DNA of 64,000 nucleotides. Source: Patagioenas fasciata. Taxonomy: Eukaryota > Chordata > Aves > Columbiformes > Columbidae. Shown one piece after another: positions 1-64,000 of this stretch. The first letter of the stretch is position 1, and every line of letters starts with the position of its first letter. The translations under genes were made by a program, and so were the position numbers. The stretch spans positions 43,241,001-43,305,000 of the forward strand of contig NC_092523.1 in the NCBI RefSeq assembly GCF_037038585.1. Reading direction: 5' to 3'. The notes under the pieces were generated by a model that saw only the letters and a program-made list of their open reading frames with translations, was not told where the DNA came from and searched no databases.

Positions 1-3000
1 CAGAAGAACATAAAAGCATCCAGCTGTGTTTCACCCTGTCAGCCAAGGTGTTGCTTTTAACACAGAATTCAGCCTCACAAGCAGTTTCTGGAAGTTTGGG
101 GTTCATGATTAACACGGTACAGTGTATCTAGTCAGTTAGTTTTGCAAAATGCCTTTAACAAAAGGTAGGGTGCGTGACTAGTCAGTAAAATATAGAAGAG
201 TTTTTCATATGTGCAATATACGTCTGGATAAAACCAATAATTTGACTAATGTACTGATGAATCATATTATTTTATTCTAATTGGATGGTTTTAAGTATAA
301 GATGCCCCTAAACATTGTCGGTGTTCTGATGTATGGATACAGCAAATAAGAAATTTTTGAGACTATGGAATCTCTTTTGCGGCAACAACCTTTTAGCACT
401 GGTTTAAGAAAATCCGTCTCATTTCATGCCCCAAGTCATATGATCAAAGTACCTGTTGTCAAAGTACCAGATTTTGACACAGCAACAGTAATCTACATAC
501 AGAGAAGAACTTTCTGAGCTGCACTTGTTTAGTTTCTTGCTGTTCCTTAGTGATAGAATAGAGATAAAAATACCTTCAGCTGTATTTTCTGCCAAAGTCC
601 AAGTTACAGAACTGGAAGTTTTTGTCACCTATTTAAACTGGTATATCTGCAGTCATGTTTCCCTAGAAATTCCCCTCTTCCAGTTCTTATGTTTATGGTG
701 TGAAGCACAGTAACAAAACCAGTGTATACAGCAGAACAACAAATCATACCACTATTGATAGAAAATGTACCCAAAAAAATGTTTCTCAGTGTTCTGAAGA
801 ACCCTGTAGACACAGCTTGTTGTAGGAAGCAACATAATTTAATGTTCAGAAAAATTCCTTTTCCACCAAGTTGGATATCAGTGCAACATCTGAAAGCATT
901 AATCTCTCTGGATTGCTTAAAATGATTGAATGTTTTACTTTTTATATGCTCCTTATTTTACAATGATGATGCCTCTCAAAGAACTGATAACTTATCCGTG
1001 GAACCGTGGTCAGATAAATCACAAGTGTCAGGCAATGCAATGCGTTTTTTTCTAAACAAAGCAGAACTATTGCATATAGAGCAGTTTCTCCAAATGCCTC
1101 TCTTCCAGGTTTGAAGATCTTACATCTGAGCAAGACTGCATCCTGTCAGAGAGATCTGCTGCAAATACTAATGTTTCAGACCTTGGAGAATATGTTGCAC
1201 TAGTCCTTACAGTATTTTTAATGCAGTAGTCATGCTTAACAATTAAAAAATATCTTTTCATCTGTCTTCTGGGTTCCCCAAACCTAGAAATTAAGAAGCT
1301 TTATTACTTCTTATTCAAAGAGTGTCAACAGTCTCAAAATCCTGCTTAACTTACAGATATCACTTTAAGTGAGATATGTCATCTGAGTAATAGGAAATAT
1401 TTTGTAAAGTTATGGAGCTTAAGTCTGTCTGGGAAGGGGAACACTTCTCTTCATTAATCCTTCAAAATGCTTTTCGAGTTCATAACTGCTACATTGATCT
1501 TGCATACAGATCTCTATGGGATGCTGCTGATCATCCACGGATAACAAGATCTAGAGTTCGCTGCTATTTGTAATGTGTTGCTGACTGATGTGTGGTCACC
1601 CTTCCTATAGCCTAATGTGGACAGTGTAGGAGAAAATAATGAAAATAGATCCATGTAAGAATCTAAAAGTCTGACTTTTGAGGAAAAGCTTTTGCCTACC
1701 ATTACTTTCTCAAAAAAAAGTAATGAGAAGTATAGCTGTGCAAATAACAGACCAATATTGCAGCACACTCCTGTTTGAAAGGTGTAATGAATTCCTTGCT
1801 TTGTACTTATCTCTTTCACTTAAAAGGATATTCGCAGGAACAAAAGCCATGGTTTTAACCTGGAAACTGAATGATGACCATTTAATGCTTGAATCAATAA
1901 AAACATACCTCAGTCTGGAGTGTTAGAAAGATGTAGGCAGTTTGCATTCACTTTTTATAACAGTCTGCAAACTTTCACTTGATACTTACTAGAAAGAACA
2001 TTTACACTCTGCATAGAACATTTAAATTTGTGTAACAAAGTGCTCGTTTTGTCCTTCTAGCAGAGATTTAGAATGATGATCACTTCTATTCCAAGACTAA
2101 GTGGATCAAACTTTTTTATTGTCCCATCTCTTTGTGCAAAATTTTTGTCATAAAAATTCCTGCAGCACTGACAGGAAGGTTCACTGATACAGTGAGAAAT
2201 GGGTTAAGAAAAAAATACATGTGTTTTCATATAGAAACCTCAAAAATAAGACACATACATTTTAAGTGTTGGCTTCTCTGATTATTGCATATTAGGCCAT
2301 AATGGAACATAGCTTTCTGTGGTAGTTCATGTCATTATTACCGTTGAACACAAACTCATGGAGCTTGAAGTCTTTCACCCGCCTACATTTATTACAAGCA
2401 ATTAAAACTGTTTAGTTTAAAAAATTAAGTAAGAGAAAAATCATGTGCTGCAGCACAAAGGCTACGGAAAAGAAGGAGGACAAAAGATGATTGCATATAC
2501 TAATTTGTTGCTAAAATATGACAAAACATTTCCGTAAAAAGGGTTTTACTTTAGCTGAAGTGCATGCAATATTTCTTATGTGAAATAAGAGCCCCATCCT
2601 AAAATGCCAAATCCTGAAATCCATGGCACTCCACAGTTTTTTGCCTTTTCCCAGTATCTCAGGTAGCCTCAGGATCAGATGAATTATATGAATCCTGTCA
2701 CACCAGTGAGGCGCCCTCCAGGAGTATGTACTTGGAAAGGACTGAGTCTTGGTTTTTTTGCAGATATTTTCACTTAACTACCACATTTCTCTTCTTGCTG
2801 AAATAAGAAGGTGAAGTGAGGTGGTAAGTGTGCCGTGATTTTGAAGGGAACATCTGGAGAGAAATCTTCAAGCCTCTGTTGACTCCTGCCTGTTTGATCT
2901 CCACAATGGAGGCAGCCAGGATGTCAGAACAGACAAAAGCCCTCTGTGCTCTTCCCCAGCACACTGCTGGAGCAGCCAGCAGAATTTCACGTTTTGGTAA

Positions 3001-5485
3001 CTCAGTGCATTTTCATGTAATAAAAAAAAGAGGCAGGTCTGTTGCAGTGGCTACCTAACATATCACTTGTTCAACCCCATTTTGAAAGAAACCTGAAAAT
3101 CTGAAAAGTGAAGCTAACAGAAGCATTCTGGGAGTGGCTGCTGAATCAGCATTTCCCATTATGTTATGATCAGATTTGGCTTATGGGTTGAGATATGAGA
3201 TTGTATCACACCATACTACAAACTAATACTACAATCAGAATAAATCTTATCCTATTAATGGATATAATGCTTTCCATAAATTTCAGGCTTCACCTAGGAG
3301 TATGAGGTTGGACTCCATATCTATGTGTAATTTAGCAATCCATTATGTCTAGTGTCTGTTGCTGACATGTATTATCAGTGTCATCAGTTCTTAGAATTAC
3401 ACTTATATAAATTTATGTTTTCAAGGTTTTGTTTGCTTAATGAAAGCTGATATCCTCTTTCACAGGGCCAAAGACCAGTTCTTTTCTCAAGGGCTTTCCA
3501 CTCAAGTCCTTCTATGCATGAATAATTTTTCTGGTATCTAAAATGTCACTCATTTCTTCTTTTGTCTGATTTGACCACAAGTAAATGACTCAAGACCGTC
3601 TGTGTACAGCACAGTGTTAAAAATGTTAACAGAAGATTTTTCATCTTGAACAGTGTGCTTGTCTCAGGACACAGCTCTGTCACCAAAGCCTATTTAGAGC
3701 CTTCAGTGTCAGAAATTTCACAATAAGCAAAGTGCAACGCTTAAAGTCATATGTTGTGACAACTGCACACAAGCTAGCAGGCTATGCTATTTCCAGGAAT
3801 GAGAAGAAGAGTAGGGGACGATGTGACAAAATTGTACCAGTAGTAGTGGCTGATTATCTCAGAATTCTGTCAGAACTCATGGGGCCCTACTTTCTCTTGC
3901 TCTGTGGAAAATTAGGATATGAAAACATGAAAGTGGTAACGCTTTAACATCTGGATATCTGCTGACACACAAAATAAAATTCTAAGTTTCTGCTGATGAG
4001 TATTATAGGAACCATGACGTTACCCCCTTTTGATACTCACAAACGAGGAACAGATCTGCTTCTTTCTTAAATGTCTCTAACCTTCCACTTTCCATATTGC
4101 TTTAGGCCACTGCATACATCTCTCTTTGCAAATGCACAGCTAAATTAGTGGAAAATGGAAATCTTAGGGCAAGAGGACCTACAAATGTTTCAGATTAAAC
4201 ATTAAAAGCAAGTTAATGAAGTATGTATCTATTTGTGGTTGCTTCAAAGAAACTGGGTTGCCCCCTGCCCAGGGAACACCCTTGCCTTCCCCTGCCCTCT
4301 CCTGCCCTCCTCTGCTCCCTGCACCCATCTCAAACAGGAGACACCACCCTTGTGCACCTCTTCCCTTCTCCAACTTTTAACCTCCCTCCTCTCTCCTTAC
4401 TAATTAAAGTTTAATATCAAAATAAAGTAAAACCCACACATTTGATTTAGTATGACTTATGCAAAAACAAGAAAGAAACTTTCTGGACTTAAAAACTGTG
4501 TTACATAAAGCACATTAGGAGGTAAGGTATTCTCAGAGGTCATGAAAAAGATGGGTTTATTCCATTTTTGCTATAGCGTTACAGGAAAAAAATATAGTAA
4601 CACACCTGTAAAACTTAAGCCCAGTTTCTCCCTGAATTTGGATTAACTTAAAATAACATAATAAGAATGAAATAATTTTATTTGCTAATTCACAATATCT
4701 CTAGTTAAATGGAACCTTCTGACAGTTTGTGAAACAAGTAGCATGTTTATCCCAGTGAGCTCTGCTCAAAGGAGAATTTGCAATTTGTTTAACAGATGTT
4801 AAAGCCCATGACTGGATTTTTCTACAGTTGCACTTTCATGAACTGGTGGAAATTCAAGCTTGGTGAGGTCCACTGCAGTGCCTGGGAACACTTCAGCTAT
4901 ACGTGGCCCTTCTCAGTCCAATTAGGCACAGGAAAAGGGGCTGTCAGCACAGAAGTGCTCTCCCATTCTCTGTATGTAGATGCCCTTCTTACAGGGCTCT
5001 TGCACTCTCTGGCCAAGACTGCCAACAGGGCATGAAGCCACATGGGCACACACCTGGACCCGGATTCTCATCAGGGCATAAAGCCCTGAGTCCCAGAGCC
5101 TCAGCAGAAGACACTCCCAAATTTTGATTACTAGAATATTAATTAAATTGTGTTTGTGGCATCACAAAATAAACACCTACTGAGGCACCTCAGCATGTCC
5201 TGCACTGCTGTACCTCAGAGGGATGTTAGAACATCATCTGTATAAAATACAGTCAATAATGGCCTGTAAGGTTAACTCCAAAAGTTGTCTCGATTGTCTG
5301 TAAAAGCAACCATATCAGGACTGTCACTCCAAATTGTCAGCTTACCCATTGAGCAGTCATGCCTGACCTGAAGTAGATCATACCCGGAGAATCATCACAA
5401 ATTCTGAGAAATACTGGAAGAAATTGTTCTATTGGGGAAACTTACCCATAAATTACTCTACAAGAAAATAAGCGTGTAGGTGAAA
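1..5485. other. Intergenic DNA, no gene recognised
   Basis: AT-rich, unique-looking sequence. Open frames on both strands are short, and none shows a recognisable domain or convincing splice-flanked exons. A C-rich patch at 4257-4330 gives four G-tracts on the minus strand (4279-4307, loops of 7, 2 and 7). I see no CR1 copy clear enough to call here. Distal regulatory elements of neighbouring genes could be present, but nothing in the sequence alone shows them. Confidence 0.6.
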
Positions 5486-5627
5486 AACAACAAACAAACA
5501 AATGCCACAAAACATCCAAACAAACAAACAAAACCTTCAAACCAAACAACCAAAACGCCACAAACAGTTCAACTCCTTCTATTATAAACAGCAAATCTCC
5601 TGAAAGCAAAAAAAAAAAAAAAAAAAA
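5486..5627. repeat. A/C-rich CAAA-type low-complexity tract ending in A20
   Basis: Repeated CAAA and CAAAA units, with almost no G on the + strand in the first part, end in an uninterrupted run of 20 A at 5608-5627. It could be a degenerate (CAAA)n microsatellite or the A-rich end of an old retrocopy. No retrocopy body is recognisable on its left. Confidence 0.75.
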
Positions 5628-5639
5628 TGCAGTTAAGTA

Positions 5640-5677
5640 GATGCCTTTTGTGCATTAAGATGCCTTTTGTGCATTAT
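5640..5677. repeat. 19-bp direct tandem duplication
   Basis: GATGCCTTTTGTGCATTA occurs at 5640-5657 and again at 5659-5676. The repeat period is 19 bp, and the two copies are identical over 18 bases. It lies 12 bp after the A20 run, which suggests replication slippage or a duplicated insertion site. Confidence 0.85.
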
Positions 5678-6826
5678 ATCAACGCCTTTGATGGAAAATA
5701 GATCAAGAAGCCTGTTTGTGGAGATCAAGACGCTAATTACATTCTTTGAGGGTTCAGGATGTGAAATATTAGAAGTAGATGTTGATGTTCTTAGTGTAAC
5801 CTCTTTTCTGCAACGTGGCGACAAGAGGAATATTGAACTTAGACAGAAACAAAATGGGTAAGTTCTCTCACTTTTAACACATAAGAAACCTCCTACAGAT
5901 ACCAGTTGAGTCTAACATTTCACGCACCAGTTGGTGTGGAAATTCCTGGTATTTATGCTTAGCCTAAGTATGAGCTTTCTGTTGAAAAATAAATCAACCA
6001 TTAGGACCACCAAATTCTCCCATGCCAGTGTAAAACACTCAGAAGGATTTGGATCTCCTGCCCATAACTGGATCTCCAGTCCACAACTGATTCCAAAGAC
6101 AACTCCATCCTGGGCAAGCAGACTAGGAATTGCAGCTTGTTTGCCATATTTCCTTGTAACTTGGTCTTTTATTTTCAGCTGAATGTCAGCAAATATGTGA
6201 CTGAAGTATATATGTTGATTCATCAGACACTGAGAAGCACTATAGCTGTAAAGACTTCTCAGCCAGGCTTTGTATCTCTCAACAGAAATGTCCAGGAAAC
6301 ACAGTATTTGAAAAATCTGGAAAATATATCAATATATTAATATTGCCTTTCTTCCACAGGAGATGAGCTGGTGGAAATTTATTTAGATTATATGTTAACT
6401 AAATAAAGATCAGAAAATGAAACACCTTATCTGTGAAAACATTTTAATTCAGAACAAACAACTCTAATTGCTGAACTTGTCTTCTGAACATGCTTCAGAC
6501 AGGACTGTACCATCTGGAATTAACAGGAATTTGATGAAATGCCAAATTTTACTGGAATCTACCAGATATATTTTTTATTTTTGATTCATTACTAACATCA
6601 TAATGTACTTTTTGCTGAACAAAAAGTAAAAAATACCCTAAATAAACCACCTAGCTATTTCTGGTTCTGGTATTCTTATTTTGTAATTTTTAGGCATCTA
6701 GGAATATCTAGCTAAGTGATCACTGCATTACCTGAACAAATTCTTTTGCAACTTGGTAATTGATTGTTAATATTATTCCTGATTCTGATCAGCTTGACAA
6801 AGGACACCAGCTCCCACCTCCTGCCA
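5678..6826. other. Intergenic DNA, no gene recognised
   Basis: Unique AT-rich sequence. The longest open frame is a 103-codon minus-strand frame at 5912-6223. It resembles no family I know and has no exon context, so it is not called. Confidence 0.5.
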
Positions 6827-6859
6827 CCCCCCCCACCCCACCCCGGTTTATTGAATAAA
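6827..6859. repeat. C8-A-C4-A-C4 tract next to a palindromic TTTATT-G-AATAAA
   Basis: Three C-runs of 8, 4 and 4, separated by single A bases (6827-6844), read on the minus strand as closely spaced G-runs with quadruplex potential. Directly beside them, 6847-6859 is a perfect inverted repeat that presents a poly(A) signal hexamer on each strand. On the minus strand the order is AATAAA and then a G-rich element, the usual layout of a cleavage site. No minus-strand gene was found upstream of it, so any role is conjectural. Confidence 0.7.
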
Positions 6860-9723
6860 GAATACAAAAATACAAGTTAAATACAAATCACAGAGCAGTT
6901 TTACTATATTGCATAAGAACCAATGACAAAGAAGCAAGTGAGTGAAGATTACATGCATGTAGCAATGACGTAATAATTCAAAGAAAGAGCATGCTTTTTA
7001 TTCAGTAACTGTCCTTCAAGTATCTTTGTATTTGATTTTCTTATTTGGTGTATAAGTTTCTAAGCGTAAATGCAAAAAAAATAGATTTTTTAAAAGTTTT
7101 TTAAAAATATATAATCAGTCAAATAATGTAGTTGCAAAATTTCTGCTTTACCTTCATACTTCAGATTTACTCAGTCTTCTGGCTAGCTTAGATTTTTTTT
7201 AAATTGGACATTACTATGGCTACGTGAACCAATAAAAATATTTTACTACTTGATCATTACCCCTCTAACCACTCTAATATTGCTTTCCTCTGCTCTTTTA
7301 TATTATCTTTTCCCAGGCAGTTTATTAGGTAGCTTACAGTTAGTTTGTCCACATATTTGGGCTTTGTATGTCTATGTCCCATACATCACAGTGTCACAGT
7401 CTCTACACGAACACTCCTAAATCACCCTCTCCTTCACAATTACCGCTGCTCTTTCCACTTTTATTGATTTTATTGAAAGCCAGTGTTCCCCTTGTTACTA
7501 TGGGCATTGCCTTGTTCTAGCATTTGATGTCTAGCATTTTTCACTATGGAAATAATTGCCTTTTCACCATTTTGTTTCTCTCAGTCTTCTTAAATCAGTA
7601 TTTTCACCAGCCTGTTTGTCACAAAGGCTGACTTCTGCCTCGTCAGTAATTCCTCTTATTCCTAGTCAGTCCAATCAGTTCTCTCTGGCACTACAGTAAC
7701 TGATTCCCTGATGACAGTGTGACTTCCAATCTGATATAATTTGTACTTATCATTTGTACTTTCCCTCTCTTTTATTGAGCTCTTCAGAGTACAATGAGAT
7801 TCCTACCGTACTGCCAGAAAGAAAAGATATAAAGATCAGCACTACTATTAATTTAAGGTACTCTGTTTTGTGTTCTAGAGAATGGAAAGTTAAGAAGTCA
7901 AATCAGAAGCACCAGTTGACTGAATGAATAAGATGTAGGTTGAAAGAAGTGAGTCTGAGAAAAAGGTTCCACTTATAAACTTGCCATCTGAAGTTTCTCT
8001 TCTTTTTCATCTTCAACTGAAACTCCTTCCTCTACTCTGACACTGAACAGACAGGATGGCTACCTAAGGTGGCTAAAAAGCAGGGACATACAGCTGCCTT
8101 ACCTTTGTGTGTGTCATGTAGACATTTTGTGTATACACGATTTCAGCTTTGTGCAAATAAGGAGCTAAATAATTTACAATAAACAGGCATTCTCAGATGA
8201 AAACAAATTAGCATATCTGGATTGTATTTCCTTTGAATATATTGAATTACCTGAGTAAGCAAATCCAATTAAGGAAATTATAGGTCCTCTCTTTTACCAG
8301 AAAGGACCATGATTGTTTAAAGTTCAAGAGTGTCACTTTCTGGCCACAAGATGAAGGATGCCTTTCTTGCTGATGGAATTAAGCTCTAATTATTTATCAA
8401 GGAGTTCATCACAGGCTGTGAAATCAGATATCAAGTTTCTCTAAAGTTTTGCTAATATTTTGTTTCTCTACTCCAAATTTTTGATTTCTTATAGTAACCT
8501 GCTTTTGGAGCAGCTTATTCCTCACTTCTTTCTCTTCTTGCCCCCAGAGAAAAGAGGACAAAGTGGTCTACTTTCTAATACCCAGCAAAATATGATCTTG
8601 GATAGGGGCAGAACACATTGGGTTGCAATTAACACATTGCTTCGGAAAGGAAGGGACTGAACTCCTAGTGAAGTTTTCCTTCCTTTTCCACACTGTCTCA
8701 GAATTATGTTTCTGATGAAAGTGTGCTAGCTTATATGGAGGGTTTCATCTATAAAATAAGGCAATGAGAGAAGGTAATACTTGCATCCATAAGGAAGACA
8801 AAGTCCTAGAATATCTACATTCACAGTAACAGCTTGGTAGGAAACAGAATCTGACTTGAAAAGAGATGGTCTGAAAATATGAAAACTCCCAGCTGTAGAC
8901 TTACTGCTGACAGATGGTAAATGAGGACAAAAATGTTCAATTTTAACTTTTGCTAGCATATGACCTTTTTTCTTAGCTTAATCAATAAAGCAACCGATAC
9001 ATCTCTGGTTTTCTCTGAGTATATCTTGAACAGTAAAAATCTTTTGCCTATTGCATATCTACAAAATTCAGAAAGCAAACCTTAGATACTGACTTACAAA
9101 TGGAATTTTGAGATATTTTTATTACTCTAAGCAATAAAAGAAAAAAAAATTATTAAGGGATGTACGACAATTTCTGAAATAAAGTGAAATCCAATCTGAA
9201 TACACTGGATGATGTGTTTCATAGCACACTTTTGTGTGTGTGTGTGTGTGAGAGAGGTATCCACTAATTATCATAATTAAAATACAACATGGAATGCAGA
9301 TACTACATTCCTTTTTTCAATACAAGTGCTTTGTGCTTTATACTGCCATATTGTCACTGAAATTAACCTTTTGGCTAGGAATAGAAACTATTTCTGAAAC
9401 TGATTAACTTATTTTTATTGTTGGCTAAATGCCTGTATGTCTCTCAGCAAAATTGTGCACAGAAGTAAGAGTAAATACACCATGCAGCACATGTATTATG
9501 TCTGTCTTTTAGACAATGTCGAACAAATTGTGTATATATTAATAAGCTGACTGATAAGTCTCTGTGTGTGCCCAATAACTCAGAGCATTCTGTGTGTGAC
9601 TTAGCACACATAAGCAAATCAGGCACAGAATTCCTGTGCAGCAGCCATCACTTCAGTAGTTTTGGATGTCAGGAGAATCAGGCACTCAGGATCTACTGCT
9701 CTGAGAAAACACAAAAACATCTG
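6860..9723. other. Intergenic DNA, no gene recognised
   Basis: AT-rich unique sequence without recognisable exons, except for a (TG)9 microsatellite at 9233-9250. All open frames are under 80 codons and lack domain signatures. Confidence 0.55.
9233..9250. repeat. (TG)9 microsatellite
   Basis: Nine uninterrupted TG units, followed by a short AG run. Confidence 0.9.
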
Positions 9724-10650
9724 TACTGGTTTAGGCCAAAGACTCACCTGGCTGAATATCCCATCTGCAGCAACAGATGATGGTGCTTCTCTAAAGGAAA
9801 AACATAGTTAAGAAAGCCAGCACAGGTGCTCCTAGCCTGCAGCAAGCTGTGGCTCAGGAATTCTCCGAGGCAGGGACGTTATCTTTCCAATTATTAAAAA
9901 CTTCTGATATCCAAAACATTCTGTGCAAAGCAGTTCCATAGCTCAATTATATGTGTTGTGTGAAAGACCATATTTCTTTTTTTTTTTTTTTTCATTTTGA
10001 CCTGCCTCATGCAGGTTTTAATGTTTTAATGTCACTGTTTTAATGCGTCTTGTTATTGTCAAGTGTTATTTCTTATTCGTACCGCTCATAAATTTCTCTG
10101 ACAGTAGGGCTGTCTTTTTGCAGACTAAAGAAGGTTCTCTATTTAGTACAGAATATTCCCTACATTTGTTCCAGTTCTACTATATCCTCTCTGACATGAG
10201 GGATTGCAGACGGTATTCAAGATGCAGAAGCACAGTCAATTTATTCTGCAGCATAATATTGTTTTCTGGTTTATTTTCTGGTTTTGTTTTTTTTTTTTCT
10301 CTTTTTCTTTCTCTTTCTGTTTCTTTGTGTTCCTCTTTTCTTTTTCCTTTTTTTCAGATTCTTACTGAGTGCTCAGCTAATGTTTTTATAGACTTTGTTG
10401 TTTTAATCCTAAGGTGTCTTTCAAGATCTGTAGTAAACAGGTCAGGATCTATTACAGTATCTGTAAAATTAGCTCTGTTTTGTCTCATATATATGATGTT
10501 ACAATTTTTTATTCTGAAATTCTCCTGTCTTTTTATCACCCAGCCACTCAGTCTCTCAATGATCTCCTTTAATTCTTCACAGTCACCCATAACTTTACTA
10601 TCCTCATTATTGTAATAGTCAGCAAATGTCACCACCTTGTTATTTTGATT
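9724..10650 (-). mobile_element. Ancient, heavily decayed CR1-family LINE fragment (RT 3' part and 3' UTR)
   Basis: The left end is the 3' terminus. TACTGGTTTAGGCC with a following TATCCCATCTGC block matches the 3' UTR pattern of old CR1 elements known from turtles and crocodilians. Further right are the relics of phrases such as 'gcaaagcagttccatagctcaa' split by substitutions, GTATTCAAGATG at about 10214, and CAGCAAATGTCACCACC at about 10620. On the minus strand, 10354-10635 stays open and keeps a mutated form of the RT active-site block: FAD at its start, then residues resembling the CEEL...LSGW helix. A pyrimidine-rich low-complexity stretch at about 10286-10358 interrupts it. Divergence is far greater than in the other CR1 copies here, so the insertion probably predates the bird radiation. 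Both boundaries are approximate. Confidence 0.7.
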
Positions 10651-11277
10651 ATTTGTGACATTAGGTAAAACAAAGTTTCCCTACATTGGTCATCTAATTC
10701 TTCAGATTGAGAAGTCTCACAGGCAGGTTAAGCAGTTCTGCTCTTCCGCGTTTTCAAAATGCACTTTTAAAAATGAATCAGCAAATAGAAATCAGAATTC
10801 AGAAGCTCTCACAGAGTCTCAAGACACATGGTTCAGGACTAAAATAATAATTGAAATATGGATTGTTTTTACTGTCTTAAATAAGGGGAGACTTGATATT
10901 GGTACTGTTGATCCCATTTGCACTGTAGCACTCCCTTTGCCTGCTCAAAACTGGGGTAATTTATGTAACTTAGTGCTATAGGAAGGAAGGTTTTGATCAT
11001 TTAATAAGATCTGTTTTACTTTCTTTCTGAGGCACTGTAGCAGCATTGCTTTTCATCTTACTGTACAGTTCATCAAACAAAAATAAGTATTTTCCATTTT
11101 GTGAGGCAGAGAGTGTATGTTTCTCTAGTCTTTCTGGACCAAATCTGAATCACATGATTGTCTGAGATTGTGGGAGACTGGTTATGATGAGCCACATTTC
11201 TTCCACATCTCTGTTCCTTGGTTCTCAAAGAGCTTTGTTTCTACAAATTACCGCTAAAAGAGAGATATGATTAAGCC

Positions 11278-11336
11278 AAACAAACAAACAAAAAAGAAAG
11301 AAGGAAATGGAAAAGGAAAAGGAAAAATGAAAAGGA
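11278..11336. repeat. CAAA and GGAAAA purine-rich low-complexity tract
   Basis: Three CAAA units are followed by A/G-only sequence with tandem GGAAAA units. This is a simple repeat with no coding signal. Confidence 0.8.
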
Positions 11337-11974
11337 ACATGGTATGATAAGGGAACAGAGAACATATAAAACTCCTGGGTCAGAGGGAAGGGCAGCATGA
11401 AACATTAATTCCCTGGATGGGAAACTGGAAGTTAGGAAGCAAAGTAGAGGCAATAAATTTTAGGAAGTCCTGTGTAATATATTCATTCTAGTTTCTCTTT
11501 CCAATTTCTTTAGATCATTGTGGTATATTGGGTACAATTTGCATGTGTAATGTGAAATGTGCTCGCTGACTATAATTTCAGAATAATCATTGAATAAGTG
11601 AATAAGCTCTCAACTGTTTTTGTTTCCATGTGTGTCTTACTGGTGATGGTATGAGAAGACAACTTCCTCTACAAGATTTTCAATCTTATCTGAAGGCAAG
11701 AGCTCATAAGCACCAAAATTTATCTTGAGAATGAATTCCATAATTCATCAGGTAGATTTCCAAAACGACTGCTTTCTACAGATATAAGTTTTACTTGCAA
11801 GGTTTGCAATTCACTTGTAGCTCTCATAAGGGACAGTATGATGCAGATCTCCCCTATTAGTGAAGAATCAGTAACAAGATTTGAGCACTTAAGTAATGTC
11901 CTTTCAGTAGCTTTTTTTGCTAGGCAGAAAAACGTCTGTTTTCTGAGATATTTTCATTTTTGTAAGGTTTTGGT

Positions 11975-12020
11975 GGAGGTTTTTTGTTTGTTTTTGTTTG
12001 TTTGTTTTTGCTTTTTTTTG
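11975..12020. repeat. T/G-rich (TTTG)n tract
   Basis: Repeated GTTT and GTTTTT units followed by a T8 run. Confidence 0.8.
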
Positions 12021-15000
12021 GATTACATTTTTTAGGTACAGAGAATTATAACTGAGCTAAAGTTCAAATGTAGATTGGTTCCCTGTGATTAAGTCTGAAT
12101 GCAATGGAAGGATCATCGTGTTCCAAGCAAATAAATGAAAAAAAATCAGTGTATTTCATGGAAGGAACTCCCTGAGTACCAAAAGAAATGTGAAAGCCAA
12201 ATAGGTATGCATAAAATTCTTGAGGACGTAACAACTTCCCAAAAGCTATTCAACAACCAGTCTAAATCTGCAACTTTCACACCTGATGGTCTCCTGAACC
12301 TTCTTGTTATCTTAGACTGCTTTCCTTGGATACTTCAAAGACGTGCCTTTTTATGGCTTTCAATACAAAACAGTTTTTGTTTCAAGAGGAATTTTTAGAA
12401 TTTTTTATAGTCCTTTTTGTTATTCTGTTTCTTAACATTGGTCTTTTGGAGGAAAAAAATGATAATAAAAAAAACCCTACAAACCAAACCAAACAGACTA
12501 GGTCATCCTTATGACTGAGAGGATGTAAAACTCAGTGCCAGGAGCTTGTATGTTGTCCCTCAACTCTGCAATACTTTGGCTCTTGGGTCTTGACATTTCA
12601 CATCCCACAGCCCACTCAAATTGCTGCTAGCATTTGTGGGGCTACACAATGAAATGTGGGATCTGGGACTGATCTGCATAAAAACTAACCTAGAGAGGCA
12701 GGTAGGTGGTTTAATTTTCACTGTGTTTCCCTACATTAATGCTGGCACAAGGAACAGGACAGAAAATGGCAACTGGGGGGAGGACGAAACTGTCTATTTT
12801 TCTGGCAGTGATAGTTTATGCTGCATTGAAGTTATGAAACTGTGATGTAAGGAACACAATCTGCGATGTCGTGAGCAGACATCTACAAGAAAATAACTGA
12901 ATACAAGGAGAAAGATCTTTTAGATTTGATTATTACATAAGTGGATAAAAAAATACATTCTCTAATTTCCTCACAAATTTCACGCCTAATGCCTGTCATA
13001 TCTTGACATTTTAATGAATGCCTGTCTACCCAAAACATTATTGCAAGCACAGAAAGAATGCTATGCTGTGCAGTCAAAATTAGACAAACTGTTTAAGAGC
13101 ATGTGTCAGGACAGACAGAAAGGTCTTCCAGGTTCTGGAGACAGTTGGTAAAGTCCTCTGATAAAAAAACTTCCCACAAGCTTGTGGTAGACATGTCAGA
13201 ACCACAAGAATTTGTGATAATCATATAAGCAACCAGCTTACTAAAATCTGTTCTTTTTCTTATATTAAGGTCATTACAGGAAAGTCGCACTCAGTTTTAC
13301 AAAACACATTACTTTCTCCAAATGTGACTCCCTACAAACTCCAATATGCTGATTTCAGCTATGCAGACATTTGACATTTCTGAGCTATTTATACATACCA
13401 GAATAAATCACATTTATAGATGCAGTTTGGATGCAGTTGGTTTGGCAACTAACCAAATTATAACAGTATAATTTAAAAATTGGACTGAAATCATAACTAG
13501 AAAAATAATGTAATAGGACTCTAATAAAAGAGTTGATAAATGAATTGTACAAACTCTTAGAATAACTGAAGGTGAACCAGTCCATCCATCAGTGAAGAGA
13601 TTTGCATAGCTATTGATGAAACTGGCTGTGGGCAGCTCAGTCATCAGAAAATTACTGGCTAAGTTTGAAAGACTAAGGTGAAAGAAGACTATGGAACCAT
13701 AAGATAAAGTTCTGTATTTTTCCATATTTAAAAATACATTTTGAGGAAAAAGTCTTTTATCCTTAGTTTTCATCTAGTTATAAACTGCCCGACTGTATAT
13801 ACTAGGCAAGAACTAAGGAATTTGTGTAATTTAACTGTACAATAATTAGAAGCTTTGAAATGAGTAAAACATTCTGTACTATAGCTATTTTAGTCTTGTT
13901 TCAGAATTAGATATCTCAGCTGTGCAAGCTACAATATTGATTCATCTGGGTGGAATGAAATATGACCAGCAATAGTGACACAGAAAATCCTGTTGATCTG
14001 ATTTCCTCTCCCTCTCACTGCTGCTGACCACAAATATTTTAACCTCCAACATTCCAGCTGAAGAGTGGAAAAAAAAGGTTCTGATATAGGAGCAGTAGTT
14101 TCAAAACTGTTGCAAATTTAAGCCCGTTGTTTCCCCTTGAAACTGGACTATATATAAAGAACAACATGAATGTGTAACAGTATGGAGGAACCACAGTCAT
14201 CACCACCAGATACAGTGAATATCCCACCTACCATATGAACATCGAAGCATCCTTGGACGAAGCCTTCACTGCAGACTGGCATACAGGCATGTTAATATGG
14301 ACGTGTTACCAAGGACTGTCTAATACAAGAGAAGTGCTGACAACTGTAATTTTTTCCTGACCTTGTTTAGTAAGTGATGTAGTAAGTCAGTCTCTTTCTA
14401 TTCTATTTCTATTGAATAGGGGCATTGACATGCAGCTTGAGGCTGCTTCTTATAACAGCAAAATATTGGTTTTCTGAAGGGATTTTTTTGAGTCTGCAAA
14501 TGGAACCAACCATCATTCAAAGCAAGTTTTGAAGTGATTTGCTCAATTTCCTGGAGTAATTATTCTCAGATGTTAGAGTAACAATTCAGATGTCAGCATT
14601 CTACCATTGCTGGCCATTTAGAAGACACATTCAGCTCATGTACTTATCTATTTTTGTAGGTCAAAATGAAAGCAATTTGGGGGGACTATAACAGAAATTT
14701 TCTTCCCTTCATCAATTTAAAAAGTGAAGTATTGTGAGGAGTGATGTGAGGTGCCATCCTTCTGCTCAGGGTCACCTGGAGCAAATCTACACTAGAAACT
14801 TGAAGCACGGCAAAGGCATATAGGGATGTGATTTTTTGATATCACTAGGCTGGCAAAAAGGCAGCTTTATGGCTTTTTTTTTCCCCCAGTACCATTATTC
14901 CAATACTCATCAAATCCATACATTCCCTCTTTCTTCCCTCTGCTTACAGAAGAAGGACTGATGCAGACGTCAACTGAAGAGGTGACCAGCTTTATGACTG

Positions 15001-16106
15001 TACCCACATCATATTAAGGAGTAGAAAATGCTGTTCTGACCAGTGATAATGAAAAGGCTAAATCAATACTACTGGAATTCCCATCACCCATTGGCCCAAA
15101 GCAGGGAAGAGTGTCATCAGGAGAAGAAGTGATCTTCTGAAGGCTTTCTCTGACCCCACCACAGGATACGAGATAAGAAGAAAACAAGCTCTTCTGTTAA
15201 TCTAATTTTACTATACCTCTGATTGTGGAAACAGATTTCCCAACACATTCCTCAATTGCATGCAAAGAAATTTCACAAAACACTCTAATAATAGTTTGAA
15301 TGGTGGCATTTCAGCTTTAAAAAGTGTGTTGGGAACAATTATACACACCTGTCTTTGCAGCAAGGAATAGAAAAAATAAAAACAGCATCTTCAGAGAGCT
15401 TAATCAAAGAAATTGCAGGCAGAAACCGGGCATACAATAACTTTTAGCCCTGTCTTGACAGATGACATTGGATTCCAATCCCAGCAGTGACACTCCCTAA
15501 CTGCTGAGATCTTGAAAAAAAGCATTAGAACTACTGTGATTCAGGTGTTCATCTGTGAAATGAGTCTTTTCCAAGAACATCTTTGTGCTTGTGCTGCTAC
15601 TTTGCAGATTACTTAGAAGTGCCCTGGCTGAATGGCTGATGATGTGTACTATCCATCATGCCTTTCACTACCCTTGTTCTAAGAGAAATGCTGTTGTACA
15701 TGTTAAAGGCTAAACTGCAGTGTTCAGAGGAAATAAAGTACCTTCCTGTTTGAAAGATGCTGCCAGTTCTGCACAAACACAGAGGAAACTGTCAAAACAC
15801 AATCTACGTGCCAGAGTACAGCTACAAAACACTAAAATCCTCTAGAAAGCAGAAAAGACATGATTCATGAGACAGTTGAAAATTTTACATAAGTGCAAGC
15901 TAGAGACTAGAATATGCTTTTACATTTGTAAAAGGTTCATATTTAGAAAAGAAATTTAATTTTAATTTCCTCATATTCAACTAATTCAGTCCCACATTAT
16001 GACGTCAATTATTTTACCTTTTGTAAGGGAAGCTATAGGGGCATTGTCTGCTTTGGGGACATTATTCCCAGTCACACTGATCAGCTTTCTCACACAAAGT
16101 CACAGA

Positions 16107-16135
16107 TATTGTATTGTATTGTATTGTATTGTATT
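16107..16135. repeat. (GTATT)5 pentanucleotide microsatellite
   Basis: Five perfect GTATT units preceded by one ATATT unit. Pentanucleotide arrays of this length are often polymorphic. Confidence 0.9.
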
Positions 16136-16877
16136 ACGGTCTGTTTCAGGTACATTTCAAGTCCCAGTCCTGAAAAAAAACCCAAACAAATAAATGCAAA
16201 CCCCCACAGATTAATAATATTAATAAACTCTACTTACTTAGTCTTGAAATGAAACCTGGTTTTGCAGGTTCTGTTTTTGTAGGACTGGGTTTTAGTAGGA
16301 TTCTGCCTCTGCTTACTCTTTAATTAGACATATATCTCATTTCTGTCACTTCATTAGGAATGAAAACATATTTGCTAGTGTGATTCAATATAACCCATTT
16401 TTGAGATTGTTCAATATTTAATTTCCATGCAATTGACATCAAATTGTTGTTGACATTTAATTGTATGAACTTCTAAAGATGCCTTTTGTAAAGGGGCTTG
16501 CAGTACAGGGCAGTAATCTTCAGACCACCCGCCTCACATACCCTCACTTCAGGGCCCCACTGTTGTCATTGGAGAAAAGAGGCTTCCTACCCTATGTGTT
16601 CTGAGTTACTGCACAGTGAGAGAGTTTACTTCTGTTGTTTATACATACAGCCTATTCTGCTTGGCTTATATGTAATTTTAGATATATAGATATATATATA
16701 TACACACATATATATGTATAAACAAACCACAAACCCAACAACAATAACAAAATATGAAGAATTACATTATATGCATATTTTTATGTTTGATTTTACTACT
16801 AAATAAATCTGACTGCATCTGCTGTGTCATGTTGCAAAGCATGGAACTATCAGAAAAAGCCATCTTCTGTCTGTCAG
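16136..16877. other. Intergenic DNA with an AT microsatellite
   Basis: Unique AT-rich sequence. An AT/AC alternating tract lies at about 16682-16720. No coding signal is seen. Confidence 0.55.
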
Positions 16878-17970
16878 ATCACAAAATCACAGAATGTTAG
16901 GGATTGGAAGGGACCTCAAAAGATGATCCAGTCCAATTCCCCTGCCAGAGCAGGAACACCTAGATGACGCTACACAGGAATATGTCCAGGCACGTTTTGA
17001 ATGTCTTCAGAGAAGGAGACTGCACAACCCCCCTGGACAGCCTGTTCCAGTGCTCTGTTACCCTCACTGAGACGAAATTTCTTCTCAAATTTAAGTGGAA
17101 CCTCTTGTGCTCCAGTTTGCATCCATTACCCCCTGTCTTACCATTGGTTGTCACCAAGAAGAGCCTGGCTCCATCCTTGTGACACTCACCCTTTATAAAT
17201 TTATAAACATTAATGAGGTCACCCCTCAGTCTCTTCTTCTCCAAGCTAAAGGCACCCAGCTCCCTCAGCCTTTCCTGATATGGGAGATGCTCCACTCCCT
17301 TAATCATCTTCGTTGCTCTGCGCTGGACTCTTTCCAGCAGTTCCCTGTCCTTCTTGAACTGAGGGGCCCAGAACTGGACACAATATTCCAGGTGTGGTCT
17401 CACCAGGGCAGAGTAGAGGATCTCTCTCGACCTACTAACCACCCCTCTTCTGATATACCCCAGGATGCCATTGGCTTTCTTGGCCACAAGGGCACAGTGC
17501 TGGCTCATGGTCATCCTGCTGTCCACCAGGACCCCCAGGTCCCTTTCCCCTACACTGCTCTCTAATAGGTCATTCCCCAACTTATACTGGAACCCAGATG
17601 CAAGACTCTACACATATCCTTGTTATATTTCCTTAAATTTTTCCCTGCCCAACTCTCCAGCCTGTCCAGGTCACACTGGATGGCAGCACAGCCTTCTGGC
17701 GTGTCAGCCACTCCTCCCAGCTTGGTGTCATCAGCAAACTTGCTGACAGTGCACTCTATTCCCTCATCCAAGTCATTGACGAATGTGTTGAATAATATAG
17801 GTCCCCGTACTGACCCTTGAGGCACTAGATACAGGCCTCCAGCTAGACTCTGCCCCATTGACCACGACTCTCTGTCTTCTTTCCTTCAGCCAGGTTGCAG
17901 TCCACCTCACTACCCAATTGTTCAGACCAGACACTCCCCTCAGACTGTGTGAGGTACTTGTGAAGCATCC
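16878..17970 (-). mobile_element. CR1 LINE, 5'-truncated, with broken reverse-transcriptase ORF2 (pseudogene)
   Basis: Read on the minus strand, this is the C-terminal part of CR1 ORF2. It begins inside the RT fingers/palm region with [14 protein letters not shown]-type residues, continues through the RT active-site block FADDTKLGG (within 17562-17858), and ends in a 206-codon open frame at 16960-17580 with the usual thumb motifs (SALVRPHLEYC, RRATKM, LEKKRLRGDL). The 3' tail is at the left (ACAAAATCACAGAATG). The three open segments are not in one frame, so at least two frameshifts inactivate it. The endonuclease half and 5' end are missing. The right boundary is approximate (17900-17990). 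It lies about 1.2 kb upstream of the NAF1 CpG island, in the opposite orientation. Confidence 0.93.
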
Positions 17971-19164
17971 TTGGGATGTTTTTTTCAGCACCGCCCAGAC
18001 ATTCTGGGGAAGAATGAAATGTTTTGGTGGTCTTTAAGCTGTGGGTGTACAGTTCTCTCAGGGCTGGAGGGGAGGTTTATTACATGGAAAACGTGTCATT
18101 TTGTCCTCTGCTCCCATCAGACACCCAAATCCCAGTCCTTTCTGGCACTCTCAGCATTTTCACATATAATTCTCTCACGTATTAATATATGGGGTTCCTC
18201 CTTGGACCTATATTGCGCTCTGTTTCCCACCCTGTTGCATGGGAGCAAAGACAGCCTTAGCTCTTCATTTGCAAGGCAGTCTGAGGGACAGCACGCTGAA
18301 GCTCTGTGATAGCCAGAAACACACCATGTTGGCACAGGATCACAGCTGTCAGGTCGCAATTTGGGATCTGGGCTCAAAGGGCTTGTCCGTAGGCTCACAG
18401 TCACAGCAGCCTCCTGATGATGCTTGTCTTTTGCACGTCTTTTGGGTTTTCCCACGGATAAGTTGTGTTCAAGAGAAGATGTGTCTTGTCTCCTGAGTAA
18501 CCTTCACGGGGAAGAGCTTTAAGTCCCCCAACTGGTTCTGTCCTACAGGAGAGGACACCATGCATGCCAGATCCCTGGGTGCCAAGAGAAAAGGCTAAGA
18601 CACCAACTGGCTTCTCCACAGACCTGTGTGAGGCATTTATCAGACCCCCCAAAACCTTGAAGCTCCAAACTAGTGGCTATTTATGGTGAACCTAGAACAT
18701 AAATGGACACTTATGTTGTGGTGAATGGTTTGGAGATCTTAAGGCTGTGGTTAGGTTTTGTATAGCTAGGTATTACTACACGGTTACTACAGTAGGGTTG
18801 AGCCTTACTATAGTAATTTGATATACAGCTTTTCTTAACTGTTTTAGTTTTAATTACATGAATCTTCTGTACATTGCCACCATATCTACAAACTACCAAA
18901 ACAAATCCATCCCAATAGGTGCTCAGCAGGAGTAGCAATGACCTCTGCCTTTGTCTTTCAGGCAAGCCTCATAAAAACGAAACTCTTTGATTTAAAAGCT
19001 TTAGTGTTTGATTTAAACTAACCATAACATTTACCACGGCTTAAATAAAAAAGACTTTAGAAATTATGACAAAATTCATTACTGCTACCCTCCGTCGTTT
19101 TTTTTAATAGAATGGCTTATTCTAACAAAGAGCCCAAACCAGTCAAATGTTAACAGACAATTAC
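17971..19164. other. Unassigned block upstream of the NAF1 promoter
   Basis: 18000-18660 is richer in G+C than its surroundings and has overlapping open frames of 80-112 codons on both strands. None has a recognisable domain. It could be a remnant of an older repeat, such as an LTR, but I found no clear LTR ends, primer-binding site or target-site duplication. 18700-19164 returns to AT-rich unique sequence that changes abruptly to GC-rich at about 19165. Confidence 0.4.
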
Positions 19165-19314
19165 TGCATCCCCCCACGCCCCGCCTCCTTCCCGCCCCGG
19201 GCGGCCGCGCGCGGCCGTTGTGCCGTGCAGCTCCGCCCTCCCGCAACGGCCGCTCCTCGTGCGCTCCCGCTGCGCCGCCGCGTCACGGGAGGGGCCGCAG
19301 CGCGACCCGTGCGC

Positions 19315-19320
19315 CACGTG
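19315..19320. promoter_or_regulatory. Perfect E-box CACGTG in the NAF1 CpG island
   Basis: A palindromic CACGTG sits 145 bp upstream of the start codon. This is the canonical MYC/MAX and USF site. Several H/ACA RNP genes, DKC1 among them, are established MYC targets, so regulation of NAF1 with ribosome production is plausible but not shown. A CGTCA half-site (CRE-like) is at 19281-19285. Confidence 0.5.
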
Positions 19321-19384
19321 CGCGTCCCGCCCCTCACCAGGACCAGGCGACTCGAGCGCGGCGGGGCGTGGGCGCTCGGGACAC

Positions 19385-19392
19385 CCGGAAGT
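19385..19392 (+). promoter_or_regulatory. ETS/GABP-type site CCGGAAGT
   Basis: An exact CCGGAAGT core lies 68 bp before the start codon. Such sites are typical of TATA-less CpG-island promoters and often lie close to the transcription start. Confidence 0.5.
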
Positions 19393-19459
19393 GGCGTGTG
19401 GCTGGGGGTGGGGCTGCGGGCCGCGTGGGGCGGCTGGGGCGCGTGCCGTTAGTGCCGGC

Positions 19460-20049
19460 ATGGAGGCTGAGGTGGAGGTGGTGGCGCAGATGGAGAGCCT
19501 GGGCTTTGAGCCCGGCACCGCCGGCCCGCCGCCGGGCACGGAGCAGGCGGCCAGCACGGAGGAGCTGCCGGGCGAGGAGCAGGCGGTTAGCGTGGAGGGG
19601 CTGCCGGGCCGGGAGCAAGCAGTCAGCATGGAAGGGCAGCTGGGTGAGGTCAGCATGGATGGGATACCGGGCCAGGAACGGGCGGCCGGCACGGAGGGAG
19701 CGCCGGGTGAAGAGCAAGCGGCGAGCGCGGACGGGGCGCCGGGCGAGGAGCAGGCGACCAGCACGAAGCGGGAGCTGGACGAGGAGCAGGTGGTGAACAC
19801 GGAGGGGGGTCCGCGCGAAGAGCTTGCGGCCGGCACAGAGGGAGCACCGAGCGAAGATCAGGCGGCCCGCACGGAGAGGGCGCTGGGCCAAGAACAGGCG
19901 GCAAGCGCGGAAGGGGCGCCGAACCCCCGGGAGGGCGGTGGGGAAGAGTGGTGCCCGCCGCCCCCAGCTGGGGCAGCGCCCTGCTCACCGCCGTCTGAGG
20001 ATCCCAGCGGGCCCCCGGCTGCCGCCGCCTCCTCGTCGGACTCGGACAG
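19460..20049 (+). CDS. NAF1: NAF1 coding exon 1 (residues 1-196 and two bases of 197)
   Basis: Starts at ATG in the context GCCGGCATGG. The donor is CAG|GTGGGT after 20049, leaving phase 2 (AG) that combines with the first base of exon 2 to give Ser197. Residues 1-25 include a hydrophobic/acidic start like that of other NAF1 proteins. Residues 26-154 are eleven 12-residue repeats, 155-190 Pro/Gly-rich, and 191-196 begin the Ser/Asp run. No in-frame ATG occurs upstream in the CpG island. Confidence 0.93.
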
Positions 20050-23000
20050 GTGGGTTTAGCCCCGGGTCTAGGCCGTGAGGGCCGCGTCGCTTTCCGCGGG
20101 TCGCTTGTTCACTGGAGGCCGGCGGTCCTGTGGCTCAGCGCTCTCGGAGCGGGGTGTCCGGGTCCGCCCCCCTCCCTGCCACACTGTTGCAGCTTCTGTA
20201 GCTTTCCCGTTAAGGATGACGTTTTCAGTTATATTTCAATAGGAGTTTTATTTTTGAATTAATAAGTCTGCAATGACTGTAATGCTATACGATTTAATGA
20301 GAACATGAGTTTGGCGTGGTGACCTGTAGACCATCATGGTTGACTGTGCCACTGTGTCCATTTGAATTCCATTTGACATGGTCCTCACAGGGTGCTTCTA
20401 CATCACTTGTGACAAGACACCTGCAGTGTTATTACTGGAAAAAAAAAAAAAAAAAAAAGAATGTAAGATTCAAGATAAAGAATCTGCAGATTTTAACCCA
20501 TGTTCTAGTTTGGGCATCCTTGGTGGAAAACCTCATTCTTGACTTGCATTTTTAGTTTATAAAAGGTTCCATCTTCTACTTGTGTCTGTGCATTGGTGTC
20601 CAGTATAGTTGGTAAAAAGTAACTTTGGTTAGATGTTGGCTCTGTTTCAGTCTAGAAGCTTGCACACTTTGTCAGTTTTACTGAGTTTTTGTGGTTTCGG
20701 GCCATTGAAGCAAGCTGGGTGTGGCTGCTTCTAACTAATGAAGACTGAAATGAAGTGTAAGTATCTCCCCTTAATAAGAAGATACTGAGCTTTGTTAACA
20801 GTTAATGGGGTAAATCTTGACTTTGCAAGTACTTGGTTTACTCTGTTCAAAGTTTTCCTAGAATGTTGAGGTCTGATGTAGAGTGAAATTCCTGACCTAT
20901 AGCAAAGGTTTCACCTGTAGTCTTTTTTACTTCCAAATGTATAGTCTGATTTTTTTTTTGGGCTTTCTGCTATATTGATTTTGTTCCAGTAAGTCCATAT
21001 TTGGCCATTTCAAAAGGTTTGTTTGGAGAGGTGCTCTTATTTGTTGTCTTTCCTATCAGCAATTATTGGAAAAAAAATGCAGAAACAGATAATTGGAAGC
21101 CATCCATTTGCTTGTAAATGAGATAATGTAATACCAAAGAATCTAAAAGAGAGGTGGGTTTTTTTGGTAGTTTATTTATCACTGTTTCTAAATGTTGCTT
21201 TGTTAGAGATCAGATCAGGTAAGAAAGGACAGGTGCAATTTTCCAAAAGTTTGCTTGTCCCAGTGTCTTTTTATGCAGAGTTTGCAACCATTTTTTTCCG
21301 TCACCAGTTTCAGTTACTCCATGTGTTTGTTTCTTCCACCAACTCTTGAAGAATTTAGACTTTTGCTAAAAACAATGTGTCGATATGAATAAGAACTGGC
21401 TTCTTAATGTGCTCTTTGCTTGAAATAGTAAGTCTAAGACAGTAAAACTCTCTTATGTGTGTACCAGTGAGAAAAATTAAATTACTAATCTGTGAGAATA
21501 TGTATTTGGGCAATTCAGACAGGCCATGAATTATGAAACTAATCACTTTCATCTGCTAAAGTGAGAATTTGGTTTTTTAACCTTTATAGTGCAAGATGCA
21601 TTGCTTGGAATGAGTATTTTCTAGGCTTGCACTTAGCTTTATGCTAATATTGGGATTGTACAAGAAAAGTGACTGTGAGCTCTAGCAGGTAGTTTAATGT
21701 ATTATCTTTGAAAAGTATTTTTGTGCTCAGATACATCTGGTGATGTTCAATTCTGGGAATTTGAGTGGTGCATAAAATGGGAATGTGCTGACAGTATATA
21801 GACTTTATGGTCCTGGTTTGGCTGTATTTATATAGGTACTATACTGAAGGTGATCATCCTGTGACTCATCATTGCAAACCCATGAAGTGTAGGTCCCAAA
21901 CTGTGACTATCACATGTGTCTGACAGAGAGAGTTGTGCTGGTGCTGGACTTTTACATTGGGTAACCAGTGGGAGAAACTGGATTGGGTGAACTTAAAGAG
22001 GTGATTGCTTTCATGCCACAGGCACCATTCAGCAGTGAAACAGTGGGAACCCAAGTGAACCATTCTAGTTGTTAGCATTTTCCCAGAGCTACTGAAGCTA
22101 TGATTCTCAGATTTTTTTTTTGTTTTTGTTTTTATTTATGGTTTTGTCCACTAGCTTGTAGGTTCAGGAAAGATGGCTGTTCCTCTATATACAAATGTAT
22201 ACATTTAAGAAAAACATATCTAGTAAGCAAAGGTACTTGAGTGATTTATAATCTATCCACTCTTTTTTATCTGTAATGTACAAGTCTATGTTCTAACTCC
22301 TTTGTTTGTTTTGTTCAGTGATACGGATTCAGATAGTTCATCAAGTACGTCCTCCTCTCCATGTTCCCCTTCAATAGTATCTGATGAAGATGATCATCTG
22401 AATGGGAAGGATAACAGATCTTACTGTGTTAAAACAAAAGATGAGTTGCCTATTGATGTAAGTACAGTGTGTTATCTTTTAAACCCTTTTCTAGTAACCC
22501 AACTTAAAATATTTTAACTTAATATATTTTAAGTCATTGCAATACTTAATGATTGAATGTAAGTTTTTGTACTAATTCAGATACAGCACAGTTAATGACT
22601 TAGAATGTCGTAGTTTTTCAGTATATTAAGACCCCTCTGAAGGTTCATATTTGTGTAAAATCAGAATTGTAATTAACGAAAACAAATTTCTGGATAAAAT
22701 CCTGGATCTTTTAGTACTTTTTTAGTACTGTATATTGCAGGCTTTCATCATCCTTTCTCTATGTGAGAGACTTGAAGGTCTGATATGTCTTGCAGTCATA
22801 TTTCAAATATGTTTAGCCTTGAGGTAAAAATTTTGGATGTTATATTAAGCCCCCCAGAGGTTCAGATTACATTGCTTCTACTCACTTAAGCAAAATTATT
22901 AGAGCAGTTGTAGAAATGGTTTGCGTTTGTTTTATTCTGCAATTTTTGTTACAGCACTGTTTTATTTATTGCAGATCAGAGCCTTAATTTGCATCAAGAT

Positions 23001-26000
23001 ACTGTCTTTTGGTTTTGGTTCTCATAAATACCATACTCATTAAGTTTTGCTGCAATTATTGCTCATTATCTCAAAATTAAGAGGTTGAAAGGAATGAGTT
23101 TTAGTAATAATCTGCTAATGGATAATTAGTTATGCATCATTTTTAATGGATTACAAATAAAAGGATAATGTAACACTGCAGTGTCAATTTACATTGACAG
23201 TATGTCTTCAGCTGTTATTCTGTAGATCTCTCCCCTTGATAAAAATGGTTTATGGAATGAGAAACAAACCTGATGCAAGGGTACAAGAAATTATTAGAAA
23301 GGTAGAGAAAAAACCTCTGAAGAACAGATGCATTTGGATACATTTACCTTTGCTTCAGTGGTCTGTAACAGTTTGTAATGAAATGCTAGATGACTCTCTG
23401 GAAAGGATGAGGCATTGACACACAGTACTAGTAGCAACATCAGGATATGGGAATATGTTGATAATTCTTGAACTGTTGGTGTACAGATACCTGGAGTAAA
23501 TAAAAACTCTTGGGATTTTCTTTTATCCCTGAAATTAATAAAAGATTAAGAAATACACATAACATTATGTTCTGAAGGAGTAAAATATCAAAGCAATTGC
23601 TGCTTATGTGCACTTTGTTTTGAAGTATGATTGATAGTAGAACCATTTTAAGTAGTTCTATTACAACAATTTTACAGCACTGGACTTCTGAACAAAAATC
23701 CTTCCTCAAAAAGATGTACTTATCAGGTTTTATTTACCTTTTATCTCAATTACTTAAATAAAATTAATGTTAGTCTCAAAATGCTTTGTGGATCTGCTCT
23801 TTTGTCTCATTAGCTTACTAGCTTCAAGTCCAAGTGCTTACAGAACATTGTCTTCCTTTTCGGTACTGACCTGATTAATTTCATTGGCTCATCAAAGCTA
23901 TAGCTTTTCACCTGTAATAGTTGATAAGAACTGAAGTTCTAGCAACTGCTTTATTTACTGTGTCCTGTACTGAGCCATTCTATAGTAATAGACTAATCTT
24001 GCATAGACTAATTCTGTGTAAGGTATTGTAGATTGTCTTATGTAAATTTGATGTGATACAATTGGCAAATTAAAATGTATCTGTTCCAAATGAAACATGA
24101 TGATTAGTCTTTTGGTAAAAGTTCCTAACTAGCTAACTTGCTAAAGCATGCGTGAAAGATAAAGTATTTAACTGGAGTATGTGCTTAGGGGGAAAAACAT
24201 GCACATATGAAGGAGTGCTAGTGGAACTGTTCTGGAAACCTCTTGCTTTGAAGCGTAGGACTGACAGATATTGTGTACAGTATGACAGTTTGTTGGAGCA
24301 AGTCTAGAGGAGGGCCACAAATATGATCAGAGCACCTCTCCTAGGGACAGGCTGAGAGAACTGGAGTTCTTCAGCCTGGAGAAGAGAAGGCTCTGGGAAG
24401 ACCTTACAGCAGCCTTCTAGTACCTAAAGGGGCCCTAGAAGAAGGCTGGAGGGGGACTCTTTTTACAAGAGCATCTTGTAATAGGACAAGGGGTAATGGC
24501 TATAAACTAAAAGAGGACAGATTTAGTTTAGATATAATGTAGAAATTCTTCACCATGAGGATGGTGAAGCACTGGAACAGGCTGCCCAGAGAAGCTGTGG
24601 ATGCCTCATCGGTGGGAGGCTGAATGGGGCTTTGAGCAACCTGGTCTAGAGGAACATGTCCCTGTCCATGGTGAGGATGTTGGAACTGATACTTAATGTC
24701 CCTTGCAACCCAAACCATTCTATGATCTTAGCTTTCTTCCTTCTGTATTTTTGCCTTTGACTTGTTCTGGCTTCCATGACTCAGTTAAGTCTTAGCAGTG
24801 GAGTTGGTTTAATGTTGGAAAACTTACTGTCCTGTAGAAGGTATGGTGTTTCTATCTGAATTCACATCTGGGCTTTAATGCTATATTTTCTGATCTGATA
24901 AAGTGTTTGCCTCTATTTGGTCTTTGTGTTGCTCTAGAAGCCTTTGGCAAGCACTTTTGCTAAGAGTGGAGATGTATCAGGTGAAGTTTTGATAAGACAG
25001 GGTAAGAATCTTCTATTGGAGAGAGATTTTATTTCTGGTTATGGCCTTTAAAAGTGCAGTTCAGTGCTAAGGTTTGAATTCTACCTCCAAATTCATATGA
25101 TGTTGAACTTGAAGATAATTTTTACTCTAGTTGCCCTTACCTTGTATTCCACATAGTCCATATTGAATTAACAGCATTACAGTATATACATAGAAGTCTT
25201 ATGAGTAAATTGGAGGTAGATTATATGTTTGGTGTTAATCAGCCTTTGATAACAGATTTTGATGCTGACACTTGAGGAAAAGGCTCAATTTGCATATTGT
25301 TTGTGCAGTATTTATTTGTGTATCTGAAGCTTGGCACTTATTTCCAAAGTATTCCCTAGTATTATCCTCTTTTACCAAATACGACTTCTAGCTAGAACTA
25401 ATTTTCTTTGTAAAGATCATGACAACCTATACATCTTCTATAATCTGAGTTGTGGCATAAATGGACAAACATTTTGTATGTAATATTTTTCATACTATTT
25501 TATCTCTTACTATGTACATTTTTCTTCTGTCATGCATTGAATGTGGTTACAGATTTTTTTTTTGATTGCTGATTATCAAATTATTGTGTTGTACATGGAA
25601 CTTATCTAACCTGAAAGTTAAAAAAAATAACAAAATATCTAGCAGTTATTGGTTTTCTCCAGTTGAATAAAATTGGCTTCTACTTCATTTGCACTGTAAA
25701 TGTGTGTAGTAGTATCTCAATAGAATAGGTGCCTTCAGAAGTGACATTCCTCCAAAATGAGTTCATTTAGAATTATACTGAACAAGAGAAATCAAACTAT
25801 AATTTTTAAATTAAGTCTTAAAAATGCTAGGAGGTTTTTGTAGTTGTCAAATTTAAGCAGCAAAGAGATTAAAGTCTTTGTGTGATAAGATTATATTCTG
25901 AACATTTATTTGGTATTTTCAGGAACTGCCTCCTGTTGAAGACCTAGCAATAATTCTGCCTGATAATGTTGAACTGAAACTCTTTGGGACAGTTTCCAGC

Positions 26001-29000
26001 ATCATTGAGAATCTAGGTAGGCAAGATATGTTTGCTTTAGTTTTAATTAAAATAATTTCTGTATATCTCTGCATTAGTTGTGTCCTTAACTGTTCCCTGA
26101 AAGTATTAGTACTGCAGCATTCTGTTTCAGGGGTTAACAAGTTGCTGAATGAGAACTCAAACTACCAAGTGACATTTGTATTGAATTCCATTTTAGTTGG
26201 CTTATGCCTTCTAAAGATGTAAGATACTACAACTATTATGGATGTATTTTTGTGTGACTTTCATGTTCTGATCTTTACATAAAAACCCCTTTTCACCATC
26301 TATTAGGATCTTTTTATTCTGGCAACAATAAGATTGATAATTTGCAGTATTTTAAGAAATCTTCCAGTTGTACATGCTATATTTGAATTATCTCTGAAGG
26401 TACAGGTGTACAACTGGAAGTACAGATGCAGTCCCATGTGCTTGCTTGTTAACATATGAGGACAGGAAAAAACTTGCTTCTTTAGCCAGTGTAGCGGTGC
26501 TTGAGCAGTTGGCATTTTCGGCACCTTGACTAAATACAGACTGCAGACAAAATACAGTTTTGGCAGTCATAGGAGAACATGACTAACATGGTATGTAGGT
26601 ACTGGATGGCAAGATTAATGGGATTGAGAGGTACACTGTATGCAAGCCTAACTGCAGGCAATATGCATTTAGGGATATTTTCAGATATACTTGGGACCTC
26701 AGTTTTTGATATGTGAAATCAAAGTTTTGCTGAAGCTGGTATTAATAAATATCCATGGTATGGTTATATTTAAGCTTGCCTCAGGTGTTCCGTTCTGCTT
26801 GATGTGCTTTCAAAGCAATTTGCTTGTGAAAAACAGAAACAAAGTTCAATGTGAAGTATTTATGTTGAGTGGGGTACAAAAGAATTAAAGCAGATATCCA
26901 TTTGCTATTCAATTTTCTTATATTGTAAAAGACTGGGTAATACAGGCAATTCCTTTACAGTATATTAGTTGTTTTTGTTGGTTTAGAGTTAGGTTTAATT
27001 TAATTCATGTGCAGGAAGCTGTCTTCAGAATGTGGAAAGTAGTAGTCTAGTCATTGTTCTATCATTATACTTTGCCCTTTCTTGCTTATTGATATTTATG
27101 GGGACTTGAAGAAAGCTGTTTACAACTAAAGTGATAGTTTGAAAATAAGAGAGAAGTGGTTAAATCATAGTTTGCAATTATTTTTGATCTAGTATGTGAA
27201 TGTTTAAACAAAGCTGTTTTTAAAGACTTCAATTATGAAAACTGTCCTTAATTTCTAATCCTCTTTGGTATGTATAACCTTTTCAAATCCCATGCATTTA
27301 CTGCCAGGTGAATTTTGGAGTCTGTATTCTACTTTACATAACTGAAATATATTAATTGTTGAACTTGGATTGGTTGGTAAAAGTTAGAAACCAGACTAAT
27401 AATAATAATTCATGAAATAAAACTGTAAGAATGAAAAAAAAAAACCCATGATATCCTTGTTATTTTTCTGCTTTTACCACCTTGCTATATGACTTCTTTC
27501 TATGTGTTTTCCTTTGTTTTCATTACTTCTGGAAACAGTTATCTCAGTGGCCTCAATTTCAATTGTTTTGTGGCTGTATTAGGGATTCTGCTATCTATAA
27601 TAATTGTGGGTTAGTTTTTGATTTTTGAACTAAATTGATACTTGTGTATACAGGGAAGTTGAGGCCTCATTTGGAAATCACAAATATTATTTTGGCACAA
27701 TTGGTGTCCTGAACACTTTCTGTCCCTTTGTATCAGAAATCTCTGCTGTTCTCTGCAGCAAGCTTCCAGGTTCATCAGTCTGCAGTATGTGATACCTGTA
27801 AGTTGGCTATTTCATGCTATGAGGTGAACTGAGGCTGTGTCAGTTTAGGCTCATACTTGCTTCACACCGGCTAAAAGGAAGATGACAGTACTTTCTGTGA
27901 ACTTTTCCTGCTCAGTGTATCAGAATTTAACAGGATTCTTACTGTATTTTGCTTCAAGGTACTTACAGGAAAAATTCACTGTGTGGGTTGTTACCTGGAA
28001 AGTAAACAGCTTTGGTATATATTTGAAACCTGCCCTGGGACTGCACTTTCAGCCCTGGAAGAGTAGAAGCTGAGGATTTTGGGTGGGTTGGGTTAGGGTT
28101 GGTATAAGTCAATAAGTGATAATGTTTCTCCTGGGTTTTATGGGAATGGCATGACTTATGTTTTTAGAATATTTTTGTTAGCCTGCTGGAAAACTAGGGG
28201 CTATGTGCAGTCAGTCAAATTGAGAGCATTTTGTGGAAGTTTTTGGTGTGTGTTTAGAAATTCAGTGAACTATAAAGCCTGTTGCATTGTCACAGGCTTA
28301 CTTGGCATGTCACAAGGTGTTTGCAGATTGAAATAGTAGCAAAGCTGGAGTTTTAGCTTGATGAGATGTTTATTGCTTTAAGTCTTGTTATGTAAGTTTA
28401 GCAGTGATAATCTTGTTAGTTTTCATTTGAATGACACTAAGTGCTTGGGTGACTTTATTTGATGACGGAGAGGCATTGAGAATGCTTGAGTGTTCTGTTG
28501 GTTTAGAGGTAGAAAAGATTACCTTCAGAATGAGAATTTTTGAGGTTAATGCTGCTAGGCCTCTGTATTGACAGCTTTATGCATAATTCCTGCTGAACAG
28601 AAAGGAAGACCCAATATTTCTGTAGGCTAAAGCAACAAATGTGGACTACTACCAACAAGAAGAGTGAACTACTCTCAAAATTTCAATAAAAAATAAACTC
28701 TTTCTGTCTCTGAATCTGGAAAGCCTAAAAAAGAAGCAGCCTGTATATTAAATAATATATTTAATTGAGGAAGAACATGCTCTGTGTCCATTTATAAATG
28801 TTTAAGTCTACTAAATGTTACAATTTTATATTTTCAACTACTGGAATGACTTGCTCACTCTGACCACTCATACCATCATTAATCATTGATGAGGCCCAAA
28901 TGTAATATGAAACTGTAACATGACATTAAATTACAGAAATGTATTTCAAATTGTATATCTGCATACATAAGTGACACCAGCAGTTGCTACTGTGACTGGA

Positions 29001-32000
29001 CTGACATATCATTTGTGTTCTGGTCTAATTCTTATGACTTACAAGGGCAAGCTGTAATGAATAACCATCTCCATTCTTTTTTCCAAGGAGAATTTCATTT
29101 GGAATACTAAGAAGGCAGAATATATCTGCGCTCAAAAAACACAGATTATTGCTGCTGTGCACTTAATTAAGAAACATCCTGTGATGTTTCACGTATATCA
29201 CATATCTGAGACTTCTCTTTTGTACCTATTATCTGGTTTCCTTTCTCCACCCTAGAGAACAAGAATTCTGTAACAAACATAATTCTTACCACCTATATGT
29301 ACCTGGAGAAGGCGTGTATGATTGTAGGTAGTTTTGTGTGTGTGCAAGAATTTTCCAGTGAAGCTCTGTGACCTTGAATAGACAAATAGTGGAGTGGCTT
29401 GTTAGGTTTCTCTGCAATTAACTACATATTACTGTTGAAACAAAGTTCTAATTATTTTTTTTCCATTTCAGTAATAATTGAATCAATGAGAGGCCTACCT
29501 CCAATAAATGAAGACAGCATAATTTTTAAAGAAGATCGGCAAGCAGCAGGAAAGGTGTGTGTGAAGCATAAAAATCTGTTATTTTGGTTTAAATTAAAAA
29601 CATTCTTTTATATTGCAACAAGTAGTGTTGAAGCTGACTAAGTGAAAGATGTTTCCTTGATATGTAGTTTTTGTTTGAGCTTTTGACTCTTGCTATAGTA
29701 ATCTATTTTTTTTGTTGTCTCAAGAATTCCTAACCTGGAATTCATTGCATTCTTACAGAGTTGCAGTGTGCAATGAGTTTCTATTTTATGAACGTGCTCA
29801 TGGAGAGGAAGAGGTTGCTTTTAGATGTATGATGCCTTGAGTAACAGGTTGCGCTCTTTTGTTGCCAGGAGTTGGGGGCAAAGGTTGGAGAAATCAGAGT
29901 AAAGTTTCAGGAAAAATGGGGAATGTTTGCATATCTATGCCCTGCTGCTCCAGTTTAAGGCCGGTGTGTGCTTTATGCAAGTATAATGAGGAATATTTGC
30001 TGAGAGGGATGTTGCATTGAATTTTCTGTGTTTTCTGGGAAAGGAAAACCATCATTTAGAATAGTTACTACTGTAGTATCTTTGAATGCTAGATGTGAGT
30101 GAAACAAAAAAACACAGCCTGAAATTGCAACTGCTCTGTACAACATTTCAGAATTCTCTATTCTCCGTGGAGTTGGGGAGCAGACAGGAACTGACATAAA
30201 GGCATCTTGTAAAGGTGAACTTTGAGGAATAGATGATCAGTAGATTGTTCCAGATGTAAGATATTTGAAGGCATAACAGAGAGAGAACAGAGCAGACAGT
30301 GGAAAGCAGTGCAGTTGGGTAGGCAAAGGCAAAATCAACTTACGAGAACTTTTCCAAATTATGACTTAAACAGTAGCTGGGGAAATGTACTGTCAAACAG
30401 AATGTGCTAGTAAAACTGAAGCATGAAAGTAACTATATTTTATACTGCTTTTTGAAAAGATATCAACCTTCTTAAATACAAAGCATATTAAAGCTTCCCA
30501 GTTGTCTACAATGAAATTAGCTACCTACTCTTGGTGGTTTATTTTAACATTTTGTTTGTTTTTCAGATATTTGAGGTATTTGGTCCTGTTTTACATCCGT
30601 TTTATGTGTTGAGATTTAACAGCTCTGAGCATATAATAGCAAAAGGTATTACTGTGCAAGATAGCATGTATTTTGCTCCATCAGTGGAAGACTTCACCCA
30701 GTATATATTTGCAGAGAAACTAAAACAGTGAGTTTGACTTTTTTCCTCATCTGGTTATAATGTATTTTTCAACATAAGTAGAAATCTGGGATTTAAGTTT
30801 AGCCTTGAGTGAGAAACTGTAGGACTAAGCTTGACACTAAAACTTTTGTTTTTTTAGATATTCTCAATTGTGTTGTAGTAACAAAGTTGTACTGTTTTGT
30901 CTTTCAGAACAGCACAAGTAGCTGTAAACTACAAGCTTCTAAAGTGTTACAATTGCTAAGTTTAGGAGCTTCTTAGTTGGCTTAATATATTAAGCTCTCT
31001 TGCTTTTCATGTTTCTTTGTTACCTAAAATATCATAACCAAAAAAACATTCATTGGTACTTCCTTCCCCCACACCCTCACACACACATACACATGCATGG
31101 GTTTTGTGAACTGAACTTTCCAGATTTTGTTGTTCTGCAGCCTGTTGTTTAGTTTCATAATTTAAAATAAACCTGTTTGAATTCTGAACAAGTTTGTATT
31201 TATATACTATTTTTCTTTCATGTTACAAGGCCAGAACTGAAATTTAATTATCAATAAAGCTGTTGTGCAGTTGAGGAATAACAATTATCTATGAAAATTA
31301 CCTGCTGTAAATTTGGGAGAGGGAGGGATTTGAGTGACAACATAATATCATGCTCAGAAACTTCTCAATAGTATTGGTGTATCCTGGTCTGCCTGAGGAA
31401 AGTATTGTGACTTGTTGCCATTTTAAAGGAAGTATACTCAAAGATACAGAATAAGAAATAAAGTGTAATAAATGACTGCTAGATATTAGTGTTCTACTTA
31501 TAGTTACTTCAGACAAATATTAATCAATAGGTTAAAAAAAGTCATTTGTCATACAAGAGACTTAGTCTCTGTGAGGATTAGTTCTCATCTGACTTGCAAT
31601 GTTTTCTGACGATAGCCAGTAATATTAATGTCTGCATTAATTGCAACTCTGCCAGTATTCATACTGGATAATTTTTTTCGTTAGTCATACATGTGGCTAG
31701 GCCTGCAGGAGTCTTTTTTTTTAATTATTTTTTTCCATCCTTACCAATTTCTGTGGAAGCAACAAGCATTTTTTTAATTTCAGTGAAGACTAAAATAGAT
31801 CACTTTCTCACTCTGCTGCTTGGTTTTGTTTTGTTTTTTTTTTTTTTTTCTGCAGCATTTTAATTCCAGCTGATCTTTGATTTGTGCCATTAAACTCTGT
31901 TGCTTAACACAGTAACTGCAAAGACTTTGTTTCTCTGCTTACTATATTAAAAACTGTGTGCCATACTCAGCATCTGAGATGTGAGACTCATGTTTTTGTT

Positions 32001-35000
32001 GCATGCCTTGCAGCTAGTTTTGGGAACTGTCTTTCGGTAGTATGTCACTATCATTCGTGGTACAAAATTGAACACTGGGTAAGATGTTTCACTCTGTCAT
32101 GACATATCAGTGCAGCTGAACAGTGCATCAGACACTGTTTCCTGCCATGCGTTACAGTCAGCAGTGTGAACACCTTTGTAATCTGACGTAAACCATAATT
32201 TCTGAATAATGTGACTTAAGTTACATTTTAATGAAACAATGTTTTATTTCCGAGTTTTGACAGTAAAGCTTTTGTGAGGCAATTAGTATTTGTCGAAGCT
32301 GCCTTTTAGCAAACTAGGTGTCATTGAAAAAGGAAAAATAATTTTGATTCCTCATCTGTGCTGTAATGTCTATGTAAAGAAACCAAGATGGACAGCATGG
32401 ATAGTAGAAAAGCAGAGCTTTAGTCGTTGCTTCACAAGAAGGCTTTCAGACCTTAACACACTGTAAATTGGGTGACCAGTGACTTGTTTTCTGCTTTTTG
32501 TTGGTTTGACTGTGCAGACCTGCTTGTGAAGTAGCGTAGGCTTGAAGTTTTAGAACCGCTACTCAAAACTTGATGGTACTTTGAAAAAGAATCAGGATTA
32601 AGATCTGAAAGAAATCTTAAGTTCGAAGCTTCTTCTGAAATCTGGCATGCAATCTGCTTGCATTGTGCAAAGTTGCAGCACTGTGAGTAAGCCTTACACT
32701 TTATAGAAAAATAAATGAAAGTGTAGTGTAAAACTTCTTGAATGCAATACAATTTGTTGCTAAAAATAGATGTTTTATTGCCTGAAACACAAAGTAATTC
32801 TAAAGAAGCTCATGTATTTTCATGATTCCTCTGAGTCACCTTTTGTTAGACTTTGAGATCTTACGGTACCTGAGTTGGGAAGACCAATATTACTGTCTCG
32901 TTCTTTTCAGAAGATTATTAAGTATCTCAGAGCATGAAAAGTGTGGTGTGTTTTGCTGAAATGGGGAAGGCTGCCTTGGGAGAGAGAGATAAGATGCCAT
33001 GAAGAATTTACAAGGTCTAAATTTTGCTGTCAGTAGTACTGTATATGGTCTAATGACCACACATCTTGGAGGTGTACTCTGGTATTTCTGGTAGGCATTT
33101 ATTGCCCCAAAATAACAGGATCAGAGGGAAAAAACAAAGAAGTTGTTTCATAATTAAAAAGGTGTTACCTTTTGTTATTGCATAGGTTGAGAGTTTTCTG
33201 CAGTTGAGAAGTTACTCCTATAGAGCCCTTGATCTATCTTTCTTCCTTGTTACATTTGCTTCTAATTGAACTTCAAAATGGCTTGCATGCTAATATGATT
33301 TGTTTATAATCACAAACGTGGAGGGTCTTTATGGTTTTCTAGTGACATGTGGAGACTGAGCTCTGGTTTTATGGTTAGAGGTTGAGGCACAAACTACCTC
33401 CAGATGACTCACCAGCATTCTCATGGGCAGCTTTCGACTAAGGACCTACTAAGTCTAGGATACCTAGAGCCAGTGGTTATGTACTTTGATGTAGCTGTTG
33501 CTGTTTGATTGTCATTGATTTGGTGAATACATAAACCCCTCCTTGGTTATTAGAGCACTGATGAAAGACTTTTCACACTGAACATGTTGGTATTTTTAAA
33601 TATCTAGTTCTGTTTTTCAACTAAGAATTTTCAGTTTTACACAGTTTGTCTGTGCAGGTGAACATTGTCTTCACGTTTCAGACCAAAATATATTAAATTA
33701 GTGAACAGTGTGGAAGAACCTTCCACAGACTTCAACAGGATAGTTGAAATTTATTCCACAAAATTTTTGCTGATCAAAGAAATGACTTGATTTTTAGTGA
33801 AGTTCTTAAAGTGGTGGGTGAAATAAATGACACCACTTCAAATTAATTTTGGTGCTTGTCAGGCATTATGATTGAGCTTTTAAATTTTATATTTACAATT
33901 TAATAGAAGGTGAAACCTAACTTATATTAATAGAATTGTAAACCAAGCTTAGAGTTTCTTTGTTCCAAATTCAGTTCACTATAGGTATACTTAAAGCCTG
34001 TGTCCTACTAGACTAACTCATTGTCCTTTTGAACTGGAGATTTGTATTCTGAAACCAGAAGAGTAAGAAAGCTTATGACTAGTCAGCACTTAGCATAAAT
34101 TGCAGTGAAGTACCTCAATTGAGGTTCAAAGCACTTTAGTCTCAAAAGGATGTTTTGAGAGAATGTTGATCAAGCTTAATATTAGCTGGGTGAAATGTTC
34201 AGTGTTCACTTAAGTAGGAAGATTTTTCAAGTGACATATGTAGTGAAGTTCTAAGTTGACACAGACATTACTATTCACTTAGAAACAACATTAAAAAACA
34301 AATGCCACTTGTAAAACTGCCAGTTCATGGTGTAGGAGATCTGGTACCTTGAAGAAAGCGTTACCCTATTTGCTACAGTACAGTTCTTGCAAATTATTTC
34401 TAACCTGGAATAGGTTCCTACTACATGACTCCAACAAGAGATGTTCCATAGCCCACTTACACGATTTTCTTTCATCTTGATTGTCTAATTGTGTATTGTT
34501 TTTGTTTGTTTGTTCTCTTTTAGGGAAAAAGGTTCAGATGCATCTTGGAAGAATGACCAAGAACCACCACCTGAGGTAACTATATAGTTTTTTTTATTTG
34601 TTGTTTTTTATTACATAATATATATGTTGAAAAAATTATGCGCAGAGTAACTAATTAGCAAGCATTTTTTATGCAGACAAGAGTTGGATGTACCTCTTTT
34701 CTTCATTAAACAGAAGGCCATGCTTTTCTTGGAGAGGTTTCACAGTCAGCATAGAGTACTAGCTGTCTTTCAATCCTTACTTTTTGCAGTTGGGAAAATG
34801 TATATCTTCAGTTCCTCAAGTCCTTCAAGAATATGTTTGACAACCTGAATATTCAGCTTTGAGTAGCAGTGCTTTTACCTTACCCAATAATTTTTCTTCT
34901 GTGAGGGAATTTTTGTTCTTGCTGTTCTTTCAGTGCAGCTCTCTTTTCCCTTGCCCACAAGCAATTGTTTGTCTTTGAAGGCCTACTAATACTCTGCAAA

Positions 35001-38000
35001 CTGTACTACTTGGGTGTTCAATTTGTCTCCTTTGGTACATTAACTTGACACCTCCTCTGCATTCTTTGAATGTTTTCTTAGTAAAATTTCTCTACTGTTT
35101 GCTATTATAAAACACTAGTTTCATGGGAGATGAGCTTCTTCCATACAAAGACATACATACATGATTGTGTAGAAGGAGAGCTCCTCACAACTGTTGACAT
35201 ACTTACTGTAGGATCTGTAAGATTTTTGCAATGACATCCAGGATTCCTGTCCAGTGTTCCTTAACTCCGCTCTTAACTATACTTTTTTCATTACTATTCT
35301 CTTTTTCGCTAAGAATTGCAAGGCTGATAGCTTTATTGAGATGTTTTCATTAGATTTGTTTTCTAGCTCAAGATTTGTGTCACTTTTCCTTGCAATTTCT
35401 ACTTGAAACATATTTTAATCAAAATAGGTGAAATTCCTGGAAGCCTTATGTTTACTATAGTATAGTATCTGTATCTGCTTGTTCTGAATCTTCTAAAAGC
35501 TTGTGTAGTTAGCATAGTTCTAAGCTATGTAGTATGTGCTTCTTAGTCTATAATTAAGTAGGAAGGTGGTTTTTGTGTGTGTTTTTGTTTTAGTGTTCTA
35601 ACCGATTTTTAGGATATTTTGTTTGGAAGAGATCTGCAATGATCGCTTAGTCCAACTGCCTGACTACTTCAGGGCTGACCAAAAGCTAAAGCGTGTTATT
35701 AAGGGCATTATCCAAATACCTCATAAACACTGACAGGCTTGGGACATCAACCACTGCACTAGGGAGCCCATTCCAGGGCTTGACCACTCAATAAAAAAAT
35801 GCTTCCTCATGTCCAGTCTAAACATGCCCTGGCACAGCTTTGAACTATTCCCATGTGTCCTATCACTGGATACCAAAGAGATCAGCACCTCCCCCTCCAA
35901 GTCTCATCCTCTGGAAACTGTAGAGAGCCATGAGGTCACTCCTTAGCCCCCCTTTCTCCAAACTAGACAAGCCTGAAGTCCTTGGCCACTCCTCATAGGA
36001 CATTCCTGCAGCCCTTTCACCAGCTTTGTTGCCTTCCTCTGGATACATTCAAGGACCTTCACATCCTTCTTAAATTGTGAGCACCAGAGCTGCATGCAGT
36101 GCTGAAGGTGAGGCCACACCAGTGTTGAATACTGTGGGATAATCACCTCTTTGGAGTGGCTGCTTGCACTATGCTTTCATCCCAGGACATGGGTTGCTCT
36201 TGCAGCTCCCAGAGCTCACACTGCTGGCTCACACTGAGCTGCTGTCAACCAGCACCTTCAAATCCCTACTGCAGGACTGCTCTCCAGCCACTCCACTCCC
36301 CATTTATACTTGTTCCTAGTGTTGCTCCATCTTAAGTGCAGAATTGAGCATTTCTAAATTTCATCCAGTTGATTGCCCAATGCTCCAATCTGTCTGGATC
36401 CCTCTGCAAGGCCTCTCAAGAGAGTCAATAGCATCTCTTAGTTTTGTATCATCAGCAAATTTGCTAATGATTCATTCAACTCCTGCATCCAGGTTGTTGA
36501 TAAATATATTGACAGAAGTGGCCCTAGAACCAAACCCTGAGGAACACTGCTGCTGACCAGTCACCAGCCAGATGTAGCTCCTTTCACTGCAACCCTTTGA
36601 GCTCTACCCTTCATCCAATTTTTCACCTGTGGTACCATGAACCTGCTAATCCCACAGTTGGACAACTTGTCCAGAAGGATACTGTGAGGGACAGTGTCAG
36701 TTTTTGCTTTTCTTCCCCACTCCACCACCCTGCAATGGAACTAAGCTGAGCGGTGTTAAGTTCTCTCAAAAAATGCTTCTCTGTCAGTTCTGTTAATTGC
36801 CTTCCTTTCTTGGGGAGACATCATCTCACAGAGAATCATGATTTGAGAATTGTTTCATAGAATTGAACTGTAGGTATGTGATCAATAGAGATTTGAAAGA
36901 CTCTGTATACTTAGAAACTTTTGGCTAGTCTTTGTTTTGTGAAAAAAATTTTCTAGTGACGATGATACAAAATGTGCTGATTGGCTAATGCTGTGCTTTT
37001 TTTTTTTTCTGTTTCTTAGTCATATTTTTAAATTTGCTAAGGAGATAAGCTTGTAAATTTGAGTTTGTAGTAGCCTAAGTAACTTTAAAATTTGGCTAAA
37101 TGTGGTCAAGTCTTCTGCAGACATGGATCCATTGTTTTTTTCCAAAGTTGATATTTATTTTTCTATTCTTTTTCTTAATTGTAATTACGATACTGCGTTA
37201 CCTTCAGGTTAGAATCTGAAAGTACGGGGGAACTTTAGGTTTACTGTACTTCCCTATAGCAAGGAAGCAAGCTTGAATGAAATCGGTGATGGCAAAGATG
37301 TGCAAACTTGATTGCTTTTATGATGCCTTTGTTTCCATGGCTGTTCTGACTTTGTGATATGTGTGCTCTGTTTTGGAGAAAACACCACATCTAACATCCT
37401 GTAGTGTTAATTAGAATAATCTTTGGATAGTTTTGACAATAAGAGTTTACACTTAAATGTCCAAACTGTGATGGCTAATGTGCTGATAGAAAGTAGCTTT
37501 TGCTTTGAAGGGTATTGCTGTTGACAAGGGTGCAGGTTAAATCTTATACTACTGATGTTTAAAATAGTCTCTACAGCCAGTCTTTTAGAGCCCTCAGGTG
37601 CCTCAACTTTTCTGGCCAGCTCCCACAGTAAACTGTGTGCAATTGCTGGAGTCAATTCTTTTTGTGATACTGTGAAGCTTTATTCTTATATGAAGGTTAA
37701 ATTAATCCATGTTAGGCCTTTTATGCTTTCTACAGTAAGGTGTATGATAAGTGTTTCTTTTCTGACAGGCTTGTAATTAGCCCAGCTTAACTGTAGCCTT
37801 GTCTTTGGGGTCATAGGATGTGATCTGTATGCTGCAAGGCTATCAGGAGCAGAAAACTGCGATTGTGAGGCAGCTTTTATGGAGTGTTATGTGGAAATTA
37901 GCTAGCAACGGAAGGTACCTGTTGTTTGTTATTTCTGCTCTACTGGAGGATGGCACATTGAAGTCCCAAGGAAAAGTTGGAGTTAGTGAAAGATTTTACT

Positions 38001-41000
38001 TCATGGTATACATCATCCTGTTGCATTCTTTGTGACTTTTTTTGCGTAAGAATATAGTCCAGTTATGTAGAAGAGGAAATAGTTGTATTGAGAATTAACT
38101 TTTACGTGGCTTTTCTGGCACTGTTTTAGTGCAGTGTTTTTGAGATTGTTACTCTGTACATACTGTAGAGATACATCAGTAAGCAGCAGAGCCCTTCCTT
38201 TCAGACTTGGGAAGGAAGGGTGGGAACAAACCCTGCCTCTTAAAGTCATAGGAGTGATGTGTTTTTGGAGAACTAGTTGTGATAACAGATTTATTTCCTA
38301 ATTCTAAATGTAAGCTTGGATTGAAAAGGTAGCAAAACCTTGTGTAACAGGAACAAAATGTTTCAGTGACATTGAATCTATTGTAAATGACAACATTTTC
38401 CAAAACTGAGAATTCCTTTGGAGTAACATTACTATTGCAAGTTTGATGGGAACAGTATTATTAAATATATACAACAGAAAATTCTCATTTAGTGACAATT
38501 TTAGACTAGAGATATTTTTAAATGTAGTTTAACTGTGCTGAGTTATGTATTGGTTACCAAGTTAATTTGAACTTACTTAAAAAATCCATATTTACTTCAG
38601 ATACTCTGCAGTTTGCCCTTCAAAAGCTTGTCTTTGGCAATAACTAGCCAGCTCCCTCAGAGATTCTCAGTTTTTTCTAACATCTAGGCAATCAAAAATT
38701 TGTGCTCAGTACTTGAATGTTGCCAGTTCTAGGAAAATAATTTGTCTTATGAGATATTTGTGGAGTGTTAAGTTTTTGATTGTGTTGAGAAACCAGCTGA
38801 ACGATGGCTCTTTGAATGCAGAATAGGGAAGTGTGGCTTTAATATTCTTCTAAGCTGACTGCAAGATGGACCGTTTTCTAAATTGTTTTCTAAATAATTA
38901 TTTATTGCTAGAACTGAAGTTCTCTGTGTACTCTTTCTATGGCTTTTTTTTCTCTTTTGTTGGTATTGTTTTGTTTTATTTTGTTTTTTTACCAGGCTTT
39001 GGATTTCAGTGATGATGAAAAAGAGAGAGAGGCAAAACAGAAGAAAAAGAAGCTTCAAAGCCAAGGCAGGAAGAAACTCAGATCAGAAACAAATGCTTCA
39101 AGTGAGTAAATACTATAGGAGAACAATGCTTTTATCTGTTAACTTGAATTTGAAATGCACAATGATATGTATCTTAATGATTGGACTTTCATACAGTTAA
39201 TCAGTGTTTCTGTGCTATTCAAAGTTATATTTGTGAATTTCTGGCTATACTCCTGAATTGTTTTACAAGGAAAATGAAGGTTTTTTCCATTAAATTGTGA
39301 AAAGGAAGTAGTATTAGGAGCAGGACAGTTGTCAGAGGAGATTCAAAGGCTGTTATGACAGTGTCAGCTGGCACACAGTGAGGATAGAGGACAGATGCCA
39401 CCTTTTGGAGTTTGGAGCTTGCTTATTGCAGAGGTTATTTGGGCCCAAGCTAAGCTTCAGCCTCTGATTGCAGGTAGAAGACACAGGAAGTCCATGTACG
39501 TTTTCTGGAAACCCATTTTTTTGACAAACGGGGAGAAGACAAGTCTTAGATGGGGAATCTATTCTACTATCTGAAAAGGAAGCTCTGCCTCACCCATGTC
39601 ATATAAATGCTCCTTTAAAACGTCTGGTACTTGTGTAGTCCACTGAGAACCTCTTTGCTTACCTAACACAGTCATTAAATAAACCTATAGTAGTTTAATA
39701 AGCTATGTATAGGCTTGCATAATTTACATAGCCTTCTTTACCTTCTTTCCTCCTGCTGTTGATAGATCCGTTGCAGGTGTATGCTTGCAGCTGTGCTCGG
39801 TTTGCAGTAACTAAATTTTTTTATCTGTCTTGTGCCTCTCTACTGACAAAACTTTTTGCATTTTGGTTAAAATAATTTAAATCACATCCCTCTTTCTCTG
39901 TTCTCGTTGGTCTGGTATTGTTGGATGCTTTTTGCACCACTCTCTTTAAAACTACTGACTCATCCCCTCTCCTTTTCCTCTTAATCTGCTGCTTACGTAT
40001 CAGGTTGCTTAATCTGTCTGCAGCACAGTTGTTTCCTCCCATTGGTTTTCTTGGACTGACTCCTTCTGTGAGTTTGCTGTTCTTTCTTTGTAAAGCTGCT
40101 AAACATGGCACTCCAGTGAAGCCCTTTTCTCTTGATCTGGGCAATCAGTAACTGTCCTGTTAACCATTTTGTTCTGTGTACAGTACATTCCTCACTTGTA
40201 CCTTTTAAATAAAGCTGTGACCTTTCTTTGACTGACTTTTGTTCTATGGTTTTGATAGTTCTCCCTTGTGGGAAGGATCTGAATCATGCCATACTTTCCT
40301 TTCGTTGCTGATGCTTATTTTCCTCACCTCGTTTCTGCTTATCTAGCATATGGCATGTTTTCCACCATATCCTTATTCTGCCAGCATATCACACACCTGC
40401 CTTTGCCTAGGGCTTGCTGAGGCTGTTACTGAACTATGTTTCATAACTGAGAACACAACGGGGGGAACTGTCTCAAGCTGTTAGGGGAGTATGGGTTACA
40501 ATTTGCTGTGTTTTTCAGTAAATAACATGGTATAAATTAGTGTGCAATTTAGTTTGGCTATGGAACTCAGCAACAAAGTTATCTGGCAAATTGACTACAA
40601 ACTCAGTCTCAGCTGGGGTTTTGGTTGCTTCTTTATAAAACTCTAAAATGGGCTCATTATTATAGTCTTTGATAGGAGAAGAAAGAACAAAAATATTCAT
40701 TCAAGTACTTTCACTTCAGTGTTTTGGAGAGGCGGACATGCACCAAAGGCGTCTAAGTCCTAATACCCTTTGAAAATGAGTAGGAAATTTTGGTATCCAA
40801 CTACCTTTCCAGATTTAGCTTTTCAAAGGTGAAAATGCGGCTATATAGTCTAGTGCCAAGGGTTTGGTCCATGTAGGTTCTTAAAATTTCAGTGATTTTA
40901 TGCAATGTTATATCCCTTTTTGCTTCTAGCCCTAAAATCCTTCAGAGATCATGTTTCAAGTTAAGTTCTACAGCCTTTTGTGTATCTTAGCAGCTCTTTG

Positions 41001-42115
41001 GAACACTTTCAGTATTTCAATGCTCTTAGTTTTCTAGCGCTTATCTGATTAATACTTTTATGGTATTTATATAAAGTGGCAGTACACTAGTAATGAACCT
41101 TAAAAATATGCTTACAGTGACCTGTACAGGGAAAAATTAATCTCTGAAAGGTGAGTGCTGAAAGCTAATTGATACAGGCTACCTTTTTCTGATGGAGTAA
41201 GTTAATTTTATTAATTTGAGTCTTACTAATTTGTCCTGTGTCTGTGCTGTTATACCAGCTCAGGTCAGTGAACTGTAATGCAGTACTGATTTATCATTAC
41301 TTTGAAAATGTGTTGTTTTCAAATCTTGTTTTAAACCAAGTCTTCCAAAAGACTTGTGGTTCAAATGTTCCTGTGATTCATTAATACAAATGAAAATACC
41401 TGGAGGGAAAGAAAGTTAAGTTTATTTTTTAATGACTGAATTTGAAACCCTCAGGATCATCCTTTGTATATTACTTTAATATATCAAGATCAGTTACTAA
41501 ACAGTAGGCTTGCTAGTATTTTGTTGTTTATGTATTATTTGCTAGCTTTATTTGTTGATAGGATTACTTTTCAAATTTCCTTGACTTCAGCTGGAAAGAT
41601 TTGTGATGACTAAGTTTCATCTGTCCAAAATAATATTAAAACTCTGTGTGTGTTTTTGGAGTTTTTAAAAAATTATTTTAATATTTTTTCTTTAAGGTGA
41701 GAATAAGGGACTTCATCAGTCAATGCAACAGCCTGCTTCAAGTTATTCAAGGGGGTACCATGGCAGAGGGTTCTCCAGGGATCCTTTTTTTCCTCCATCA
41801 GGCCCTCCAGGTTTTTTGAGACCACAGGGAAAACCACCACAGGTGTACTCTTCAGACAACAGAATACATCAGGAATCTCCAGTGTTTCCACAGCCTCATA
41901 GAAAAGAAAATCCAATGATGCAACAGTATCCCTTTCCTCCTCCAGTTTTTGATTCTGTTAATGATGTGCATCAATTCTACCTTCCACCTTCAAATCTGAA
42001 TATGGTTTGGGCAGGCCCAAACATGTACAACTCATCGTACCCATTCTTACCACCTCCACCGCCACCGCCTCCACCTCCTCCAGATAGCCATCCTTCTCAG
42101 TTCAGGCCTTACTAG
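19460..42115 (+). CDS. NAF1: NAF1, H/ACA ribonucleoprotein assembly factor (8 coding exons, 547 aa)
   Basis: Spliced CDS: 19460-20049, 22319-22457, 25923-26016, 29472-29554, 30567-30727, 34524-34575, 38996-39101, 41697-42115. The total is 1644 nt including the stop. All introns are GT-AG and all phases close. NAF1 binds dyskerin through its Gar1/Naf1 domain, stabilises immature H/ACA snoRNA, scaRNA and telomerase RNA particles in the nucleus, and is later exchanged for GAR1. Residues 1-190 are acidic and repetitive, 191-220 Ser/Asp-rich. Residues 244-356 form the Gar1/Naf1 core, including FGPV at 307-310. Residues 357-380 (SDASWKNDQEPPPE, ALDFSDDEKE) are highly conserved, 387-402 are basic and NLS-like, and 409-547 are Pro-rich with an 11-proline run at 527-537. 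The start codon is the first in-frame ATG and has a strong context (G at -3 and +4). Human NAF1 is, as I recall, 494 aa; the excess is in the N-terminal repeats. Confidence 0.95.
19535..19921 (+). repeat. Coding minisatellite: eleven 36-bp units in NAF1 exon 1
   Basis: Residues 26-154 divide into 12-residue units with consensus G-E-E-Q-A-A-S-T-E-G-A-P. Units begin at residues 26, 38, 50, 62, 71, 83, 95, 107, 119, 131 and 143. Unit 4 is 9 residues long because three residues are missing. At DNA level this is a degenerate 36-bp minisatellite in which every length change is a multiple of three. The segment is acidic and probably disordered. I know of no matching repeat in mammalian NAF1. Confidence 0.9.
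20050..22318 (+). other. NAF1: NAF1 intron 1
   Basis: Donor GTGGGT, acceptor TTGTTCAG. The first ~120 bp belong to the CpG island. A run of 20 A lies at 20439-20458. No CR1 copy, snoRNA or additional exon is recognisable. Confidence 0.85.
20439..20458. repeat. A20 homopolymer in NAF1 intron 1
   Basis: Twenty consecutive A. No retrocopy body is seen before it. Confidence 0.9.
22319..22457 (+). CDS. NAF1: NAF1 coding exon 2 (residues 197-243)
   Basis: Acceptor TTGTTCAG|TGAT, donor GAT|GTAAGT. It continues the Ser/Asp run begun in exon 1 (DTDSDSSSSTSSSPCSPS), which has many acidophilic (CK2-type) phosphorylation contexts, and ends in KTKDELPID. The exon is 139 nt and ends in phase 0. Confidence 0.93.
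22458..25922 (+). other. NAF1: NAF1 intron 2
   Basis: Donor GTAAGT, acceptor GTATTTTCAG. It contains one CR1 fragment (24293-24728, sense orientation). A short open frame at 23194-23418 was tested as an exon and rejected. Confidence 0.85.
24293..24728 (+). mobile_element. CR1 LINE 3' fragment in NAF1 intron 2
   Basis: Begins with a GGAGCAAGTCTAGAGGAGGG-type block, runs through the RT C-terminal coding relic (GAACTGGAGTTCTTCAGCCT, then GAGGATGGTGAAGCACTGGA) and the 3' UTR, and ends with CATTCTATGATCTT, the characteristic CR1 terminal repeat. Internal deletions and stop codons make it non-functional. It is in the sense orientation within the host intron. Confidence 0.93.
25923..26016 (+). CDS. 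NAF1: NAF1 coding exon 3 (residues 244-274 and one base)
   Basis: Acceptor TTTTCAG|GAACTG, donor CTAG|GTAGGC. It encodes the start of the Gar1/Naf1 domain (ELPPVEDLAIILPDNVELK, then GTVSSIIENL), the first strands of the six-stranded barrel that contacts dyskerin. Phase 1 at the end makes Val275 with the next exon. Confidence 0.95.
26017..29471 (+). other. NAF1: NAF1 intron 3
   Basis: Donor GTAGGC, acceptor TTCCATTTCAG. Mostly AT-rich unique DNA. It contains a telomere-like G-rich motif at 28081-28102. Confidence 0.85.
28081..28102 (+). other. Telomere-like G-quadruplex motif in NAF1 intron 3
   Basis: GGGTGGGTTGGGTTAGGG at 28081-28098 has four G3 tracts with loops of 1, 2 and 3 bases, followed by TTGG. 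It includes a TTGGGTTAGGGTT core (28088-28100) that resembles the vertebrate telomere repeat TTAGGG. It lies on the sense strand and would therefore be present in the pre-mRNA. Whether it folds or acts is not known. Confidence 0.75.
29472..29554 (+). CDS. NAF1: NAF1 coding exon 4 (residues 275-302)
   Basis: Acceptor CATTTCAG|TAATAA, donor AAG|GTGTGT. It encodes VIIESMRGLPPINEDSII, followed by the FKEDRQAAGK segment that leads into the conserved G-K-I-F-E motif of the Gar1/Naf1 barrel. It is 83 nt and ends in phase 0. Confidence 0.95.
29555..30566 (+). other. NAF1: NAF1 intron 4
   Basis: The shortest intron, 1012 bp. Donor GTGTGT, acceptor TTTGTTTTTCAG. No repeat or RNA gene is recognised. 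Confidence 0.85.
30567..30727 (+). CDS. NAF1: NAF1 coding exon 5 (residues 303-355 and two bases)
   Basis: Acceptor TTTTTCAG|ATATTT, donor AAACA|GTGAGT. It holds the hallmark of the domain, IFEVFGPVLHPFYVLRF (303-319), followed by SSEHIIAKG and the TMYFAP-like DSMYFAPSVEDFTQYIF. This is the strongest family evidence in the window. Reading through the donor would give an immediate TGA, so splicing is required. Confidence 0.97.
30728..34523 (+). other. NAF1: NAF1 intron 5
   Basis: Donor GTGAGT, acceptor TTCTCTTTTAG. It contains a C/A-rich patch (31067-31097) and a T16 run followed by CTGCAG (31834-31855), which looks like a strong but probably unused splice acceptor. No CR1 or RNA gene is recognised. 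Confidence 0.8.
34524..34575 (+). CDS. NAF1: NAF1 coding exon 6 (residues 356-373)
   Basis: Acceptor TCTTTTAG|GGAAAA, donor GAG|GTAACT. This 52-nt micro-exon encodes EKGSDASWKNDQEPPPE, which is nearly invariant in vertebrate NAF1 and confirms the phase across the long introns on either side. Confidence 0.95.
34576..38995 (+). other. NAF1: NAF1 intron 6
   Basis: The longest intron, 4420 bp. Donor GTAACT, acceptor GTTTTTTTACCAG. It contains a minus-strand CR1 copy (35610-36700). Confidence 0.85.
35610..36700 (-). mobile_element. CR1 LINE, 5'-truncated, in NAF1 intron 6 (antisense)
   Basis: On the minus strand it carries the end of the RT region: the relic of the FADDTKL block lies near 36450 (ATCATCAGCAAATTTGC on the + strand), followed by thumb relics in 35943-36146 (TLVWPHLQHCMQLWCSQFKK, RKATKLVKG). 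The 3' UTR lies at the left (TTGGAAGAGATCTGCAATGA, then TCCAACTGCCTGACTACTTC). There are many frameshifts and stops. The 3' terminal octamer repeat is worn away, so the left edge is approximate. Confidence 0.92.
38996..39101 (+). CDS. NAF1: NAF1 coding exon 7 (residues 374-408 and one base)
   Basis: Acceptor TTTTACCAG|GCTTTG, donor TCAA|GTGAGT. It encodes ALDFSDDEKEREAKQ followed by a lysine-rich stretch and GRKKLRSETNAS. Residues 387-402 form a basic, possibly bipartite nuclear localisation signal. Retention of the next intron would add only Ser-Glu before a TAA, because the intron starts GTGAGTAA. Confidence 0.93.
39102..41696 (+). other. NAF1: NAF1 intron 7, with a possible alternative terminal exon
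   Basis: Donor GTGAGT, acceptor TTTCTTTAAG. 39731-40260 is pyrimidine-rich on the + strand. It contains a good acceptor-like sequence ending at 39765 and an AATAAA at 40208-40213 followed by T/G-rich sequence. Confidence 0.8.
40208..40213 (+). terminator. Candidate intronic poly(A) signal AATAAA
   Basis: TTTTAAATAAAGCTGTGACC is followed by a T/G-rich stretch (about 40222-40260), a typical cleavage and polyadenylation arrangement. Use is not demonstrated. Confidence 0.35.
41697..42115 (+). CDS. NAF1: NAF1 coding exon 8, Pro-rich C-terminus and stop (residues 409-547)
   Basis: Acceptor TTCTTTAAG|GTGAGA, phase 1 joined to give Ser409. The exon encodes SRGYHGRGFSRDPFF, many PP-containing segments (QQYPFPPPVFD and similar), and an 11-proline run at 42050-42082, then DSHPSQFRPY and TAG. 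The Pro/Tyr/Asn-rich tail ending in a poly-Pro run and PY is typical of vertebrate NAF1. The poly-Pro codons are mixed CCA, CCT and CCG. Confidence 0.95.
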
Positions 42116-42430
42116 GTTTCCATAGATATTCACACAGAGCATTGCAGTTTAGAGGAAGAACAGTCTGCCAAGACCATATTACCTTATTTTGGAGATGTCA
42201 TTTTTCTGCAGCAGGAGAACAAATGCAGGATTTGATGCTTTGTGGGACATCCATAGGAAACTATTTTTTTGTGTATGTTTGGAGTTTCAAAAAAGAAAAC
42301 TATTATAAAAATATTAAATAATGGTTTATTTTTATAATATCTACTAGTTTGGGATGATAAAAACTTTTTGGAGACTGGTATGTATTGGTGGAAATTATTT
42401 TGTAATAAATTTAAGAGTTTATATAATTAC
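42116..42430 (+). other. NAF1: Proximal NAF1 3' UTR (presumed)
   Basis: Non-coding AT-rich sequence directly after the stop codon, up to the first AATAAA. Its end is inferred from the signal only. Confidence 0.5.
42404..42409 (+). terminator. NAF1: Candidate proximal NAF1 poly(A) signal AATAAA
   Basis: TTTGTAATAAATTTAAG lies 289 nt after the stop codon, with G/T-rich sequence at about 42461-42495. It is the first canonical hexamer after the CDS. Confidence 0.45.
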
Positions 42431-45400
42431 TGTCTAATAGTGATGAGGATATGTCACATAGATGGTGTTTTAATGTATTTAGAGTGGTTGTATATTGCTA
42501 TGCAAAACCATTTTTCTCGATTTCTGCAAGTTTTGAAATCTACTTGTGTGGAAACTAAAAATCTGATAACTATTTTTTTGGCTAGCTTTGCCACTATGTA
42601 TATAATGTATAAACTCAGTCAATACTTAATATTTCATTAATTTCTTGTTAACTAAAAGACTGGGACTGGATTATCATTTTTTAAATAGCTGGAGTAGCTA
42701 GCTCAGAACTTGGACCAGCAGCTGAATTACTCTGTCAGATGTAGTGTCCTACAATAGCTGTAGAAAATCAATGTATTGATAAGATGTTTTGCAATTATTT
42801 TATTATGTAGAACTCCATGGTATGGGGAAGTTAAATAGCAGCATAACTTCTCTAACTTGTCCTTGCTCTTAGTGCGAAAATGACCATAGATAAATACAGC
42901 AAATAGTCAACCTTTCTAGGAATAAGTCATCAGACCTGTCAGGTAGAGAAAGTATGCCATTTCAGAATTCCCTTTAAATTTGTGTCAAAAATGCAGGTAG
43001 TACTAGAAAGCTGTTTGATTGTCTTTACAGTCAAAATTGTCTCTTCTGAAATTATGAGATTCATCAGCTCTCACAGCTTGTTTCTAGGAGGGGGTTGGAA
43101 TTGTCAACCAAAGACAACCTGAAACAACTCCCACCTGTCTAAAGGATCAGTCCTACAACTGCACTTCCATAATCTCCGTGGAAGTGGCTCTGACCTAGCT
43201 AGAATGGAAACCCTTACACTGCATGAAGATTTTAAAAAGGAAAAAAAAATAGTGGGACACAGGCATCTTAAAGATGTTGTTTTTTTCCTCTAAGGAAGCA
43301 TTACCAGTTGTAATGGTTCTTGAATTTTTAATCAACAATACCATCATTCTGAACCATTGAACAGAACTGATAGAAGTGTGCAGTATGTATTTCTATTCTC
43401 AAACTCATTTTGACGTTGTTACTTTGCATATGTATTTAAAGGCTAATTAAGCTCTGCAGGTGTTGCTTGGACTTCTAATTCCAAATAACTTAAGAATGAA
43501 GAAAAAATTCAATGCACAGAGGGAGGGAACATCTTGTCAAGATGCTGCTACTGTGAGTTAAATTTTATTATACAGATTTCTGTAATGCACTTAAATAGTT
43601 ATTCTCTAGAACTACTATTTCTTAGTTGTGAAACTGAGACGGTTGTATAGATCTCACATTTTATGGCAAACAGGTACAGTGGCAACAAACTGTTTCAGAA
43701 CAACAACGTTCCAGATATTAATGTTTAACTCAGTTCTTGCAGACTTTTTTTTTTGCTAGTAAAAAGAATGTCCAATTCTAGCCTGTTTCTAATACTTCTG
43801 TTTTGGGGGAAAGGAGAAAGGGTTGAATTCCTGGCTGTTGAAACTGTAGCCCAGCTACTATGATTGCTAGTGATGGGTCACAGGCAAGAGTAAGCTCAGT
43901 ACAGCCTGGTGACTGAGGCTTGGCAGGTTTGGTTTGAGCTGCTCTTGACGCACCTGGCACTTGCTTTTTACTTGGTTTAGCTATTACAACAATTTGTTAA
44001 TGACTGGGTGAGTATAATCAATTTGTTTCACATGCACATTTTTTCTATAGTATGCACGTAGGTTTTTACATAGATGGCAGTGACAAGTTGTTATTCTGTG
44101 TAGAATGGGGTATTTATGACTTTAATGGGTTGAGACAGTGTGGAGAGCTGACATTATAGAAGCAGCCTTGAGTGGCTGGGCAGGATGCAGTGCAGGGGAA
44201 TACTTGAGGTGTGAAGAGATGGGGCAAGGCTGGCACTGGAAATCTATGGGTTTGCAAACTACTCCCCAGGGGTCAGTTGAAAAAATGCAATCCTGGCTCT
44301 AGACAAACTTGTTTTGAGCATAATGCAAAGAAAGAGTATATAATACATATAAAATGCACCATATGCAGTAAAATCAGATGTTGTTGTGAACATGCAGAGA
44401 AATGAAGAACAGGCAAGATGTTCCAAGTGTGTTAACAGATTAAAGTGACACTGAGTCAATTGTAGATAAAGGAGGAAGAAACTGTCAACCTCATACTTGG
44501 ACTTGGGACGCTGATGACTTGCTGTATGTCCCTGGGACAAAGGAATGCTGTCAGCCTTGAAATCCAAAGGGCCAGCTGAAGGGAGAGCATATAACACCGT
44601 GAAAAGGAGTGAAGTAATAGGAAGTGTAGTGTAAGTACTATAATTCTAGCTGTTAACTGCTATTGACACCTTTTCTTATGTAATGTTCACTTTTTTCCCC
44701 TGCAATATCTGGATCTGGACTAATAATAATTCTTTGCTTAGTCTGTTAAGATTTACATTAAACTGAAATCTATCCTTTTCTCATAGCATTTTGCATGTAA
44801 CAAAGCCCAATATAAAATTAGGTTACAGAATGGAGTTTGGTAGAAATTTATTATGGTCTAAGCTATTTTATTAATTAATGCTTGGTAGTTAACTTTGATT
44901 TTGTGTGCACTTGCTTGGTTTTTTTATGTCAAAACACATTTTACAAGAATTCTGCATTTAGTGAGTACAGGTCACGCTTGCAGAACTTTTATTGGAATCG
45001 ACTTTAGTTGTTAATTTTAAAAATATTTGAGAGCTAGGTATGATTACTGAGTTTGAAACACTTGGAGGATTGATTTCCTTGCCCCAAAATAGCGTGACAC
45101 ATACAACCTCACGCTGAAGAATAAGCATTGCCATAGATTGTTACTGTAGCACCATCTTAATTTGAAAAGAGCTACTGTAACTGTCCTTTTTATAGGGAAA
45201 AAAAATCTTGAATGCAGGCATCGTTGATTCTTGTGTTTCCTTGTATAGCTGTTTGTAGTCAATAGTTTTGCACAGATACTGTCAGACCCTGGTTTAGTGT
45301 GCACAGACACTTGTTACTGAGAATGCGGTATAAATTTGCTGTCATTTGGGGAGATTAGAGCCTGAGGTGTTTTTGTAAATTCAGCTGCTTGGGGAAAGAA

Positions 45401-46715
45401 CATAAAACTTGGTACACTTGATAGAAAAATGAATATTGCGGAAACACTTCTTGTGTATCTTCAGCTCTTTGAAAAATGTTCCTTTCTGTTCAGTGACCTG
45501 TGAAGCTACAACTGTTAAGCTTGGGGAGACTGGCCTGACAATTTTAGTGGCAAGAATAGCTGGTTTTGTTTGGTCCCAGCTGTTTTTATGTCAAGCTGTT
45601 TTATAGATATATTTGTTACCACATTACTGTTTTACATCAAACACATTACTACATTAAAGTGTCACAGCAATATGCTGTAATAGGATTACAGTAACTCATC
45701 TGCTGAACTGCACTCTATTGTCTCTGGGACATTAGTTCAGTCACAGACACAACAGGGACAGATCCTTGGCAAACGAAGCACTTCAAGACATCTTCCCTTT
45801 TCTGTGCTGCTGGAAATTGAACAGTAATGCACACCAGCTCAGTTCTTCATCACTACTACTTAGGAGCAGGCTGAACTTTTAAATCTGGAATAATTTGGTG
45901 TGTAATTCACCATCTCTAGAGATAGTCTGAATTAAAAAAGCCAGCCAGCCAGAAAATAGAAGCCATGAACATTGAATTGTGCTGATATCAGCTCCTCAGC
46001 ACCAACACTTTCTCTACAAATCTGCTCCAGCTGGTCCATGCTACTTGCTGACATAGATGTAATTGCGATGTTAAGCATGCACTGCAATAAGCCTTATATT
46101 TTGTGGATACTGCTTGGGCACTGCTGTAGTTGTGTGCTTGTATTAGAAATATTAAAGACAGAAGGGCTTAAAAAAAAAAAAAAATCACTGTTCTTTCTGG
46201 CTCTTGATAGTGTCCAATCCTGAGCCAGTGTAAAATACCAGTAAACACTTATTTACCAGGAATTTCACTATGATTCCCCCCCCCCCCCCCCCCCCGCAAA
46301 ACAAACAAAAACCCAAACAAAGAAACAACCACCCACAACCACCCACACCCCAAAACAAAAAACAAACAAAAAAACACCAAAAACCAAACCAAACAAAAAA
46401 AAAAATCCCAAAAAACAAGAAGCCAAACAACAACAAGAAAACCCTACAAACACACCACACCTTAATTCCAGAATTTGATGTTCTATATGTCCAGTTATCA
46501 TTTAACAATTCTGGTGAGTAGTCACCCTGTCTTGAAAACAAAAAATTTGAAATTACACTGTGGAGTGATATAAGATGAATTGGACTGGAGGAAAAATGCC
46601 ATCATGCCCTATCTTCCCTGTGGAGTTACTTCTTCTGTAACTTGATGTATGTTCCTTCAGCTAACCAATGTAATTTACTACTGATGTCTGAAATACTGTT
46701 GTGTTTTGTTTTCCA
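42431..46715. other. NAF1 3' flank, possibly a long 3' UTR
   Basis: AT-rich sequence without coding exons. A second good hexamer occurs at 46716, so part or all of this may be an extended 3' UTR. No CR1 copy is recognised here. It ends with the C20/A-C tract. Confidence 0.45.
46276..46446. repeat. C20 homopolymer joined to a 150-bp A/C-only tract
   Basis: Twenty C (46276-46295) are followed by A- and C-rich sequence made of CAAA, CCAAA and CCACCCAC-type units, in which G and T are almost absent on the + strand up to 46446. The strand bias is extreme. The open frames read through it on both strands are artefacts of the bias. Confidence 0.9.
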
Positions 46716-46721
46716 AATAAA
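46716..46721 (+). terminator. Candidate distal poly(A) signal AATAAA
   Basis: TTTTCCAAATAAATGTATTTGG is preceded by T-rich sequence, 4.6 kb after the NAF1 stop. It could end a long NAF1 3' UTR or a separate non-coding transcript. Confidence 0.25.
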
Positions 46722-49700
46722 TGTATTTGGCGTACAAATATTATGATGGCACATTTATACAGTATTTAACTGCTTCTCAATTCTTTTTACTGAACCACTA
46801 GGATTTAGGATTTACTAAATTGTTGGGAGGTTAGCACTTTACAATAGTTTGCTTTCATTCAATGTGATATAGTTGGGAAGTTTGTAAAAACAGTTCTTAT
46901 TTTGTAGTTTTTCTCCTCAAATGGTGAGTAAAGCAATGTCAACATCTGAAAAGGTTTGAGCCCAGGACAGAATTTTCAGAAGTGCTGAAAGCAGCAGAGA
47001 TGCTGGTTCTGGGGGTGTGATGGGTAAGATCTGAGTCTTCAGTGAAGTGATATTTTCTGGTAGGCCAGTATTTATCTATTTATGATTCATACAATGTCTA
47101 TTTTCAGATTTAACCTGGAGAGCTGCAATAGAGTCCTGTCACTTTAAGGTTTTTAGTTTGTCCTGTAGGGGACTTAAAATTTCTTCACGGGCTGCTTTCC
47201 AGAGAAAGCTTAAGGTATGGAATGAGTGAAAAGCAAGAGAGGAGAAAGACTCAAGGAAAAGCAGAATCTTAGAGGGAAAATCAGCTATAATTTCTCAAAG
47301 AACTGAGGTTTATAAATAGAAGTATGGATGCAGTAAACTATTGTACTGTATAAATGACTGTAGCTATGGTAACATGAAAAAATGCAAATTGTAATCACAC
47401 ACTTGACAACGTTCCTCTTAAATTTATAAATAAACACCATTGGTACTTTTCCTGGAGGTGAACAGCAAAAGGACAAACAAGTTTCTTCAAGGAAAACTTT
47501 GGCAGGTGAGAGGGAGAAGGTTGCATTGCCACAGGTTGCTCTGAAATGGTGGAGTGGTCTTGGTCTTGGGTAGTTAGAAGTTGACTTTGGACAAGGGCCT
47601 GTATGATATAATGTCCAAGATAGCCTCACTTTGTGTGGAGAGTTGGACCAGAGGATCTCATGAGAACCATCCCAACCTAAACTATTCTTGTCATTGCTGT
47701 CATTCTTCTGGAGTCCCGTCTTCTCACCAGAGACTTTTTTCTCTAGATGCTAAATGGCATGAATGGTCTAGCCTGAATTACTGGTGTTCAGGAAGCCTAG
47801 CTAGTCATTTGTGCTCTTGTGTTTTTTCATTATCCTACAGAATTTTATATCTAAAATATCCATGTTAAGTTAGAAGTTGGATTTTCTGCAGAACATGATG
47901 ACTGCTTCAATTTCAGTGGATGTAGACTAATTTGAAGAGTTGTTCCGTTATTAGTTGCATGGGAACTAACGCTAATGGAAGTCTCAGTTGCTTTTATTTT
48001 CCCTTGGGGGGTAAAATATTTTGTATTGTACAATTTATTTTTGAGAATGATGTAATGAATAACACTACCCCCAAAAGAAGCCGAACAAAACACCCCTGAG
48101 AATTATTTTTAACAATATTCTCTAAAGAAGGGGTTTTTACCTGAGTGGAGACCTTTTGAATCATGCTGAGCACTCATAGCAGAATGCATATTAGTGCCAC
48201 ACATGAAAAGTAGGAGTAAGCAGGTTTTTTGTAGATTATATTTAACTATTTCCAGGTTCTGTTTTCTATTCCTTTGCAAGTCAAAGGTATAGTCAGTTAT
48301 TATTTCTGGTGAATTTAGTGATGCATATAGTCTGACTTAAAGGATTACTGAATCTGCACAGAACAGTTGATAATAGAATTTTCTATGCTAACAGGTGAAA
48401 ATATGGAAAGCACTGCAAAGGCCGAGAAAACAAACAAAAGTAATACTGTAGGCATAGCACCAGGCTTTTACAGGACAACTTAGTTTTCAGGGCAAATATA
48501 TAACTTCAGAAAGCATGGGTAATGTTCTTTCTTTATCTCTATCACTTGAAAGTTTGGTCAGCATTGTTGAATGTGGGGTGGTCTTCATTTGCTGTAAATG
48601 AAATCTGTAATAACCATGGAAATAACCATTGTTCATTTTCCTGTGAATCTGAAACTCTTCAATTTTTTAGGTAATGATTTGTGAAAACGCTTTATTAGAA
48701 TTTTCTGTATGATTTCTGATGTTTAGAGTAGTTGGTAATTATGCATAATGCCAGCCATTTGTTAGCATGAAACCAGCCACCTATACACAGTGTCAGCAGT
48801 GGACAGCTGTCACATACTCTGCCTTTGAACTTGGAAAGAGGATTTTCTCCCTCTGGCTCTTCTGTGCCCACCTGAGCAGCCTGAGGACATGGGCGGATGC
48901 TAACTTGCTCCACCAAGTGCTGAAACCAATATGGGACTGATGATACTTATGAAACATCTAAGTTTGTTTATATTAAGTCTCAAAGGCTATTGTTTGCATT
49001 ATGTTCTACGCAGGAAGGTTTCACTCTGTAAATACTGTGCAAAGTAGGAAACAAATCTAGGAATTTTTTAATCACCAAGAATAAGCTGCTGCTTAGTTGC
49101 AGACTATATTGTCATGGAGGCCTGTCTTTTGAAAGAAGTGATACAGGTAAGATTTTCTTTAAAGGGAAGAAAAATTTTATTAACCATATTCATTTAATAA
49201 TGTTTACGTAATTTTTAATATGTAGATAATCTTAAACCTGTTTTGTGGGGGTTGCATCTATGTGAGGTCTGAAATAACAAAACATTTTCTTCAACATAGA
49301 ACCAAAGAAAATTATGTATTCTGTGGGTTTTCAGATGAATCCTTTAGTTGAAAGTTTGACTAAAAGCAGGCTTTCTACAGTATTCAATTTACAAGTGAAA
49401 AGTAGATCTAGACTATAAAGACCTGTTTAAAGTTTGTATTGGATCTTCACACGCTTGGTTCCACCATTCCTAGGCTGTCCTGTGTAACAGCATGCCCACA
49501 TATATCTGAGCAAACTTTATTAAAAGGCATTTTGGTGAGCCTTTTTTCTCAGAAATTGTGATCAGCATTTAGTTTCTTGGTTACGCTCTTCACCGCAATG
49601 CATTTATTTCACAGATCGTTTTAAATTTATTTATTATACCCTGAAATCCTCAGTTGCCACAGCTTTACTTTGCCATATAGTAAAGTTCTTGACCTTTGGC

Positions 49701-51464
49701 CTTGCTTAACACATCCTTCGAGGTAGAGAGCACATGAATATGTTGGTGTTTTTTTTCTTACTTCTTGACACTCCACAACATTCATCTCTTCCTTTGTTAT
49801 CTACCAAAAAGAGGTACAATACCACTTGCATTGATTATTCTGCTTTTGATGACTTCTCTGTTTGTTTTTTCTCTTGCAGTGTATCCAGTATATACCCATT
49901 GCGTTCTGTTTCTGTTTATGGCATACCTGATTTTTGCTTTCAGTACAATTCTGATCCTGAAATTGCATAGACATTAAAGATTTCCATCCCTCCAGCATAA
50001 GGTGATGAAGGGCTAAGATCAGAGTTTGAGATGGCAACAATTACTGTACTCTGGAGGAAAATACAGCCTTGAATAAGTTATGTAGGTCATGATGCTCTTT
50101 GTCTGTAAGTAGAGAATGCTTTTTGTCATTTCTTTTACTATTTCAGTGTAGTGAAAGAAGAAAGACTTTGACCTTAGCAGGAAGGGGGCTATCATACCCT
50201 CAAAAACTGAGATGTATCTGGACATGATGGCATAGGACATTCAGATCATTGTCACCTTCAGTCTCTGTAGCGAATCAACCATTTATTCCATTGGAGAAGC
50301 AGGAGGGGGAAGCCAGCAAAAAGCTACAGCATTTATTAAGTTTTGGATTCCTAGGTAAAATATTTCCTATTAAGTTCAAGCTCATTTTGGTAGAATGTAT
50401 AACACGTTGGAAAATGACTTTATTATAGCTAACCATAGAGGAAGTGTCCTTTTAGAGAAGAGATTGTTCTAGTTTGCCACAGGTTAGGTCTCCTGTGCCC
50501 TGTAACTGGTTCAGAGATTCTGTTTAAAAAGCAGTTTCAGGCAGAAACAATCTAGCTAGTATGGATGTCTGGAAAACATTAACTTTGGGTCCTGAGAGGA
50601 ATTCAGTTTGCATTTCAAAGAGAACTCAGGGTCAGATATTAGGTTTCTCTTGTTCCGTGCTCCTGAATCTAAATCAGTTAGAAAGTTTTAAAGACCCATC
50701 TTCATGCATTTGTGTGATGTAAGAATAGCATAGAAACTAGTGTGAAATGTTGTTTGTTATTTCTGCAAATAATTTGTTTAGTCAAGTGTGATCTTGAAAA
50801 GGGTTCACTTTGAATTTAATTTATAGCAGGATATATATAAATTCAAACAGTGGAGTGTCAATGGCAAAATATATCATTTAAGGCAGTTACAGATGAATAG
50901 GAAGACAGACATTTTGCAGCAGTTTAATGTCACGTTGTTGGGTTCTACAACATATCTGATAGATACTGAAAATAACATCCTCATGGATTCTATGAATAAG
51001 CAAAACAAAAACCAAGCAATCTCTCTTCAGAGTTTCACAGTTAAGTGTCTTTACTATCTTTTTTAGACTCGGCTTTAGTTCGGCTAGGCTAATTTGTAGT
51101 TCTGATTTGGGGATTCATTGACATCTACTTGTCATTTATTCTGTGGTGTTGAAAAAATTGTTGAACATGAGAGGTGTGTGAAGCAAAGAAGGTAGAAATT
51201 GACCTACTGCTGATACCTTCTTGACACCCACTGAATCTCAGGCCGGAGAAGAGCAAATTAGCTCAGCATTTTTAAAGTATAAGGGATTTAGATTTGTATC
51301 TTCCTAAAAGGTTAATGGGAAATGGGAAATGTGCTGAAATCCCATTACTTTCTTTTCTGGTAGTTCTCTGTGGAAATGCTAATCTAAAATTGCTTTGAGA
51401 CAGAAGATTGAACTGAAAATAATTTAAAATGCTAGAAGAATATGTAGTCTTCCTACTTATTTTT
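46722..51464. other. Intergenic DNA, no gene recognised
   Basis: AT-rich sequence containing one CR1 tail (about 47455-47700). A hydrophobic 70-codon frame at 49765-49977 and other short frames show no family resemblance. Confidence 0.5.
47455..47700 (+). mobile_element. Diverged CR1 3' tail
   Basis: ACAAACAAGTTTCTTCAAGG and a weakly preserved RT-end relic precede GTTGGACCAGAGGATCTCAT and CCCAACCTAAACTATTC, the pattern of the CR1 3' end. The terminal repeat is decayed. The left edge is uncertain. Confidence 0.65.
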
Positions 51465-52050
51465 AGAATCATAGAATCATTTTGGTTGGAAGAGACCCTC
51501 AGGATCATCGAATCCAACCATAACCTAAACCTAACTCTGGCACTAAACCATGTCCCTAAGAACCTCGTCTAAATGCCTTTTAAATGCCACCAGGGATGGT
51601 GACTCCACCACTTCCCTGGGCAGCCTGTTCCAATGCCTGACAACCCTTTCTGTGAAGAATTTTTTCCTAATATCCAACCTAAACCTCCCCTGGCTCAACT
51701 TGAGGCCTTTTACCCTTGTCCCATCACTTGCTACTTGGGAGAAGAGACCAAACACCTCCATGCTACAACCTCCTTTCAGGTAGTTACAGACAGTGATAAG
51801 GTCTCCCTTCAGCCTCCTTTTCTCTAGGCTAAACAGCCCCAGCTCCCTCAGCGGCTCCTCGTAAGGCTTGTGCTCCAGACACCTCGCCAGCATTGTCACC
51901 CTCTGCCCTCTCTTTACTATTTCAATGTCCTTCTTATGATGAGGGGCCCAAAACTGAACACAGGATTCAAGATGGGGCCTTGCCAGTGCTGAGTATAGTG
52001 GCACAACCACTTTTCTAGTCCTTCTCTAGTCCTGCTAACCACACATTTTA
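51465..52050 (-). mobile_element. CR1 LINE 3' fragment with an open 155-codon RT end
   Basis: The left end is the 3' terminus AGAATCATAGAATCATTTTG, followed by the typical GGTTGGAAGAGACCCTCAGG block. The minus-strand frame 51543-52010 is open for 155 codons and gives the CR1 RT thumb region ([45 protein letters not shown]). It looks like the youngest CR1 here. The element is cut at the right near 52050, upstream of the RT active site, so it cannot be active. Confidence 0.95.
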
Positions 52051-53639
52051 TAATATGGGTACAGTAGTTTTATTTGCACTGAATACTGGTGCAAATAAGA
52101 TGAACATAGAGGATTTGTTGATATAGAGAGCATTGATTTGACTTTCCAGGGAATTAGTTCCCTTTTGAAAATTACAGACTAATCTGATTTGCCTTTTTAT
52201 CAAGATTAAGGTAGTGAGTATTTTGTTGATAACTCAAGTCTTTGGTGTACTTTATGTATAAATCCTATATTGACTCTCTATAGTGTTGCTTTTAAAGATC
52301 TTATGTGCAGGACTTATGAGTCTTTAATCCAAAAGTTACTTAAACACCAGCTTATTTTTTTTTAATCTGCGGATGAAAAAGTGTGTATCTAAAAAGATAT
52401 GCTTAATCTTTGCATTCCTGAATTTTGAAAGTATCATTGTCCAGTGTGATGATATTCTTTAAAGGTCAATTTTTTCATAATTTGTGATTAAAACCAAGTA
52501 AATCTAAAGGTAAAACTGTTGCAGATGCATCTCTAAAGGCACAGAGGAACTTGGAAATAAGTACTGTAACCAGTTTTTGGAGGAAAAAGCATATACAAAG
52601 TCTTAAGAGAGCTAAAAACCTACAAAAATGGTTGAGTTACTACAAGTGGTCAATCACTAATCCAGTTATGTTCTCCTTCAGTCTCAGAATAAAGAACACA
52701 AGTGAGTAAACAAACAATAATCATGGCTGACTCTGAACTAGCCTATAATGTAATAAAAGAGGAAAAAAACTAGAAAATCTTTGAAGCTATGTTTTATGTC
52801 TTAAGCTCTGTTTTTCAGAGGTAATCTTGTGAAGTAAATACCATTTTTATCAAGGAAGAAATTTTTTTATAGGTTTGGTCTTAAGTATCATCTAATGTTT
52901 TATTTCCAGTAAACAGTTTTATTATCAATATAATGAAATGTCTGTATGTATATATAATATAATAATCTGCACTTTAAAATACAGATGTTAAGTTATATAC
53001 TTGCATATAGAGTTACTAATGATATGTATAAAGAACATTTGTTATTCTGAACCAATATAACTTAAACTGCCTCATGCAAAATTTTAACAGCAGACAGAAA
53101 ATTGCAAATTGCTCAGTGCTGCTTAACCAATTACTGCAAGTCTGCTGAATTGAGCATGTTAATGCTCTTATTCCATTACATTGTGTCTAGTAAAATGTTA
53201 ATTTAAATTATCATTTGAGACAAAAAAAGCACTTCTTTTTTTGGGAGAATCTGTCAGCATTTTCCTCACCTTACCTGTGGTTACTGGGATGGCTCTGCCC
53301 TGTTCTCCCTGTGCAAATAACTGAACAGAGGGATCCACACTCCTCTGCAGTCGCTTTCTGTGGTGGTTCACTGTTCTGCTCCATGTGGTATGTCTGCACA
53401 TCAGCACCTCGCTGTTGCATGTGAGCTGTGCCTAGCTGCCGTGTAATTTTATTTTTTTAGTGTTCAGGGTTTGATTTCATGAGTAGTGCAAAAGTGCACT
53501 GAAAAGGTGGCCGTGTTATCTCCACTATGTGCCTGTTTCTGTTACTTCTGAGAATAAGAGTGTTCATCTTTAAGTGGGATCAGTTTTCTGACTCAACTGA
53601 AGAGCAAACCTAATAGTAAGGCAAAAAATCTTGAGTAAA

Positions 53640-53745
53640 TCATAGAATCTCTTGAGTTGGAAGAGACCCACCAGCATCATCAAGTCCAGCTCCTGTCCTT
53701 GCATAGGGCAATGCCAAAGTTCACACCATGGGATCTGAACAAGAA
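53640..53745 (-). mobile_element. Short CR1 3' terminal fragment
   Basis: TCATAGAATCTCTTGAGTTG, then GAAGAGACCCACCAGCATCA and CAAGTCCAGCTCCTGTCCTT, the standard 3' UTR of CR1 read in reverse. About 100 bp remain. Confidence 0.85.
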
Positions 53746-53850
53746 TGTAGCTTACCTTACTGTCTGGAAAATGGATGGTCTTCTATATTGTTTCAGAAGT
53801 TTTCAACATCCGTATGTCTTTCTGATGAAACTATAATTTCACTGTAGTAG

Positions 53851-53880
53851 CATACATACATATATATACATATATATAGA
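53851..53880. repeat. CATA/TA alternating microsatellite
   Basis: CATACATACA followed by TATATATACATATATATAG. Confidence 0.85.
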
Positions 53881-56385
53881 TTATTTTTTTTTCCAGATTG
53901 TGAAGCACTGTCAAACTGTCAATGATTTTAAAAAACAATAATCTGGAGCTGGAGTAATTAGTTTAACTTTTCTATCATAACTTGTTTCCTATACTCAATT
54001 CTGTCAGAATGTATTACTGCTTTTCAAATTTCACTGAAGTTGTAATTATAAAAGAGGGTGGGTTTTTTAAACTCAAGAAGAAATTTGATAAATTGCAGAT
54101 GTAATTAGAGTACCCCTTGATGATCAGGTAGTCTTGATGACTAAAAACACCACTTGACAAGTATTTTCTTGTTTTCACTCACAACATCATGCAGAAGCCA
54201 GAGACAGCAAGTACAACAGAAGCTTTATAACATGTAAGTAGGAGCACTTAAAAATTTCAACATGGAAAGATAACTATTTTTGTCACCAACCGAAGAAACA
54301 TTTCCTGATGTTGTTCACTACTTAGGCTGAAACTTCGCATCCCTTAACATTTATTAGAATTTGCTTTGTATCAGAAACAGAATCAACTTTTTTTTTTTTC
54401 TTTAAAGAAGTTCTTCCCTCACTCCTATGATTTGGAAATAATTTTCTGAAACAATAGTACATGAGGAGCAAACACAGAAGAGAGACATCTCTATTTGCAT
54501 CCTATCCAAAAGAATTAACAGAATTTGTATGCAGGTTTTCTGAACAAGGCCCAAGGAAGTTGAATATGTCTCAGAGATCAGATACTTGTACTGCTTTGAA
54601 TATAATAAAAAAGAAAAACAGTCCACAAAGCATACCAGTGAGTAATGTCATTTGTATAGGCTAATAAATATTGCTAGGCTACTAATGTTGTGTAGGTGTC
54701 TTATGTCTTGTACAGAAGACAAGAAAATGGAAATAGGGTTTGAATGGAGTACACAAGAGAGCTCATCAGCCATAAGCACAATAATCATAATTCAACACTG
54801 AGGCTTTAAAATTTGTATTTATAGTCACAAATTGTCCAAGTATATAATGGGATCTAGTGTTTAAGGCTTAATACTGAGTGATTTTGGTATGTGTCTAAAC
54901 AAAAAGCAATGTGATATGTTAGAGCATAATGACAAATATTTATAGCCTTTAAGTATAGTGGCTACAGATCACCCTCATCTCTCAACGGTGAAAACTTGAA
55001 AGCATCATCACTTTATGATCATTATGAGTAAGTGCTTCAGAATACACTTGAGCTGAAAAATGATGCATAGAACATGGGTCACATGGCTTACTATAAAAAA
55101 CAGAAGTGCCATTCCATTTTTCATGTATTGCAGGGCTTTTATTACTAGCAAACACTCTCATTTATGTTTGCCTTATCTCTGCTATTTACTTTTTAGTGGG
55201 CAGAATAATTAGGATGACATGCCTTTTGGTTCACAATCAGAAGGAATAACCCCTTCAGAAAGGAAAAAGCCTGCATAGTCTAACCAGACCAATGCAATGT
55301 GCTGAAAAAGGTGCTTGTAACTGCAGTCCAATAGCAGCTCAGTGTGGACCACTGTTTTCTCATCATGAAAAAACTAACAACTTGCAATAATGTCTAAGAT
55401 GGATTTTTGGTGAGTTTTTGTACTAGGCAGGTATTTGTCTTTAGATTGATAAAATTAGTAATCCAGTTTACTACCTTAGTACTTCTGTGGACACCAGAAG
55501 AGGTCAGGAGCACAGACATGGGCAAGATCACCTCTTGACAGCAAAATGTCTTAATTTCTAGATCTCACCCTTGATCTTAATTAGCCATGTTGTTGTCAAA
55601 GGGAATTTTCCTGCATAAAAAATTGGACATGAATTGGACACATGGTGTTAGAAAAACTTGTATCCTTAGTTGTCATTTTTATAGGATGTCTAAATGATTT
55701 TTCCAATCTAGCCTTTTTTTTCATTTCTGTTCTTCCAGTACCTTACTTTCTCCTTTTGATTTGGAACATAATATCACCACTGGTCATTTAAAATGCCAGG
55801 ATTTAAGTATGTTGTACTCTTTCAGGATTATAAACAAGGTGAAATAGGATGTTGTTAACAGGTTTTCTCAGTTGAATCATTGATGGTTGTTAATGTACAT
55901 CGAAGATCTGGTAGTAGTGTTAAAGAAGGCAGGATACTTCTTGCTGCCGTTCTCTGTCTCTTGCCACATTTCTCCTTTCATTTTTCTGCTCCCAAAATCT
56001 AGGTTTTTATTTACGGATTACTCATAACAGCTATAGGTGTGTTGGAACAGATACATAAACATAAACTGCTGAATACTTCAGTATGTTGCCAGTTTGCGAA
56101 TAAAGCTTAAAATGCTTTATTTCTTGTAGCATTTTGCCATTTATCTTTCATATATTTGAGATATACTTTGCCTTTATATTTGAAAACTGTGGTCTGGTTG
56201 TTAATGGAGAATGTTTAAAGGCATTACTTCCGAGTAAGAGAATTATGTTAGCCAATGCTTAGTCACATTCACATGCAAATGTGCACATGCACACAAACAT
56301 CTTTCTTATTTGCAAGGATGCCAAAGTTAGTTTTTAGATTAAGGAAACATTTGTTGAGTTTCTTTTGATTAAAAACCAAACCAAA

Positions 56386-56402
56386 ACACACACACACACA
56401 CA
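56386..56402. repeat. (AC)8 microsatellite
   Basis: Eight AC units within a longer A/C-rich patch (56371-56418). Confidence 0.85.
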
Positions 56403-57915
56403 CCAAAAAAACCCTAAAACCCAAAAGGAAGAAACCTCACGTTTAGAGTGGCTATTTAGAACTGGAGATTACTGTTATGCATCTGAAAACATCAATCTGT
56501 CAAAATAGAAACACCTCTTGAAAATGTATCTATTAGTTAACTTCTTCAGGCAATATTCTGAAAGGGAGCTTGGAAGCTCTGGAAACAATGTTTGCTGCTC
56601 TGAGTTCCTTGTGTGGCCAATGACAGAAGAGAGACCAGGTCCTGAGTTGTATGACAATGGTGCCTGGCTCCATTGGAGGTCCCATGGAAATTTATGCAAA
56701 AATTTTTAATGTTGATTGGTTGGCAAATTCTGGTTAAGGGGCTTTTTGGATTTTTTTTTCTTCTGAAGTATTTTGCCTATTAGTTTGACATGCTTTGTGT
56801 GTGCTGAATTTGTGCAAGCTTTTACCTATGTGTGGCTGTTGTCCACTGATAGTTGAATAAGAAGAGTTCTTCCATGGTGCAAAAGACAGCAGCAGCATCA
56901 CTAAGGTCAGACTCATTTGGAGTTGGTATGTGCTGTCCTCTTGTGCTGAGATTAAGTTGGACACTCAGAAGTAGATGACGGTTACTTAGGTTAACTTTGT
57001 AATAAGTAATGTCTCATCCTAGATGGAAGAAGTAGTATGTGTGAGGTCTTGAGATCACCCAAACAACAGACACCACAACTCCTGGCTGGGGGTCCAGCAG
57101 TTTGTGGTTGAAGATCTGGTTTGGTGCTGCAGAGTAATGTCATGTTGTCTTAGCTCTATTCCAAAAATTATTAAAATGTGAGTTATTTTAATCCTGAAGG
57201 ATTCAAGAGGAAGAACACTGATAAGAAAAGGTATTAAACCGTAGGAGAAAAAGTAGAGAATTAGAATCCTGTAACTCGGTAAGGCTGAGGATTATCCCAT
57301 TCTGAGGAGCAATAGAGAGTTATCGTTTTCTGCGGAGTGATGACTGCTGCAAGAGTGGAGAGCATATTAACATCTAGATACTGCCTGTTACACCTAGGCG
57401 TCTCTTGTGTGTATTCTGAAGCAAATAATTGGCATGTGCTTCTGAACACTGTATATCCTGCTTTATGGAGTATCTTGGCACCAGGTAGAAGTTGCTGAAG
57501 TCAGTGACCCAGAGAAGGAGGGTTACGGTGCTAACAGCTGAAGCAGGCTCTGTGCAAGTATAGCTAAGTTTGAAAACGTCAAGATTTTGGTCTAAGTATA
57601 GACAAAGACCTGGTTAAAGAGCAACAAACAAAAACAAAAAAACCTTGGGCACTCTTCTAGGATGAGATTTTGTCCATAGCTTTTTTGGGGCAATACCAAT
57701 GAAAGTAAGTTAATTATTTTCTTCTGCTCCATGTCTTTTTTCAATGCCAATAGTGCCCCAGTCTGACTAATGCATAAGTGTATGAATACTTGTGTTGGCC
57801 TAGCGTAGAGCAAGGAGTAAAGCAGGAAAGCATTAATGCATGTAGAGTTAGAGCTGGAGAGGCCACAAAGAACCATGAGAGTCAGGGGTAGAGGTAAGAA
57901 GCAATGAAAATACAC

Positions 57916-57935
57916 TTTTTTTTTTTTTTTTTTTT
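57916..57935. repeat. T20 homopolymer
   Basis: Twenty consecutive T. Confidence 0.9.
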
Positions 57936-60098
57936 AATCTAATCTTCACATATGACTCTCTGGCGTGACAGCTTTGGGGACTTCTAAACACAAACTATAT
58001 TTTTTATTGTAGATATGGCCTCCTGGGAAATAAGACTGCATGTGTTGCTGTTATTATAATTCCCCAATGTGGAAGAAATATTATGTTGTTATTTTTATTA
58101 TTATCTTGTTTAGAAATTAGATTCTACTAAGTCGTATGCCTGACTCAATATGTAATTTTGCTTTCTACTGCAAAGGAACTGGGTTTGTGTATTTGCTCTC
58201 TGCTTGAACTACAGGGAATAATACAGAAGAAAATGTACTACTAGTAGCAGAAAAAGTGTTAAGTTTACTGCTCCATGCAGAAAAGACTGGGACCTATGTA
58301 ACTTCAAGTGATAGGAAGAAAAGAAAAACCGGATTAAAGATAAATATTTTTTTTTCAAAATATATATTGGCATGCAATGTTCCTGTTGTATTCAGTGCTT
58401 AAGTACAAAAGCAAGTATCTTTGAAGGAGAGCCTAAGCATCAGACTGAAAGGTGGATATTGATCTTGTCCAGGGGCGGGGGGAAAGCTACTACTTTTAGC
58501 TAGCTTAAATACATTTTGAGTCATTATGCAATATTGAAGACTTAAACTTGTTACCTCATTGTCTTCTCTCTGAGAAGATGCAATATGTGCTGTATGCCAG
58601 TGTCTGTTCATAAAAAGCATTTCTGCTCTTTCTTTATTTCCTCTACTGTTATTTGCTCTTTGAAGGCAAATGATGGCTAATTATGAGTGCAATCCACACT
58701 CCTCTGGCATGAGTGCAAGATGTCAATTTGGGTTTCGTCAAGAATGAACAGTACTCTGATGGTTTTGAAAAATGTATTAAGACTTTATTCTTAGACAAAG
58801 TAAAATTTATTTGAAAATGAACGTAAGTGATTAAGCAAGATATTATTCCTTTCACTTCATTTTGGAAATGGTGTCATTTACAGCAGTCACATGCATAGAT
58901 TGGTGATCTCAGAGAAGGTCTTTGTCAGGTGAGGCTAAATCAAAGTTGAGGAAAACCCTCCACAGAAAAACCCTTCTGTCCATGCAAGACATCTGTAGAT
59001 ATAAAACAAGCAAAAGATCAAAGGAATGAAGCACAGCATGAGCTTGCAAAACAAAGTGGAGGCCTTACCTGAGAAGACAGGGATGTGTCTGAAAAGCAGA
59101 GAATTACTGTGATATGCTCAGGTCAACACAAGAACAGAAAAGGATAAGAAATTATTTTGCACCTTACAGAGGTACAAAGAGATGTTAGACTAATTTTAAA
59201 ACAAAGAGAAGCTGGCAGACATTAAGCTGCTCCTAGGCATTTGCAGAAGTGGAGCCATACACTATGTATAATTCTGTGCATAATAATCTCAGTTGCTTTC
59301 CAGAGGACAATGATACCTTGAGAAGTTATTAGAGAAATAATTTTTAAGACTAACCATAAATATTGTAGAATTCTGTAGCTTGGTATATGTGTAAAATTGC
59401 TCTCATTACAGTGATCAAGTCTTGAGTTAATAATACAGATATCTTTTTCCAATAAAAGTTTTAATCCTACTGAGGTAATTCCTCCCCTCCTCCCCTTTAC
59501 CAGACCCAATTCAGTGATGTAAGCTTTCATTCAGTTTTTTAATCCATGACTTCTGTGTCCTTTTTTTAATGTGCTTGCTGTGCAAATAACACCCTGCTAT
59601 GCAACCTCATCTGTAAGGTTATGAACTGAAACTGTGTATTTCAGTTTTACTGTGTTAGCTCCAAGGGCCTAAATAGATGGTGATTGCCATGTGTTTGCAT
59701 GGACTGTTGTAGTAAGATCAGTGATAGGACATCAGTCTAATAACTGTTTGAAAATAATCTCCCTCTGTCCTTCCCTTCTGATGGGTAATTTTCAAGAAGA
59801 TGTGAAGCCTTATTTGCTTTTCAGTGTTAGGTTTTTAGCTGTAGAAGGATGTAATAAGTACTAACTTCATTTAAAAGCAAGTAAAATACACTGCTTCTTT
59901 TTCTGCAGAAAGTTAATTTTATGCAAGCAAACTGGGCAGCTGGAAGCTGTTATTGTTAACTCTTATTGTGGTCATTAAGAAATTTAAACCATGGAGATAT
60001 GGAGAGGACACCAGATGACTACTTCAGCACTCTGAAAAGGCAAGAGAGAGGAAATGAAGTACTTGTAAAGAAGCAGATGCAGACATCCATAGATGTGA

Positions 60099-60116
60099 TT
60101 TTTTTTTTTTTTTTTT
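60099..60116. repeat. T18 homopolymer
   Basis: Eighteen consecutive T, followed by CCCC. Confidence 0.9.
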
Positions 60117-60874
60117 CCCCAGAGTTTTATTCTTTCTATAGCCCATGACAAAAGAATCACTAGTCATCTAATTTAGGCCAAATATACAGCTTATTTTCTG
60201 CACCTTTGGACTGTAAATACCACACAGTACATTGTACTTATTTTTCAAAATAAGTGGCTCAATTTTCTATTCTGAGTATCTTTACCATAGAGAAGATCTC
60301 AGATTTAGGCATGAGAAATGATCCACAATTACTGCTGTGTAGACCTTGAAGATCTAGAAAAGAAGGATCCTCTACAAGATTAGTTTCCATAGATGACTGT
60401 GAAGATGATCTGTGGAATAATAGTATGCCCTTTCTCTTGGGGAGCTCACTGTGGCTTCATGAAGATGATAGTGCAAGAATACAACTCTGTTCTGTACCCA
60501 TTTGAGACAAATTCTTCCACAGCCTTGAATGGCTTCAGGATATAGTTGTAGTGGTAGAGTGTCAGTTAGTTAAATGCTTTTTAAATGTTCCATGCTTTTT
60601 AATATTCCATGTTGTGCTATCACCATGACTTTTATCACATATCTGAAATTGTCATCTTCTGTGCTTGCTCAACAGCCTGTGTATTAAGATGCTATCGCGT
60701 GGTTACTTATATGAATTTAGCATAGTTCTAAGAGTACCTAGATTGTGTATTCAGTGCTGGGAGCTGAAATTGTCAACTTTAATTTGCTTTAGCTGATTTT
60801 ATAGAGACTAACTTATTAGCTGTTCAGAGGCCTAGATGATTCCAAATGGCTTTTATCAGCAAGCCTCAATGATT

Positions 60875-61059
60875 TCCCTCTCCCTCTCCCTCTCCCTCTC
60901 CCTCTCCCTCTCCCTCTCCCTCTCCCTCTCCCTCTCCCTCTCCCTCTCCCTCTCCCTCTCCCTCTCCCTCTCCCTCTCCCTCTCCCTCTCCCTCTCCCTC
61001 TCCCTCTCCCTCTCCCTCTCCCTCTCCCTCTCCCTCTCCCTCTCCCTCTCCCTCTCCCT
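60875..61059. repeat. Perfect (CCCTCT)n hexanucleotide array, about 31 units
   Basis: 185 bp of uninterrupted CCCTCT repeats, polypyrimidine on the + strand. The minus strand is (AGAGGG)n with a G3 tract every 6 bp, giving about 30 successive tracts with 3-base spacers. It is also a polypurine/polypyrimidine mirror-type sequence. All frames are open simply because the unit has no stop codon; the encoded dipeptides (for example Arg-Gly and Glu-Gly on the minus strand) are not evidence of a gene. Confidence 0.97.
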
Positions 61060-61819
61060 GGTAGAAGCAGCTGCCTTGCATTTTTTTGCAAGAAGCAGCC
61101 CATCTCCTGTTAAAGCCCAGCTTCAGTCTGAGAGAGGTTTACAGCACAAGGGTGAGAGGGGAGTGAATTATTTGGGGTTGAACAGCAGGTCAGAAGCAGA
61201 ACCAGAACCAGAGCATGGTGTGAGAAGCAGCTTGATACTGCCAGGAAGATAAGCCTTTGAACAATTTATTTTCCTAGAAGCATGCTACTCTGTACTTTTG
61301 ATTTTGAGTCAGCTTTCACTTCAATAGAGCTAAGATTTAGCCCATTGTATTTACAAAAGAGGCTTTATGATGTAGTTCTGAAGTGCATGTCACTGTGATA
61401 TTTTGGTTTCCACATAGCTGCTTCACTGGTATTTGATCTTTATTAGAAGTGGCAATGATGTTTCTCGTACCCTACTTATTCAAAAGCTCTAAATTCACAA
61501 AGGGCGTTTTCTTGAAGTGGTACCAGCAAGAGTTGCAGTTACCAGCTTTCAAAGTATTTGTGAGTTATTCCAGCTTGAGCTGGTGGCTCTCTCACCATGA
61601 CACCAGAAGCTCCAATGCTGCTGGGAATCTCAGCCCTTTCCAAGAAAGAGCTTTTCCTTTAATCATCTTTACGCTCAGGAAGGGAGCTGCAGAGAAAAAG
61701 CTGGGGATTCTGCTCGCGAGCTGAAGGCAGATTTGTGTGAGATGACAGGGGAGAAAAGTGCAGAGAAAGGTTAAACAGTTTCTCTCTCCACTATTCCTCT
61801 GAGTTCATCTTTTGCTCTT
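61060..61819. other. Intergenic DNA, no gene recognised
   Basis: Unique sequence between the hexanucleotide array and a CR1 fragment. A 91-codon frame at 61449-61724 has no recognisable domain. Confidence 0.5.
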
Positions 61820-62275
61820 AGAATCATAGAAAGTCACAAGTTGGAAGAGACCCACACGGATCATTGAGTCCAACTCCTGTCCCTAAATATGACACTAAAA
61901 TTCACACCATGTGCCTGAGGGTGTCGTCCAGTTGCTTCTTGAACACTGCCAAGGCCTGGGGACATGACTGCCTCCTTGAGGAGCCTGTTCCAGGGCTCCA
62001 CCACCCTCTAGGGGAAGAAACTTTTTCTAATGTCCAACCTAAATCCCCCCTGGCACATCTTCCTGCCATTCCCTTGGGTCGTGGGTCATGAGAGATAAGA
62101 GTTTGGTGCCTGCCCCTCCTCCTCCCTTTGTGAGGAAGCTGTAGCCACCATGAGGTCTCCCCTCAGTCTCCTCTTCTCCAGGCTGAACAAGTGAATTTAG
62201 CTGCTCCTCATAAGGCTTTCATTCCAAACCCTTCACCAACTTTGTAACCCTCTTCTGGACACTCTCCAGCAGCTT
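61820..62275 (-). mobile_element. CR1 LINE 3' fragment, degenerate
   Basis: The 3' end is at the left (AGAATCATAGAAAGTCACAA, GTTGGAAGAGACCCACACGG). The RT thumb relic lies to the right (reverse of the FSLEKRRL region near 62160-62180). Frameshifts are frequent. It ends against a T-run at about 62276. Confidence 0.92.
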
Positions 62276-64000
62276 TATTTTTTTTTTTTCTTTATATTGT
62301 GGTGCCCTCTGTGTCTCATGGATAGCAGGTCTGGAAAGGGGCAGGAAGAAGCTCTGCTCTAAACAATAGCCAAAAGTTCTGTCAAACACCTTTCGCTCTC
62401 AGCTCAGCAAAAGTTGGCAAAATAGTATTTTAGGAATCTGTAGACTGAAAAAATATATTGTTAAAATAGGTGTAATGAAAGCAAGTACAAGTGGTAGTCA
62501 TAATGTTAAAGTTAAATTTAAGGACTTCTGAACATAGCATCTCTGTGCATGCAAATATATTAATGCATGTTGCCAAATAGTATTAATGTCATTTAAAATT
62601 CCGCAATAAAATTCATAACAATGTTAATTTTAATGTTTTTCTGATAAGTGTGGCCTCTAGACCACTGAGAAGAGCTCACAAATGAGACCAGACAAGAACT
62701 ATTGATAGAGTTGACTGTATTTATAAATGATGATGCATTGCTATAAATCATCCTACCCAAGTATTGGATCAACTTTGTAAGTGTTGTCCATCAGCCTTCT
62801 GATTTCTTTTAACTTCTTGGGGGCAGTACAAGTAAATAGGCTGAGAAAATAACTCTAAAAATCAAGCTGTTTTCTTACAGATTCCTTAAGATATACTGTT
62901 TGATTTGGTTGTTTTTTGTTTTGTTTGTTTGGGGTTTTTTTTGTGTGTGTTTTGTTTTGTTTTTTTATTTTTTTTTTTTAAATTTTTATCATGCTACTGA
63001 AATGTCAGAACTCAAGGAAATAATAAGGAATTGAAGCCTACCCTGAATTAAGACTATACTTCAGCAATACCTGGGGCCTTCTAGGTAAAAGGTAGTCAAT
63101 GCTAACCTTCAGATCTAAGTAATCTCAAAAAAAAACCCAAAAAACAACCACCATCTCGTTTTTAAGTTAATCAGTGATTGTAGGTGCCGTACAATCATTT
63201 TTAGCAGCAGCCTTAGCTCACTTAGAGTCTCCTCCCTGAGGGTCTAAATGGATGAAACTTGAAAGATTACTTGTAGCACTGTTGCCAAGCTACCTGACTC
63301 CTCTGCACTTGCTGACTGCAGCCTCAAGTGCCAGCATTTCCTCTCCTGCTGTTGCTGTGCAGGTGTTGATTCAGCACAGTTAGAGATTAGAGCTTGAAAG
63401 ATACAGCACAAAACCATAAATTCAAGATATGATTGGGATTTTTTTTTTTAAGTTCACTTAGGTTTGTACCTAAGGAGCAGAAAATGAAATTTTCTGGCTT
63501 TGCAGATGCATTATTCATTACCTCTTATTAATTTCTGACAAGTATGGCAGTGTTTTGTTTGAAGTTTACATTATTAAAATTTGTTCTTTTTTCATGAAGG
63601 AATATGTGTGATTTCTTAACTAGTCATTAGTAGCAGTTAAGGTAGTCTTGGTACAACTCAATCATTGTGCCACAACTCTACACAATCCTGTGTCAACTTT
63701 TACTATTTGTCTTGAAAACTGTATCATCTTCTTCATGGGACTTGCCATTTATTTGTTATACATTCAGCATATAGAATAGTGAATCTCAATTTACATGATA
63801 GGGTGAATGGCACCAAATCCAAGTGAACAGAAAAAATAATTCTATTATTAAATACTATCTTATATTGAGCTAGAAGAAAAAAAGCTGCTTCATTTTAAAG
63901 CACTTGATATTTTATCTACAGCATAAGTTAGTCAAACTCCAATGAGTTCAGAGACTCAATTCTTAGAAAGGAATTTGCTCCTGGAAAGTGTCAGCTAGAC
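62276..64000. other. Intergenic DNA, no gene recognised
   Basis: AT-rich sequence with a T/G low-complexity tract at 62908-62984 and an A/C-rich patch at 63128-63150. No coding signal is seen. Confidence 0.5.
62908..62984. repeat. T/G-rich (TTTTG)n low-complexity tract
   Basis: GTTTT and GTTTG units with TGTGTGTG and T-runs. Almost no A or C on the + strand until the end. Confidence 0.85.

What the first reader, a model, noticed from the sequence alone, without database searches (positions are those of the whole stretch)
19535..19921. NAF1 exon 1 is largely a coding minisatellite of eleven 12-residue units
The N-terminus repeats the consensus GEEQAASTEGAP eleven times, one unit shortened by three residues, all in frame. 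The unit length (36 bp) allows unequal exchange without frameshifts, so repeat number may vary between individuals or species and lengthen an acidic, probably disordered arm of a factor needed for snoRNA and telomerase RNA assembly. I know of no such array in mammalian NAF1, which suggests a lineage-specific expansion.
Basis: partly seen in the sequence, partly recalled or inferred. Interest (0 to 1): 0.7.

Follow-up and report, generated by a model that had tools for sequence, protein, structure and literature searches.

The report
Old coding repeat in NAF1 N-terminus
The first exon of a probably avian NAF1 gene, a factor that helps assemble snoRNA and telomerase particles, contains eleven diverged in-frame copies of a 12-residue acidic unit, which looks like an old, ordinary lengthening of a floppy protein tail rather than an actively varying one.

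Summary
Window 19535-19921 (+) holds ten 36-bp units and one 27-bp unit, contiguous and in frame. TRF scores are 225 and 313; 0 of 2000 shuffles of the exon reach 225. The gene is NAF1: downstream exons carry the Gar1/Naf1 domain (Pfam PF04410, E 7.3e-22; PDB 2eqn, E 4.5e-42), and eight exons join into one intact 547-residue frame through the array. The first in-frame ATG precedes the array, and no ATG lies in the GC-rich leader 19161-19459. The array is acidic (net charge -23), and AlphaFold2 gives no confident fold. However, the units are diverged: mean identity 69%, best pair 83%, dS about 0.57. That argues against ongoing homogenisation and easy variation between individuals. Selection on residues is weak at most: neutral drift is not rejected. 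Lineage-specificity could not be tested; no vertebrate orthologue was reachable. I read it as a known kind of thing: an in-frame tandem expansion of a disordered region.

The parts
19460..20049 (+). NAF1 exon 1 coding part (start codon at 19460; donor CAG|GTGGGT between 20049 and 20050)
   Evidence: Open frame and junction to exon 2 in the same frame, giving SDSDSDTDSDSSSS across the splice. No ATG in 19161-19459. No transcript data.
19460..19534 (+). 25-residue N-terminal cap before the array, with in-frame ATGs at 19460 and 19490
   Evidence: The ATG at 19460 has G at -3 and G at +4, a good start context by a recalled rule.
19535..19921 (+). Array of eleven in-frame units (ten of 36 bp, one of 27 bp), consensus GEEQAASTEGAP, net charge -23
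19643..19669 (+). Shortened unit 4 (27 bp), best aligned as lacking unit codons 3-5
19922..20049 (+). Non-repetitive rest of exon 1, Gly/Pro-rich then Ser/Asp-rich
22319..22457 (+). NAF1 exon 2, acidic serine tract
   Evidence: Splice sites read from the sequence, frame continuous.
25923..26016 (+). NAF1 exon 3, start of Gar1/Naf1 domain
29472..29554 (+). NAF1 exon 4, Gar1/Naf1 domain
30567..30727 (+). NAF1 exon 5, end of Gar1/Naf1 domain
34524..34575 (+). NAF1 exon 6
   Evidence: Only one of the splice-site combinations tried for exons 6-8 gave an intact frame to the stop.
38996..39101 (+). NAF1 exon 7, basic stretch
41697..42115 (+). NAF1 exon 8 coding part, proline-rich C-terminus and stop codon

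Best explanation
The array is an old in-frame tandem expansion inside the N-terminal arm of an apparently working NAF1 gene. Shown here: position, frame, intact gene model, unit divergence, acidity, no confident fold. Inferred: it arose by repeated slippage or unequal exchange of a GC-rich 36-bp segment in the CpG-island first exon. It stayed because a length multiple of three in a disordered arm is tolerated, and the units then drifted apart by point mutation. In the protein it acts as a flexible acidic spacer between the extreme N-terminus and the acidic serine tract that precedes the dyskerin-binding Gar1-like domain. At most it adds negative charge that helps keep the immature particle soluble and away from unspecific RNA until GAR1 replaces NAF1. 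The exact sequence of the units matters little; length and charge may matter somewhat.
For: Eight exons give one intact 547-aa NAF1 frame, with exactly one solution among the splice combinations tried for exons 6-8, exons 1-5 being fixed beforehand. The Gar1/Naf1 domain is intact. Unit identity is mean 0.69 and max 0.83; dS 0.57 (codon-column bootstrap 0.31-1.13) and dN/dS 0.61 (0.27-1.23). A neutral star-drift simulation with stops rejected is not refuted (P of as many synonymous changes 0.26). The array has 30 D/E and 7 K/R in 129 residues. Single-sequence AlphaFold2 gives mean pLDDT 53, 0 of 196 residues at 90 or more, one short helix at 132-142. No RNA structure beyond shuffles (z -0.44, 36 of 100 shuffles at least as stable). 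Of the three forward frames only this one is open through the array; the other two carry 1 and 3 stops.
Against: Drift from the consensus would on average leave a net charge of -16.2 (sd 4.7); the observed -23 is at P 0.086, and D/E count at P 0.083: a hint, not proof, of selection for acidity, which a purely passive spacer would not need. dN/dS below 1 with a wide interval leaves room for purifying selection. The two shifted frames give ratios of 0.92 and 0.72, so the coding frame's 0.61 stands out only mildly. One antisense frame is also open through the array, so openness alone is weak evidence of coding. Single-sequence AlphaFold2 models are often poor, so low confidence does not prove disorder. 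No transcript, peptide or orthologue was seen.
Confidence: 0.72

Rival explanations
1. An actively evolving coding minisatellite whose unit number differs between individuals or close species and so changes NAF1 arm length.
For: The unit length is a multiple of three and the array has 11.1 copies by TRF. Units 2-4 share V at position 6 (unit 8 has it too) and V or M at position 8, as if derived from one another locally. Lag-4 similarity is slightly raised (permutation p 0.053).
Against: Best pair of units only 83% identical and mean 69%; neighbours not more alike than chance (p 0.17). No pair is near-identical, as recent exchange would leave.
Confidence: 0.1
2. The array is kept by selection as an acidic, multivalent arm that binds basic partners (for example the lysine-rich tail of dyskerin) and delays the NAF1-to-GAR1 exchange.
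For: Net charge -23 against a drift mean of -16.2 (P 0.086). Codon 3 of the unit is E/D in 10 of the 10 units that have it, and codon 9 in 10 of 11. NAF1 is the inactive-state placeholder for GAR1 (review PMC5425277, passages seen), and lysine-rich disordered regions are a feature of snoRNPs (PMC11528048, abstract and section list seen).
Against: Neutral drift is not rejected at 5% for synonymous changes, or for net charge, K/R count (P 0.31) or D/E count (P 0.083). In Xenopus oocytes an acidic disordered region fused to Gar1 left it mainly in its usual compartment (PMC10662738, passages seen). No binding data.
Confidence: 0.15
3. The array is not in the protein: the true start codon or first exon lies downstream of it, and the repeat is leader or promoter DNA.
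For: The region is a CpG island (GC 0.73-0.80, CpG o/e 0.72-1.05 across 19160-20051). One antisense frame is also open, so GC-rich openness is cheap. No transcript start is known.
Against: In-frame ATG at 19460 in good context, with none in the leader 19161-19459. The frame joins exon 2 across the splice and continues to the stop. The one length change within the array keeps the frame.
Confidence: 0.04

Closest known systems
NAF1 (H/ACA RNP assembly factor; core-domain structures PDB 2eqn, deposited as LOC92345 and human by recall, and PDB 2v3m, deposited as NAF1 and yeast by recall)
   Same: The Gar1-like domain matches residues 9-103 of the 103-residue 2eqn chain (E 4.5e-42) and 2v3m (E 3.2e-06). 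An acidic serine tract and a proline-rich C-terminus are present.
   Different: An N-terminal array of eleven 12-residue units. Human NAF1, as I recall it, has a non-repetitive N-terminal arm; no call tested this.
Protein tandem repeats (survey of human ones: Schaper et al. 2014, PMC3995336, abstract and section list seen)
   Same: In-frame protein repeat; [quoted passage not shown]
   Different: The survey is of human proteins and presumes mostly structured repeats; here no structure is predicted with confidence.
Active coding minisatellites such as the PRDM9 zinc-finger array (PMC8925151, search listing and start of abstract only)
   Same: Tandem repeat in coding sequence, unit a multiple of three (for PRDM9 by recall).
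   Different: Active arrays have near-identical units and length alleles (recalled); here the best pair is 83% identical, and allele data are lacking.

Membership tests
NAF1 | Gar1/Naf1 core domain | tested here: met
   PF04410 E 7.3e-22, above the curated cut-off (77.4 vs 29.3 bits); 2eqn E 4.5e-42.
NAF1 | Acidic/serine N-terminal and proline-rich C-terminal extensions (recalled feature of NAF1 as against GAR1) | tested here: met
   Read by eye in the joined 547-aa product. No Pfam family matched exon 1 or the last exon; exon 2 had only a sub-threshold SR-25 hit, E 0.72.
NAF1 | Intact multi-exon gene | tested here: met
   Eight predicted exons, one intact frame; no transcript data.
Active (hypervariable) minisatellite | Units nearly identical through ongoing exchange | tested here: not met
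   Mean identity 0.69, max 0.83.
Active (hypervariable) minisatellite | Length alleles in the population | not testable with these tools
   One window, no population data.
Disordered protein tandem repeat | In-frame repeat array beyond chance | tested here: met
   TRF scores 225 and 313; 0 of 2000 shuffles reach 225.
Disordered protein tandem repeat | No stable fold | tested here: inconclusive
   Mean pLDDT 53, single-sequence run.

The most novel reading that the evidence does not exclude
A lineage-specific, selectively kept acidic arm of NAF1, built from a 12-residue repeat, engages the lysine-rich tails of dyskerin and tunes the hand-over from NAF1 to GAR1. Arm length would then set the output of H/ACA and telomerase particles in this lineage.
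Probability: 0.08. Interest if true: 0.55.

Novelty: new member of a known kind. Interest (0 to 1): 0.25.

Why it matters
It makes up 129 residues, about a quarter, of the predicted 547-aa product of an essential RNP assembly factor. That gives a natural test of whether arm length or charge affects H/ACA and telomerase RNA assembly. It is also a reminder that a tidy repeat is not necessarily a variable one.

Tried and rejected
RNA structure as the function: rejected, z -0.44. Rfam gave no match in the window at gathering scores. A higher-order 4-unit repeat (TRF 135 bp): weak, permutation p 0.053 at lag 4, not claimed. Array extending beyond the stated edges: not seen. Unit elsewhere in the window: best off-array match 22 of 36, on the minus strand; its chance level was not computed. 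Relatives of exon 1: viral contigs (15 pattern stretches, 0 confirmed), genome contigs (95 stretches, 0 confirmed), solved structures (0 matches at E up to 10). Twelve other open frames were scanned against Pfam at E 0.01: 0 of 9 and 1 of 3 matched, of 153 frames of 70 aa or more listed.

Papers. Searches with NAF1 among the terms and two on coding or protein repeats showed no paper on this array among the rows listed. The lists were capped: 20 of 2,226, 20 of 20, 15 of 39, 15 of 120, 1 of 1, 12 of 591, 10 of 694 and 10 of 1,477 papers respectively, judged by title and start of abstract, in an open-licence library only. Passages were seen in PMC6792250 (GC-rich avian genes with tandem repeats; its NAF1 count in the listing is 0), PMC6443650 (2 passages), PMC10123114 (3 passages; 'N-terminal' and 'disordered' occur 0 times there, and its many other NAF1 passages were not read), PMC3169572 (12 of 22 places), PMC4920197 (12 of 18 places) and PMC12683209 (7 of 7). 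None of the passages seen describes the NAF1 N-terminal arm. PMC8925151 was seen only in the listing.

In the first joined frame my exon ends were wrong by 1-3 bases and gave stops; they were corrected from the splice sites.

Full report
What is there. Window 19535-19921 on the plus strand consists of eleven contiguous units, ten of 36 bp and one (unit 4, 19643-19669) of 27 bp, all in the frame of the ATG at 19460. Tandem Repeats Finder reports the array with period 36 (11.1 copies, 67% matches, score 225) and with period 135 (1.8 copies, score 313). None of 1000 codon shuffles and none of 1000 dinucleotide shuffles of exon 1 reaches 225; the highest is 82. The edges are sharp.

Which gene. 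The joined exons at 25923-26016, 29472-29554 and 30567-30727 encode the Gar1/Naf1 domain: Pfam PF04410, E 7.3e-22; PDB 2eqn, deposited as hypothetical protein LOC92345 (human, by recall), E 4.5e-42; and 2v3m, deposited as NAF1 (yeast, by recall), E 3.2e-06. With GT-AG splice sites eight exons join into one intact 547-residue frame ending at 42115. Exons 1-5 were set from the splice sites; among the combinations tried for exons 6-8, exactly one gave an intact frame with the expected segments. Exon 1 runs into exon 2 in frame through an acidic serine tract. So the array lies in an apparently working NAF1. That the host is a bird is my inference from CR1-like reading frames on the minus strand. 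One of these (17565-17885) matches reverse transcriptase, PF00078, E 1e-06, at 29.1 bits just below the curated 29.6. Four others scanned gave no Pfam match at E 0.01 (two, two). The label CR1 is recalled, and CR1 also occurs in other reptiles.

Is it translated? The ATG at 19460 lies 75 bp upstream of the array, a second in-frame ATG at 19490 is also upstream, and no ATG lies in the GC-rich leader 19161-19459. Of the three forward frames only this one is open through the array (0 stops against 1 and 3); one antisense frame is open as well, so openness alone proves little. The single length irregularity removes nine bases and keeps the frame. No transcript or peptide data were available.

How old and how active? 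No unit equals the DNA consensus; units differ from it at 5-10 bases (mean 6.5). Mean pairwise identity is 0.69 and the maximum 0.83. Mean synonymous divergence between units is 0.57 (codon-column bootstrap 0.31-1.13). With an avian neutral rate near 2e-9 per site per year (recalled) this would put the units' common origin at the order of 100 million years. The figure is rough: few sites, CpG-rich sequence, and possible exchange between units. Neighbouring units are not significantly more alike than units in random order (lag 1 p 0.17; lag 4 p 0.053). An array under active unequal exchange should hold at least some near-identical units; there are none. Units 2-4 do share residues as if locally duplicated from one another, which is how I think the array grew.

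Selection. dN/dS between units is 0.61 with an interval of 0.27-1.23; the two shifted frames give 0.92 and 0.72, so the true frame is lowest but not by much. Drift from the consensus with stops rejected gives as many synonymous changes in 26% of 2000 simulations. The array's net charge of -23 is more acidic than drift would leave (mean -16.2, sd 4.7, P 0.086); the D/E count is at P 0.083, the K/R count at 0.31 and the count of F, W, Y, C, H and I at 0.22 (3000 simulations). So selection on exact residues is weak or absent, and selection for acidity is a hint only.

Structure and mechanism. Single-sequence AlphaFold2 gives mean pLDDT 53 and one short helix, consistent with disorder but not proof. 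The exon does not fold as RNA beyond shuffles. NAF1 is held to keep the nascent dyskerin-NOP10-NHP2 particle inactive until GAR1 replaces it (review PMC5425277, passages seen; PMC12683209, passages seen, for the replacement). The most economical reading is a flexible acidic spacer ahead of the dyskerin-binding domain, tolerated because it is disordered and in frame. A functional acidic arm that meets lysine-rich tails of snoRNP proteins (PMC11528048, abstract and section list seen) is possible but not supported beyond the charge hint. In Xenopus an acidic disordered region fused to Gar1 did not shift it out of its main compartment, apart from minor diffusion (PMC10662738, passages seen), which weakens a simple localisation role.

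What could not be tested. No vertebrate NAF1 exon 1 was reachable: viral contigs and genome contigs gave no confirmed relative, and the window's own assembly was unreachable in ten identical tries. The claim that mammals lack the array rests on recall. Literature searches showed no paper on such an array in NAF1 among the rows listed; most lists were capped and the library is open-licence only.

Verdict. A real, chance-excluded, in-frame repeat in the N-terminal arm of NAF1; diverged and apparently old rather than active; a new member of a known kind (in-frame tandem repeats in probably disordered regions). Survey work on human proteins finds the vast majority of protein tandem repeats ancient, with unit number and order preserved (PMC3995336, abstract and section list seen), which fits.

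Noticed in passing
60875-61059: A perfect (TCCCTC)n microsatellite, 30.8 copies at 100% match; G-rich on the minus strand, so a possible quadruplex-forming and length-variable locus, more likely by its identity to be polymorphic than the NAF1 array.
   Followed up: no
16960-18033 (-), 51543-52025 (-), 35943-36176 (-): Open frames that look like CR1-type LINE pieces (recalled likeness), the basis for calling the window avian. 17565-17885 matches RVT_1, PF00078, E 1e-06, 29.1 bits against a cut-off of 29.6; 16963-17607 and 51546-52025 and 17776-18033 and 35946-36176 gave no Pfam match at E 0.01.
   Followed up: partly
19160-20051: A sharp CpG island (GC 0.73-0.80, CpG o/e 0.72-1.05) in a window of 37.7% GC; GC at third positions is 0.81 in the array against 0.28 in exons 2-5.
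   Followed up: partly
19334-19984 (-): An antisense frame of 216 codons is open through the whole array; probably a by-product of GC-rich repeats.
   Followed up: partly
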